Shown one piece after another: positions 1 to 64,000 of a DNA stretch of 64,000 nt. Source of the DNA: Hevea brasiliensis (taxonomy: Eukaryota; Streptophyta; Magnoliopsida; Malpighiales; Euphorbiaceae); contig NC_079509.1 in assembly GCF_030052815.1 (NCBI RefSeq), forward strand, positions 50,231,941 to 50,295,940, read 5' to 3'. Each line of letters begins with the position of its first letter. The stretch's first letter is position 1. Position numbers and translations under genes: made by a program. The notes beneath the pieces were generated by a model. It made no database searches. It was not told where the DNA came from and worked only from the letters and a program-made list of their open reading frames with translations.

Positions 1-1515
1 TGTCTAGCCCAAGTTATGGCCAAGTTCATTTGGTCATTTTGGTACAGTGGTAGTGCACTACACCCGAGTTTAACCTAATTGGTCACTATGTTATGGTCAT
101 TTTTTGGGCATGATTCCTCAATGACAAATGTGCCATTATGTGTCTGTTTTCATCCCCAATTAGCCTCACACCAATTGGGTTGGTAAATTTTATGTTTTGG
201 TCCCTGAAATGGACCTAGGTCAAGCTATCACAATATGAACACTAACCAATCCGAATTGCAATTTGGTTCTATCAATTCACACACATCACAAATGGTCCCA
301 TTTGACCATTTATAACCTTCATTAAGATCATTTGCATCCATTGACCATTTTTTACAATTTTTCTCCCAAACCCTAAGTGCCAAGAACCCTAACTTACACA
401 ATTCATTCAATTAATAAATTTAAAGTACATAATCAACATCTATACACTTAGTTACATTTCTAGACCCCTTTAATTTCATCAAACTCAACCAATTTCTATT
501 CCCCCAAAGACTGGCCGAATTTCATAATTAGTCCTCCATATTTGATTTTTTTTAATTTTTACCAATTCTAATTCAAATATATGTTCAAAAGTAAATTTAA
601 AAAGGGAATTAAGAACATCTTTACTAACCTTATGTGGAACCTTCCAATCTTCTTAAGCTCTCCAAATTCTTCCTTTCTTCCTCCATAAATCTTCTTATCA
701 AAGCTCAAATACAAGTTTTAGTTAAGAATTCTTCAAATTCTATGGCTAAATTTTGGGTTTTAAAAAGCTTCAAATGAGCTTCAATGGTGGAAAAAGAAAT
801 AGAAAATGAGAGAGAGAGGAGTGAGAGGCTTGGACGGCACTTGATGGAGGAAGAAGACCCATTTTTTTTTCTTTTAATTTTTAGTATTTATCTTGCTTTT
901 GACTTAGTCAAATTTTGGTTAATTAAAATTGTTTTTATTGCATCATGCATAAGGTAAGATGATGATGTAATAATCCACTTTTTCTTTTCTTTTTCTATTC
1001 TTCTTTGATTTTCCATAGTTCTTTAATTTAATTTTCTATTCTGAAATTTTTATTTCTCCGATTTTATAGGACAGTTAGGTCAGAAATCACCTCTAGGGGT
1101 GAATTGATTAAATTGCCCCTCGCCTGTCTGATCCGGTTTGCAAGTTATTTGATATTTCTTCTGAATCCCTGACCTAATTATTTGACCTGCTTAAAAATTC
1201 TTTTCTGTGATTTTCTCTTTTCCACTGTGTTCGCAATAGTCCTTAGCACCGCAGCGTCACATTTTTCAGTTCAAAATTCAGGTTAGGACTGACTTCATAG
1301 TCACTTCCCGATAAGGTCACCCATCGCTGTGACCCTCGGCTCATTTAACTTTTTATGCTTTATTTTTTTTACTTTCCATCTGGTAATCACTATTTATTTT
1401 CGATCAGGGCTTTTCTATATGTCTTAAACATAGTTCTAGTCCTCTTAATTATCCCGACCAACATTGGTCACCGAAACAGTATAATTTACCAGACTATGCA
1501 AACAGGGGTGTTACA
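1..1515 (-). mobile_element. Truncated Tekay-like LTR (element 5' end on minus strand)
   Basis: This stretch is a diverged relative of the LTRs at 5097-8191 and 12993-16083. Shared landmarks in the same order are the phrases around AAGTTATGGCCAA, TGTGCCATTAT and the closing part with GGTCACCG.AACAGTA followed by GGGTGTTACA ending at 1515. On the minus strand it opens TGTAACACCCC, the expected LTR start. The other end lies outside the window, so it may be a solo LTR or the 5' LTR of an element extending leftward. It abuts LINE sequence at 1516, so it probably inserted into the same LINE. No coding sequence is seen. Confidence 0.75.
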
Positions 1516-1523
1516 CCCAAATT

Positions 1524-1858
1524 GTGGGAAAAGAAAGCCATATTCCCCCAAGCAATCCTCTATTAACTTTGGATGCTCTACCTGAGTGTACAGTTTTAGA
1601 TAGTAATCTGGAAAGCCCAACCCAACTTGCAAGCTTTGTTTATAATCCTAGAACAGATAAACAAAGGCAATTACTTAAGCCTAAAAGAAGGAAGATTAAA
1701 GAACTGGCTTGGCAAAGCCAGCAAGTGTAACCAGATGTTGATTTAGAGGAATCGCTGGGAGAATTAAATGACTCTGGATTTCAGCAGCTTAGCCTAAGCA
1801 ACTGTGATACAAATTCTGAGGCTCCGGTAGCTAGCCAGAAGCCACCCGAGAAGCCATA
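1524..1858 (+). pseudogene. LINE ORF1 C-terminal tail and ORF1-ORF2 spacer remnant
   Basis: An open stretch of 68 codons reaches a stop at about 1728-1730. In the same frame it continues past that stop as a serine- and glutamate-rich segment to about 1858, just before the endonuclease. Position and composition fit the variable tail of plant L1 ORF1, whose RNA-binding and zinc-knuckle parts would lie further left. No conserved motif is visible, so the assignment rests on context alone. Confidence 0.45.
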
Positions 1859-1867
1859 ACACTTCTT

Positions 1868-2560
1868 TGTTGGAATTGTCAGGGGTTTGGGCAACCCCTG
1901 ACAATGAAAGCTCTTAGGGAGCTTATATCAAGAAATAAGCCTAAGGTGGTGTTTTTATTAGAGACAAAGAAACAGAAAAGTTTTTTTGGAACATTGTGGA
2001 ATTAGATACGACTTTCAACACTCTTTTTATGTTGATCCAGAAGGATTATCTAGGGGTTTTACATTATAGTGGAAGGATTGTATTCCAGTTCAAGTTTTGC
2101 AAGGGTCGAAGAGGTGGATTAATGTTTTCACTTCCCAACCTACCCCCTAACACGCAACCTTTGTGTATGGTCATCCAGATGTGCGAGGACGTGTTGCATT
2201 CCTTGATAGTCTCAAGCATCTTGATATACAGCATGGGGTCCCTTGGCTTATCATGGGGGATTTTAACATTTGTAATGCTCAGATTGACAAGTGGGGTGCT
2301 AGAAGGGTCAATCCATCCATTGCCCAAAGCTATAATGACTTTGTGTTTGATGCAGCATTGGAAGAGCTTCCTTTTAAAGTGCAGAGATTCACTTAGACTA
2401 GTAAGCAATTTGGTCCGACTTGCATTATGGAAAGATTGGATAAAGCATTAATTAATCTTGAATGGCGATGCCTTTTCCCCCATAATCAACTGATGCATTA
2501 AAAGTTTTCAGCATCAGATCATTGTCCATTTATTCTTATCCTCCACCAAATGTATAGATA
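1868..2560 (+). pseudogene. LINE ORF2 endonuclease domain (APE type), broken
   Basis: The endonuclease nicks target DNA to prime reverse transcription. The N-terminus reads TLLCWNCQG, with the metal-site Asn in WN, and about 30 codons later FLLET supplies the catalytic Glu. Further on come MGDFN at about 2253-2267 (catalytic Asp and Asn) and an SDH motif near 2512 (catalytic Asp and His). The usual initiating Met just before TLLCWN appears to be ATA instead of ATG. Frameshifts between about 1985 and 2163 and a stop at 2395-2397 break the frame. The catalytic residues survive, but the protein could not be made as one piece. Confidence 0.85.
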
Positions 2561-4921
2561 GGCCAACTCAACTTTTCACTTTGATCTCTGCTGGCCAACC
2601 TCTATGGATTGTGAAGAGCTAATTAAAAATTCTTGGCTTCCAATTCTTTTGATTTTATGGGAAAATTGAATTTAGGGATGCTCTTATGTTGTGGAGAAGA
2701 TAAACTTTTGGTAATTCTTGAAGAAGAATCCAAGAGTTATCTATGGAACTTGATAGCTTAATTTCTTCCCCATTGCATCAAGCTACCCAAGCTGAGATAG
2801 ATAACATTCAACACCAACTGAAAGAGCAATGGCAATTAGAGGAAATTTTTTGGTTCCAGAAGGCAAGAGTAAACTCGTTAATGTTTAGGGATAGTAATTC
2901 CTACTTCTTTCATGCCACAACATCTCAATGACGACAAAGGAATCAAATTGTTAAAATTAAAGACAGTAGAGGAAAATGGGTGTAGGATGAATTTTCTATA
3001 AAACAGGAAGTATACAATTTCTTCAGAAATCGTTTTTAGAAGGAAATAGGGAATCTTATGTTGAGGTCATAAATGGGATTCCTTAAGTGGTTTCAGCTGC
3101 AATGAACGAAGCTTTATGTGGATTAGTTTCAGAGAAGGAGATAAAAAATGTGGTTTACTCTATGGGAGCCTATAATGCCCTAGGACTGAATGGTTTCCAA
3201 GGAGTTTTTTACTAGAAATATTGGAGTGTGATCAAAGCTGAATTGGTAGAATTGGTCCAAGGTTATTTTAGAAGTGGAGTTCTACCTCGGTACTTAAACG
3301 CTACCAAAATTGTGTTAATTCCCAAAAATCAATCTCCTGAATCTTTTTCAGACTTTCGTCCCATCAGTCTATGTAATTTTGCATATAAGGTTATTTCTAA
3401 AACCTTGGCAAATCGACTGAAACCTTGGCTAGATGAAATTATCTCCCCACTTTAAGTTATTTTTGTTCCTCAACGTAGTATTCATGATAACGTCTGCATT
3501 GCACATGAAGCTTTTCATGGGCTTCGTAAGTAGCGTAAAGGAAAAATGGGGGCCATGGCTATGAAGATTGATATTCATAAGGCTTATGACTCTGTCAACT
3601 GGGATTTCCTTATGGATATTATGTGTAAGATGGGTTTTTGCAATATATGGTTAAACTGGATCTATCAATGCATTGCAACAGTTGAGTACACTATGGTTAT
3701 AAATGGTGAGAGCTTGCTTCCTTTCTATCCAGAGTGCGGTTTAAGGCAGGGAGACCCCATTTCTTCGTACCTTTTCCTACTGGTTTCAGATGTGCTTTTT
3801 CGATTATTTGAGGAAGCAATGGCATGCAACAAATTAAGTGGATATAGAATCAGTAGACACTGTCCCTCCCTGTCTCATTTGTTGTTTGCAGATGGTACTC
3901 TTCTTTTTGGGAAAGCTTCAATTGAAGAACCACTACAATTTAAACAAATTCTTAATAATAGAGAATTAACCAAGTAAAGTTCGAATTACTCTTTAGCAGT
4001 TATACCCTCATGCCATGTCAGACAAGCTATCTCAAATCTACTTGGAATATATGAACAAGGAGGAATGACCAAGTCTCTTGGATTACCAGTTACATGGGGC
4101 AAATAGAAAGCTTAGGCTATTCATTTTATTAAAGATCGAGTCTTACACAAATTGCAAGGATGGAAATCCAAATTTCTTTCGCAAGCAAGTCGAGAAGTTC
4201 TCATAAAAACTATTTTACAAGCTCTCCCTTCTTATGTCATGGCCGCATTTAAATTACCGAAAAGATTTATTAAACATCTTCATAGTTTGGCAGCAAAGTT
4301 TTAGTGGAGGAACTCCTTTGATAAATCAAGCATCCACTGGTTATCTTAAACAAGTTATCCTGGAGTAAAGGGGAGGGAGGAATTGGCTTTAAAGACCTTT
4401 CTCTGTTTAGTGATGCTTTTTTAGCAAATAGAGCTTGGAGATCGATTAAGTTCCCTCATTTGCTTTGGTCTCGTATAATGAAGGGTATTTATTTCCATTC
4501 CTCAGATTTCTTGATAGCTTTGGAAGGTTATTCACCATCTTGGGGGTGGAGAAGTTTACTAGTGGGATGGGCAGCTCTGAAGATGGGGTTAAGATGGCAC
4601 ATTACAGGACCATCTTTTGTTAATGTTTGGTCTAAACCTTGGGTACCCTCCCTTCCAGACTTCAAAATAGGAAGTCAACGTCCTACTAATAGTCCTATCC
4701 TTTATGTGGCAGATTTAATTAATAATGCTACAAGGCAGTGGGATTTTCTTATCCTATATGCTTACTTTTCACCATTTGAATGCAAGGAAATTCTCAAAAT
4801 TCCTCTTGGTGATCATCAAACAGAGATAGGAAGAGTGTGGCATTTTTCTAGAAGTGGGAATGCTTCTGTTAAATCTATCTATTATCAGCTCAAATTAGCT
4901 CAAGCTAGGCAAGGCCAATAA
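2561..4921 (+). pseudogene. LINE ORF2 reverse transcriptase and connector region, broken
   Basis: The reverse transcriptase copies LINE RNA at the nicked target. The finger region is seen at 3228-3455, including IVLIPK and the typical DFRPISLCN block. The palm is at 3546-3977 with KIDIHKAYDSVNW and GLRQGDPIS. The metal-binding box at about 3885-3896 reads FADG instead of the usual [FY]ADD, so the second catalytic Asp is lost. Stops fall after the finger segment, near 3533 and at 3975. Downstream, 4460-4921 matches the connector that precedes zf-RVT in plant L1 proteins. The enzyme is inactive. Confidence 0.87.
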
Positions 4922-5096
4922 TCAAGTCCATAAACCTCTTATGCTCTTGCTTTAGCCTTTTGGCATAAGATTTGGTATCTTCCCATCTAACCTAAGATTC
5001 GCAACTTCATTTGGAGGGCATGACATAATTCTCTAGCAACTAAGGAGAATATTTTTATTAGAGGATGTTCATCCTTTGCAGCTTGTTCTTTGTGTA
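4922..5096 (+). pseudogene. LINE zf-RVT region, left half
   Basis: In one frame this reads as the plant L1 zf-RVT region, with WHKIWYLP, KIRNFIWRA and ending AACSLC just before the Tekay insertion at 5097. Stops interrupt it at about 4921 and within the WRA-to-LAT stretch. The cysteine pair at the break continues with another cysteine pair at 16089 onward on the far side of the inserted element. Confidence 0.75.
5092..5096. repeat. Target site duplication, left copy (GTGTA)
   Basis: GTGTA directly precedes the LTR start TGTGACACC at 5097 and is repeated directly after the far LTR end at 16084-16088. Five bases is the normal size for Ty3/gypsy integration, and the match is perfect. Confidence 0.92.
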
Positions 5097-8000
5097 TGTG
5101 ACACCCCTTACCCGTGTACAACATATCCGAGTAAGCAATGTCACACGGTGTACCGGCACACTCTATTTTACCTTAATTAATTTTTATCATGGTTTTGAAT
5201 ATAACTTGTGAAATATAATATATTTGAGCCATTTATCGAAATTATAATTCATTTGAGGTTCCGAAAATTTTATAGAAAATCCGGCAGAGTACCGGCTAAA
5301 AATGGAGAAAACAGTTCTTCGGAACCTGTGAAAAACACTTCCAAAATCATTTTCAAACAATCCCAACTCCATTTTATCAACAAAGTCTCAATATGATTTT
5401 CAACAACCTTTCCATTACTCAAACATTCATTTCTCATGATACTCATATACAAGCAATAAATAAATACTCAAACTTTACATTTATAACCACAATTTTCATT
5501 ATTTACATGAAAATCAAAATACATTACATAAGTTCAATTACATATGAGAAAATAAAAATTAGTTACAAAATACCAAAATGAAACCTAGTGTCCTACCAAT
5601 GCACTGTGGATGGTGAGGTGACACGGACACTATGCAGAGCTACAGGATGGTCTCACCCAGTCTGCGGTCTACTGGGCTCTCGATCAGTATCTCCAGAACT
5701 TACGCGTGGCAAAAGCAACGCGCTAAGCAATAATGCTTAGTGGTGCAATAATAAAATAAAAGGAAATAGTAGAAAATAAATATGTATTGAATGTATCGAT
5801 GTTTTACTGGTTTTGTACTTGTTATAATCATTTATTTCGTTAACTTTATCCACTTTCATTCTTTTGGTTGCCCAAGTAACCTATACTGAACGATCGATCG
5901 ATAAACGGGTAACCGGCACTAGGTATCAAGTACTCGCCGTCACACCATCGGTCACATATATATCTCGGTAAATGTAATGGCTAACAAGTCAGAATAATAT
6001 TAGGCACGAGGCCAAGTCTCAACACAATGTCGAAATGGCTAAAAGCCATAAAATCACAGAATAGCATAATGCCATGTGCAGTACTGCTAACTGAACCCTA
6101 TTGGCATGCCAAACTATCCAAACCAATCTTGTTAGGTATACTAGGGCACTTGATACTTTTGAATTCTTCAATTTTTGAGTTTCAAGTTTTGGTGTCACTA
6201 TTCACTTTATTGGTCAACAAAAATGATGACTTTTGGATAGAAAATAGGTACATTGGTTTTGACACTCCCAACATACCACATTTTACATTCAAAACTTGTT
6301 GGCATTAATCACCAATACCATTTCTAAGCTTAAACCAAGGGAGCATAATTTTTCAGTTTTTATACCTAAACTTCACTGTTCCATTAATGACTGTTACAGT
6401 GGGAATTTGAAGAAATAGTAAAAATGAAAGTTGTTCCTTATTTTTTCTAGTTGAATTTCCTTTTTTGAATCACTTCATTTCGAGTTTTGTAGCTCCAGTT
6501 ATGGTTCAAAAACCACAGCTGGCCGGATTGCAAAACTGCAGAATTGACCATATCTACAGTGCAGAGAACAGTGACTGCCACTGCCTTGTTGGATAGGTTC
6601 TGGTCATAATTTGGGGTAGGTTTCTTCATGAAAGTTGTTTTTCTATATCTTATCTTGTTGCTGTAAAAATTTCAGGTCAATTGGCCCATTCTACAATGAG
6701 TTATGGCCAAATGAACAATTACTGTTCATTTGGTCATTCTGCAGATTCTGGTTGCAGGGTATCCGGATTGGGGCCAATTTTTGGTCCACTTGCTTTGGTC
6801 TTTTGGGCATAGTTTCTTCAGCAAAATTGTGCCATTATATGTCTAGTTTCATGTCCAATTGGCCAAACACCAATTGAACCTACACAGCCAAATTTATGGC
6901 TGTCCAAGTGGGCTGGAATCACAGCCTCACCTGCTGCCCTCACTAGGCAGCATACCAATTCAGGTTATAACACTCTAATGCACTTCAAATTATGGTCAAC
7001 TCACCTCAAATGGTCACTAATTGACCATTAGAATGTTCACTCATCATTTCATAAGCAAAGTCCAAGTTTCACTCCCAAAACCCTAATTTCCCATTTTATT
7101 TCACCCATACACCTTAGTTAAACACTTTCATTCATTACATATATGTATATAAACTTTAAACACCCTCTCTAATCCACTCTAAGCCCATCTGAACAATCAA
7201 CATCATAATCCTCACTAGGCTATCGAATTCCATGGGATACATATACCTAAGTTTTACTTCATTTAAGTTACATTTTCATACTCATTTTAAGTCCCTAACA
7301 TGGAATAAGAGAGATTTATACATAAATAAGCACTAACTTCTTGTAGGGCAGAATTTTCCAAGCTTAAACTTCACTTTCTTTCCTTTTCTAGGCTGCCAAA
7401 CACTTTCCCAAGAGGTATGGACAAGTTTTAATGAAAGGTGTCTAGGGTTTAGTAGTGGAAATTCATGGGAAAATGGAAGTGATGCAAGAAATTTTTATGG
7501 AGGGCTATGGAAGAGAGGTCACGGCTTGAGGAAGAAGAGGAAGAAGACCAGAATTTTTTTGGTTTATTTTGACTCTTTTAAGTGATTTAAGAAAGCTTGT
7601 TGAATGGTGATTGGTTGGGAACTTTTAAATGACCTCTTAATGATGTCATTATTTGCATTATTTTGATTTTTCTTTTCTTTTCTTTTCTACTAACTTTAAA
7701 TTAGTTTTTCATCAACATTAATTCATATTTTATGTCATAATAATTATTTCCTCAACTGGACAAGTCGGCCAAAAATCACCTCTGAAGGCGAAATGACCAA
7801 AATGCCCTCCGTTTGGCTTAACGGGTCAAAATTGTCTGTACCGATTGAAAAATTTTTCTAAATATTTTCTTGGCATTCTAATGCCATAGGAACCTCAATG
7901 ACCCTTCTCTGGAGTCCCAAAAATTATTTTATGAATTTTTTCCCGGGTCTAGGGCTCCTAGTTGCGAGAACCGCAACTTCCCTCTGGGTTACCCATCGCT

Positions 8001-8191
8001 TGGGCACCGGCTCATTTAACTTAGTTGTATTTTATTTCTAAAATTTTTACTAAATTTTTCTTATTAATATTTGAGTTAATTATGGTCCCTCACTTTAATT
8101 TAAATATTTTTCCAGACGTTCTAGTTGTCCGGACCGACACTGGTCACCGGAACAGTAGAAGGTACGGAGTTGCTACCGGGAGGGTGTTACA
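5097..8191 (-). repeat. Tekay 3' LTR
   Basis: 3095 bp, starting TGTGACACCCC and ending GGGTGTTACA on the plus strand. It is repeated with small differences at 12993-16083. Minus-strand genes and the PPT at its inner edge make this the 3' LTR. It contains no protein-coding sequence; short open frames inside it occur at matching places in both LTRs and have no recognisable content. Confidence 0.93.
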
Positions 8192-8204
8192 ACTCTTCCC
8201 CTCT
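8192..8204 (-). other. Polypurine tract of the Tekay element
   Basis: On the minus strand this reads AGAGGGGAAGAGT, directly before the 3' LTR start TGTAACACC. This is the expected primer site for plus-strand DNA synthesis. Confidence 0.85.
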
Positions 8205-8220
8205 AATTTAAATTTTGTCC

Positions 8221-11200
8221 TCAAAATTTACCTGATGCAAACAGTTGAGGGAACTGTTGCCTCATCGTCTCTTCACTTTCCCAAGTTGCCTCCTCGGTGT
8301 TGTGGTGCCTCCAAAGTACTTTCACCAGTGGAATCTGCTTATTCCTTAATTCTTTTACTTCCCGAGCCAGGATCCGTAGAGGTTCTTCTTCATATGTCAA
8401 ATCCGATTGTATTTCAATTTCTTCCCTGGAGATGACATGTGAAGGATCTGAGCGGTATCTTCTAAGCATGGACACGTGGAACACATTGTGGATCTTGTCC
8501 AGCTCTGGTGGTAAAGCTAGCCTGTAGGCTACTGGTCCCACACGTTCAATGACTTCATATGGGCCAATAAACCTAGGGCTTAACTTACCTTTTCTTCCAA
8601 ACCTCAATACTTTCTTCCACGGTGACACCTTGAGGAACACTTTGTCGCCAATCACATATTCTATTTCTTTTCTCTTCAGGTCAGCATAAGATTTCTGTCT
8701 GTCCGAGGCAACCTTCAGGTTGGCTTTGATTAGTTTCACTTTCTCTTCAGTCTGTTTCACCAAATCTGGGCCTACCAGTTTGTCTTCGCCCAATTCAGTC
8801 CAGCACACTGGAGTTCTACATTTTCTCCCATACAGTGCTTCATATGGGGCCATTTGGATGCTAGCTTGGTAGCTATTGTTGTATGCAAATTCTGCCAGTG
8901 GGAGGTATCTATCCCAACTTCCCTCAAACTCAATGACACAACTTCTCAGCATATCCTTAAGGACCTGACATATATTTCATGTTATTTTTATCATTTCAGC
9001 TCAATATGTGTATTTGTTTAATTGGTTTCAATTGTTTACCTGGATTACTCTTTCTGATTGCCCATCCGTCTGAGGATGGAAAGCTGTACTGAAGTGGAGT
9101 TGTGTACCCAAGGACTCATGCAACTTCTTCCAAAATCTCGATGTAAACCTTGGGTCTCAATTGGATATGATGGAAAGTGAAATTCCATGCAGTTTAACTA
9201 TCTCACTGATATATAATTCTGCTAACTTCTCCAGTGAGTAGTCATCTAATCGGAAGAAAGTGTGTCGACTTCACAATCTATCTACTATCACCCATACTGC
9301 ATCATGTTTCTTCTGGGTGAGAGGTAGACCACTTACAAAATCCATGGTGACCCGATCCCATTTCCATTCAGGTATGCATATAGGCTGTAGCAAACCTGAT
9401 GGAGCTTGATGTTCTGCCTTGACTTGCTGACATGTCAAGCATTTAGTCACATAGTCAGCTATGTCCTTCTTCATACCAGGCCACCAATACTAAAGCTTCA
9501 GATCATGATACATCTTTGTACTTTCTGGGTGCATAGCATATACACTGGTGTGTGCCTCTTTTAGAATACTGGCCTTCAATTCCCCATTATCTGGTACACA
9601 CAGTCTTCCTTTGTAATACAGACACCCATTTGCTTTCACTTCATAGTCAGTTGCTTTTCCCTCTGAGAGTTTACTCATAATAGCCATTAGCTTCTCATCT
9701 ACCTTCTGCCCATCTAAAATCTGCTGTAACAGGTTTGGCCTCACTTGTAACTCAGCCAAAATAGCTCCATCTCGAACCAAAGATAGACGGGCATTCAATG
9801 ATCTCAAAGCTGTGATGGATTTTCTGCTCAAAGCATCAGCAACTACATTTGCCTTCCCAGGATGGTAATCAATTACACAATCATAATCCTTCAGGAACTC
9901 AATCCATCGTCTCTGTCTAAGGTTGAGCTCCTTCTAAGTTGGCAAATATTTCAGACTTTTGTGGTCTGTGTAAATGTAGCACTTTTCACCACACAAGTAA
10001 TGCCTCCATATCTTCAGTGCGAAGATAATTGCTGCAAGCTCTAGATCATGGGTAGGGTAATTCTGTTCATGTGGCCTTAGTGAAGCATAAGCGACCACCT
10101 TTTCCTCTTGCATCAATACACACCTAACCTATTATGAGAGGCATCACTGTAGACCACAAAGTCCTTTCTCGACCTTGTGTGTAACACTGGTGCCTCTGTC
10201 AACATAGCCTTCAACTTCTCAAAACTGGTCTGACACTTGTCATTCCAGTCAAATCTGACATTCTTGTGTAACAACTTGGTCATTGGAGCAGCTATTAAGG
10301 AAAATCCCTTTACAAATCTCCTGTAATACCCAGCTAGCCCCAAGAAGCTTCTAACCTCAGTTGTATTCCTGGGAGGCTTCCATTCCATCACTGCTTCTAT
10401 TTTCTTGGGATCCACCCTAATCCCATCAGCTGACACTATGTGTCCAAGGAATGCAATCTCATTCAACCAAAAGTCAAACTTGGACAACTTAGCATACAGC
10501 TTCTTTTCTCTCAGGGTTTGCAGAACAATCCTCAAATGTTCATCATGTTCTTCCCTGGTCTTGGAATACACCAAAATATCATCAATAAAGACCACTACGA
10601 ACCGATCTAAGTGTGAGTGGAAGATACGGTTCATAAGGTCCATGAATGCTGCTGGTGCATTTGTTAGGCCAAAGGGCATCACTAGAAACTCATAATGCCC
10701 ATATCGGGTCCTGAATGCAGTCTTTGGCACATCTGCATCCTTCACCCTCAACTGATGATACCCTGATCTGAGATCAATCTTAGAAAATACTCCTGCTCCC
10801 TTCAACTGATCAAACAGATCATCAATTCTAGGCAACGGATATTTGTTCTTCACAGTCACTTTATTCAATCAGTAATCGTTGCATAGACTCAAAGTCCCAT
10901 ACTTCTTTTTCACAAAACTAAATCGAGCTCCCCATGGTGACACACTGGGGCGTATGAACCCCTTATCAATTAACTCTTGCAACTGAGTTTTCAACTCCCT
11001 CAATTCAGTGGGTGCCATCCTATAAGGAGCAATAGAAATGGGTGCTGTACTCGGCAGTGTCTCAATAGCAAATTCAACTTCCCTTTCTGGTGGCAAACCA
11101 GGCAACTCTTCAGGGAACATATCTGGAAAGTCTCTTACTGTGGGTATATCACTCAGGTTTGGCTTAGCCTGCCTAGTATCCACCACATGTGCTAGGCAGG

Positions 11201-11699
11201 CTTCACAGCCTTTTCTCATCATTCTTCTTGTAACTGTGGCTGAGATGACATTGGACAAGAAATCTATCCTTTCCCCCACAACTGTGATCTCATTACCCTC
11301 AGAAGTTTTCAAAGAAATTCTCTTCAATTTGCAATCAACCATTGCCTGATGACGTGACAACCAGTCCATTCCCAAAATCACGTCAAACTCATGGAAAGGC
11401 AACTCAATCAGGTCTGCCAAGAATTCATACCCCTGAATCCTTAACGGGCAACCCTTGTATACTTTGTTCACCACTACACTATGGCCCAATGGATTAGTGA
11501 CCAGAATGTCTTGGTCACTCTCCCCTTCTAGTATCCCCCTTTCTACGGGTAGGTTGATGCAGATGTATGAATGAGTGGATCCTGGATCCACCAATGCATG
11601 CACAGGAGTATTGTAGAGGAAGAACATACCCCTGATGACGTTTGGGGCATCTTGCTCTTCCTGAGCTCTCATGGTATAAGCTCTGGCAGGTGGTCTGTT
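8221..11699 (-). pseudogene. Tekay-like pol: protease, RT, RNase H, integrase, chromodomain
   Basis: The retroelement polyprotein that matures Gag, copies the RNA and integrates the DNA. Protease: DPGSTHSY at about 11565-11588, then ILGMDW. RT: starts near 11150, with an FIDD box at about 10578-10589. RNase H: YSDAS and TDHKS. Integrase: zinc-binding region at about 9400-9560, then VTMDF, and the SER Glu just before a putative intron. A chromodomain-like end at about 8221-8370 contains EEATWE. Breaks: TGA at 10869-10871 at a usually Arg position in the RT, stops in RNase H near 9932, and stops in integrase near 9270 and within the second Asp motif, which reads SN-stop-DPRF, so that Asp is also lost. 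The element is inactive. Confidence 0.88.
8965..9039 (-). other. Candidate 75-bp intron inside the integrase core
   Basis: On the minus strand, coding sequence ending GTAATCCAG is followed by GTAAAC, 75 AT-rich bases with an in-frame TGA, and then TATATGTCAG before GTCCTTAAG. Removing GT...AG joins the codons for VIQ and VLKDML in phase 0, which restores the normal integrase sequence between the catalytic Glu region and AEFAYNNS. The exact codon join and the canonical splice ends are seen directly. Splicing itself is inferred; an AT-rich insertion with chance GT and AG ends is the alternative. Confidence 0.6.
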
Positions 11700-12865
11700 A
11701 TCAGGTCTCTCTGCTGGCTCAGATGCAGGCCTCTGAGATGATCCCACTGCCTCAGATTTGCCAGATTTCCTACCCCTTTGTGGGGCAGGAGCAGGTCCGT
11801 CTGCTTGTGTTGGAGCAGCTGTAGTAGTTCTGCGTGGACAGTTCTTCAACTGATGCTCTGTTGACCCACACCTTAAGCACCGCCACTCTCCAACACTCCC
11901 TTTATGCCATTTGAAAGCAGTGTGGACATGCGAGAAGATCGGGCTGGTCCTGAACCCCATCCTCGAGAGCGCCCACCGATGGTGTGGGTGACCTCTCCTA
12001 GGGGTAAAGCGTGGCCCTGGGCCCCGACCACGACCTTGTGGTTGACTGAACTCAGGTGTGGACCCTTGAACTTCTTCCCAAATGCAGAGATGAACTAGAC
12101 CGACTGGGCCCCTCTTCTCTCTCTCTCTTCAGTCCGCTCACTTATTCTTACTTTTTCAACTTTTATTGCAGCTTCCACTAACTTGGTGAAGTCGGTAATT
12201 CCCAAGGCAGTGATCATGATCTTTATATTGTCATTCAATCCCTCTTCAAATCTCTTACATCTTTCAGCTTCGTTAGGGACTATCTCCCTTCCGTAGCGGC
12301 TCAATCTGACAAATTCCTTCTCATACTCGCCACCGACACTGTCTCGCTCAGTTAATGAACTCTCTTCTTCTCTCTTCTAGGTATACACTACCCACATATT
12401 TCTTCTTAAATTCGGAGAGGAAGAAGTCCCAAGTTACTATTTCTAGTCAGATTCACTAGACACAGATCCCACCATTCATATGCATCGTCTTGCAAAGGGG
12501 ATACAGAGATTCCAAGTTTTGCCCTCGAGTGCAAAGTGGAGTTGTTTTAAAACTCACTGCTCTGCTCAACCAATTTTGTTTTGCTACCGCAATAATCATC
12601 TTCTCTCTTGCCAAAGAAGTCTACTGCTCCAAACTTTCTCAATTTTTCCAGGTGTGATTTTGGTTGTGGAGGTGGTGGTGGTGGTGGCATTACTCCAGCT
12701 ATTTGTTTGAAAAATTCAGCCATTTGCTGGAACATGGCCTGTGGAGGCTGAGCAGGCTTTGCTTGAGCTGGCGGAGCAGGTTCTCCCATACCTCCAGCCT
12801 CATTTCCGCAGTGGAGCATGACTCTCCACTTCCTCCTCAACTGCCCTCTGAGATGTAGGGTCCAT
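11700..12865 (-). pseudogene. Tekay-like gag with CCHC zinc knuckle, broken
   Basis: The structural capsid and nucleocapsid part of the polyprotein. The likely start is ATG at 12863-12865 (MDPTSQ...), about 110 bases inside the PBS. The N-terminal part is proline-rich, with PPPPPPP near 12670. The capsid core appears at 12095-12304 with RCKRFEEGL. The CX2CX4HX4C knuckle (CLRCGSTEHQLKNC) lies at about 11838-11879 and is intact. Frameshifts are visible shortly after the start, between about 12310 and 12540, and near 11960-12095. Gag and pol appear to be one continuous ORF in the parent family. Confidence 0.82.
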
Positions 12866-12975
12866 ATCCTATTCAAAATAACAAAGACAAACAAATCTGT
12901 ATTAGTGTCACCTCGACTCTTACAAATGCAATGCATGGTATGGACTCAGTCTAGGCCCAGAAACGCCTAAACCGT

Positions 12976-12987
12976 GCTCTGATACCA
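12976..12987 (-). other. Primer binding site, initiator tRNA-Met
   Basis: The minus strand reads TGGTATCAGAGC, five bases inside the 5' LTR boundary at 12993. This complements the 3' end of plant initiator tRNA-Met. It also fixes the element orientation. Confidence 0.92.
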
Positions 12988-12992
12988 CTAAA

Positions 12993-15900
12993 TGTGACAC
13001 CCCTTACCCGTGTACAGCATATCCGAGTAAGCAATGTCACACGGTGTACCTGCACACTCTATTTTACCTTAATTAATTTTTATCATGGTTTTGAATATAA
13101 CTTGTGAAATATAATATATTTGAGCCATTTATCGAAATTATAATTTATTTGAGGTTCCGAAAATTTTATAGAAAATCCGGCAGAGTACCGGCTAAAAATG
13201 GAGAAAACAGTTCTTCGGAACCTGTGAAAAACACTTCCAAAATCATTTTCAAACAATCCCAACTCCATTTTATCAACAAAGTCTCAATATGATTTTCAAC
13301 AACCTTTCCATTACTCAAACATTCATTTCTCATGATACTCATATACAAGCAATAAATAAATACTCAAACTTTACATTCATAACCACAATTTTCATTATTT
13401 ACATGAAAATCAAAATACATTACATAAGTTCAATTACATATGAGAAAATAAAAATTAGTTACAAAATACCAAAATGAAACCTAGTGTCCTACCAATGCAC
13501 TGTGGATGGTGAGGTGACACGGACACTATGCAGAGTCAGGATGGTCTCACCCATCATGGTCTACTGGGCTCTCAATCAGTATCTCCAGAACCTACGCGTG
13601 GCAAAAGCAACGCGCTAAGCAATAATGCTTAGTGGTGCAATAATAAAATAAAAGGAAACAGCATAAAATAAATATGTATTGAATGTATCGATGTTTTACT
13701 GGTTTTGTACTTGTTATAATCATTTATTTCGTTAACTTTATCCACTTTCATTCTTTTGGTTGCCCAAGTAACCTATACTGAACGATCGATCAATAAACGT
13801 AAACCGCACTGGGTATCAAGTACCTCGGGCCGTCACACCATCGGTCACATATATATCTCCCGGTGTGCAATAGAACAGCTAACAAGCTGTAAATAATATT
13901 AGGCACGAGGCCAAGTCTCAACACAATGTCGAAATGGCTAAAAGCCATAAAATCACAGAATGGCATAATGTCATGTGCAGTACTGCTAACTGAACCTATT
14001 GGCATGCCAAACTATCCAAACCAATCTTGTTAGGTATACTAGGGCACTTGATACTTTTGAATTCTTCAATTTTTGAGTTTCAAGTTTTGGTGTCACTATT
14101 CACTTTATTGGTCAACAAAAATGTTGACTTTTGGATAGAAAATAGGTACATTGGTTTTGACACTCCCAACATACCACATTTTGCATTCAAAACTTGTTGG
14201 CATTAATCACCAATACCATTTCTAAGCTTAAACCAAGGGAGCAGAATTTTTTAGTTTTTGTACCTAAACTTCACTGTTCCATTAATGACTGTTACAGTGG
14301 GAATTTGAAGAAATGGTAAACATTAAAGTTGTTTCTTATTTTGTCTAGTTGAATTTCCTTTTTTGAATTACTACATTTGGAGTTTTGTAGCTCCAGTTAT
14401 GGTTCAAAAACCACAGCTGGCCGGATTGCAAAACTGCAGAATTGACCATATCTACAGTGCAGTGAACAGTGACTGCCACTGCCTTGTTGGATAGGTTCTG
14501 CTCATAATTTGGGGTAGGTTTCTTCATGAAAGTTGTTTGTCTATATCTTATCTTGTTGCTGTAAAAATTTCAGGTCAATTGGCCCATTCTACAATGAGTT
14601 ATGGCCAAATGAACAATTACTGTTCATTTGGTCATTCTGCAGATTCTGGTTGCAGGGTATCCGGATTGGGGCCAATTTTTGGTCCACTTGCTTTGGTCTT
14701 TTGGGCATGGTTTCTTCAGCAAAATTGTGCCATTATATGTCTAGTTTCATGTCCAATTGGCCAAACACCAATTGAACCTACACAGCCAAAGTTATGGCTG
14801 TCCAAGTGGGCTGGAATCACAGCCTCACCTGCTGCCCTCACTAGGCAGCATACCAATTCAGGTTATAACACTCTAATGCACTTCAAATTATGGTCAACTC
14901 ACCTCAAATGGTCACTAATTGACCATTAGAATGTTCACTCATCATTTCATAAGCAAAGTCTAAGTTTCACTCCAAAAACCCTAATTTCCCATTTCATTTC
15001 ACCCATACACCTTAGTTAAACACTTTCATTCATTACATATATGTATATACACTTTAAACACCCTCTCTAATCCACTCTAAGCCCATCTGAACAATCAACA
15101 TCATAATCCTCACTAGGCTGCCAAATTCCATGGGATACATATACCTAAGTTTTACTTCATTTAAGTTACATTTTCATACTCATTTTAAGTCCCTAACATG
15201 GAATAAGAGAGATTTATACATAAATAAGCACTAACCTCTTGTAGGGTAGAATTTTTCAAGCTTAAACTTCACTTTCTTTCCTTTTCTAGGCTGCCAAACA
15301 CTTTCCCAAGAGGTATGGACAAGTTTTAATGAAAGGTGTCTAGGGTTTAGTAGTGGAAATTCATGGGAAAATGGAAGTGATGCAAGAAATTTTTATGGAG
15401 GGCTATGGAAGAGAGGTCACGGCTTGAGGAAGAAGAGGAAGAAGACCATAATTTTTTTGGTCTATTTTGACTCTTTTAAGTGATTTAAGAAAGCTTGTTG
15501 AATGGTGATTGGTTGGGAACTTTTAAATGACCTCTTAATGATATCATTATTTGCATTATTTTGATTTTTCTTTTCTTTTCTTTTCTACTAACTTTAAATT
15601 AGTTTTTCATCAACATTAATTCATATTTTATGTCATAATAATTATTTACTCAACTGGACAAGTCGGCCAAAAATCACCTCTGAAGGCGAAATGACCAAAA
15701 TGCCCTCCGTTAACGGGTCAAAATTGTCTGTACCGATTGAAAAATTTTTCTAAATATTTTCTTGGCATTCTAATGCCATAGGAACCTCAATGACCCTTCT
15801 CTGGAGTCCCAAAAATTATTTTATGAATTTTTCCCCGGGTCTAGGGCTCCTAGTTGCGAGAACCGCAACTTCCCTCTGGGTTACCCATCGTTTGGGCACC

Positions 15901-16083
15901 GGCTCATTTAACTTAGTTGTATTTTATTTCTAAAATTTTTACTAAATTTTTCTTATTAATATTTGAGTTAATTATGGTCCCTCACTTTAATTTAAATATT
16001 TTTCCGGACGTTCTAGCTGTCCGGACCGGCACTGGTTACTGGAACAGTAGAATGTACGGAGTTGCTACCGGGAGGGTGTTACA
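12993..16083 (-). repeat. Tekay 5' LTR
   Basis: 3091 bp, starting TGTGACACCCC and ending GGGTGTTACA on the plus strand. It is nearly identical to 5097-8191, with scattered substitutions and a few short indels, for example around 13535-13560 and a 10-base gap near 15708. It would drive transcription leftward. Confidence 0.93.
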
Positions 16084-16088
16084 GTGTA
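16084..16088. repeat. Target site duplication, right copy (GTGTA)
   Basis: Perfect copy of 5092-5096, directly after the LTR end GGGTGTTACA. Confidence 0.92.
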
Positions 16089-16945
16089 ACTGTACTATGG
16101 AATCCTTAGAGCATCTCTTATTCTTTTGTAACCATGCTTGGGCATCTTGGTTTGGTTCTAGATTGGGTTTCTATCCAAGCTCTTCTAGTTTTATATTTTT
16201 TAAGGAGTGGTTGTAGAACTTATATCTTTCAGTCTCCCATAAGGATCAATGTGAAATTCAGTTAGCATGCCTGCTAAGTTAGCATATTTGGAAATCAAGG
16301 AATAAGGCTATCTTTGAAGGAGTTGAACCGAATCCTCATATGACTATTTCTAAGGCTCAGAATGAACTTGAAGAGATGCAATCAATAGGAGCTCTACAAA
16401 TACATTCTCTGCCTGCTGTTTTTTCTCCATAAAGGCCTCCTTCTTACATATGGTCTCCCCCATCTAATGGAGTGCTGAAATTCAATGTCGATGCCTCCTT
16501 TGACTACCAGTCTTTCGCAGCTGGTTTAGGAGTTGTTGTTCGAAACTCACAGGGTCAACTAGTGGATGGATGTTCAAGATCTTTCTTAAGCTCTTCTCCT
16601 CTTACTGCGGAATGCTTAGCAGTTAAAGAAGCGATCTGCATGGCTATTTCCAGGGGTTATACTCCTTGTGTTATTGAATCTGATTCCTTTCAGACTGTTT
16701 AGCTTACTTCTTTTCAAGTGGCTCCTCCATGGGCTCTTAAAGCTTTCATTCGTGACATTAGAATGTATTTGTCTCTTTATCTTTCATTAAGTATTGTGTT
16801 TAGTCCTAAATGTTCTAATAGATGTGCAGACTGGGTAGCAAATGCAGCTAGAACTTTGTCATTAGAGGCAGGATGGGTAACAAATCCTTCAGCCCAGTTG
16901 CTCTCTTTTATAAGTTTGGATAGGGCTATTCTTTCTGATTCATGA
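16084..16945 (+). pseudogene. LINE zf-RVT right half and RNase H domain
   Basis: The first codons complete the zf-RVT finger begun left of the Tekay insertion (CNCTMESLEHLLFFC). After a linker, the RNase H domain starts near 16466 with LKFNVDASFD. It contains TAECLAV with its Glu and IESDS with its Asp, the expected metal ligands of plant L1 RNase H. A TAG at about 16700 follows ESDSFQTV, and the frame then continues to SDS and a stop ending about 16945. Other stops sit near 16213 and 16430. The domain is recognisable but broken. Confidence 0.85.
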
Positions 16946-16972
16946 ATGAAAATCATTTCTGATTAAAAAAAA

Positions 16973-17311
16973 CAAATTGTTGTTATGATATATTTTCAAG
17001 TATAATATTTCATTTATTCATAAACTTTATAATATTATATCTATTTCTTTTCTCAACATTGCGTCTTGAGGGACCTATTGAATAAGAGGATCATATCCAT
17101 TGGAAAAGCACATATTAGTCCCTACAAAATTGATATTTATATATAACTTCCCAACGTCATTAGTCTCCAATGTCTGCTCATGCTTTTAACTTTTTAACAC
17201 TTTATCACTCCACTGCCCTCCCCTCCTCCTCCTCCTCTTCCTTCTCCTCCTCCTCATTTGCTGTAGTGGCTCCTCATTCACTTTAATGCTTTATCATGAT
17301 GGTGCTTAAAT
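16973..17311 (+). promoter_or_regulatory. Upstream flank of the KORRIGAN pseudogene, CT-rich leader
   Basis: This is what remains between the LINE poly(A) and the KORRIGAN start codon. A TATA-like TATATATAAC lies near 17138. A pyrimidine tract rich in CTC and CCT repeats runs from about 17213 to 17262, as is common in plant 5' leaders. An upstream ATG occurs near 17298. The promoter role is inferred from position only. Confidence 0.4.
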
Positions 17312-18076
17312 ATGTACAGAAGGGATCTATGTGGTGGTCCACTGGAGATAAATGCTACAGATTTCGCTAGCGACGGTGACCATAGTAGGAATCTGTTGAA
17401 ATTAGACAAGGCCGCTTTGTCCAGGCCTTTGGATGAGAATCCGCAGAGCTGGCTTATTGGTCCAGCTGAGTAGAAGACGACGAAGAAGTACATTGATCTT
17501 GGTTGTATCCTCGTCAGCCGCAAGATATGTGTCTGGACTATTGGCACTCTTCTTTTCTCCCGCTTTTTAGCTGGCTTCATTACTCTCATGGTCAATACTG
17601 TGCCTCACCACCACCATTCTAAGTTTTTGCCGAATAATTACACTCTTGCACTTCATAAGGCACTCATGTTCTTCAATGCTCAACAATGTAATTTACTTTC
17701 CCTTAATTTGATATAATATTTGATTCTCAGCAGATCTCATCTGGGAAGCTCCTGAAGCATAATAACGTGCCATAGAGAGGGAATTCTTGCTTGAATGATG
17801 GGAAATCGGCAATAGGATCTATTTTTAAAGGTCTGGCTGGTGGATATTATGATGGTGGAGATGCTATCAAGTTCAATTTTCCTGCATCTTTTGCTATGTT
17901 GATGTTGAGCTGGAGCGTTATTGAGTATCGTGCTAAGTATGAAGCAGCTGGGGAGCTCAGTCATGTCAAAGATATTATTAAGTGGGGAACTGATTACTTT
18001 CTCAAGACTTTCAACCACACTAAGGATACCATCAACACATTGCTGCACAAGTGATTCTATGCTTGCACTTAAAGAT

Positions 18077-18795
18077 TGTTAGAATTATGACTCAAAATCC
18101 TAGTGAAATTTGGAGAGACTTTTTTCAAAATTTAAGATATTATATATAGGATAGAGGAATATTTTATTTTTAATATAATAGTAAACTTTTAGTTATTCCT
18201 AAATTGAGTGAGACTCCTAATCAGATTAGGATTGAGGGAATTAACACTATAAATAGGAGAATGGTAGAAAAGGTTATTTGGCTTTCAGCTCATGAAATGA
18301 GGCTGTCGCTCATTGTAGAGAGGAACTTTGCCAATTACTGAGAATTTGACTCTGCTCATTGATGAGGGGCTCTTGCCCATTACAGTCCCATAGAGGGAAA
18401 GAGGCTTCAATTTAAAGTGGAGAAAAGGCATAAAATTTAAGAGAGAGTAATTCTTGTCCATTGGTGAGAGGGCTCTTGCCCATATAGTTGAAGACACATT
18501 TTGTAGTGTAGCAGTTAAAATAGTAAATATATTAGGTTATATCTAGAAGAGACTAAGAGAGACTAACTAATATATTTACTATAAGCAGTTTGATGTAATA
18601 TGGGTTTTCTTGGGTGTAATTAGGTTTATGGGTAGTATAGTTTGAGCTTGTAATGATAATTTATTATTGAAAATAGTGGAACATGGCATGCCCGTAGATG
18701 TAACCCTATGTTGAGAGGGTGAACCACATAAATATTAGTGTTTTGTATGTTTATTCTATTTCTTTGTAGTTTACACGCTTCTGCGATGCACAACA
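18077..18795 (+). repeat. Left LTR of the TRIM-like element
   Basis: 719 bp, TGTTAG to ACAACA, repeated with modest divergence at 19101-19828. It contains internally repetitive phrases around GCTCATTG and GAGAGGG. Confidence 0.87.
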
Positions 18796-18798
18796 AAT

Positions 18799-18810
18799 TG
18801 GTATCAGAGC
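18799..18810 (+). other. Primer binding site of the TRIM-like element
   Basis: TGGTATCAGAGC, the complement of the plant initiator tRNA-Met 3' end, three bases after the left LTR. Confidence 0.92.
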
Positions 18811-19100
18811 ATGGGATGATCTTAGTGAGCTTGGTTGAAGCTGCTATGAGATGTGGAAAGTCGCACATGCAACAATGATGATGGTGGAGAATTGAATTTA
18901 AGGTGGAGCTCTTGATGCAAAATCAAGAAAGTTGATAACGCGAAGATTTTTTGAAGAAAGAAGCAAGTTACACCCAAGATGAAGATTGGAGAGATTGATG
19001 GTTTGAAGGGTTCAAGCTCAAGCATGGAGATGTGATGATTGAAGGCATCCAAGAATTTGAGATATGTAATAGTTTATGGATTTTGAGTCAAGGTAGAGAT

Positions 19101-19828
19101 TGTTAGAATTATGACTCAAAATCCTAGTGGAATTTGGAGAGAACTTTTCCTAATTTGAGTGTGATAAATATTCCTCAATATGATAGAGAGATATTTTCTA
19201 TATAAAGTAGAACTCTTATTTTAGTATTATTCTTAAATTGAGTGAGACTCCTAATCATATTAGGATTGGGGGAATTAACACTATAAATATAAAAATGGTA
19301 GAAAAAATTATTTGGCTTTCAGCTTATGGAGTGAGGCTGTCGCTCATTGTAGAGATGGGCTTTGCCAATTGCTAAGAATTTGGCTCTGCCCATTGATGAA
19401 GAGCTCCTACCCATTGCAGTCCCATAGAGGGAAAGAGACTTCGGCTTAAAGTAGAGAAAGGGTATAGAATTTAAGAGAGAGTAATTCTTGTACATTAGTG
19501 AGAGAGCTCTCGCTCATATAGTTGAAGACACCCTTTGTAGTGTAGCAGTTAAAATAGTAAATACATTGGGTTATATCTAGAGGAGACTAAGAGGGACTAA
19601 CTAATATATTTACTATGAGCAGTTTGATGTAATATGGGTTCTCTTGGTGTAATTGAGTTTATGGATGGTATAGCTTGAGCTTGTAGTGATGATTTATTAT
19701 TGAAAATAGTGCAAGATCGTATGCCCGTAAATATTGTCCTATGTTGAGAGGGTGAACCACATAAATATTGGTATTTTGTGTATTTGTTTTATTTCTTTAC
19801 AGTTTACACGCTTTCGCGATGCACAACA
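19101..19828 (+). repeat. Right LTR of the TRIM-like element
   Basis: 728 bp, second copy of 18077-18795, with the same TG...CA ends. Confidence 0.87.
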
Positions 19829-21065
19829 TAGATCGTATTATCTTCCGAGTAGATAGTGTCATCCATGATCTATCCAATCTTACTATATCTATATAATAAT
19901 AAATATTATAAAGCTGGGCACTGTAATAAGGGCACAACATGTTGTCACGTGGAGTTCTGCTATTCCTCAAATTGCTTCACATATTACAGCCGTTTTGCAC
20001 CACAATATGACAGTATTCTCAACATCTTAACACAATAAATTTTTAGATACAATGACTTCTCTTTTAGGCTTCCAGCTTATTCAAAATAATACATTCATTA
20101 TATTATAACAAATGCTTCTTTATTGCTATGGAAATATTTTATGGTTGCATGTAAATCCACTTTATATCAAATTTTATGATCACTTCCATATCCATATGAT
20201 GCAAATATTTTCAAACCCGTTGCTCAAGTTTCATCTATTGCTTAATATATTCAACAAATCAAGGTTAGCTTTCACTGCCCTCTATCTTAACTCTCTGGTG
20301 TATTTAGTAGCTAGGTATGTTCGAGAAAATAGATTAAAATTTGGGTTGCTTTTTCTTTTTTTTTTTTCCATGTGTGAGATAATTCTAGGACTAATCTTAA
20401 TTAGACTAATAACTCAATAATCGAGTTCATAATCTTACTGTATTGTCATTTTATAAATGTAAATTCAAGTGTGATTAATTGTTCATATAAACCAATCTTT
20501 TTAGATAGTGGATGGCATAGTAATTGATTTTTGTTATGTGTAGGAGCTTTAAGTTTAAATGTCAATTTGGGTTACATGGTTAAACTATGTTATGCTAAAA
20601 ATTTGCATTTGCTTATTATTTGCTTCTACAAATGCAATTCCCCCACCCCTTTTTTCTCTTCAAAAGTTCTAGGCCTTTTTATTTTGGATAAATCATTTGA
20701 ATTCAACCCTTTTAGAATTATTAAATAGGATTATAATGCTTCTCTTTCCAAATCTCATTAGTTTCTTCTCTGATTTCTACTTCCCAAGTTCTGCATTTAC
20801 ATCATTTGCAGTTTATTTAGTACAAAATTTTATAGTGCTATGTTACATCTCAATGAGATGTTTCAAAATTTCAGTTTTTTTTTAATAATTAAAATCCTGT
20901 AAATACTGCACTAAGAGACTTGGTTGATCTTGTTCATCTTTACATTTATCTGGAGAATTATTTCTCTTTTTCAGAATGAGTTACTTAAAAGTAATTTTGC
21001 TAATGGATCTTCAGAATGAAATAAGAATTTTCATTGTATTTTCTGTTTGTGTGAGCTAAGAATTT
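19829..21065. other. Rest of KORRIGAN intron 2, no recognised feature
   Basis: AT-rich sequence with no coding motif that I can support. The start (TCTATATAATAATAAATATTA near 19885) is faintly like a Helitron 5' end, but no matching 3' hairpin was found. Confidence 0.4.
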
Positions 21066-21263
21066 TGTCTTGGAGTGACAAGAAAATTACAAGAATTTGA
21101 TCTGTCTCATAATAATTTTTCTGGTGAGATTCTAAATACTTAAATAAATGTGCATTGGAATATGTCAATTTATATGTTAATAATTCTGATGCTGATGTTC
21201 CCATCAAAGGAGCTTTGGCAGATGTTAGTGCAATATCAATTGCAAGACACTGATTCCATTATA
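21066..21263 (+). pseudogene. Fragment of an LRR receptor-kinase-like gene (last LRR and hinge)
   Basis: In one frame at about 21070-21141 the codons read LQEFDLSHNNFSGEI, a standard plant extracellular LRR, then a stop. At about 21156-21263 the frame reads ALEYVNLYVNN and then DVPIKGALADVSAISIA before a stop. The second block matches the segment after the last LRR of subfamily XII receptor kinases, where a final LRR is followed by VP-x-KG-x-[FL]A-[ND]-S and an S-x-[IV] hinge. No kinase domain follows. The piece lies inside intron 2 of the KORRIGAN pseudogene, on the same strand, and is clearly degraded. Confidence 0.65.
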
Positions 21264-22260
21264 TGTGTGGCTGTGATATTGCTTACAGTTGCTGCAATCC
21301 CATGCACAATCCCATGCACAGAACATGTTTGATTGATGACTTCAGTTGCATGCATGGCACATGTTTGATGAAAAGCTAATTGTCGTTGCCATTTTGACTA
21401 TGTAAATTTTGACATTATTCATGTCCATTCTCAAACCTTTAATTCTGAAAAGGGGATAGTGAACTATAATGAAATAATGACTTGCTCTACTTTCTCTTCT
21501 CTGTGCAGCAAAAAATTGATTAATAGCCACATGGTGTTGTAGCTACAGATGCTCTCTATGGTCACTTTTATGAGGAAAATTGCATGTCAGAGGCTGTCCT
21601 TCCATATTCAGATAAAATTTCGAGATGAGTTATGCATTTCACTATATTTTCAATATGTGTCAGAGTTAAAATTTTTATTTTGGATTAACAGGAAAACTAT
21701 TTATTTAAGAATTATAGTGAGTTGAAACTTCTAACTTATTTATTTGGTACCCAATTTGATAGCCTTATTAATTTGACATGTTAGACTTGTTTTAGTTTTA
21801 TGCCTCCAAACATAGAAAACTATTAAATCATAGGATTAACAAGTCTATATTACAAATAAATATTATTCTCAACTGGTATAGTGGTATTACAGTGAGGAAT
21901 TTATTCTCATTATTCAAATATATACATTTCTATTTTACAAGGATGTGTTTCAACCAATTGTTATCTTTTCATGTTAAATTGCTAAAGTCTGTATGAAGTG
22001 GTGGGAAACAAAAAAGAGCTTCAATTGATACAACACATTACCAAACGTATATATATTTTATACAATAACAGTTTGGAAAATTACAAAAATCCACGCAATT
22101 TTCGGGCAAATGTCTAGTGACTTCTTAATTTCCCTTGATGCTTGATTTCACAATGGAAATACTATATCTGTTAATCTGCTTAGAATTATTGTTTTTGTTA
22201 TCTTGTATCTTTGAAGGGATTTTTGAGTCTGATATGTAAATTTCTCTGGCTTATTGACAG
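21264..22260. other. 3' part of KORRIGAN intron 2, no recognised feature
   Basis: AT-rich and non-coding as far as I can see. It ends with a normal acceptor, TTATTGACAG, before exon 3. Confidence 0.5.
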
Positions 22261-24300
22261 GTTGGTGTAGGAGATGCTTCTGAAGGCAGTTCATCTCCTA
22301 ATGATCTTTATTGTTGGATGCGCCGTGAGGACATTGATTACCCACAGGCTGTTACTGAATGCCATAGTTGTTCCAATCTTGCTGCCGTAGCTTCTGCATC
22401 CATTGTTTTCAAAGATAACAAAACGTACTCGCAGAAACTTGTCCATGGTGCTAAAACCCTCTTTGTATTTGCAAGGGTACAGCGAGGTAGACATAGTGCA
22501 GGTGGTGGTACAGACGCTTCCATTTTTTGTACTTCAACTAGCTACTGGGATGAGTTTATGTGGGGTGGGGCTTGGCTCTACTATGCTACTGGGAATTCTT
22601 CTTATCTTCAGTTTGCTACTACTCCTGGTTTGGCCAAGCATGCTGGTGCTTTCTGGGGAGGGCCATACTATGGTGTGCTTAGCTGGGATAACAAGCTCAC
22701 TGTTGCTCAGGTCTGTTATTGAAGTTTCCAATTACCCTGTTTTTATCTATATAATCTAACTTTACAAATTATATATATTTTTGGCAGTTTTTTAGCCTTT
22801 CCATGTCCATCTACTATCTTTCTATTTTCATGAGATGCATAATATGTCATCTTGTTTTATCGTATACACATACAAAGTGTCTTTAGAATTATCTGTAAAA
22901 AGACAGTTACAGTTTCATTTGGTTTTTGTTTGATATTTGAGCCTTGATGAAATTGTTGGTTTTTGTTTAATTGCTCCTATTGCTCTGAATGTACCGAAAT
23001 CTACTTCCAAATTTTTTTTCCAGAAAGCAAAATGTCATTGGGGCTTTTATGTGCCTCGTTTTTAAGAAAAATTCTAAGAATTTAAGGTTCCCTTTACTTA
23101 GATCAACTTGTAAATCTCTCTTTCTCTCTCTTGTTATGATGCCACAGCTTGTGTATTTTGGAACTTAATCACCTGCCACCTGACATATGAAATTATTTCC
23201 ACATTTTGTTATGATGGCAATGTTTCTTTTCCATTTAGATGCATTTTTATTTTTCAGTTTACATGTCAATAAATTAACTTGGATGTGTAGTCTTGGATTA
23301 TGTTCAACTCATATCAAACTTGCCTAATTCATGATTTATGAACTGAGAAATTTTCTGCAGATATCATGTCTGTTATAATTTGTCATTATGTAACTAGGTG
23401 CTTTTGAGTCGTCTGAGACTGTTCTTAAGCCCTGGATATCCATATGAAGAAATATTAAGGAAATTTCACAACCAGACCAATATAATCATGTGTTCTTACC
23501 TACCAAATTTTACAAGCTTTAACAGAACCAAAGGCAAACCATCTCTTATTTGGCTGGCCTGCCCATGTTCATATTCATAAGTCTACCTTTTGGATCTCAG
23601 TGTATTTTTTTGACAATGTCGTGCAGGAGGATTGATCCACCTAAACGATGGAGCACCTCAGCCACTTCAGTATGTTGTCAACGCAGCATTCCTTGCCACC
23701 CTATTTAGTGATTAACTCGAAGCTGCAGATACACCTGGATGGTACAGTAGGCCAAATTTCTACTCAAACTGATGTGTTGCGTGAATTTGCCAAAACCCAG
23801 GTATGTCATCTGTGTTTATCATTACTAAGGTGGTCTACAATGGAACTTGTCAAGAGTTGATGGTCAATAACTTCATTATTTGTTCTTCTGCTTTGGCAGA
23901 TTGATTACATCTTGGGCAAAAATCCACAGAAAACGAGCTATGTTGGAGGTTTTGGTAATCATTACTAAAAGCATGTCCATCACAGAGGTGCATCCATCCC
24001 TACGAACAAGATCAAGTACAGCTGTAAAGGAGAATGGAAGTGGAGGGACTCCTCAAAGCCTAACCCAAATACACTTATTGGAGGTATGGTTGGTGGCCCT
24101 GACAAGCATGATAGTTTCCATGATGTTCGATCCAACTCCTATCACACAGAACCAACTCTTGCTGGCAATGCAGGTCTAGTTGAAGCAATTGTCCTTTGTC
24201 AGGTGACAGGACTACTGGGATTGACAAAACCACCATTTTCTCAGCTGTTCCTCCAATGTTTCCCAGCCCACCACCACCTCCGGCACGTTGGAAACCATAA

Positions 24301-24435
24301 GCTGCCCGTATTTTTTAGTTAAAGCATGTCTTATGCGACTTATGGAAGAGGATTTTGCTGCAGTAGATCTTGAAATTTTCAATCCTTAAGAAATGATAGT
24401 GCTATCAAGCAAAAGAAGAGATGAAGATGATTGTA
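24301..24435 (+). other. 3' flank of the KORRIGAN pseudogene
   Basis: Presumed former 3' UTR following the TAA at 24298. No clear polyadenylation signal stands out. Confidence 0.4.
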
Positions 24436-24752
24436 TGTTGAAGCAGAGCTATCAGTTAGCTTAGCTAGTTAGCTGCTTGTGATATCATTTAAACTAGTTG
24501 GCTAGTTTAGATAGTTTGTTTAGTTGCCAGCTGTTCCCACTAATCTATTCTCTTCTTTCTTCCTCTTGTATATAAACAGAAGCAGTTATTCTAGTGAATG
24601 AGAAGCTCATTTCATCCAGCTCATCTTTGTAATATTGTATCAGAGCACATGATCTAGATCTAGATCTATAGAGTTGTTTTTATCTTCTTTCTTGAGGTTC
24701 TTTCTGTTTGTCAATGGCATCATCATCTTTAATGAGTAATTCTTACGTAAAT
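24436..24752 (+). mobile_element. Copia-like LTR fragment with PBS and gag start
   Basis: An LTR-like piece of about 200 bp begins TGTTGAAGCAGAG at 24436. It has a TATA box (TATATAAAC at 24569-24577) and is followed by TTGTATCAGAGC at 24635-24646, one mismatch from an initiator-Met PBS. About 70 bases on, an ATG at 24714 opens MASSSLMSNS, a low-complexity start usual for copia Gag. The MITE-like repeat at 24753 then interrupts it, and the following TTTACTACTACAAC may be the continuation. No pol sequence is seen nearby, so this is a 5' remnant. Confidence 0.55.
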
Positions 24753-24888
24753 CTTACCTACACCCAGGTGTATATACCCAATCAATCAATAACTATCATT
24801 TTGATTAAAATCATGGTAGGTCCGACTTCAAAATACACGTATATAGTTTTCTATTGATTGGGTGTTTATACACCCTGGTGTAAGTAAG
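24753..24888. mobile_element. MITE-like inverted repeat
   Basis: The arms CTTACCTACACCCAGGTGTA and its near complement ending TACACCCTGGTGTAAGTAAG run inward for about 37 bases each, including ATTGATTGGGT on the right. About 60 bases lie between them, giving a total of about 136 bp with no coding capacity. The structure fits a small MITE. Target duplications are unclear. Confidence 0.6.
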
Positions 24889-25299
24889 AAATTTTCATCT
24901 TTTACTACTACAACAACTTTAGCTTTGTATTCGTCTAATCATAATGTTAATGGGTAAATGTCATAAACGATACATCAACTTAATATGTGTAACAGTAAGA
25001 GTTCTAAACTTCAATTAAAAAAAGAGCTACATAAAACTCCTGGAACTTTCAATAGCTTCTAGGTTATTTTTTACTAACAATACTTGTCCAATTAATAAAT
25101 TATACTCCCAATTTAACACTTATAAAAAAAATTAATTAATTAAAATAATAATTTATAATGAAATTCTCTCTTTACCTTCTCTCACCATTGTTCTTTCTCT
25201 AAACAAATAGCTCCCATATACCGACGAATAAAGCCTAGAAAATCAATCCAACATTATCAATAGCTTAAAAAGTAAATGTAATTAAATATTGTGTCATTG
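24889..25299. other. AT-rich sequence, no recognised feature
   Basis: Possibly includes gag-like residue of the copia fragment at 24436 in its first 60 bases. The rest shows nothing I can name. Confidence 0.4.
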
Positions 25300-25740
25300 G
25301 ATGCAAGTTAAGGTCAAATGGAGTATTGAGCTTTATTTATATACAACCACACAATTCATTCACTTGATTGTATGAGAGACTGTTATGGGTAAAGCTCCAC
25401 ACCACCGATGTGCTGTATTATTTGTTAAATAGGCATGTAGATATGTACATATAAAGATTACGTATAAGGATAATATTGGTTAGTTGTTATAGAAGATAGA
25501 GGCTCCATATAAACAGGGGTAAGAATTGGATAATTCTTATCACGCCTCCTCAATTCTAACCAAGAGATGGTTGAATTGTAAGCGTTGTTTAATGCTGAGA
25601 AAGTCTGTTTTGTGGTAAAACTTTGGTGAAGATGTCTGCATTCTGGCCTCGCCTCGAGAGCTAATGAAGTGAACTTGCAATTCACGTTTGGCGACTCTGT
25701 CACGTATAAAAAACAACATGTTGATAATTTACCCATGGCT
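25300..25740 (-). mobile_element. 3' remnant of a copia element (RNase H end plus LTR)
   Basis: On the minus strand, 25740 to about 25551 encodes a decayed copia RNase H tail, with RDRVAKRELQVHFISS, a damaged DIFTK region and KQRLQFNHLLVRIEEA before two stops. A purine stretch (AGGAGGCG) and an LTR start, TGATAAGAATTATCC from 25542, follow. The LTR contains a TATA-like TATATAAATAAAG near 25330. The remainder of the element is missing. Confidence 0.7.
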
Positions 25741-26195
25741 TAATTCCCCATGCATGAGATTTTTATCTACTTTGGATGCCCTTAATTTTGATGTTCTTCA
25801 GTTTCTGCTCAGATTCATATTAAAAAAAATGTGGCAAATGAAATGAAATGAAATCTGCCTTGTGTTTTGCCCTATCTGGCCTTGTAATACAGTTACACTC
25901 AGTTCAAGCGAGTCTTCTTGGAGTACAAAATAACATAGCATGTGAGATTGGAATCTTGCATATTGAATTTTTTTTTTTTTTATTTCGGCAATCTTAAACC
26001 ATTCGGGGAAGAAAATTTCTAATAAAATTATTTACTGGATTCTTGCAAGAAAATCTCCAATAAAAAAATTGTTTATTTTAATCATTTACTGCTGATATTT
26101 GGCCGATTCTCTTTTTTCTTCAACTTAATGAAGTTAATTTATGTGAATTTTTTGTTATTTTGATTTTAATGTTGGTTCACTCTTGTGTTCTATTT
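25741..26195. other. Intergenic AT-rich sequence
   Basis: Contains a T run near 25968-25981. No coding or repeat structure was recognised. Confidence 0.4.
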
Positions 26196-26200
26196 GGTTT
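26196..26200. repeat. Target site duplication of copia element A, left (GGTTT)
   Basis: GGTTT directly before the LTR start at 26201; the same five bases follow the right LTR at 38868-38872. Confidence 0.85.
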
Positions 26201-28326
26201 TGTTGTGTTTTTACAGCAAAGGCAAAAATATTGACTGAAAAGTCTACTTTTTCATTAATCAAAAGATGCTTAAATACAAATTCAACTTAACTGAAATTGG
26301 AACAAAATAGCTACTGATTCAAGAAAATGTCCACTACTAACAGAAAAATAAGAAACAAGAAGCAACTAACAGAATGCCTAAAACTGTGCTCTCTAATAGC
26401 TAATTCAGGTATGCACTTCCCCATGCAATGTAGGCTAGAGGAATAGGTCTTTTATGGGTGTCGAATCCACCAGAAATTAAATTAACTGAAATTACCAGTA
26501 ATTAAATATTTTTTACAGCAAGTGGTAAATCCAGGTCAAACCCTAGAGATTGAATTATCAATTTTCGTGCACTTGTGTGTAATGAAAAACGAAAGAAACA
26601 AAGATTGGGGGGGGGGGGGGGGGGTTTTGTAACACAAAATCAGAAAAAATCAGAAATTCAAGAACTAAATATGAAAATCTCAATTTAAACAAACTTCAGT
26701 CAAGGTAATTCGCATTCCAATGCATTGATTTAATCATAGACAAAAGAAAAACAATTATCTCTTATTGAATACTTAACGTAGATTTACCAAATAGCAAGGT
26801 AAACCCTTGACTTCCCTATACTCATCAATTCGAGCTTAGCAGTCTTATTGACTCTAATTATTAACTGAGTTGGTATTAAGCAATCCTCATAAAATTAATA
26901 ACTGTTTTAAGAAAAGGAAGTAGTTAAGCTGAACAATAATTTATGAAGCATAAATCATTTAATCCATCCTATTGTTTCCTTAGGTTATTATCGAAAACTT
27001 GGATCATAATCAATAAAACCTAATTGCTACTCATGTTCAATCTTACACAACAATTACGGATTATGAAGATGAACTAGCAATTGATCAAATCAAACAATCA
27101 ACTAATAGGCCTTTTTAGCAAATCATTCAACAGATAAAAAATAATTAAATCAGAAAACAATAGATATTCAAAAAGACATAAATTAAATTAAGAACCTGAT
27201 CTCACAAATCAAGCAAAAGAACTTGAATCCCTTGAACTGAATTAAAAACTTAGCCACTCATGTTCATTCCTTACAGAAAAATAAAATAAAGAAATCGAAA
27301 GAAGAATTCTAAAAGATGAATGGAGAATGAAAGCCTTCAAATGGAGAACGAAGGTCTGAATTGGGATGCTCTTAGCTGCTGCCCAAAGACGTATTTATAC
27401 TAAAAAAACCTAATCCCAAAGATAGGAACCAAACCAAACTAGGAAAGGTTTTGAAATTCAAGATGTAGATTTTCAGCCTGCATTCACGTTTCTGGAATCA
27501 AGGCAGATTTTCAGCAACTTTCTTTCCGAATCTGCCTCTGCCCTCTTCAGGAAAGTTGTAGCCCTATTTCTTAGCTTTCCAACGGATACTCATGGACCCA
27601 AAACTGAGGTCTACAGCCCAAGTTATGGCTCAAAAACTGGGACTGGTTCAGTCAGACGGTCCAGCCCATTGTGACGAATTCATTGCCGTTTTTAACAATT
27701 AAAATGGCTTCATCTCATGTCCAGCCCTTCATAGAAGTTGTAGAGGTGGCTCTTAAGGTTCAATTGGATTGGCCTTGCTTCATTTGGACGTCTAAAACTC
27801 TAGATACAAAATAAATACTGAAACTGGTCGTGACCCATCGAGTCTGGGCTTTTGCAATAGATTCATAGCTCATTTTGTCAACCTTGGAGACTGATTTGGA
27901 CTATGATCCCTCTTTATCATTTGAAGTGCTCTATCTTAGCTTTTCAATGGATTAAACAATAATCAATTTGGAGACCCACAACTTTAGAAACACCTGAAAA
28001 ATACAGCAAAGGTCAAACACTGAAAATTTATCCATTTAACATAATTATTCCACAACTATCTAAAAATATGTCTAGATGATAAATATATTATAACCAACTG
28101 AATTAAACATAAAAAAAACACACTAAAAATACTAAATGTGATGGGAGTAAAATTAATAAATTATGCACTTATCAGTCTTATTCACAAATTCACCATCAAC
28201 TAACTTCCTTCTCACATCCTGAGAGTTGCAGCCTTTATTCCATATCAGCTTCCATCTTAGCACTCCAAATCAGCACGTTAAGATCATGTCAGCAACCAGC
28301 CTGCAGTTCCTGAGTCATCTACAACA
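26201..28326 (-). repeat. Copia A 3' LTR, split by a solo LTR
   Basis: The LTR proper is 26201-26451 plus 28180-28326, about 398 bp, matching 38456-38867. The break is at GTCTT, duplicated on both sides of the insertion. Confidence 0.88.
26452..28174 (-). mobile_element. Solo LTR, 1723 bp (family S), in the copia A 3' LTR
   Basis: On the minus strand it begins TGATAAGTGCATAATTT at 28174 and ends with GGATTCGACACCCAT. A perfect GTCTT duplication (26447-26451 and 28175-28179) flanks it. The last dinucleotide has mutated (TT on the plus strand instead of TG). It is the inverted counterpart of 36145-37867, roughly 90 percent similar by eye and of the same length. It contains an 18-G run near 26608-26625. 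There is no coding sequence. The LTR family is probably Ty3/gypsy, but I cannot fix the clade. Confidence 0.82.
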
Positions 28327-28336
28327 CTCCTCCTGG
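28327..28336 (-). other. Polypurine tract of copia A
   Basis: The minus strand reads CCAGGAGGAG directly before the 3' LTR start TGTTGTAGATG. Confidence 0.7.
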
Positions 28337-30198
28337 CTCAAGAACTGCAGATTCCAAGTTTCTCTCGAAGGAATTCAAATCTGCTAACATGAAATGGTTT
28401 GGTAAACACATCTGCAACCTGATCTTTTGTCTTATAATAAACCAAACTCACTTCTCCATTCTTCTACACTTCTCTTAGGAAAAACAAGTTAATGTTAAAG
28501 TGCTTTGTCTTTCCATGAAAGACAGGATTGTATGAGATTGCAATGGCAGCTTGATTATCCACAAGCGCTCTAGTTCCATTCTCCTCAGCCAAAGTGCCTA
28601 ATTCACTGCAGCTGTGGCAGCAATGAATTCTGCCCCAGCTGTAGGCTGAGTAACAACTCCTTGCTTCTTAGAACATCAGAAGAAACACCCTGAGCCTAAG
28701 CTGAAACAATATCCTAATGTACTTTTCATGTCATCAGCTAAACCAGCCCAATCACTATCAGAATAACACTACAAGACAAAATCCTGACGCTGTCTAAATT
28801 TAATCCCAAAATTCAAAGTTCCCTTAACATACCTTACTACCCTTTTGGCAACTTTCATGTGCACTTCACTAGCACAGTTCAGGAACCTTGATAGCACACT
28901 GATAGCATGTAAGATATCAAGTTTGGTTGCTGTCAAATACATCAAACAACCAATAAGACTTCTATAGGTGCTTTCATTAGCCTTGTCTGATCCATCCTGC
29001 TTTTGTAGCTTCTCTTTTTGATTCATTGGAGTAGACATAGGCATGCAATCCTCCATCTTGAATTTCTTTAAGATTTCCTTTGCATACTTCTGTTGACAAA
29101 TGAAAACCTCATTCTGTGATTGCTTAATCTCCATTCCCAGGAAATAGGACATCTCTCCCAAGTCTATCATCTCAAAAACTTGCATCATTTCATTCTTGAA
29201 CTTCTCAATAAGTTCTGAATTACTTCCTGTCACCAAAAGATCATCAACATGAAGAGAAATGACAACTATGTTAGCATTAAAATGCTTAACATACAATGTT
29301 GAATCACTTAAGCTTTTCTAAAAGCCTAAGTCTAGCAGATGTTGATCAATTCTGCTATACCAAGCCCTTGGAGCCTGCTTCAATCCGTAAAGAGCTTTCT
29401 TCAGAAGATAAACTTTCTCCTCCTATCCTTTTATGATAAAGCCTTCTGGTTATTCTACATAGATCTCCTCCTGTAAGAAACCATTTAAAAAGGTAGATTT
29501 AACATCCATTTGAAAAATTTTCCAACCTTTTTGTGTAGCCACTGCAAGCAACAGTCTTATTGTTTCAAGTCTGGCTACTGGTGCAAAAGTCTCAGAAAAA
29601 TCTACTCCACAAACTTGAGCATAGCCTTTCACCACCAGCTTAGCCTTGTGCCTGTTAACTGTCCCATCATCATTTAGCTTTGTCCTGTAAACCCATTTTA
29701 CTCCAATGACTTTCCTGTCTTGAGGCCTTTGTATAAGCTCCCAAGTCTGGTTCTTTTGAATCATGGTCAGCTCCTCTTTCATTGCAGCCTCCCACTTTGG
29801 ATCTCCTTCAGCTTCTTTGTATCCTGTAGGCTCTAGAACAGCAACATTACATCTCTGATAAATGTCAGCAACCTAGTTCCTCTTATTATCTCATCATCAA
29901 TCTGCTCATCAGCATTCTGCAAGGGATTTGAGATCTGCTGCTGTTTCTGCTTCTCTTCCCCACTCCATTTTTCATTTTCAATGAAATGAACATCTCTACT
30001 TATCAGAATTTTTCCAGTTTGTGGTTGAAAAATTCTATAAGCCTTAGAGATAGTGCTGTAGCCAATAAAAATGCCAGGTTTTGCCCTGCTGTGCAGCTTA
30101 TCCCTTTTCACCTAAGGCACATAAGAAAAACATAAACAACCAAAAATCTTTAGATTTTCGAGTGATGGTTTGTGCCTCCATGCTTCAAATGGAGTTTT
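28337..30198 (-). pseudogene. Copia A pol, C-terminal part: integrase end, RT, RNase H
   Basis: Reading leftward from the solo LTR: an integrase tail (RAKPGIFIGY near 30080), the RT start (WKWVYRTKLN-type block at 29690, with KLVVKGYAQ and FQMDVKSTFLNG), the catalytic box HVDDLL at about 29240-29251, then RNase H with YSDSDWAG near 28760. Many inactivating stops sit where the family normally has Gln or Trp, for example in YVE-stop-PEGF near 29450. The protein cannot be made. Confidence 0.87.
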
Positions 30199-33100
30199 TG
30201 TAACGCCCCTCATCCGTCTACAGTGTAGCCGAGTAAAGCGTGCCACATTCAGTGCATGAGCAGCCTATCTTATCTTGTCATGCACATTATTAATTTAATG
30301 TCCATTTATTTTTATTATCCCATGTATAATTTTTTTTTATCACCTTTCATTCTTATGAAGACTCAAACAGAGTCTTCTTTATTTTATTAGTGCATGGCGG
30401 GTTTCACTATTTACCTGTTAAAATTTTCATATCATAAGTTTAATCCATGTCAATTTACCTCTTGTTATATCTATCTCATTAGTTTTCATGTATCACATCA
30501 TATCACATGTCATATAATCAATTCATGTAAAACACATTTACTTTTATTAATAGAATTCATATACGATAATTTACAATTCATATTACAGTCTTAAAATGAA
30601 TTACATCTTTGACTTATGTACAGAAATCAAAAATACAAAATCTAAATACACATGGGCCCTACCAAAAATACTCTGCTGAGGTGACTCCCACACTAGTGCA
30701 GATCTGCTCAGAATCTGTGTCTAGATTCTACTGGTCAATCTCTCCAATACCTACGCGAGGAAACAATCCATCGCGCTAAGCATATTACTTAGTGGTGTAT
30801 AATTTAAAATAAAAATAACTGAATAATCAAGGATAATTATTTCATGTATAATTTCATATAAAAATTCATATTTCATGGACTCTGAGTCAATTACATGTTT
30901 ACTGAACTTTAGAAGTAATTAAACTTGTCGGGATCCTTTCTAATAATTTATTCCATTTTCAGTCTTTTTAATTTCATATCAGTGGTCTCTTCATGTAATT
31001 ATTTAATTTTTAAAGCTTATTACTTATGAGTCGTTTCATAACTTTAGCTGCTCCATAGGAGCATATTAATTTACTGATATTTCTTCATATAATCAATTGA
31101 TTTTTACACTTATTACTCATATCTGTGATCTTTTCGGTACTTAATTAAATTTAAGACTCATTACTCATATTTGTGCCCAAGTAACCTATGACAGATTATA
31201 AAGACTGGATACACGGGAGTATACAAGTTAGACATCCGTATGCCTATCATGTATACATCTGTCATGTCAAGCACAAGGCCAGCGAACAGGCATAAAGCCA
31301 GAAATCATATCAGGCACAATGGCCAGCGGGCAGGCATAAAGCTAGTAGAACAATTATATCAGATATATATTATCTATCAATGATTATTCATGTGGGCAGT
31401 ACTGCAATCTATAGTCTCTAATTGGTATACCAATTGATCCAAGCTATATACATAAGTCTAGGTATACTTTGGGCAAATTGGTATTACTAAGCACTTGTAG
31501 TTTTATTATTTCATGCTATATACTATTAATGGTTCATAACATATTGTTATTTCACTTCATATACTATCTATGCTTTATACCATTTTCATGTCATTATAAT
31601 TAGAACATAAGTCCCAAGTACATATTCATATAACTTATGTATTTATCACTCTCATTATTTTATGCCATGTACTATACATATTTATAGTATTGTTATTTCA
31701 TATATGATGGAAACATAGGTTCCAAGTGTATTTTCATATGACTTATGTGTTTAGCAAACCATTTAGATAATTTACATTTTATGTATCAAATGATTTCATG
31801 TCACCTTGTAGTGGGAAAGTGGGTCTCACATACCTATTTCATATAATACAGTGTTTAGTAACACATTAGGGTCATTAGGGTTAAAACCCTACCATAAGAT
31901 AAGTTGTCTTATGAACCTTTCTTTAGGTTCAGTTTTAATGTCTTAACTTTACCTATCAATTTGATCACTTTGTGGCCACTGTTTGGCCATGCTTCCTTCA
32001 TGGAAGTTGTTCTTCTATGTCTTGTCTTGTTTTCCCTTTTTGAATCATGTCATTTGGATTTCTAGAACTCAAGTTATGGTCAAATAACCATAACTGGTTC
32101 ATTTCCTAATTCTGGATCCTCAACTAAGTAGATTTTGGAGTTATAATTTACCAATTTAATTGGACATGTTGCAGTCACTTTCAAGCTTAGTATTCTTCAT
32201 ATAATTTGTTGCCCTATATCATATGGTCACTTAGAATTTTGGATTGCAATTTTTCAAGTCTTATAGAATTACTTATACCCAAATCATTGGCCTGGACTCA
32301 AGTACCCTGTGCCAACAGGATCCTAGTTCAGGTTAGTAGATTTGACTCAACTTTTGGGATTCTTACATTTATAATTTGAGGAAAGTGTCTAAAACAAAAT
32401 TGGAGCTCTATTTCTCATGTTTCCAGAACAATATGGCTCATCCCAATTGGAGTTTCCTAGTGAGAGATATAACTAAAAGACTATTCTGGATTTAAATGGT
32501 TACTTAGGCAATTTCTAGAATTTGCATACTAAATTGATCTAGTCAATTGGCCTAGTTCCCTTGATTTCTGGGTTTTGATCAAAATACCATATTGTAAATT
32601 GATGTCTTTGAACATTTTGCCACTAGTTTCATTGCATTTGGATTTCTGTAGACCAAGTTATGGCTTTTTTGTTAAAACTGGTCAAGTAGCATTTGTCTAG
32701 CAATTCTGGGCAGTTTTGGTACTGGATAGTTTTGGTAACTCAACTCTGGCAAGCAATTTGGTTAGGTTAATGGCATTTATGGGCTCTGTGATCTTCATGA
32801 AAGTTGAAGCCCTATGTCTAAGCTTTCCAATGGTCTAAAATTCAGGTTATTTGAACCTGTCTAGTGGAAGTTATGGCCAAATGAATGTACACTATTTATT
32901 TGGTCAATTTTCTGGGTTCATCATTTGGTCATCCGGATTAGGACAATAATTTGATCAATTTCTGGGCAGAATTTAGGCATAGTCTCTTCATGAAAAATGA
33001 ATCATTTTAGGTCTAGTTTCATCTTCAATTGGCTTTATACCAATTGGAGCAATTTAATTTCGGTTATGGCTCCAAACACATGTTGGATTCAATAATTCTC

Positions 33101-34604
33101 AACCTACAAAGAAACTTACACTTCCAATTTCATTTCCTCCAACTCCCAAACTACAATTCAACATTCATGGCACTTCTAATATTATCAATTCATCTCAACA
33201 CTATCAAATTCCAGCAATTACATTACGTCTCTAATAATCAGTTCAAAACCCTAATTCAAATGGTCAAAGTCAACGATATTCACATGAAAACAATTTTTCT
33301 AGTACATGTAACTTCAACTGTCAACATAATTCACTTTCACTTATCCATTAACACCATTAATGAACATTTACATACATAAAATTATCAATCTCCTAAGTTC
33401 CTCAAGGCTGCCAAATTGAGGCAATTTTATAGAGTGTCCATAATTATCATCAAACCCTAATTCAAATTGCCAATCACAATATACACATGCAATTAATTTG
33501 CTAGTACATGAAATTTCATTCCTCAACATATAACTTATTCATCAACATCACAAATCACCTTTTTCATACATGAATTAATCAAATTCTCAAATTTCCCATG
33601 GCTACCAAAATGAAGAGCTCACAATTACTTATCAACCTCTTCAAATTTCTTATCATATCAACTCATCCTAAGCACAAAACAAGAATTAAAGAAGAAATGT
33701 GGAAAGATTGAGCACTAACCTCTTTGTTCACTTTCTTGAGCTTGTTAAAACTTCACCTAATCTTTTTTTTCTAACTGCCTATAGTCTTCCTAAGGTGTTA
33801 GGATTAACTTTTGTGAAGTGAACTTGTGATTTTAGGTTAAAAATTGAGGGATTTAAGCTTTGCATGAAAACGTTCATGGAGGAAAGATGAAGAACCCATT
33901 TCGGCCATGGGAGAGAATGAAGAAGAAGAAATGAAGTTAGTGGGTTTAACTTGTCCTCTTATGCTTTTATACCTCACTAACAATTTAAATATTAATTATA
34001 ATGATTAAACTTTCATAATTCTAATTATACCCCCTCATTTCTCTTTAATTACATTACACATGTAATTTCATATTTTCATGGGATTTTCAAAATTTTAATA
34101 TCACTTATTTTAATGGACATTTAGGTCAAAAGTCAACTCTAGGTGTCAAATGACCAAAATGCCCCTCTTCGAGTTATAGTCCAACTTTTTCAGTAATACT
34201 GATTAAATCCTTGATCTGATGGTTCCTTTAATTTTCATTTTTTTATCTGTACCGATTAACTAAATTTTCTTTGACATTTTTAATGTCATTTGTACCTCAG
34301 TAAGCCTTTAATTAAGTCCTGAAAATTATTTCCTAAGGTTCTTCGTGGGTCTGGGGTTGTCAACTGTCTATACAATGACTTTCCGGCACAATCACCTATC
34401 GCTACGATTCCTGCTCCTTTAAACTAGTTACATTTCATTTCTTTATTTTCTCTTAATTTTTCTTGCATTTTCTTATTATTTATTCCATCATTTTATGTCT
34501 CCTCACTATTATTTAAGTGTAGTTTCAGGCATTCTGACTGTCCGAACAGACGTTAGTCATCGGAACAGTAGAGCGTACGGACTACCTACAGTGAGGGTAT
34601 TACA
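30199..34604 (-). mobile_element. Tekay-like solo LTR of 4406 bp in copia A integrase
   Basis: It starts TGTAACGCCCCTC and ends GAGGGTATTACA on the plus strand, with a perfect GTTTT duplication at 30194-30198 and 34605-34609. Landmarks shared with the Tekay LTRs at 5097 and 12993 include the block around TACGCG.GG.AA and CGCGCTAAGCA near 30750, the AAGTTATGGCCAAATGAA region near 32870, and the terminal CCGAACAG...CGGAACAGTAGAG..TACGGA. No gag or pol sequence is present inside. At 4.4 kb it is much longer than the 3.1-kb LTRs of the complete element, so it is a different family. Confidence 0.82.
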
Positions 34605-35640
34605 GTTTTCCCTTCCACAGCTCTAGTAAACAATCTGTTAAGCAAAAATACAGCAGTACTTGCTGCTTCTACCCAAAAGCTTTTTGGAAGACCTTTCTCA
34701 TGGAGTAAGCACCTTGACATCTCCATAATAGTCCTATTTTTACTCTCACTTACTCCATTATGTTGAGGAGTATATGGAGCTGTGAGCTGATGCTCAATCC
34801 CTGCTTCTTCACAGAACAAATTGAATTGATCTGAAGTATATTCAGCGCCATTGTTTGATCTGAGCACTTGAATTTTGCAACCACTCTGATTTTCCACCCA
34901 TGCTTTGAACTTCCAAAACACTATAGCAACTTCTGGTTTAAACCTCAAAAAATAAATCTAGCACATTCTGGTTAGATCATCAATAAAGACAATGTAATAC
35001 CTGCTGCCTTTCAAAGATGGAGTCTTCTGAGGTCCATAGAGATTTGTATGGATCAGCTGGAGCCTCTTAGTTGCCCTCCAGACTGTTGTTTTGAATAGTT
35101 TGAATAGCATTCTTGTTTGCTCGCCTTTGAGACATGCTTCACAACTTGGAAGTTGTTCTTCTAGTTGAGGCAGGCCCTTCACCAATTCTCTTTTCTGCAT
35201 AGTCAGCACATCTTTATGATGAAAATGCCCCAAACTTTTATGCCAGATTTCTGCTGTTGCCACTTGACTTTGATATGCTGCCTGCATCTCCTCCATAGGA
35301 TCCAAAGAAAAACTCTTGTTTTTCATCTTTACTCGAAATACTTCCTGTCCCTTTGAGTCTGTGATCAAACATTCTTTAGCTTCAAATATGACTTTGAAGC
35401 CCTTTTCTAATAGCTGACCAACACTAAATAGATTTTGGTCAATCTCAGGGACATATAAAACATCAAAAATGAGCTTTGTACATGTACAGCTCTCAATAGC
35501 TACTGTACCTTTTACTTTAACAGCAATGTGATGACCATTGCCAATTCTGACTTTTGAAATGGCAGTTTTATCAAGATCTCTGAACAACTCTTCATCATAG
35601 GTCATATGATTGGTGCAGCCACTATCAATTAACTAGCTTT
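34605..35640 (-). pseudogene. Copia A pol, N-terminal part: protease and integrase
   Basis: Protease begins after a TAG (usually Trp) with LIDSGCTNHMT near 35600-35630. The GAG-pre-integrase zinc region follows, with WHKSLGH...CEACLKG at about 35100-35250. The integrase core reads IHTNLYGP and LRSNNGAEY (34855): both catalytic Asp positions are Asn. The third residue, Glu in NGVSESKNR, is kept. A TAG breaks the frame at about 34956 after LTRMC. The solo LTR at 34604 cuts the remainder. Confidence 0.87.
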
Positions 35641-35716
35641 CACTTGAACTGCTGGTTGTGAAACATGAGGCCACAAAGAGCTGTTCTTCCTCCTACTGGT
35701 CTGCAACTTGAGCTTC

Positions 35717-36144
35717 TCCCTATTGCTGAGCCGCTTTCCTTTTGCAGATGATTTCTGCATGGCCAAGCTTATTACATTTCCTGTACCTCATGTTAGGTTT
35801 CCTCCAACACTTGAAGTGAGGATGATTTTTCTTTCCATAATACTGATAAGGAGGATATTTTCCTTCCTTCTTGTTACTGCTGTTTCCCGTTGTAGCAGCC
35901 TCAGAGTTTCCAACATTGCCTTGCTTTCCTTTTCCTCCTTTCTTGCCTTTGCCTCTAGAAGTGCTCTGCAGCTTGGCTTGTAATGCTCCCTCAATGAAGC
36001 CTTCTTGCCTCATTAACCTTCTCTGCTCTTGAGCCTGTAAGGAATTTAACAACTCTACCAAGCTAATCCTTGACAGATCCTTTGAGTTCTCCAAAGAAGC
36101 AATGGTTGCTTCAAACCTTTCAAGTAAGGTTACAAGTATTTTCT
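35717..36144 (-). pseudogene. Copia A gag, C-terminal part with damaged zinc knuckle
   Basis: Continues the capsid from ILVTLLERFEA into LQAQEQRRL and a basic glycine- and lysine-rich stretch, then the nucleocapsid. The knuckle reads YRKCNKLGHAEIIC near 35740-35785: the first Cys of CX2CX4HX4C is Tyr, so zinc binding should be lost. Two stops follow before the protease. Confidence 0.85.
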
Positions 36145-37867
36145 TGATAAGTACATAATTTATTAATTTTACTCCCATCACATTTAGTGTTTCTAGTGTG
36201 TTTTTATGCATAATTCAGTTGATTAAAGTATATTTATCATTTAGGCATATTTTTAGATAGTTGTTGGAATAATTGTGTTAAATAGAGAAATTTTTAGCAT
36301 TTGACCTTTGCTATATTTTTCAGGTGTTTCTAAAGTTGTGGGTCTCCAAATTGAGTGCTGTTTAATCCATTGAAAAGCTAAGATAAAGCACTTCAAATGA
36401 TAAAGAGGGACCAAAGCCCAAATCAGTCTCCAAGGTTGACAAAATGAGCTATGGATCTATTGCAAAAGCCCAGACTTGATGTGTCACGACCAGTTTCAGT
36501 ATTTATTTTGTATCTGGAGTTTCAGATGTCTAAATGAAGCAAGCCTAAGCCCAATTGAACCTTAAGAGCCACCTCTACAACTTCTATGAAGGGCTAGAAG
36601 CAAGATAAGGCTATTTTAATTGTAAAAAATGGCAATGAAGTTATCACTATGGGCTGGACCGTCTGTTTGAACCAGTCCTGATTTTTAGGCCATAACTTGA
36701 GCTATAGATCTCGAATTTAGGCAAATGAGTATCCGTTAGAAAGCTAAGAAATAGGGCTATAACTTTCCTGAAGAGGGCAGAGACAGATTCGAAAAGGAAG
36801 TCGCTGAAAATCGGCCTTGATTTTAGAGATGCGAATGTAGGCTAAAAATCTGTCTTTTGAATTTCAAAACTTTTCCTAGTTTGATTCCTATCTTTGGGAT
36901 TAGGTTTTTTTATTATAAATGCGTCTTTGGGCTGCAGTTAAAACAAACCATTCAATAGCCTCTCGATCTCAAAAACACATTCATTCTCCATTTTTTCTTT
37001 TTAGATTTCTTCTTTATTTTTCTTTATTTTTCTGTAAGCCATGAATATGAGTGGCTAAGTTTTTAATTCAGTTCAAGAGATTCAAGTTCTTTTGCATGAT
37101 TTGTGAGACCAGGTTCTTAATTTAATTTATGTCTTTTTAAATATCTATTGTTTTCTAATTTCATTGTCTTTGATCTATTGAATGATTTGCTAAAAAGGCC
37201 TATTAGTTAATTGTTTGATTTGATCAATTGCTAGTTCATCTTCATAATCCGTAATTGTTGTGTAAGACTGAACATGAGTAACAACTAGGTTTCATTGCTT
37301 GTGATCCAAGTTTTTGATAATAACCTAAGGAAATAATATGGTGAATTAAATAATTTATGCTTCATAAATTGTTGTTCAGCTTAACTACTTCCTATTCTTA
37401 AAGCAGTTATTAATTTGATGAGGATTGCTTAATACCAATTCAGTTAATAATTAGAGTCAACAAAAGTGCTGGGCTCGAATTGATGAGTGTAGGGAAGTCA
37501 GGGGTTTACCTCGTTGTTTGGTAAATCTACGTTAAGTATTCAATAAAAGAAAATTGTATTTATTTTGTCTATGATCAAATCAATGCATTGGAATGCGAAT
37601 TATCTTGGACTGAAGTTTGTTTAATTCGAGAGTTTCTTATTTAATTTTAGATTTTAATTTTAGATTTTTTATTTCTTCTTTGGATTGCGAATTAACCTCC
37701 CCTCCCCCCCCCCTCCCCAACCTTTGTTTCTTTTTCCATTACACAAGTGCATGAAATTTAATAATTCAGTCTCTAGGGTTCGACCTGGATTTACCACTTA
37801 CTGCAGAAAATATTTCATAATTGGTGATTTCAGTTAATTTAATTTATGGTGGATTCGACACCCATCA
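36145..37867 (+). mobile_element. Solo LTR, 1723 bp (family S), in copia A gag
   Basis: It starts TGATAAGTACATAATTT and ends GGATTCGACACCCATCA, in plus orientation, so inverted relative to the copy at 26452-28174. Flanking TTTCT and CTTCT form a target duplication with one mismatch. A TATA-like TATTATAAAT at 36911-36920 fits an LTR promoter. A pyrimidine tract of C runs at about 37697-37720 corresponds to the G run of the other copy. It cuts gag between VQK and ILVTLLERF. Confidence 0.82.
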
Positions 37868-38353
37868 CTTCTGCACAATTCTGCTATCAGAAAGTTTAGT
37901 TCCAAGTAGCCTTACCTTATTTACAATGCTTAGCAACTTTTCTGAGTATTCTTTAATTGTTTCAGAATCCTTCATGTGCAACATTTCGAATTCCCTCACC
38001 AAGTTTAGAACCTTCATGCCTCTGATTCTCTCATCTCCTTGGTATTTTTCCTTGAGAAAATCCCAAATTGCCTTGGCAGATCCAAGAGTCATTATTCTTG
38101 AGAAAACTGTTGGAGACACAGCAGCAAAAAGGCAGGCCTTGGCCTTAGACTTTTGAGTCTTCTTCTCCTTGCGATTTTTGATCTGAGCCAAAGTAGGATT
38201 GCTAGGTAGAGGGGGAATTTTGTAGTCCTCCTCCACTACCTCCCAGACATCACACTCATCCAGGTAAGCTTCCATCTTGACAGCCCAAACTTGATAATTT
38301 TCTCCATCAAAAACTGGTGGAGCTAATGTTAAAAAAGAGTTCTCACCTTCCAT
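37868..38353 (-). pseudogene. Copia A gag, N-terminal part
   Basis: Starts with ATG at 38351-38353 (MEGENSFLTL), about 90 bases inside the PBS. It reads as the copia capsid (UBN2-type), with FDGENYQVWAVKMEAYL, a basic KNRKEKK patch, AKAIWDFLKEKY and RIRGMKVLNLVREFE. This part is open to the solo LTR insertion at 37867 and continues at 36144. Confidence 0.88.
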
Positions 38354-38442
38354 TGTTCTGTAGGCTAATTTGGTGGAGGTTTACAAGGTGTTTGGGATTC
38401 ACTTAGTCACTCACAAGCTTACACGTCCCTTAAGAACAAATA

Positions 38443-38454
38443 GCTCTAATACCA
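38443..38454 (-). other. Primer binding site of copia A
   Basis: The minus strand reads TGGTATTAGAGC, one mismatch from the initiator tRNA-Met complement, beside the 5' LTR boundary at 38456. Confidence 0.85.
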
Positions 38455-38455
38455 T

Positions 38456-38867
38456 TGTTGTGTTTTTATAGCAAAGGCCAAACCATTGACTGAAAAGTCT
38501 ACTTTTTCATTAATCAAAAGATGCTTAAATACAAATTCAACTTAACTAAAATTGCAACAAAATGGCTACTGATTCAAGAACATGTCCACCACTAATAGAA
38601 AAATAGGAAACAAGAAGCAACTAACAAAATACAAAAACAAAATGCCTAAAACTGCGCTCTGTAACAACTAATTCTGGTATGCACTTCCCCATGCAATGTA
38701 GGCTAGAGGAATAGGTCTTATTTCACAAATTCACCATCAAGTAACTTCCTTCTCATGTCCTGAGAGTTGCAGCCTTCATTCCATATCAGCTTCCATCTCA
38801 ACACTCCAAATCAGCACATTAAGATCATGTCAGCAACCAGCCTGCAGTTCCTGAGTCATCTGCAATA
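38456..38867 (-). repeat. Copia A 5' LTR
   Basis: 412 bp, from TGTTGTGTTTTTATAGC to ATCTGCAATA on the plus strand. It matches 26201-26451 plus 28180-28326. Its outer end, CAATA, has decayed from CAACA. GGTTT follows at 38868-38872. Confidence 0.88.
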
Positions 38868-41800
38868 GGTTTCTTCTTTGGTTATTGATTTATTTTCTGC
38901 ATTTCTTGTACACTTTATTATTATCAATAAGCCGTGTGGAAAAATCTGAACCCGGACTTTTAGACTTTATCATTATTATGGTCTTTAACCCTACAGAAAA
39001 GGTAGAAGACTGAAAAATTCTTAGTTCCACTAAGTGTGTAAATTATTTCACATACTTCATTAATTAGAAATAAAGAAATTATATTTTATAGTGAGATTTA
39101 TTATATTTTATTTTAAAATTTATTATTATTTTAATAATAATTAATTATTCATTAAATAGATATATACACCTTGATATAAGTAAGAAATTTTTAAAAGACT
39201 TCTAAAATTGTATTTTTGCAAGTTAAGGTCAAATTTATTACATCACTTGTAGACTTTATTATTATCAACAAGCCGCATGGAAAAATCTGAACCCGGACTT
39301 TTAGACTTTATTATTATTATGGCCTTGAACCTTGCGGGGAAGGCAGAAGATTGAAAATTTCTTAGTTTCACTAAGTGTGTAAATTATTTTACATACTTAA
39401 TTAATTAGAAAATAAGAAATTATATTTTATAGTGAGATTTATTATATTTCATTGTAAAATTTATTATTATTTTAATAATAATTAATTATTCATTAAATAG
39501 ATATATACAATGTGATATAAGTAAGAAATTTTTAAAAGACTTCTAACATCGTCTTTTAGCAAATCAAGGTCAAATTTTTTACATGACTTATAGACTTTAT
39601 TATTATCAACAAGCCGTATGGAAAAATCTGAACCCGGACTTTTAGACTTTATTATTATAATGGCCTTGAACCCTGCGAGGAAGGTAGAAGACTAAAAAAT
39701 TCTTAGTTCCACTAAGTGTGTAAACTATTTTATATACTTAATTAATCAGAAATTAAGAAATTATATTTATGGTGAGATTTATTATATTTTGATGTAAAAT
39801 TATTATTATGTTAATAATAATTAATTATTCATTAAATAGATTTAAACACCTTGATATAAGTAAGAAATTTTTAAAAGACTTCTAAAATCGTCTTTTAGCA
39901 AATTAAGGTCAAATTTTTTGTATTAATTGTAGATTTTATTATTGTCAACAAGCTATATAGAAAAATCTGAACCCGGACTTTTAGACTTTATTATTATTAT
40001 GGCCTTGAACCCTGCGGGAAAGCCAGAAGACTGAAAAATTCTTAGTTCCACTAAGTGTGTAAAATATTTGACATACTTAATTAACTAGAAATTAAGAAAT
40101 AATATTTTATAGTGAGATTTATTATATTTTATTGCAAAATTTATTATTATTTAATAATTAATTATTCACTAAATAGATATATACACCTTGATATAAGTAA
40201 GAAATTTTTAAAAGACTTCCAAAATCATCTTTTAGCAAATTAAGGTCAAATTTTTTACATGACTTGTAGATTTTATTATTATCAATAAGCCGTATGGAAA
40301 AATCTGAACCCAGACTTTTAGACTTTATTATTATTATGGCCTTGAACCCTGCGGAGAAGATAGAAGACTGAAAAATTTTTACTTCCACTAAGTGTGTAAA
40401 TTATTTTATATACTTAATTAATTAGAAATTAAGAAATTATATTTTATAGTGAGATTTATTATATTTTGTTATAAAATTTATTATTATTTTAATAATAATT
40501 AATTATTCATTAAATAGATATATACACCTTGATATAAGTAAGAAATTTTTAAAAGACTTCTAAAATTGTAAGTTTGCAAGTTAAGGTCAAATTTATTACA
40601 TCACTTGTAGACTTTATTATTATCAACAAGCCGCATGGAAAAATCTGAACCCGGACGTTTAGACTTTACTATTATTATGGCCTTGAACCTTGCGAGGAAG
40701 GCAAAAGATTGAAAATTTCTTAGTTTCGCTAAGTGTGTAAATTATTTTACATACATAATTAATCAGAAATTAAGAAATTATATTTTATAGTGAGATTTAT
40801 TATATTTTATTGTAAAATTTATTATTATTTAAATAATAATTAATTATTCATTAAATAGATATATACACCGTGATATAAGTAAGAAATTTTTAAAAGACTT
40901 CTAAAATCGTCTTTTAGCAAATTAAGGTCAAATTTTTTACATGACTTATAGACTTTATTATTATCAACAAGCCGTATGGAAAAATCTGAACCGGGACTTT
41001 TATTATTATAATGGCCTTGAACCTTGCGGGGAAGGCAGAAGACTGAAAAATTCTTAGTTCCACTAAGTGTGTAAACTATTTTATATACTTAATTAATAAG
41101 AAATTATATTTTATAGTGAGATTTATTATATTTTGTTTTAAAATTTATTATTATTTTAATAATAATTAATTATTCATTAAACAGATATATACACCTTGAT
41201 ATAAGTAAGAAATTTTTAAAAGACTTCTAAAATCGTCTTTTAGCAAATTAAGGTCAAATTTTTTGTATTAATTAGAGATTTTATTATTGTCAACAAGCCA
41301 TATGGAAAAATTTGAACCCGGACTTTTAGACTTTATTATTATTATGGCCTTGAACCCTGTGGAGAAGGCAGAAGACTGAAAAATTCTTAGTTCCACTAAG
41401 TGTGTAAATTATTTTATATACTTAATTAATTAGAAATTAAGAAATTATATTTTATAGCGAGATTTATTATATTTTATTTTAAAATTTATTATTATTTTAA
41501 TAATAATTAATTATTTACTAAATAGATATATACACCTTGATATAAGTAAGAAATTTTTAAAAGACTTCTAAAATCATCTTTTAGCAAATTAAGGTCAAAT
41601 TTTTTACATGACTTGCAGACTTTATGATTATCAACAAGCCGATGGAAAAATCTAAACCCGAACTTTTAGACTTTATTATTATTATGGCCTTGAACCCTAC
41701 GGAGAAGGCAGAAGACTGAAAAATTCTTAGTTCCACTAAGTGTGTAAATTATTTTATATACTTAATTAATTAGAAATTAAGAAATTATATTTTATAGTGA

Positions 41801-43553
41801 GATTTATTATATTTTATTGTAAAATTTATTATTATTTTAATAATAATTAATTATTCATTAAATAGATATATACACCTTGATATAAGTAAGAAATTTTTAA
41901 AAGACTTCTAAAATTGTATTTTTGCAAGTTAAGGTCAAATTTATTACATGACTTGTAGACTTTATTATTATCAACAAGCCGCATGGAAAAATCTGAACCC
42001 GGACTTTTAGACTTTATTATTATTATGGCCTTGAACCTTGCAGGGAAGACAGAAGATTGAAAATTTCTTAGTTTCACTAAGTGTGCAAATTATTTTACAT
42101 ACTTAATTAATTAGAAATTAAGAAATTATTTTTTATAGTGAGATTTATTATATTTTATTGTCAAAATTTATTATTATTTAAATAATAATTAATTATTGAT
42201 TAAATAGATATATACACCGTGATATAAGTAAGAAATTTTTAAAAGACTTCTAAAATCGTCTTTTAGCAAATTAAGGTCAAATTTTTTACATGACTGGTGG
42301 ACTTTATTATTATCAACAAGCCATATGGAAAAATCTAAACCCGGACTTTTAGACTTTATTATTACTATGGCCTTGAACCCTGCGGAGAAGGCAGAAGACT
42401 GAAAAATTCTTAGTTCCACTAAGTGTGTAAATTATTTTATATACTTAATTAATTAGAAATTAAGAAATTATATTTTATAGTGAGATTTGTTATATTTAGT
42501 TGAAAATTTTATTATTATTTTAATAATAATTAATTATTCATTAAACTGATATATACATCTTGATATAAGTAAGCAATTTTTAAAAGACTTCTAAAATAGT
42601 CTTTTAGCAAATTAAAGTCAAATTTTTTGCATGACTTGTAGACATTATTATTATCAACAAGCCGTATGGAAAAATATGAACCCGGACTTTTAGACTTTAT
42701 TATTATTATGGCCTTGAACTCTGCGGGGAAGGTAGAAGACTGAAAAATTCTTAGTTTCACTAAGTGTGTAAATTATTTTATATACTTAATTAATTAGAAA
42801 TTACGAAATTAGATTTTGCAGTGAGATTTATTATATTTTATTGAAAAATTTTTTATTATTTTAATAACAATTAATTATTCATTAAATAGATATATACACC
42901 TTGATATAAGTAAGAAATTTTTAAAAGACTTCTAAAGTCGTCTTTTAGCAAATTAAGTTGAAATTTTTTGCATGACTTGTAGACTTTATTATTATCAACA
43001 AGCCGTATAGAAAAATCTGAACACGAACTTTTAGACTTTATTATTATTATGGTCCTAAACCCTGCCAGTAAGGCAGAAGACTGAAAAATTCTTAGTTCCA
43101 CTAAGTGTGTAATTTATTTTATATACTTAATTAATTAGAAATTAAGAAATAATATTTTATAGTGAGATTCATTATATTTTATTGTAAAATTTATTATTAT
43201 TTAAATAATAATTAATTATTCATTAAATAGATATATATACCTTGATATAAGTAAGAAATTTTTAAAAGACTTCTAAAATCGTCTTTTAGCAAATTAAGGT
43301 CAAATTTTTTACATGGCTTATAGACTTTATTATTATCAACAAGCCGTATGGAGAAATCTGAACCCGGACTTTTAGACTTCATTATTATTATGGCCTTGAA
43401 CCTTGCGGGGAAGGTAGAAGATTGAAAATTTCCTTAGTTTCACTAAATGTGTGAATTATTTTACATACTTAATTAAATAGAAATTAAGAAATTATATTTT
43501 ATAGTGAGATTTATTATATTTTATTGTAAAATTTATTATTATTTAGATAATAA

Positions 43554-45941
43554 TTAATTATTCATTAAATAGATATATACACCGTGATATAAGTAAGAAA
43601 TTTTTAGAAGGCTTCTAAAATCGTCTTTTAGCAAATAAAGGTCAAATTTTTTACATGACTTATAGACTTTATTATTTTCAACAAGCCGTATGGAAAAATC
43701 TGAACCCGGACTTTTAGACTTTATTATTATTATGGCCTTGAATCCTATGGAGAAGGTAGAAGACTGAAAAATTCTTAGTTCCACTAAGTGTGTAAATTAT
43801 TTTGTATAATTAATTAAATAGAAATTAAGAAATTATATTTTATAGTGAGATTTATTATATTTTGTTGAAAAATTAATTATTATTTTAATAATAATTAATT
43901 ATTCATTAAACAGATAAATACACCTTGATATAAGTAAGAAATTTTTAAAAGACTTCTATAATAGTCTTTTAGCAAATTAAGGTCAAATTTTTTGCATGAC
44001 TTGTAGACATTATTATTATCAACAAGCCGTATGGAAAAATATGAACCCAGACTTTTAGACTTCATTATTATTATGGCCTTGAACTCTGCGGGGAAGGCAG
44101 AAGACTGAAAAATTCTTAGTTCCACTAAGTGTGTAAATTATTTTATATACTCAATTAATTTCAAATTAAGAAATTATATTTTATAGTGAGATTTATTATA
44201 TTTTATCGTAAAATTTATTATTATTTTAATAGAAATTAATTATTCATTAAATATATATGCACACCTTGATATAAGTAAGAAAATTTTAAAAGACTTCTAA
44301 AATCATCTTTTAGCAAATTAAAGTCAAATTTTTTACATGACTAGTAAACTTTATTATTATCAACAAGCCATATGGAAAAAACTGAACCCGGACTTTTAGA
44401 CTTTATTGTTATTATGGCCTTAAACCCTGCGGAGAAGGCAGAAGACTGAAAAATTCTTAGTTCCACTAAGTGTGTAAATTATTTTATATACTTAATTAAT
44501 TAGAAATTAAGAAATAATATTTTATAGTGAGATTTATTATATTTTTATTGTAAAATTTATTATTATTTTAATAATAATTAATTATTCATTATATAGATAT
44601 ATACACCTTGATATAAGTAAGAAATTTTTAAAAGACTTCTAAAATCATCTTTTAGCAAATTAAGGTCAAATTTTTTACATGACTTGTAGACTTTATTATT
44701 ATCAACAAGCCGTATGGAAAAATCTGAACTCGGACTTTTAGACTTTATTATTATTATGGCCTTGAATCCTGCGGAGAAGGCAGAACACTGAAAAATTCCT
44801 AGTTCCACTAAGTGTGTAAATTATTTTGTGCACTTAATTAATTAGAAATTAAGAAATTATATTTTATAGTGAGATTTATTATATTTTGTTGTAAAATTTA
44901 TTATTTTTTAATAATAATTAATTATTCATTAAATAGATATATACACCTTGATATAAGTAAGAAATTTTTAAAAGACTTCTAAAATCATCTTTTAGCAAAT
45001 TAAGGTCAAATTTTTTGAATGACTTATAAACTTTATTATTATCAACAAGCCATATGGAAAAATCTGAACCCAGACTTTTAGACTTTATTATTATTATGGC
45101 CTTGAACCCTGCGGGGAAGGCAGAAGACTGAAAAATTCTTAGTTCCACTAAGTGTATAAATTATTTTGTACACTTAATTAATTAAAAATTAAGAAATTAT
45201 ATTTTATAGTGAGATTTATTATATTTTGTTGTAAAATTTATTATTTTTTTAATAATAATTAATTATTCATTAATTAGATATATACACCTTGATATACGTA
45301 AGAAATTTTTAAAAGACTTCTAAAGTCGTCTTTTAGCAAATTAAGGTGAAATTTTTTGCATGACTTGTTGACTTTATTATTATCAACAAGCCGTATGGAA
45401 AAATCTGAACCCGAACTTTTAGACTTTATTATTATTATGGTCTTAAACCCTGCCAGTAAGGCAGAAGACTGAAAAATTCTTAGTTCCACTAAGTGTGTAA
45501 ATTATTTTATATACTTAATTAATTAGAAATTAAGAAATAATATTTTATAGTGAGATTCATTATATTTTATTGTAAAATTTATTATTATTTAAATAATAAT
45601 TAATTATTCATTAAATAGATATATACACCTTGATATAAGTATAAAATTTTTAAAAGACTTCTAAAATCGTCTTTTAGCAAATTAAGGTCAAATTTTTTAC
45701 ATGGCTTATACACTTTATTATTATCAACAAGCCGTATGGAAAAATCTGAAGCCTGACTTTTAGACTTTATTATTATTATGGCCTTGAACCTTGCGGGGAA
45801 GGTAGAAGGTTGAAAATTTCCTTAGTTTCACTAAGTGTGTGAATTATTTTACATACTTAATTAATTAGAAATTAAGAAATTATATTTTATAGTGAGATTT
45901 ATTATATTTTGTTGTAAAATTCATTATTATTTAGATAATAA
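43554..45941. repeat. Higher-order repeat unit 1 (monomers A-G, 2388 bp)
   Basis: Seven monomer types in order, each with private marks. A has ACACCGTGATATAAG and GCAAATAAAGG; B has AAAATATGAACCC and GTAGACATTATT; C has AAGAAAATTTTAAAAG and TTAAAGTC; D has ATTCATTATATAG and GAACTCGG; E has CTTATAAACTTTATT; F has CTAAAGTCGTC and CCCGAACTTTT; G has GAAAATTTCCTTAGTTTC. Confidence 0.85.
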
Positions 45942-46963
45942 TTAATTATTCATTAAATAGATATATACACCGTGATATAAGTAAGAAATTTTTAAAAGAC
46001 TTCTAAAATCGTCTTTTAGCAAATAAAGGTCAAATTTTTTACATGACTTATAGACTTTATTATTTTCAACAAGCTGTTTGGAAAAATCTGAACTCGGACT
46101 TTTTGACTTTATTATTATTATGGCCTTGAATCCTGTGGAGAAGGTAGAAGACTGAAAAATTCTTAGTTCCACTAAGTGTGTAAATTATTTTATATACTTA
46201 ATTAAATAGAAATTAAGAAATTATATTTTATAGTGAGATTTATTATATTTTGTTGAAAAATTAATTATTATTTTAATAATAATTAATTATTCATTAAACA
46301 GATATATAGACCTTGATATAAGTAAGAAATTTTTAAAAGACTTCTAAAGTCGTTTTTTAGCAAATTAAGGTGAAATTTTTTGCTTGACTTGTAGACTTTA
46401 TTATTATCAAAAAGCCGTATGGAAAAATCTGAATCCGAACTTTTAGACTTTATTATTATTATGGTCTTAAACCCTGCCGGTAAGGCAGAAGACTGAAAAA
46501 TTCTTAGTTCCACTAAGTGTGTAAATTATTTTATATACTTAATTAATTAGAAATTAAGAAATAATATTTTATAGTGAGATTTATTATATTTTATTGTAAA
46601 ATTTATTATTATTTAAATAATAATTAATTATTCATTAAATAGATATATACACCTTGATATAAATAAGAAATTTTTAAAAGACTTCTAAAATTGTATTTTT
46701 CCAAGTTAAGGTGAAATTTATTACATTGCTTGTAGACTTTATTATTATCAACAAGCCGCATGGAAAAATCTGAACCCGGACTTTTAGACTTTATTATCAT
46801 TATGGCCTTGAACCTTGCGGGGAAGGCAGAAGATTGAAAATCCTTAGTTTCACTAAGTGTGTGAATTATTTTACATACTTAATTAATTAGAAATTAAGAA
46901 ATTATATTTTATAGTGAGATTTATTATATTTTAATGTTAAATTTATTATTATTTAGATAATAA
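45942..46963. repeat. Shortened higher-order repeat (monomers A-F-G, 1022 bp)
   Basis: Type A at 45942 is followed directly by type F at 46283 and type G at 46624. Types B to E are missing, consistent with unequal exchange between monomers. Confidence 0.8.
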
Positions 46964-49351
46964 TTAATTATTCATTAAATAGATATATACACCGTGATAT
47001 AAGTAAGAAATTTTTAAAAGACTTCTAAAATCGTCTTTTAGCAAATAAAGGTCAAATTTTTTACATGACTTATAGGCTTTATTATTTTCAACAAGCCGTA
47101 TGGAAAAATTTGAACTCGGACTTTTAGACTTTATTGTTGTTATGGCCTTGAATCCTGTGGAGAAGGTAGAAGACTGAAAAATTCTTAGTTCCACTAAGTG
47201 TGTAAATTATTTTATATACTTAATTAAATAGAAATTAAGAAATTATATTTTATAGTGAGATTTTTTATATTTTGTTGAAAAATTAATTATTATTTTAATA
47301 ATAATTAATTATTCATTAAACAGATATATATACCTTGATATAAGTAAGAAATTTTTAAAAGACTTCTAAAATAGTCTTTTAGCAAATTAAGGTCAAATTT
47401 TTTGCACGACTTGTAGACATTATTATTATCAACAAGCCCTATGGAAAAATATGAACCCGGACTTTTAAACTTTATTATTATTATGGCCTTGATCTCTGCG
47501 AGGAAGGCAGAAGACTGAAAAATTCTTAGTTCCACTAAGTGTGTAAATTATTTTATATACTCAATTAATTTCAAATTAAGAAATTATATTTTATAGTGAG
47601 ATTTATTATATTTTGTTGTAAAATTTATTATTATTTTAATAGTAATTGATTATTCATTAAATAGATATACACACCTTGATATAAGTAAGAAAATTTTAAA
47701 AGACTTCTAAAATCATCTTTTAGCAAATTAAAGTCAAATTTTTTACATGACTTGTAAACTTTATTATTATCAAAAAGCCATATGGAAAAATCTGAACCCG
47801 GACTTTTAGACTTTATTGTTATTACGGCCATAAACCCTGCGGGGAAGGCAGAAGACTGAAAAATTCTTAGTTCCACTAAGTGTGTAAATTATTTTATATA
47901 CTTAATTAATTAGAAATTAAGAAATTATATTTTATAGTGAGATTTATTATATTTTTATCGTAAAATTTATTATTATTTTAATAATAATTAATTATTCATT
48001 ATATGGATATATACACCTTGATATAAGTAAGAAATTTTTAAAAGACTTCTAAAATCATCTTTTAGCAATTTAAGGTCAAATATTTTACATGACTTGTAGA
48101 CTTTATTATTATCAACAAGCCGTGTGGAAAAATCTGAACTCGGACTTTTAGACTTTATTATTATTATGGCCTTGAACCCTGCGGAGAAGGCAGAAGACTG
48201 AAAAATTCTTAGTTCCACTAAGTGTGTAAATTATTTTGTACACTTAATTAATTAGAAATTAAGAAATTATATTTTATAATGAGATTTATTATATTTTGTT
48301 GTAAAATTTATTATTTTTTAATAATAATTAATTATTCATTAAATTGATATATACACCTTGATATAAGTAAGAAATTTTTAAAAGACTTCTAAAATCATCT
48401 TTTAGCAAATTAAGGTCAAATTTTTTGCATGACTTATAAACTTTATTATTATGAACAAGCCATATGGAAAAATCTGAACCCGGAATTTTAGACTTTATTA
48501 TTATTATGGCCTTGAACCCTGCGGGGAAGGGAGAAGACTGAAAAATTCTTAGTACCACTAAATGTGTAAATTATTTTGTACACTTAATTAATTGAAAATT
48601 AAGAAATTATATTTTATAGTGAGATTTATTATATTTTGTTGTAAAATTTATTATTTTTTTAATAATAATTAATTATTCATTAAATAGATATATACACCTT
48701 GATATAAGTAAGAAATTTTTAAAAGACTTCTAAAGTCGTCTTTTAGCAAATTAAGGTGAAAGTTTTTGCATGACTTGTAGACTTATTATTATCAACAAGC
48801 CGTATAGAAAAATCTGAACCCGAACTTTTAGACTTTATTATTATTATGGTCTTAAACCCTGCCGGTAAGTCAGAAGACTAAAAAATTCTTAGTTCCACTA
48901 AGTGTGTAAATTATTTTATATACTTAATTAATTAGAAATTAAGAAATAATATTTTTATAGTGAGATTTATTATATTTTATTGTAAAATTTATTATTATTT
49001 AAATAATAATTAATTATTCATTAAATAGATATATACACCTTGATATAAATAAGAAATTTTTAAAAGACTTCTAAAATTGTATTTCTCCAAGTTAAGGTGA
49101 AATTTATTACATGACTTGTAGACTTTATTATTATCAACAAGCCGCATGGAAAAATCTGAACCCGGACTTTTAGACTTTATTATTATTATGGCCTTGAACC
49201 TTGCGGGGAAGGCAGAAGATTGAAAATTTCCTTAGTTTCACTAAGTGTGTGAATTATTTTACATACTTAATTAATTAGAAATTAAGAAATTATATTTTAT
49301 AGTGAGATTTATTATATTTTAATGTTAAATTTATTATTATTTAGATAATAA
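46964..49351. repeat. Higher-order repeat unit 2 (monomers A-G, 2388 bp)
   Basis: Same seven types in the same order as 43554-45941, starting 3410 bp (ten monomers) later. The G copy here has GTATTTCTCCAAG, shared with the G copy at 46624, so it is a subtype. Confidence 0.85.
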
Positions 49352-51397
49352 TTAATTATTCATTAAATAGATATATACACCGTGATATAAGTAAGAAATT
49401 TTTAAAAGACTTCTAAAATCGTCTTTTAGCAAATAAAGGTCAAATTTTTTACATGACTTATAGGCTTTATTATTTTCAACAAGCCGTATGGAAAAATTTG
49501 AACCCGGACTTTTAGACTTTATTGTTATTATGTCCTTGAATCCTGTGGAGAAGGTAGAAGACTGAAAAATTCTTAGTTCCACTAAGTGTGTAAATTATTT
49601 TATATACTTAATTAAATAGAAATTAAGAAATTATATTTTATAGTGAGATTTTTTATATTTTGTTGAAAAATTAATTATTATTTTAATAATAATTAATTAT
49701 TCATTAAACAGATATATATACCTTGATATAAGTAAGAAATTTTTAAAAGACTTCTAAAATAGTCTTTTAGCAAATTAAGGTCAAATTTTTTGCACGACTT
49801 GTAGACATTATTATTATCAACAAGCCATATGGAAAAATATGAACCCGGACTTTTAGACTTTATTATTATTATGGCCTTGATCTCTGCGGGGAAGGCAGAA
49901 GACTGAAAAATTCTTAGTTCCACTAAGTGTGTAAATTATTTTATATACTCAATTAATTTCAAATTAAGAAATTATATTTTATAGTGAGATTTATTATATT
50001 TTGTTGTAAAATTTATTATTATTTTAATATTAATTAATTATTCATTAAATAGATATACACACCTTGATATAAGTAAGAAAATTTTAAAAGACTTCTAAAA
50101 TCATCTTTTAGCAAATTAAAGTCAAATTTTTTACATGACTTGTAAACTTTATTATTATCAACAAGCCATATGGAAAAATTTGAACCCGGACTTTTAGACT
50201 TTATTGTTATTATGGCCTTAAACCCTGGGGGGAAGGCAGAAGACTGAAAAATTCTTAGTTCCGCTAAGTGTGTAAATTATTTTATATACTTAATTAATTA
50301 GAAATTAAGAAATAATATTTTATAGTGAGATTTATTATATTTTTATCGTAAAATTTATTATTATTTTAATAATAATTAATTATTCATTATATAGATATAT
50401 ACACCTTGATATAAGTAAGAAATTTTTAAAAGACTTCTAAAATCATCTTTTAGCAATTTAAGGTCAAATTTTTTACATGACTTGTAGACTTTATTATTAT
50501 CAACAAGCCGTATGGAAAAATCTGAACTCGGACTTTTAGACTTTATTATTATTATGGCCTTGAACCCTGCGGAGAAGGCAGAAGACTGAAAAATTCTTAG
50601 TTCCACTAAGTGTGTAAATTATTTTATATACTTAATTAATTAGAAATTAAGAAATTATATTTTATAGTGAGATTTATTATATTTTGTTGTAAAATTTATT
50701 ATTTTTTAATAATAATTAATTATTCATTAAGTAGATATATACACCTTGATATAAGTAAGAAATTTTTAAAAGACTTCTAAAATCATCTTTTAGCAAATTA
50801 AGGTCAAATTTTTTGCATGACTTATAAACTTTATTATTATGAAAAAGCCATATGGAAAAATCTGAACCTGGAATTTTAGACTTTATTATTATTATGGCCT
50901 TGAACCCTGCGGGGAAGGTAGAAGACTGAAAAATTCTTAGTTCCACTAAGTGTGTAAATTATTTTTCACACTTAATTAATTAAAAATTAAGAAATTATAT
51001 TTTATAGTGAGATTTATTATATTTTGTTGTAAAATTTATTATTTTTATAATAATAATTAATTATTCATTAAATAGATATATACACCTTGATATAAGTAAG
51101 AAATTTTTAAAAGACTTCTAAAGTCGTCTTTTAGCAAATTAAGGTGAAAGTTTTTGCATGACTTGTAGACTTTATTATTATCAACAAGCCGTATAGAAAA
51201 ATCTGAACCCGAACTTTTAGACTTTATTATTATTATGGTCTTAAACCCTGCTGGTAGGTCAGAAGACTGAAAAATTCTTAGTTCCACTAAGTGTGTAAAT
51301 TATTTTATATACTTAATTAATTAGAAATTAAGAAATTATATTTTATAGTGAGATTTATTATATTTTATTGTAAAATTTATTATTATTTTAATAATAA
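49352..51397. repeat. Higher-order repeat unit 3 (monomers A-F)
   Basis: Types A to F, each exactly 2388 or 2387 bp after its counterpart in unit 2. Sampled monomer D differs at only about three of 160 bases between 47988 and 50376. Type G is replaced by a consensus-like monomer at 51398. Confidence 0.83.
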
Positions 51398-52415
51398 TTA
51401 ATTATTCATTAAATAGATATATACACCTTGATATAAGTAAGAAATTTTTAAAAGACTTCTAAAATCGTCTTTTAGCAAATTAAGGTCAAATTTTTTACAT
51501 GACTTATAGACTTTATTATTATCAACAAGCCGTATGGAAAAATCTGAACCTGGACTTTTAGACTTTATTATTATAATGGCCTTGAACCCTGCGGGGAAGG
51601 CAGAAAATTGATAAATTCTTAGTTCCACTAAGTATTAAGTTATTTTATATACTTAATTAATCAGAAATTAAGAAATTATATTTTATAGTGAGAATCGGAA
51701 ATTAAGAAATTATATTTTAAAGTGAGATTTATTATATTTTGTTGTAAAATTTATTGTTATTTTAATAATAATTAATTATTCATTAAATAGATATATGCAC
51801 CTTGATATAAGTAAGAAATTTTTAAAAGACTTATAAAATCGTCTTTTAGCAAATTAAGGTCAAATTTTTTGCATGGCTTATAGACTTTATTATTATCAAC
51901 AAGCCGTATGGAAAAATCTGTACTTGGATTTTTAAATTTTATTTTTATTATGGCCTTGAACCCTGTGAGGAAGGCAGAAAATTGAAAATTTCTTAATTCC
52001 ACTTTGTGTGTAAATTATTTTATATACTTAATTAATTAGAAATTAAGAAATTATATTTTATTATGAAATTTTTTATATTTTGTTGTAAAATTTATTATTA
52101 TTTTAATAATAATTAATTATTCATTAAATAGATATACACACCTTAATATAAGTCAGAAATTTTTAAAAGACTTCTAAAATCGTCTCTTGGGAAATTAAGG
52201 TCAAATTTTTTGCAAGACTTGTAGACTTTATTAAAAGACTTTTAAAATCGTCTTTTAGCAAATTATGTTCAAATTTTTTGCATGACTTATAGACTTTTTT
52301 ATTATCAACAAGCCGTATGGAAAAATCTAAATTTAGACTTTTAGATTTTATTATTATTATGATTTGCGGACTTCATTATTATCAACAACCCGTGTGGAAA
52401 AATTTGAACCCAGTC

Positions 52416-52754
52416 TATTTGGTATAAGTGGATAGAGTTGTTGTTGAAAAAAATATTTTGTTAATTATATTAATTAAAAATAATTTAAATTTAGATTTAA
52501 TAAATTTTAATTATAAAAATATTAAAATAATAAAATAATTTTTTAAATTATTCTTTTATTAACATTTAAAATTATGTTTTTTTCTTAAAAAGTAGTTTTA
52601 ATTCTTCAATTTCAATATTAAACAGGTACAAACTATCTATATTTTAAAATAAGTGCATTATGTTTTTATTTTTTTGATCATCAATAGTGTGTGTACTGCG
52701 ATATGTATTACTTTTTTATCATATTTATTTTTCTTTCAAAGGATAAAAAAAAAT
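52416..52754. other. AT-rich gap between satellite and Sirevirus
   Basis: The first bases contain TGGTATAAGTGG, which resembles a pol III A box, followed by ATAGAGTTGTTGTTG and an A run. No B box follows in place. The rest is low-complexity AT-rich sequence. Confidence 0.35.
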
Positions 52755-54170
52755 TGTTGTCCCAAAAAAAGTGATCAAGAGGGGGGTGAATTGGACACTT
52801 TAGGCAATTTTTCAGTCTTTGCTCAAGACTTAATGAAAAATTGTGGATTTGCACTTCTATGTATGTGTATAACTCTGTTTCTAGGATGTAATTTAAGTAA
52901 TCAATCAAGTTATTCACAAATAACAGATCATACACAAAATAATTACTTAATACCAAGTATATTTTCTCACATGAAAATCAGAGTTTGCAAGTTTAATTGT
53001 TCAATCTCAGTGTTAACTCAATAAAACAAGTTCTCAACACATTCAATATATATTCAGAGAATCAAAGTGCAAAAAATTAAAGATTTAAGGGAAGAAGATA
53101 ATCAAACACAATGTTTATAGTGGTTCGGCTCTCTTAACCTTCATCCACTCTTCCCAAAGTCCCACTTTGAGAGTCACTCCACTATTTGATCTTTTCAACA
53201 GGTAAGATTCAAAGCCTTTACAATCTCAGCAAGCTTCCCAGGTGCTTGAGAACCTTTACAACGTCTTTCCTTCCCACAAAAGACCACAAGCTTCATAAGG
53301 TGCTTGAAAACCTTCCACAAGTGTGTCCTCACACTTACACAACCTTAAATAGGTTTTGGAGTAGATAAAATCACTCTCAATAACTCTCAGATACAGAATT
53401 TAATGCTAAAAAATTGAGAGAGAAGATTTGCCACTCAAGCTCAAGAGTATTTGAACGAAAGCTTTAAAAATACCATAATAAATTCACAATGAATAAGAGT
53501 ACTTTCATTAGTTAGAATTGTAGTAAATGATGCCTTTTATAGGTGCTTTTCATTGCCAAAAACGTCTGCTGGAGAGTGTGTCTAATGACTCTTTAATTTT
53601 CAAAAAACTAGCCGTTATTACTTAGAAAGTCGTGCAGCAGAGTTGAGTCAGGTTAAATCATAAAAATAATTAACTAAATTTTTCACCGGTTAACTAGTTT
53701 TGTAAGACAGAGAATTTTAGACATCAAAACTAGTTAACTAATTTTCGCAACGAGTTAACTAATTTCGCTACTGTCTGACTTAAATTTTGAGTTTTTGAAG
53801 GAAGGTTGTAAAAATTACTTTGACTATTCAAAAACCTTAGAAATGATATAAAAACACTTTATAAACTCTGGAATCTAAAATCAAAATTGATTTTAGGTCT
53901 TAAATGGCATAAATTCTCCACTCTTGTACAATGGTCCTAAGAACTTAATTTCTATCCTATTTCTTCATGGACTTTGATTCGTCTTGTGTTATACAAGATG
54001 ATAATCTCTTTTTATATTAGCCATGTCATTAGAATAGTCCTTCCATCAATGTCTTTGCATATCATGACCTATAAAATAACTTCAAATACTTATGCACAAA
54101 GGGTTAATATATATTTCATTAAGTTTTGTTATCATCAAAATCAAGCTCATTATAGCTTACAGGGCCTACA
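52755..54170 (-). repeat. Sirevirus 3' LTR, complete
   Basis: 1416 bp, TGTTGTCCC to GGGCCTACA on the plus strand. Its first about 1030 bp match 62296-63329 closely. It contains TAGTTAACTA palindromes near 53731 and related copies nearby. Confidence 0.88.
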
Positions 54171-54187
54171 ATCTCCCCCTTTTTGAT
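54171..54187 (-). other. Polypurine tract of the Sirevirus
   Basis: The minus strand reads CATCAAAAAGGGGGAGAT directly before the 3' LTR start TGTAGGCCC. This conserved G-rich tract is a Sirevirus hallmark. Confidence 0.88.
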
Positions 54188-54741
54188 GATGTCAAAACTT
54201 AATGAATCTATGAAGATCATAAAAATTCAATTGTATAACTATCTACACATGTCATGTATGCAAGAACTTGCTTTTAGACAAGCTCCCCCTATATGTATGC
54301 ACACAATCATTCAAAATGCAAAAATGTTAAGAAGCTACCAAATAGCTCCCCCTAAATTTGATATTCAAAGCATTTTGAAGATAATGTAAGTAACATGTTA
54401 ACCAATTTCCAAGCTCAATTCATCCAAGATCAATTCAATCATCATATATAGGATATATCAACCATAAGTCAATCATAAAAGAGTATCATCATAACTTCAA
54501 TAACTTTCCAAAATAAGTCCAAAATATTTATATCAGAATATGAACCATACACCCACTGATCAAAATTAGTTAACTAAAAATGTACCCAGTTAACTAAAAA
54601 CATTCTGTCAGTTGAAACATTTTCCTATCTTCTCCTAATTTCTCCCATTTTTTGACATCAACTAAAAGATAGACATTCTCCTATTTTATCCTATTTTCTC
54701 CCCTTTTTTGAAAAATAGACAAAAGACACAATTTTGAAATC
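54188..54741. other. Sirevirus 3' untranslated region
   Basis: Non-coding sequence between ORF3 and the PPT. It has a perfect TAGTTAACTA at 54567-54576, a near copy at 54587, and several CTCCCCCT/TTTTGATG-like pieces near 54280 and 54340 resembling the PPT. Confidence 0.6.
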
Positions 54742-56690
54742 TCAAGGTTTATCTTTGCTACTAAGGATTCTGCCACTTCTCCTAAGGTGAGTAGGATCAA
54801 CAGGTTTGGCTTTTTTCTTCTTCTTTGGGGGTTCTTTTTCAGGTATGGTTACTTGGATTTTTGGAGGAATTGGTAGAACTGATTTTCTGGCTTGTGCTTT
54901 GGTTATTCTAGGGCCATATTGCATGGGTAAAGAGATGGTTGATTCAGGGACTAGTTGAGAGGCAGTAGGAACAGGTTTTGGTTGATCCGAGGATAAGTCT
55001 TGTGACTGCTCTTCTTTCTTTTTGTCAGCATCTTCCTTCTCCTCTTCTTGTCTTGAACCGTTTCTGCCTTCACTTTTTCCATTTTCACTGCTGCTGTTGC
55101 TTTTAGTATGAGATGAGGAGGATTCTCTGATTTTTCTTTGTCAGGTTCTTGTTCTGCTTCTGATTCCTCTGCTGAAGATTCTTCCTTCCCATCATTTTTC
55201 TCTACGTCTTCATCCTCAGCTAGCTTACTTTCTTCTTGCTCCTTTTCAGCAGCTTCTACATGCTCCTCTTCTTCTTCTTCCACTTCAGAAATTTTTACTC
55301 CACTTGGTCCAGCAACCTTTGCATTGCTAGGACCAGCAGTACCCTGTGGGTAGCTTCCAAAATCTCCAAACTTTCCAAAAGATTCACCAAACAGCATTTG
55401 AGCCATCTTCTTCATGAACCATTCTTGTCTATCCAATCTATTAATCAACATATCCATCTTGCATTTTGCTCAGCCATAATTTCCTTCTGCAATTCATGAG
55501 ATTTTTCTAAAATACTCAAGGTCAGTCCACTCGTTTCTTTGATTTCCTTCATCATGTCCAGATTTGCTTTACTTATTTTCACAAAATCTGACATTTTCAG
55601 CTTCATTTTCTCTTTCTTCTTAGAGCTTTTCCCTTCATCTATTTTAGAACTTTTCTCTTTCAACTTGCTTATAGGGATGTCTGATTCTGTTTCAGAATTT
55701 GATTCTGATTCAGATTCAATTTCAATCTCAGTCTCTTCTTCTTTCTTTTTCTCTTCTTTCTTACTCCTTTTCCTACCATCATCAGCCTTGAATATCTCTT
55801 TAATGGGGATAGGATTGCTAAACTTCTTTTCTTTGCTCAGATAAACTCCCATAGCTTAAAATACAAGAGTCAAAGGCATAGCATATGGCAACCTTCTATG
55901 CTTACTAGACTTAGCAATCACTTTAAAAATAAAAAATGGCAAGTTAAATCTGATTTTGTTAACCAAGTGCCACATAATGCATAAATCAAGGCTATTTGCA
56001 TATGAGTGACTACCACTTCTAGGATTGAGCAAATATCGAATGAAGGATTGTAGAATCCTAAAATTTTGAGGCACTAAACTGATATTGGTCATTTCATTTT
56101 CAAGTGTACCCTCCGGAAAAATTGACAATTGATGTCTTCTCATCATATCCTTCAAGCTTCCTAGAATCTTTGAAGGTTCCAATCCTATTTCCATCATTTG
56201 GTAGGTTTAAAACAGAGGCTAAGAAATCAACATCAACAATCTGACTTTTCTTCTTAACTTTCACACTAAAACTTTCTCCTTTAACAACTTCTTTCATACT
56301 TCCATAAAATTCTTGAATCAAATAACAATAATAATATTCATTCAACTCAGAAAATTCCATCCAGCCTTGAAAAGTAAATAAATCTTCAAATTCATAAGAC
56401 AAGTCAGAAAATGAATCCCATTTAATGTACCTTGGCTCGAAAATATTTTGTTGCACAAAAGGTTTCGAAGCAGGGGCCTTCTCCATTTTCTTCTTTTTCT
56501 TAGAAGGTTCTGACCCAGCAATACCCTTTCCCTTTCTTTTTCTTGCTCGTTCTGCCACTGTCTCTATTTCTTCATCACTGTTCTCAACTTTAGTTTCTTC
56601 TTCTCTTTCCTTTTTGGATCTGGCAGCGGCTTTCATAGCATCACCCATGAATTTTTGAGGTTTGGTAGCCACTTGTTTTACCCTTGCCAT
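54742..56690 (-). pseudogene. Sirevirus ORF3 (envelope-position ORF), broken
   Basis: An ORF in the place where Sireviruses carry an env-like gene. It starts ATG at 56690 (MARVKQVATK) with a basic, nuclear-signal-like run (KKKKKMEK). The next block, from about 56470 to 55860, resembles the putative plant transposon domain (PF20167 type), with LIQEFYGSMKE, a VDFLASVLNLP motif and YLLNPRSGSHSYA near 56010. Then come charged K/E/S repeats, a coiled-coil-like segment around 55500, a very acidic stretch near 55260, and a basic end RRSGRILSSKDKP. A frameshift near 56155, a stop at about 55856, and shifts near 55450 and 54955 break it. I see no signal peptide or membrane span; the function is unknown. 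Confidence 0.75.
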
Positions 56691-57273
56691 CGATTCTTGA
56701 AAAATTTCAGTGAGAAGTAACAGCTTGAGGAAGAACGAGATTTTACCATTTAGGGATTTTGAGAAGGAAAATTGGGGATTTCTGGTTTTGAGAGAAATTT
56801 GGGGTTTCTAAGAGAGTGGAGAATCAACTTGCAGCAAAGAAATGAGGGAGTTTTAGATTGATTGAAGTGATATGTAACAGTTACAAAAAAAATTTTCAAA
56901 TTTTCAAATTGTGTACAGTTTTTCATAGAGAACCGGGAATTCCTTTTTGCTAAAACCCAATTTACCCTTTAAAGACATAAAAAGAGCATAACTGTGCTTA
57001 GGGGTATATATGTCAAAAAAGATTATAAAGAGAGCGAAAATACCCGTTAGAAAGAAAGTAATTTTAAAACAGGTGGGTTTTCTCAAATGTACACAGAGGC
57101 AAAATTAGTTAACTAATTTTGAAACCTAGTTGGCTAAATATTATACAGGTATAAAACTAGACAACTGCAGTGAAAAAGTAGTTAACTAAAAACACATGTA
57201 CGCAGAATATAGCACTAACAATATATTTAACCAAATTATTCACCAAATTCATATCAAAAGTAGCAAATATCAT
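56691..57273. other. Spacer between Sirevirus pol and ORF3
   Basis: Non-coding. It contains two perfect TAGTTAACTA palindromes at 57106-57115 and 57179-57188. It may hold the leader or promoter of ORF3, but nothing shows this directly. Confidence 0.5.
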
Positions 57274-60200
57274 TCAATAGCTTCCCTCATGCCAAGTTCC
57301 CTTCTAATCCTACAAAAGTTTTTCTTATTTAGTGGTTTTGTAAAAATATCTGCAAGTTGTTATTCTGTAGGAATAAACTCTAACTCAATGTCACCGTTTT
57401 GAACATGATTTCTAATAAAGAGATGTCTAATTTCTAATAAAGTGATGTCTAATTTCTATGTGCTTTGATCTAGAGTGTTGGACTAGATTTTTAGTTAGGT
57501 TGATGGCACTAGTATTATCACACCTTATAGGAACATTATCAACCTTTATACCAAAATCTTCTAATTGTTGCTTCATCTATAGAATTTGAGCAACACAACT
57601 TCCTATGATAATGTATTACCTTCAGCGATGAAAGAGCTACAGAAGTTTGTTTCTTACTATGCCAAGACACTAAGGCATGACCTAGGAATTGGCAAGTACC
57701 CGAAGTACTCTTTCTATCCAATCTACTTTCAGCAAAGTCAGAATCACTATATCCAACTAGATCAAATGTGTCGCATTTAGGATACCGTAAACCAATTGAG
57801 TGTGTGCCAATGAGGTATTTGAAAATCCTTTTAACAGCAAGTAAATGAGATTCCTTAGGACATGATTGAAACCGAGCACACATACACACACTAAAATGAA
57901 TGTCAGGTCTAGATGCAGTTAAATATAAAAGTGACCCAATCATGCCTCTAAATAGCTTTTGATCAACATCTTTACCTTTTTCATCCTTTTCCAACTTGAT
58001 GGTGGAGCTCATAGGAGTTCCAATACTCTTCAAATCATCCATCTTGAATTTATTTAGCATATCTTTGATGTACTTGGATTGATTAATAAAGATGCCACCA
58101 TTGAGTTGCTTAATTTGTAGTCCAAGGAAAAAGGTAAGTTCACCCATCATGCTCATCTCAAATTCATTTTGCATCATCTTAGAGAAGCTTTTGCATAGAG
58201 AAGCATCAGTAGCACCAAAAATAATGTCATCAATATAAATTTGAAAGAAAAGCATATCATGTTTGTGTGTTTTTGTGAAGAGTGTGTTGTCTGCTTTTCC
58301 TCTTTAAAAACCATTATCTAAAAGAAACTTACTAAGCCTCTCATACCAAGCTCTAGGGGCTTGCTTCAATCCATATAAGGCCTTAGTGAGTTTATAAACA
58401 TGATTAGGAAATTCATAATTTTCAAAACCTGGTGGTTGTTCAACATAAACTTATTCATCAATATAACCATTCAAGAATGCACTCTTAACATCCATTTGAT
58501 ATGGCATAAAATTTTTATAACATGCAAATGCACACAACATTCTAATAGTTTCAATTCTAGCAACTGGAGCAAAAGTCTCATCAAAATCAATACATTCCTC
58601 TTGATTATATCCTTGAGCTACTAATGTAGCCTTATTTCTAATGACTTGCCCTTTATCATCCATTTTGTTCCTAAAAACCCACTTGGTACCAATGATAAAA
58701 TGATTTCTAGGCCTAGGAACAAGTTTCCATACTTTATTTCTCTCAAATTGATTGAGTTCTTCTTGCATAGCAAGAATCCAACTCTCATCACTTTGAGCTT
58801 CATTATAAGACTTTGGTTCAAGTTGAGAAACAAATGCAATGTTACCAAAGTATTTTCGAAGTTGAGCTCTTGTCATCATCTTTTTTGAAGGGCTATCAAT
58901 TATGTCCTCCTTTGGATGATCTCTATGATATCTCCATTCTTGAGGTAGGTCATCATGATGTGGTTCATCAATTTGGAGTTCTTCAATATTGGGCAATACT
59001 TCTTGATCACCTTCTTGATCTTTCTCATTAGCATTTTCATTAACAACATCATTCCCAATTGCACTTTAGGGCTCAATAGATTGACTTTGTTGCTTGTGAG
59101 TCTTATCCCTTTTTCTTCCAAAAATTTTACCTAGTTCATCTTCATCAGAAACAATCTTTCTTTCCAAGAAGTTGTTAGTTTCATCAAATACAACATGAAT
59201 GGTTTCCTCAACTAACAAAGTTCTCCTATTAAAGACTCTATAAGCTTTGCTATGTATTAAATATCCTAGAAAAATACCTTCATCTGATTTTACATCAAAT
59301 TTTTTGAGGTTATCATTCTTGTTGTTCAAAATATAACACTTACAACCAAATGCACGAAAGTAAGAAATGTTAGGCTTCCTCCCTTTCCATAATTCATAAG
59401 AGGTTTTCTTTAAGATTGGCCTAATCATTGCTCTATTCAAGATATAGCAAGCAGTGTTTATGGCTTCTGCCCAAAAGTATTTTGGAAGACTGTGTTCACT
59501 AAGCATTGTTCTTGCCATTTCTTGTAAAGTTCTATTTTTCCTCTCTACAACTCCATTTTGTTGTGGGGTTCTAGGAGCTGAAAAGTTATGAAAAATGCCA
59601 TTGTTTGAACAAAATTCATCAAAAGATTGGTTTTCAAACTCTCTCCCATGATCACTTCTAATGGAGGCAATGAGTAAGCCTTTTTTACTTTGTACTTTCT
59701 TACAAAAAGATATAAATACACTAAAAGTTTCATCCTTATGTGCAAAAAAATATGTCCATGTATACCTAGTGTAATCATCTACTATGACCAAAGTATATGC
59801 TTTACCACCAAGACTTATAGGTGTAATAGGACCAAACAAATCAAGATGTAATAACTCAAGAGGTCTAGATGTTGAAACAACATTTTTTGATTTGAAAGAA
59901 ACTTTGGTTTGTTTCCCAAGAGAACAAGGCTTGCAAACATGATCTTTTTCAAAGTTAATTTTTGGCAAACCTTTAACAAGGTCATATCTTAAAAGGTTTG
60001 AAATCACATGCATACTAGCATGACCAAGTCTTCTATGCCACAACCAACTATCTTCTTTAAGAGATACAAGACATCTTTCATTTCCATTTTCAATAACATT
60101 CAAATCAAGCAAATATACATTTTCACTTCTAGGTGCAATGAATAATGTATGATCATTATGCAAACTTCTAATATCACAATGTGTAGAATTAAAAATAACT

Positions 60201-60474
60201 TTTTAACCTTTATCACATAGTTGACTTACACTAAGAAGATTGAATTTCAAACCTTCAACTAATGCGACATCCTTTATGCTTGGATTTTTCCCAATAAAGC
60301 CACTTCCAATGATGTAAGCTTTGCCTTTTTCACCAAATCTCACATGTCCACCACTTTTCAAGGTAAGGTTTGAGAATTTTTCTTTGTCTCCAGTCATGTG
60401 TCTTGAGCAAGCACTATCAACATACCATTGTTCACACTCTTGCTTGCTTCTAAGACATACCTGAAATTAATTGA
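57274..60474 (-). pseudogene. Sirevirus pol: protease, integrase, RT, RNase H
   Basis: Protease near 60430 reads VDSACSRHMTGD, with Ala where the family has Gly. The integrase zinc region (WHRRLGHASMH...CKPC) is at about 59930-60050, and the core has LHLDLFGP, IRSDHGREF and NGVVERKNR, so all three acidic residues are kept. RT starts near 58830; [16 protein letters not shown] and YIDD motifs lie near 58490 and at 58226-58237. RNase H includes YSDSDFAE and ends in DIFTKPLN before a TGA at 57274-57276. Stops occur after protease (near 60202), at 58450 and near 58300. A 22-bp tandem duplication at 57409-57452 damages RNase H. Confidence 0.88.
57409..57452. repeat. 22-bp tandem duplication in Sirevirus RNase H
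   Basis: TTTCTAATAAAGAGATGTCTAA is followed directly by the same 22 bases with one change (TGATG for AGATG). A 22-base insertion shifts the RNase H frame. Confidence 0.85.
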
Positions 60475-62235
60475 CTATTTCTTAGGTACCCATGCAAGTT
60501 TGGGTCCTTGGGGGTTATAGACATTAGGAATTATTCCTTTAGGCACCCATATCCTTTTTACTTTTGAGGAACCTTTCCATATGGGACAATGACTAACCAT
60601 ATGACCATTTTGGTTACAATAGAAGCAAATAACATTTGATAATGAATGAGATGAAGCTTTCATAAAGAAATTTTTATATTTTCCATAGTGCATGAATCCA
60701 TCATGACCAAGACCAAATTTTTTATTTGATAATCTTTGAAAACCAAGTAAAGTATCAAGAATTTGTGTGCCATTTGTGAATTTAGCTAAATCATTTGTCA
60801 AAGATTCCACCTTAGTTTCTAAAATCCTATTTTTCTCAATGAGTTTTTCACAAGCAGTTTTTGAATCTTCTAACTCCTTATTCAACTCATCAAACAAGAG
60901 CATTTGATTTTTATAAAACTTATTTTCTTGTACAATAATGCTCATAGAATCATTTTCAGCTCTTAAGGAAGCAATTTCTTTGTTTAAAGCAGAACATTTT
61001 TTCTTATAAACTTTGTATTCTTCATATAATTTGGCAAATGCATCTTCATAATCTTCAATACTAAGAGAGTCAGAATTATTTACCTCAGTGTTGATTTCTC
61101 TTTGTTGGGAGCTTTCTGGTTTATCCTCTTCTAGAGCCATGAGAAAAATGTGTGCAACCTCCTTGTCACTAGAGTTATCACTTGAGGAATCATCACTGTC
61201 CATCTAGCCAGCAACCAAAGCTTTCTTGCTCCTGTCCTTTGAATTCTTCTTTTTCAATTTAGGACAATTTGGCTTGATGTGACCAGGTTTGTTGCATTCA
61301 AAGCATTTAATCTCACTTTGATCCTTGCTTGTTTCACCTTTGGGAGAATACTTCTTTAGGAATTTCTTATATTTCGAACCTCCCTTTTTGAATGCTTTCT
61401 TGAATCTTCTTGTAATCATGGCAAGATCATCTTCATCACTTGAACTATTGGAGCTGTCACTTGAGGCAGCCTTAAAAGCTATAGTTTTCCTTAATTCATC
61501 CTTTTAGCTTGACTTTAAGGCAATTCCTCTCTTTTTCTTTTCATCATCTACATTGCTCTTGCTCTTGTCATAAAGCATTTCATGAGCAATAAGAGAACCA
61601 ATTAGCTCATCATAAGTGAATTTGGAGATATCTTTGGTGTCAAAGATCACTGTCACTTTTGCCTCCCATGATTTAGGTAGTGACCTTAAGACTTTCTTAA
61701 CTAACTCTTCTTCAGTGAATTCTTTTTCAAGAGCTTTGAGAACATTCACCAGATCAGTAAATCTTGAGCTCATTTCTGAAATGGTTTCTCCAGGTTTCAT
61801 CTCACATAGTTCATATTCCCGAACAAGCCTATTTGCTTTTGATTCCTTCACTTGATTAGTCCCTTCATATGTGACTTCAAGTTTATCCCACACTTCTTTT
61901 ACAGATGTACAACCTAAAACACGATTATACTCAGTTGCATCAAGTGCACAATGAAGAATGTTTAAAGCTTTAGCATTTGAAGAAACTTTCTTCCAATCAA
62001 GTTCATTATATTCATCTTCTAGTTTTTCTCTATAACCATCAGCATGCAATTCCAATGGAATTTCAGGACCTTTAACAATTCTTTGCCATGCTTCAATATC
62101 AACATATTGAATAAAATTTCTCATCCTAACTTTCCAGAAAGAATAATTAGAACCATTAAACAAAGGTGGTCTAGTGATAGAGTATCCTTAAGCTAAAGGT
62201 GCAGGGATACTAGCTGTGTTAGATGTGCCAGCCAT
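60475..62235 (-). pseudogene. Sirevirus gag, two zinc knuckles and coiled coil
   Basis: ATG at 62233-62235 (MAGTSNTAS) lies about 45 bases inside the PBS. The N-terminal capsid-type region has NYSFWKVRM, VWDKLEVTYEG and LPKSWEAKVT. Zinc knuckle 1 (CFECNKPGHIKPNC) is at about 61264-61305. A predicted coiled coil of about 85 residues spans about 60771-61026, and knuckle 2 (CFYCNQNGHMVSHC) is at about 60586-60627. The end is WVPKK before the protease. In-frame stops: TAA at 62188-62190 (codon 16), TAA near 61504 and TAG near 61203 before MDSDDS (usually Trp). Otherwise the frame is open. Confidence 0.88.
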
Positions 62236-62280
62236 TGTAAGATCTCTTTAAGGTGTTTAAACCTCAAGCAAGAGAGACAA

Positions 62281-62292
62281 GCTCTGATACCA
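62281..62292 (-). other. Primer binding site of the Sirevirus
   Basis: The minus strand reads TGGTATCAGAGC, the initiator tRNA-Met complement, three bases inside the LTR boundary at 62296. Confidence 0.92.
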
Positions 62293-62295
62293 ATT

Positions 62296-63329
62296 TGTTG
62301 TCCCAAAGAAAGTGATCAAGAGGGGGGTGAATTGGACACTTTAGGCAATTTTTTAGTCCTTGCTCAAGACTTAATGAAAAATTGTGGCTTTGCACTTCTA
62401 TGTATGTGTATAACTCTGTTTCTAGGCTGTAATTTAAGTAATCAATCAAGTTATGCACAAATAGCAGCTCATACACAAAATAATTACTTAATACCTAGTG
62501 TATTTTCTCACATAAAAATCAGAGTTTGCAAGTTTAATTGTTCAATCTCAGTATTAACTCAATAAAACAAGTTCTCAACACATTCAATATATAATCAGAG
62601 AATCGAAGTTCTGAAAATTAAAGAGTTAAGGGAAGAAAAGAATAAAAAACAATGTTTATAGTGGTTCGGCTCTCTTAGCCTACATCCACTCTTCCCAAAG
62701 TCCCACTTTGAGAGTCACTCAACTATTTGATCTTTTCAATAGGCAAGATTCAAAGCCTTTACAATCTCAGCAAACTTGCCAGGTGCTTGAGAACCTTTAC
62801 AAAGTTTTTGCTTGCCACAAAATACCACAAGCTTCACAAGGTGCTTGAAAACCTCCCAAAAGCTTCACAAGGTGGTTGAAAACCACAAGTGTGTCCTCAC
62901 ACTTACACAACCTTAAATAGGTTTTGGAGTAGATGAAATCACTCTCAATAACTCTTAGATACAGAATTTAATGCTAAAAGATTGAGAGAGAAGATTTGCC
63001 ACTCAAGCTCAAGAGTATTTGAATGAAAGTTTTAAAAATACCACAATAAATTCACAATGAATAAGAGCACTTTCATTAGTTAGAATTGTAGTAAATGATG
63101 CCTTTTATAGGTGCTTTTCATTGCCAAAAATGTCTGCTGGAGAGTGTGTCTAACAGCTCTTTAATTTTCAAAAAACTAGCCGTTATTACTTAGAAAGTCG
63201 TGCAGCAGAGTTGAGTCAAGTCAGATCATAAAAATAGTTAACTAAAATTTTCACCGATTAACTAGTTTTGTAAGACAGAGAATTTTAGACATCAAAACTA
63301 GTTAACTAATTTTTGCAACGAGTTAACTA
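62296..63329 (-). repeat. Sirevirus 5' LTR, truncated in U3
   Basis: 1034 bp matching the first part of 52755-54170. Similarity stops abruptly after CGAGTTAACTA at 63329; the remaining about 390 bp of U3, including the outer TGTAGGCCC end, are absent. Confidence 0.87.
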
Positions 63330-64000
63330 TGTTATTATGTTACAAATATAATTAAATTTTGGAGTTTGACAAAATTTACAAATTAGGTTTCATAGAATTA
63401 ATATTTTTCATATTAAATAGTTTATATACGGAAAATATTTTTCATAGAAGGTAGTTTTAAAAAAAATATTTTCCATAAAAATAATTTCAATTGTTTGGCT
63501 ATAATGTTAAATTAATGATATGTATTTATTTCATGTATATATAGGTGTGTTCACATTTTAATAAGATTATCAAAATTTTAAAAATGAAAGATGACTTTAT
63601 CTTTTAAAAAATAAAAGTTATTTTCCTTAAAAATGACTTAATTTTCTCTTTAGCTAGGAAAATATTTTATGTTGATAAATTTTTCTGAGTACTTCAAATG
63701 CCAAAAAATACAAAAAATATTTTTTTAAAAAAATATTTTCCGTAAAACAAACAAAGTCTTAGTTTTTATATTTTTAAAATCAAGCAATTTAATTTCTTAA
63801 ATTTGACAAAACTTATAATTTATCCTTTGACTAATTTTCTATCCAATTGACCGTTAATTATAGTAAAAATAATCAAAATGTCTTTTCTATATTTTTTAAC
63901 TGAAACAATTTAGTACCTAAAATTTTGCATTATAAATAAAATATTTCATTGAATTAAACTTTACAAACAAAATAGTTCATTAATTGAAATTATTTTATTT
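63330..64000. other. AT-rich flank, possible decayed DNA transposon end
   Basis: No coding sequence was recognised. Repeated GGAAAATATTTT-type phrases and TATTTTCCGTAAAACAAAC at about 63733-63752 resemble the end of a non-autonomous hAT-like element. I could not define matching terminal repeats. Confidence 0.3.

What the first reader, a model, noticed from the sequence alone, without database searches (positions are those of the whole stretch)
43554..51397. Seven-monomer higher-order repeat in a 341-bp plant satellite
The sequence shows monomer types A to G recurring in fixed order with a period of 2388 bp (46964 to 49352 and all later counterparts), and of 3410 bp from the first unit because a shortened A-F-G unit sits between. 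Types are set apart by private mutations, and counterparts in different units are far closer to each other than neighbours within a unit. Higher-order repeats are the classic sign of recent block-wise amplification in centromeric satellites and are less often documented in plants. The A-F-G unit and an A-B-F-G stretch at 42189-43553 look like deletion products of unequal exchange.
Basis: seen in the sequence. Interest (0 to 1): 0.78.

Follow-up and report, generated by a model that had tools for sequence, protein, structure and literature searches.

The report
Single-site plant satellite with nested repeats
A 13.5-kb stretch of plant DNA is built from about 40 copies of a 341-base unit that recur in blocks of seven; it was seen at only one place in the readable genome and half of each copy resembles an old mobile element, so it is more likely a local repeat than a centromere.

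Summary
Window 38893-52421 is one head-to-tail array of about 39 monomers of ~341 bp. From 42871 to 51397 (not 43554) monomer types recur as a seven-monomer higher-order repeat (HOR) of 2,388 bp. Units match at 96.3-98.1%; one monomer out of register gives 92.3%. Read F-first there are three complete units, an F-G-A trimer and a terminal F. Units differ by 46-87 substitutions, so assembly duplication is unlikely.

The interpretation changes. (1) The A-B-F-G block is not a clean deletion product: its A and B are sisters of the A and B clades. (2) An older four-monomer HOR (39141-41846) lies to the left. (3) "Centromeric" is not supported: a 30-nt core (up to 3 mismatches) hits 38 times in the 1.88-Gb genome, all in this array. 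The left 50 kb has no further satellite; the right 50 kb read N.

Monomer positions 214-392 are an imperfect palindrome. All 40 reported outside hits (39 of 84 candidates scored) match only this part, on 15 contigs. Likeliest origin: tandem amplification of a MITE-like element plus ~160 bp of other sequence, shaped by unequal exchange. New member of a known kind.

The parts
38893..52421 (+). whole 341-bp tandem array (13,529 bp), all copies on one strand; left edge lies next to a copia-type LTR, right edge decays through a 374-bp monomer, a 68-bp tandem duplication and truncated copies
42871..45258 (+). HOR unit H1, order F-Ga-A-B-C-D-E, 2388 bp
45259..46282 (+). shortened unit F-Ga-A (lacks B-C-D-E), 1024 bp; 2.9% substitutions from the F-G-A of H1, 4.0-4.1% from those of H2 and H3
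46283..48668 (+). HOR unit H2, order F-Gb-A-B-C-D-E, 2386 bp; 1.93% substitutions from H3
48669..51056 (+). HOR unit H3, order F-Gb-A-B-C-D-E, 2388 bp
51057..51397 (+). terminal F monomer; HOR ends here
42189..42870 (+). proto-A and proto-B monomers, sisters of (outside) the A and B clades; left limit of the homogenised block
39141..40498 (+). older four-monomer HOR, first copy (G'-p-q-D'), 1358 bp
40499..41846 (+). older four-monomer HOR, second copy, 1348 bp; 4.84% substitutions and 5 indels from the first; a third G' follows at 41847
43767..43945 (+). one example of the ~180-bp palindromic (MITE-like) segment of the monomer, consensus positions 214-392, running over the monomer border
   Evidence: coordinates carried over from the consensus, start checked
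43605..43766 (+). one example of the ~160-bp non-palindromic segment (consensus 52-213); its 30-nt core was found at no other readable place
   Evidence: coordinates carried over from the consensus, start checked

Best explanation
A local, apparently single-site satellite. A ~180-bp foldback (MITE-like) element next to ~160 bp of other DNA was duplicated in tandem. Repeated unequal crossing over or conversion between misaligned copies then made first a four-monomer and later a seven-monomer higher-order repeat. The middle of the array was homogenised; the edges escaped and diverged. No function for the plant is implied. Shown: the monomer, both HORs, their tree, edge decay, the palindrome of the consensus and its dispersed relatives, confinement of the core to this array in the readable assembly. 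Inferred: direction from element to satellite, unequal exchange as the motor, absence of function.
For: HOR. Older tetramer: supports 97, 97, 85 and 96 for its four positions, mean lag-4 identity of five pairs 94.2% against 90.4% for neighbours, 6 of 20000 shuffles as high (lag 4 was chosen after seeing the matrix). Chimeric monomer: Ga carries all 6 G-private sites, most of them 3' of column 190, yet of the 9 Ga/Gb columns from 69 to 136 Gb agrees with all three older G' copies at 7, and at 6 of those 7 Ga has the commonest letter of the other types; this is what an exchange inside a monomer would leave. Single site: 38 of 38 hits of the 30-nt core lie in the array, 5 of 5 of a 125-nt pattern. 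Palindrome: self-reverse-complement score 81 against 42.3 +/- 8.6 in dinucleotide shuffles, 0 of 300 as high; the other half scores 24 against 20.6, 62 of 300 as high. Dispersed relatives: all 40 reported hits (39 of 84 candidates were scored), none in the array, lie within query 66-246, that is monomer 212-392; 5 of the 8 loci read align over 176 or more of 181 positions.
Against: Dispersed copies are only 71-84% identical. Palindromy is weak in them: of six tested, the score was reached by 5, 8, 9, 19, 28 and 70 of 200 shuffles. I read no target-site duplication by eye in the 8 loci, so 'MITE' is a likeness and no superfamily is assigned. The segment is 13% GC, which inflates chance matches. 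Several C1 hits share the same limits and may be copies of one larger repeat. At 5 of the 13 Ga/Gb columns Gb is the odd one, against both G' and the other types (three of these with all others agreeing on one letter or nearly so), so plain drift adds to the difference. The right flank reads N, so further copies there cannot be excluded; more diverged arrays could be missed, and the search meant to find them did not complete.
Confidence: 0.7

Rival explanations
1. It is a part of this chromosome's centromeric satellite: a chromosome-specific centromeric HOR, or its edge.
For: HORs are known from centromeres (PMC4053949, passages); 341 bp is about two nucleosome lengths (recalled); the 50 kb to the right read N, so half of the surroundings is unseen.
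Against: The core occurs at no other readable place of 1.88 Gb; the array is 13.5 kb and ends inside the window on both sides; it lies 85% along a 59-Mb contig; GH9 gene sequence lies about 15 kb away, with a relative in the left flank.
Confidence: 0.08
2. It is an internal tandem repeat of an LTR retrotransposon, left as an array.
For: Copia-type elements flank the array: LTR similarity at 38455-38719 on the left (the LTR may run to about 38901, next to the array) and 52751-53761 on the right; such an origin is called frequent in PMC7004042 (title and start of abstract in a listing).
Against: The array lies outside both LTR pairs (26200-26451/38455-38719, 88.7%; 52751-53761/62292-63329, 92.1%). 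With the satellite consensus as query the best hit inside either pair is a 14-nt match at E 0.44. The core is not repeated elsewhere, as would be expected for an element family.
Confidence: 0.07
3. The dispersed 180-bp pieces descend from the satellite (scattered by circles or conversion), or the likeness is convergent AT-rich sequence.
For: 13% GC; decayed palindromes and no readable target-site duplications in the dispersed copies.
Against: All 40 reported hits stay within the same limits and none includes the other half (39 of 84 candidates scored); 5 of 8 loci read align over 176 or more of 181 positions.
Confidence: 0.2
4. The period is an assembly duplication.
For: Only three complete units; no reads could be inspected.
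Against: Units differ by 46, 79 and 87 substitutions in about 2386 bp, with 1-3 indels, and older tetramers lie beside them.
Confidence: 0.03

Closest known systems
Higher-order repeats of tandem satellites (alpha-satellite type; plant cases in PMC4053949, PMC7290377 and PMC12046899, passages seen)
   Same: several monomer types in fixed order, counterparts closer than neighbours, a shortened unit, diverged edges
   Different: three complete units only, one short array, seen at one place, no sign of a centromere
Satellites born from MITE or foldback elements (Tetris TIR-220 in Drosophila virilis, PMC4079207, abstract and outline seen; rye D1100, bivalve and Xenopus cases named in the review PMC9659126, passages seen)
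   Same: an inverted-repeat element supplies part of the tandem unit while relatives stay dispersed
   Different: the monomer is element plus ~160 bp of other sequence; apparently one locus; HORs of two sizes recorded; element superfamily not identified
Retrotransposon-derived satellites of plants (PMC7004042, listing only)
   Same: plant, TE-rich setting, array next to LTR elements
   Different: no convincing likeness of the monomer to the flanking elements (best inside either LTR pair: 14 nt, E 0.44)

Membership tests
Higher-order-repeat satellite array | multi-monomer units repeat with counterparts more alike than neighbours | tested here: met
   96.9% (27 pairs) against 91.6% (22 neighbour pairs), 0 of 5000 order shuffles, clades A-F 98-100%
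Higher-order-repeat satellite array | the block is repeated in tandem at least twice | tested here: met
   three complete 7-monomer units, H2 and H3 directly adjacent, a 3-monomer unit between H1 and H2
Centromeric satellite | family present at most centromeres as large arrays | tested here: not met
   38 of 38 hits of the 30-nt core in one 13.5-kb array; stretches reading N not seen, chromosome-specific centromeric repeats not excluded by this row
Centromeric satellite | enriched in CENH3 chromatin | not testable with these tools
   no ChIP data
MITE-derived satellite | part of the monomer matches a dispersed element with an inverted-repeat build | tested here: met
   40 of 40 reported outside hits within monomer 212-392, 15 contigs (39 of 84 candidates scored); palindrome in the consensus, 0 of 300 shuffles
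MITE (the 180-bp element itself) | target-site duplication at dispersed copies | tested here: inconclusive
   none read by eye in 8 loci; copies old
MITE (the 180-bp element itself) | terminal inverted repeats kept in dispersed copies | tested here: inconclusive
   ends like GGAAAATT and AATTTCC in some, self-complementarity reached by 5 to 70 of 200 shuffles in six tested
LTR-retrotransposon internal tandem repeat | array lies inside an element | tested here: not met
   array lies between two elements, outside both LTR pairs

The most novel reading that the evidence does not exclude
One locus preserves nearly the whole birth record of a plant satellite: a foldback element fused to a flank, amplified into 341-bp monomers, organised first as a tetramer and then as a heptamer HOR, with a chimeric monomer marking an exchange, without spreading to any other chromosome and outside a centromere. 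It would be a natural time series for models of how HORs arise.
Probability: 0.45. Interest if true: 0.45.

Novelty: new member of a known kind. Interest (0 to 1): 0.3.

Why it matters
HOR structure is often read as a mark of centromeres. Here is a small array, seen at a single and probably non-centromeric site, that carries two HORs of different age and size. If confirmed it supports the view that HORs follow from unequal exchange in any tandem array. Mechanism and origin are both known kinds, so the gain is a clean example and not a new principle.

Tried and rejected
Ancient dimer of ~170 bp: the consensus shows no half-shift likeness (best 36.4%; mean of the best in 500 shuffles 37.7%). Coding content: the longest open frame across repeated consensus units is 80 codons, on the - strand. 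Naming the species: a protein search with a copia-type integrase frame listed 120 of 7667 relatives at 43-71% identity in several plants and unnamed sources, none close enough to name it; not pursued. Target-site duplications: none read. A search for diverged relatives of the non-palindromic half and a second core pattern did not complete. A paper search with 'CEN178' terms gave 0 papers.
Full report
Setting. The window lies at C17:50231941-50295940 of a 1.877-Gb assembly of 755 contigs; C17 is 59.09 Mb. Pfam hits among ten frames tested: a reverse transcriptase frame at 3546-3977 (non-LTR type by my judgement), frames with chromodomain, Tf2-type SH3, reverse transcriptase and RNase H at 8-11 kb (Gypsy type by judgement), a copia-type gag at 37865-38353, an integrase frame at 59066-60163 and a GH9 (endoglucanase) frame at 22318-22722. 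Window 22118-24375 has an 83% relative in the left flank, about 35 kb away; whether either GH9 copy is intact was not tested. Of ten 10-kb flank stretches fetched the five on the left are readable and gave no satellite hit at E 1e-4; the five on the right read N throughout and say nothing.

The array. TRF reports period 341, 39.0 copies, 90% matches. Cut at positions from nhmmer, 38 monomers from 39141 to 52112 are 326-374 bp, mostly 341. All nhmmer hits are on the + strand. The left end lies next to what looks like the end of a copia LTR near 38901 (LTR similarity was aligned only to 38719). The right end decays: a 34-bp duplication at 51659-51727, a 68-bp one at 52163-52301, truncated copies to 52421, and a further weak 71% match over 108 bp at 52453-52556, E 5.7e-6.

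The seven-monomer HOR. Identity by lag peaks at seven. In 43554-51397, 27 counterpart pairs average 96.9% and 22 neighbour pairs 91.6%. The position-based mean of 13 pairs (97.1%) was reached by 0 of 20000 shuffles of monomer order, but that statistic was chosen after seeing the pattern; the lag-7 mean of the first 36 of 38 monomers, against the best of 19 lags in shuffled orders, was reached by 0 of 5000. Private sites fixed in one type and absent from the other types number 7 (A), 7 (B), 4 (C), 2 (D), 2 (E), 4 (F) and 6 (G). In a maximum-likelihood tree A, C, E and F have 100% support, D 99, B 98; the G monomers form a supported group (91) only together with three older left-hand monomers.

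Better limits. F and G at 42871-43553 belong to the same HOR: 97.7% and 96.2% to the F and G seven monomers on. Reading F-first gives H1 42871-45258, a short F-Ga-A unit 45259-46282, H2 46283-48668, H3 48669-51056 and a final F. H1-H2 differ by 87 substitutions in 2386 aligned, H1-H3 by 79 in 2387, H2-H3 by 46 in 2385, with 1-3 indels; H1 shifted by one monomer differs by 183 in 2385 with 6 indels. These differences make a copy error of the assembly unlikely, though no reads were available.

What the tree adds. 42189 is sister to the A clade (91) and 42530 to the B clade (98), outside both; a deletion within the finished HOR would have left them inside. The A-F-G (F-G-A) unit does fit loss of B-C-D-E: its A and F are members of their clades and the length difference is four monomers. 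To the left lies an older tetramer, 39141-40498 and 40499-41846, its four positions supported at 97 (with a third copy of the first at 41847), 97, 85 and 96. Mean lag-4 identity of five pairs is 94.2% against 90.4% for neighbours; 6 of 20000 shuffles reached it; the two copies differ by 65 of 1343 and 5 indels. Ga and Gb differ at 13 fixed columns, 9 of them from column 69 to 136; at 7 of these 9 Gb agrees with all three old G' monomers, and at 6 of the 7 Ga has the commonest letter of the other types, as if a generic stretch had been exchanged into a G monomer. Against a pure exchange: at columns 40, 78, 90, 349 and 354 Gb alone differs from both G' and the commonest letter of the others. Inference: unequal exchange or conversion made a tetramer, then a heptamer, and homogenised the middle.

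One place in the genome. A 125-nt pattern with up to 3 mismatches gave 5 hits, all here. A 30-nt core (AACAAGCCGTATGGAAAAATCTGAACCCGG) with up to 3 mismatches gave 38 hits on the + strand, all between C17:50270866 and 50283867, none elsewhere and none for the reversed control. Stretches that read N were not searched; arrays diverged by more than about 10% in this core would be missed; the tool warns that its counts are lower bounds. A search for diverged relatives of that half did not complete.

A mobile-element half. With a whole monomer as query the genome search reported 40 hits (39 of 84 candidates scored), none in the array itself, on 15 contigs, 71-84% identical; all 40 lie within query 66-246, that is monomer 212-392 across the monomer border. 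That stretch of the consensus is an imperfect palindrome: 68.6% identity to its own reverse complement over 185 columns; 0 of 300 dinucleotide shuffles score as high, while the other half scores like its shuffles, 62 of 300. Eight of the 40 loci were read: five align over 176 or more of 181 positions, some with ends near GGAAAATT and AATTTCC. Against a simple MITE label: no target-site duplication was read, and palindromy is weak in the dispersed copies (5 to 70 of 200 shuffles as high in six tested). A later query with the element alone scored 40 of 169 candidates; of 41 matches 40 lay in the array and one, on C9, was a dispersed copy over query 2-183 of 184 at 81%.

Known or new. HORs in plants and outside centromeres are in print: PMC4053949 (passages), PMC7290377 (passages), PMC12046899 (three passages on centromeric and non-centromeric arrays). 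Satellites from foldback or MITE elements are in print too: PMC4079207 (abstract and outline), PMC9659126 (passages). A search for '341 bp' with satellite, higher-order and centromere terms gave one paper, whose 341-bp repeat is from the pika. A search joining MITE, higher-order and tandem-array terms gave four papers, of which I looked into one by passages and saw no such case; of 11 papers I looked into one, and of 147 I saw 20 listed and looked into two. That this exact satellite is undescribed is likely but not shown, as the species is unknown here.

Verdict. Best described as a local satellite of probable mobile-element origin with two generations of HOR. An age could be guessed only with a recalled mutation rate, so none is given.

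Noticed in passing
window 24752-24896: A possible further, diverged copy of the foldback element between the GH9 sequence and the left copia LTR, with matching inverted ends; alignment score 89 against a maximum of 83 in 192 control windows, so marginal.
   Followed up: partly
window 22118-24375 and L012: GH9 endoglucanase-like sequence with an 83% identical relative about 35 kb to the left: a tandem gene duplication; intactness not tested.
   Followed up: partly
window 5096-8117 and 12992-16009: Blocks 98-99% identical, 7.9 kb apart, on both sides of Gypsy-type frames: they look like the long LTRs of a recent insertion.
   Followed up: no
window 18144-18795 and 19178-19828: Local direct duplication, 82-86% identical, 1.03 kb apart.
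   Followed up: no
window 52751-53761 and 62292-63329: LTR pair, 92.1% identical, of a probably copia-type element just right of the array.
   Followed up: partly
window 26607-26624: A run of 18 G near the left copia LTR copy, perhaps an assembly or sequencing artefact.
   Followed up: no
window 52453-52575: Weak AT-rich matches to the palindromic part of the satellite on both strands just beyond the array's right end (E 5.7e-6 at best), perhaps a decayed remnant.
   Followed up: no
left flank L009-L013 joined, 25452-26112: A separate short tandem repeat, period 338, two copies; no hit to the satellite at E 1e-4.
   Followed up: no
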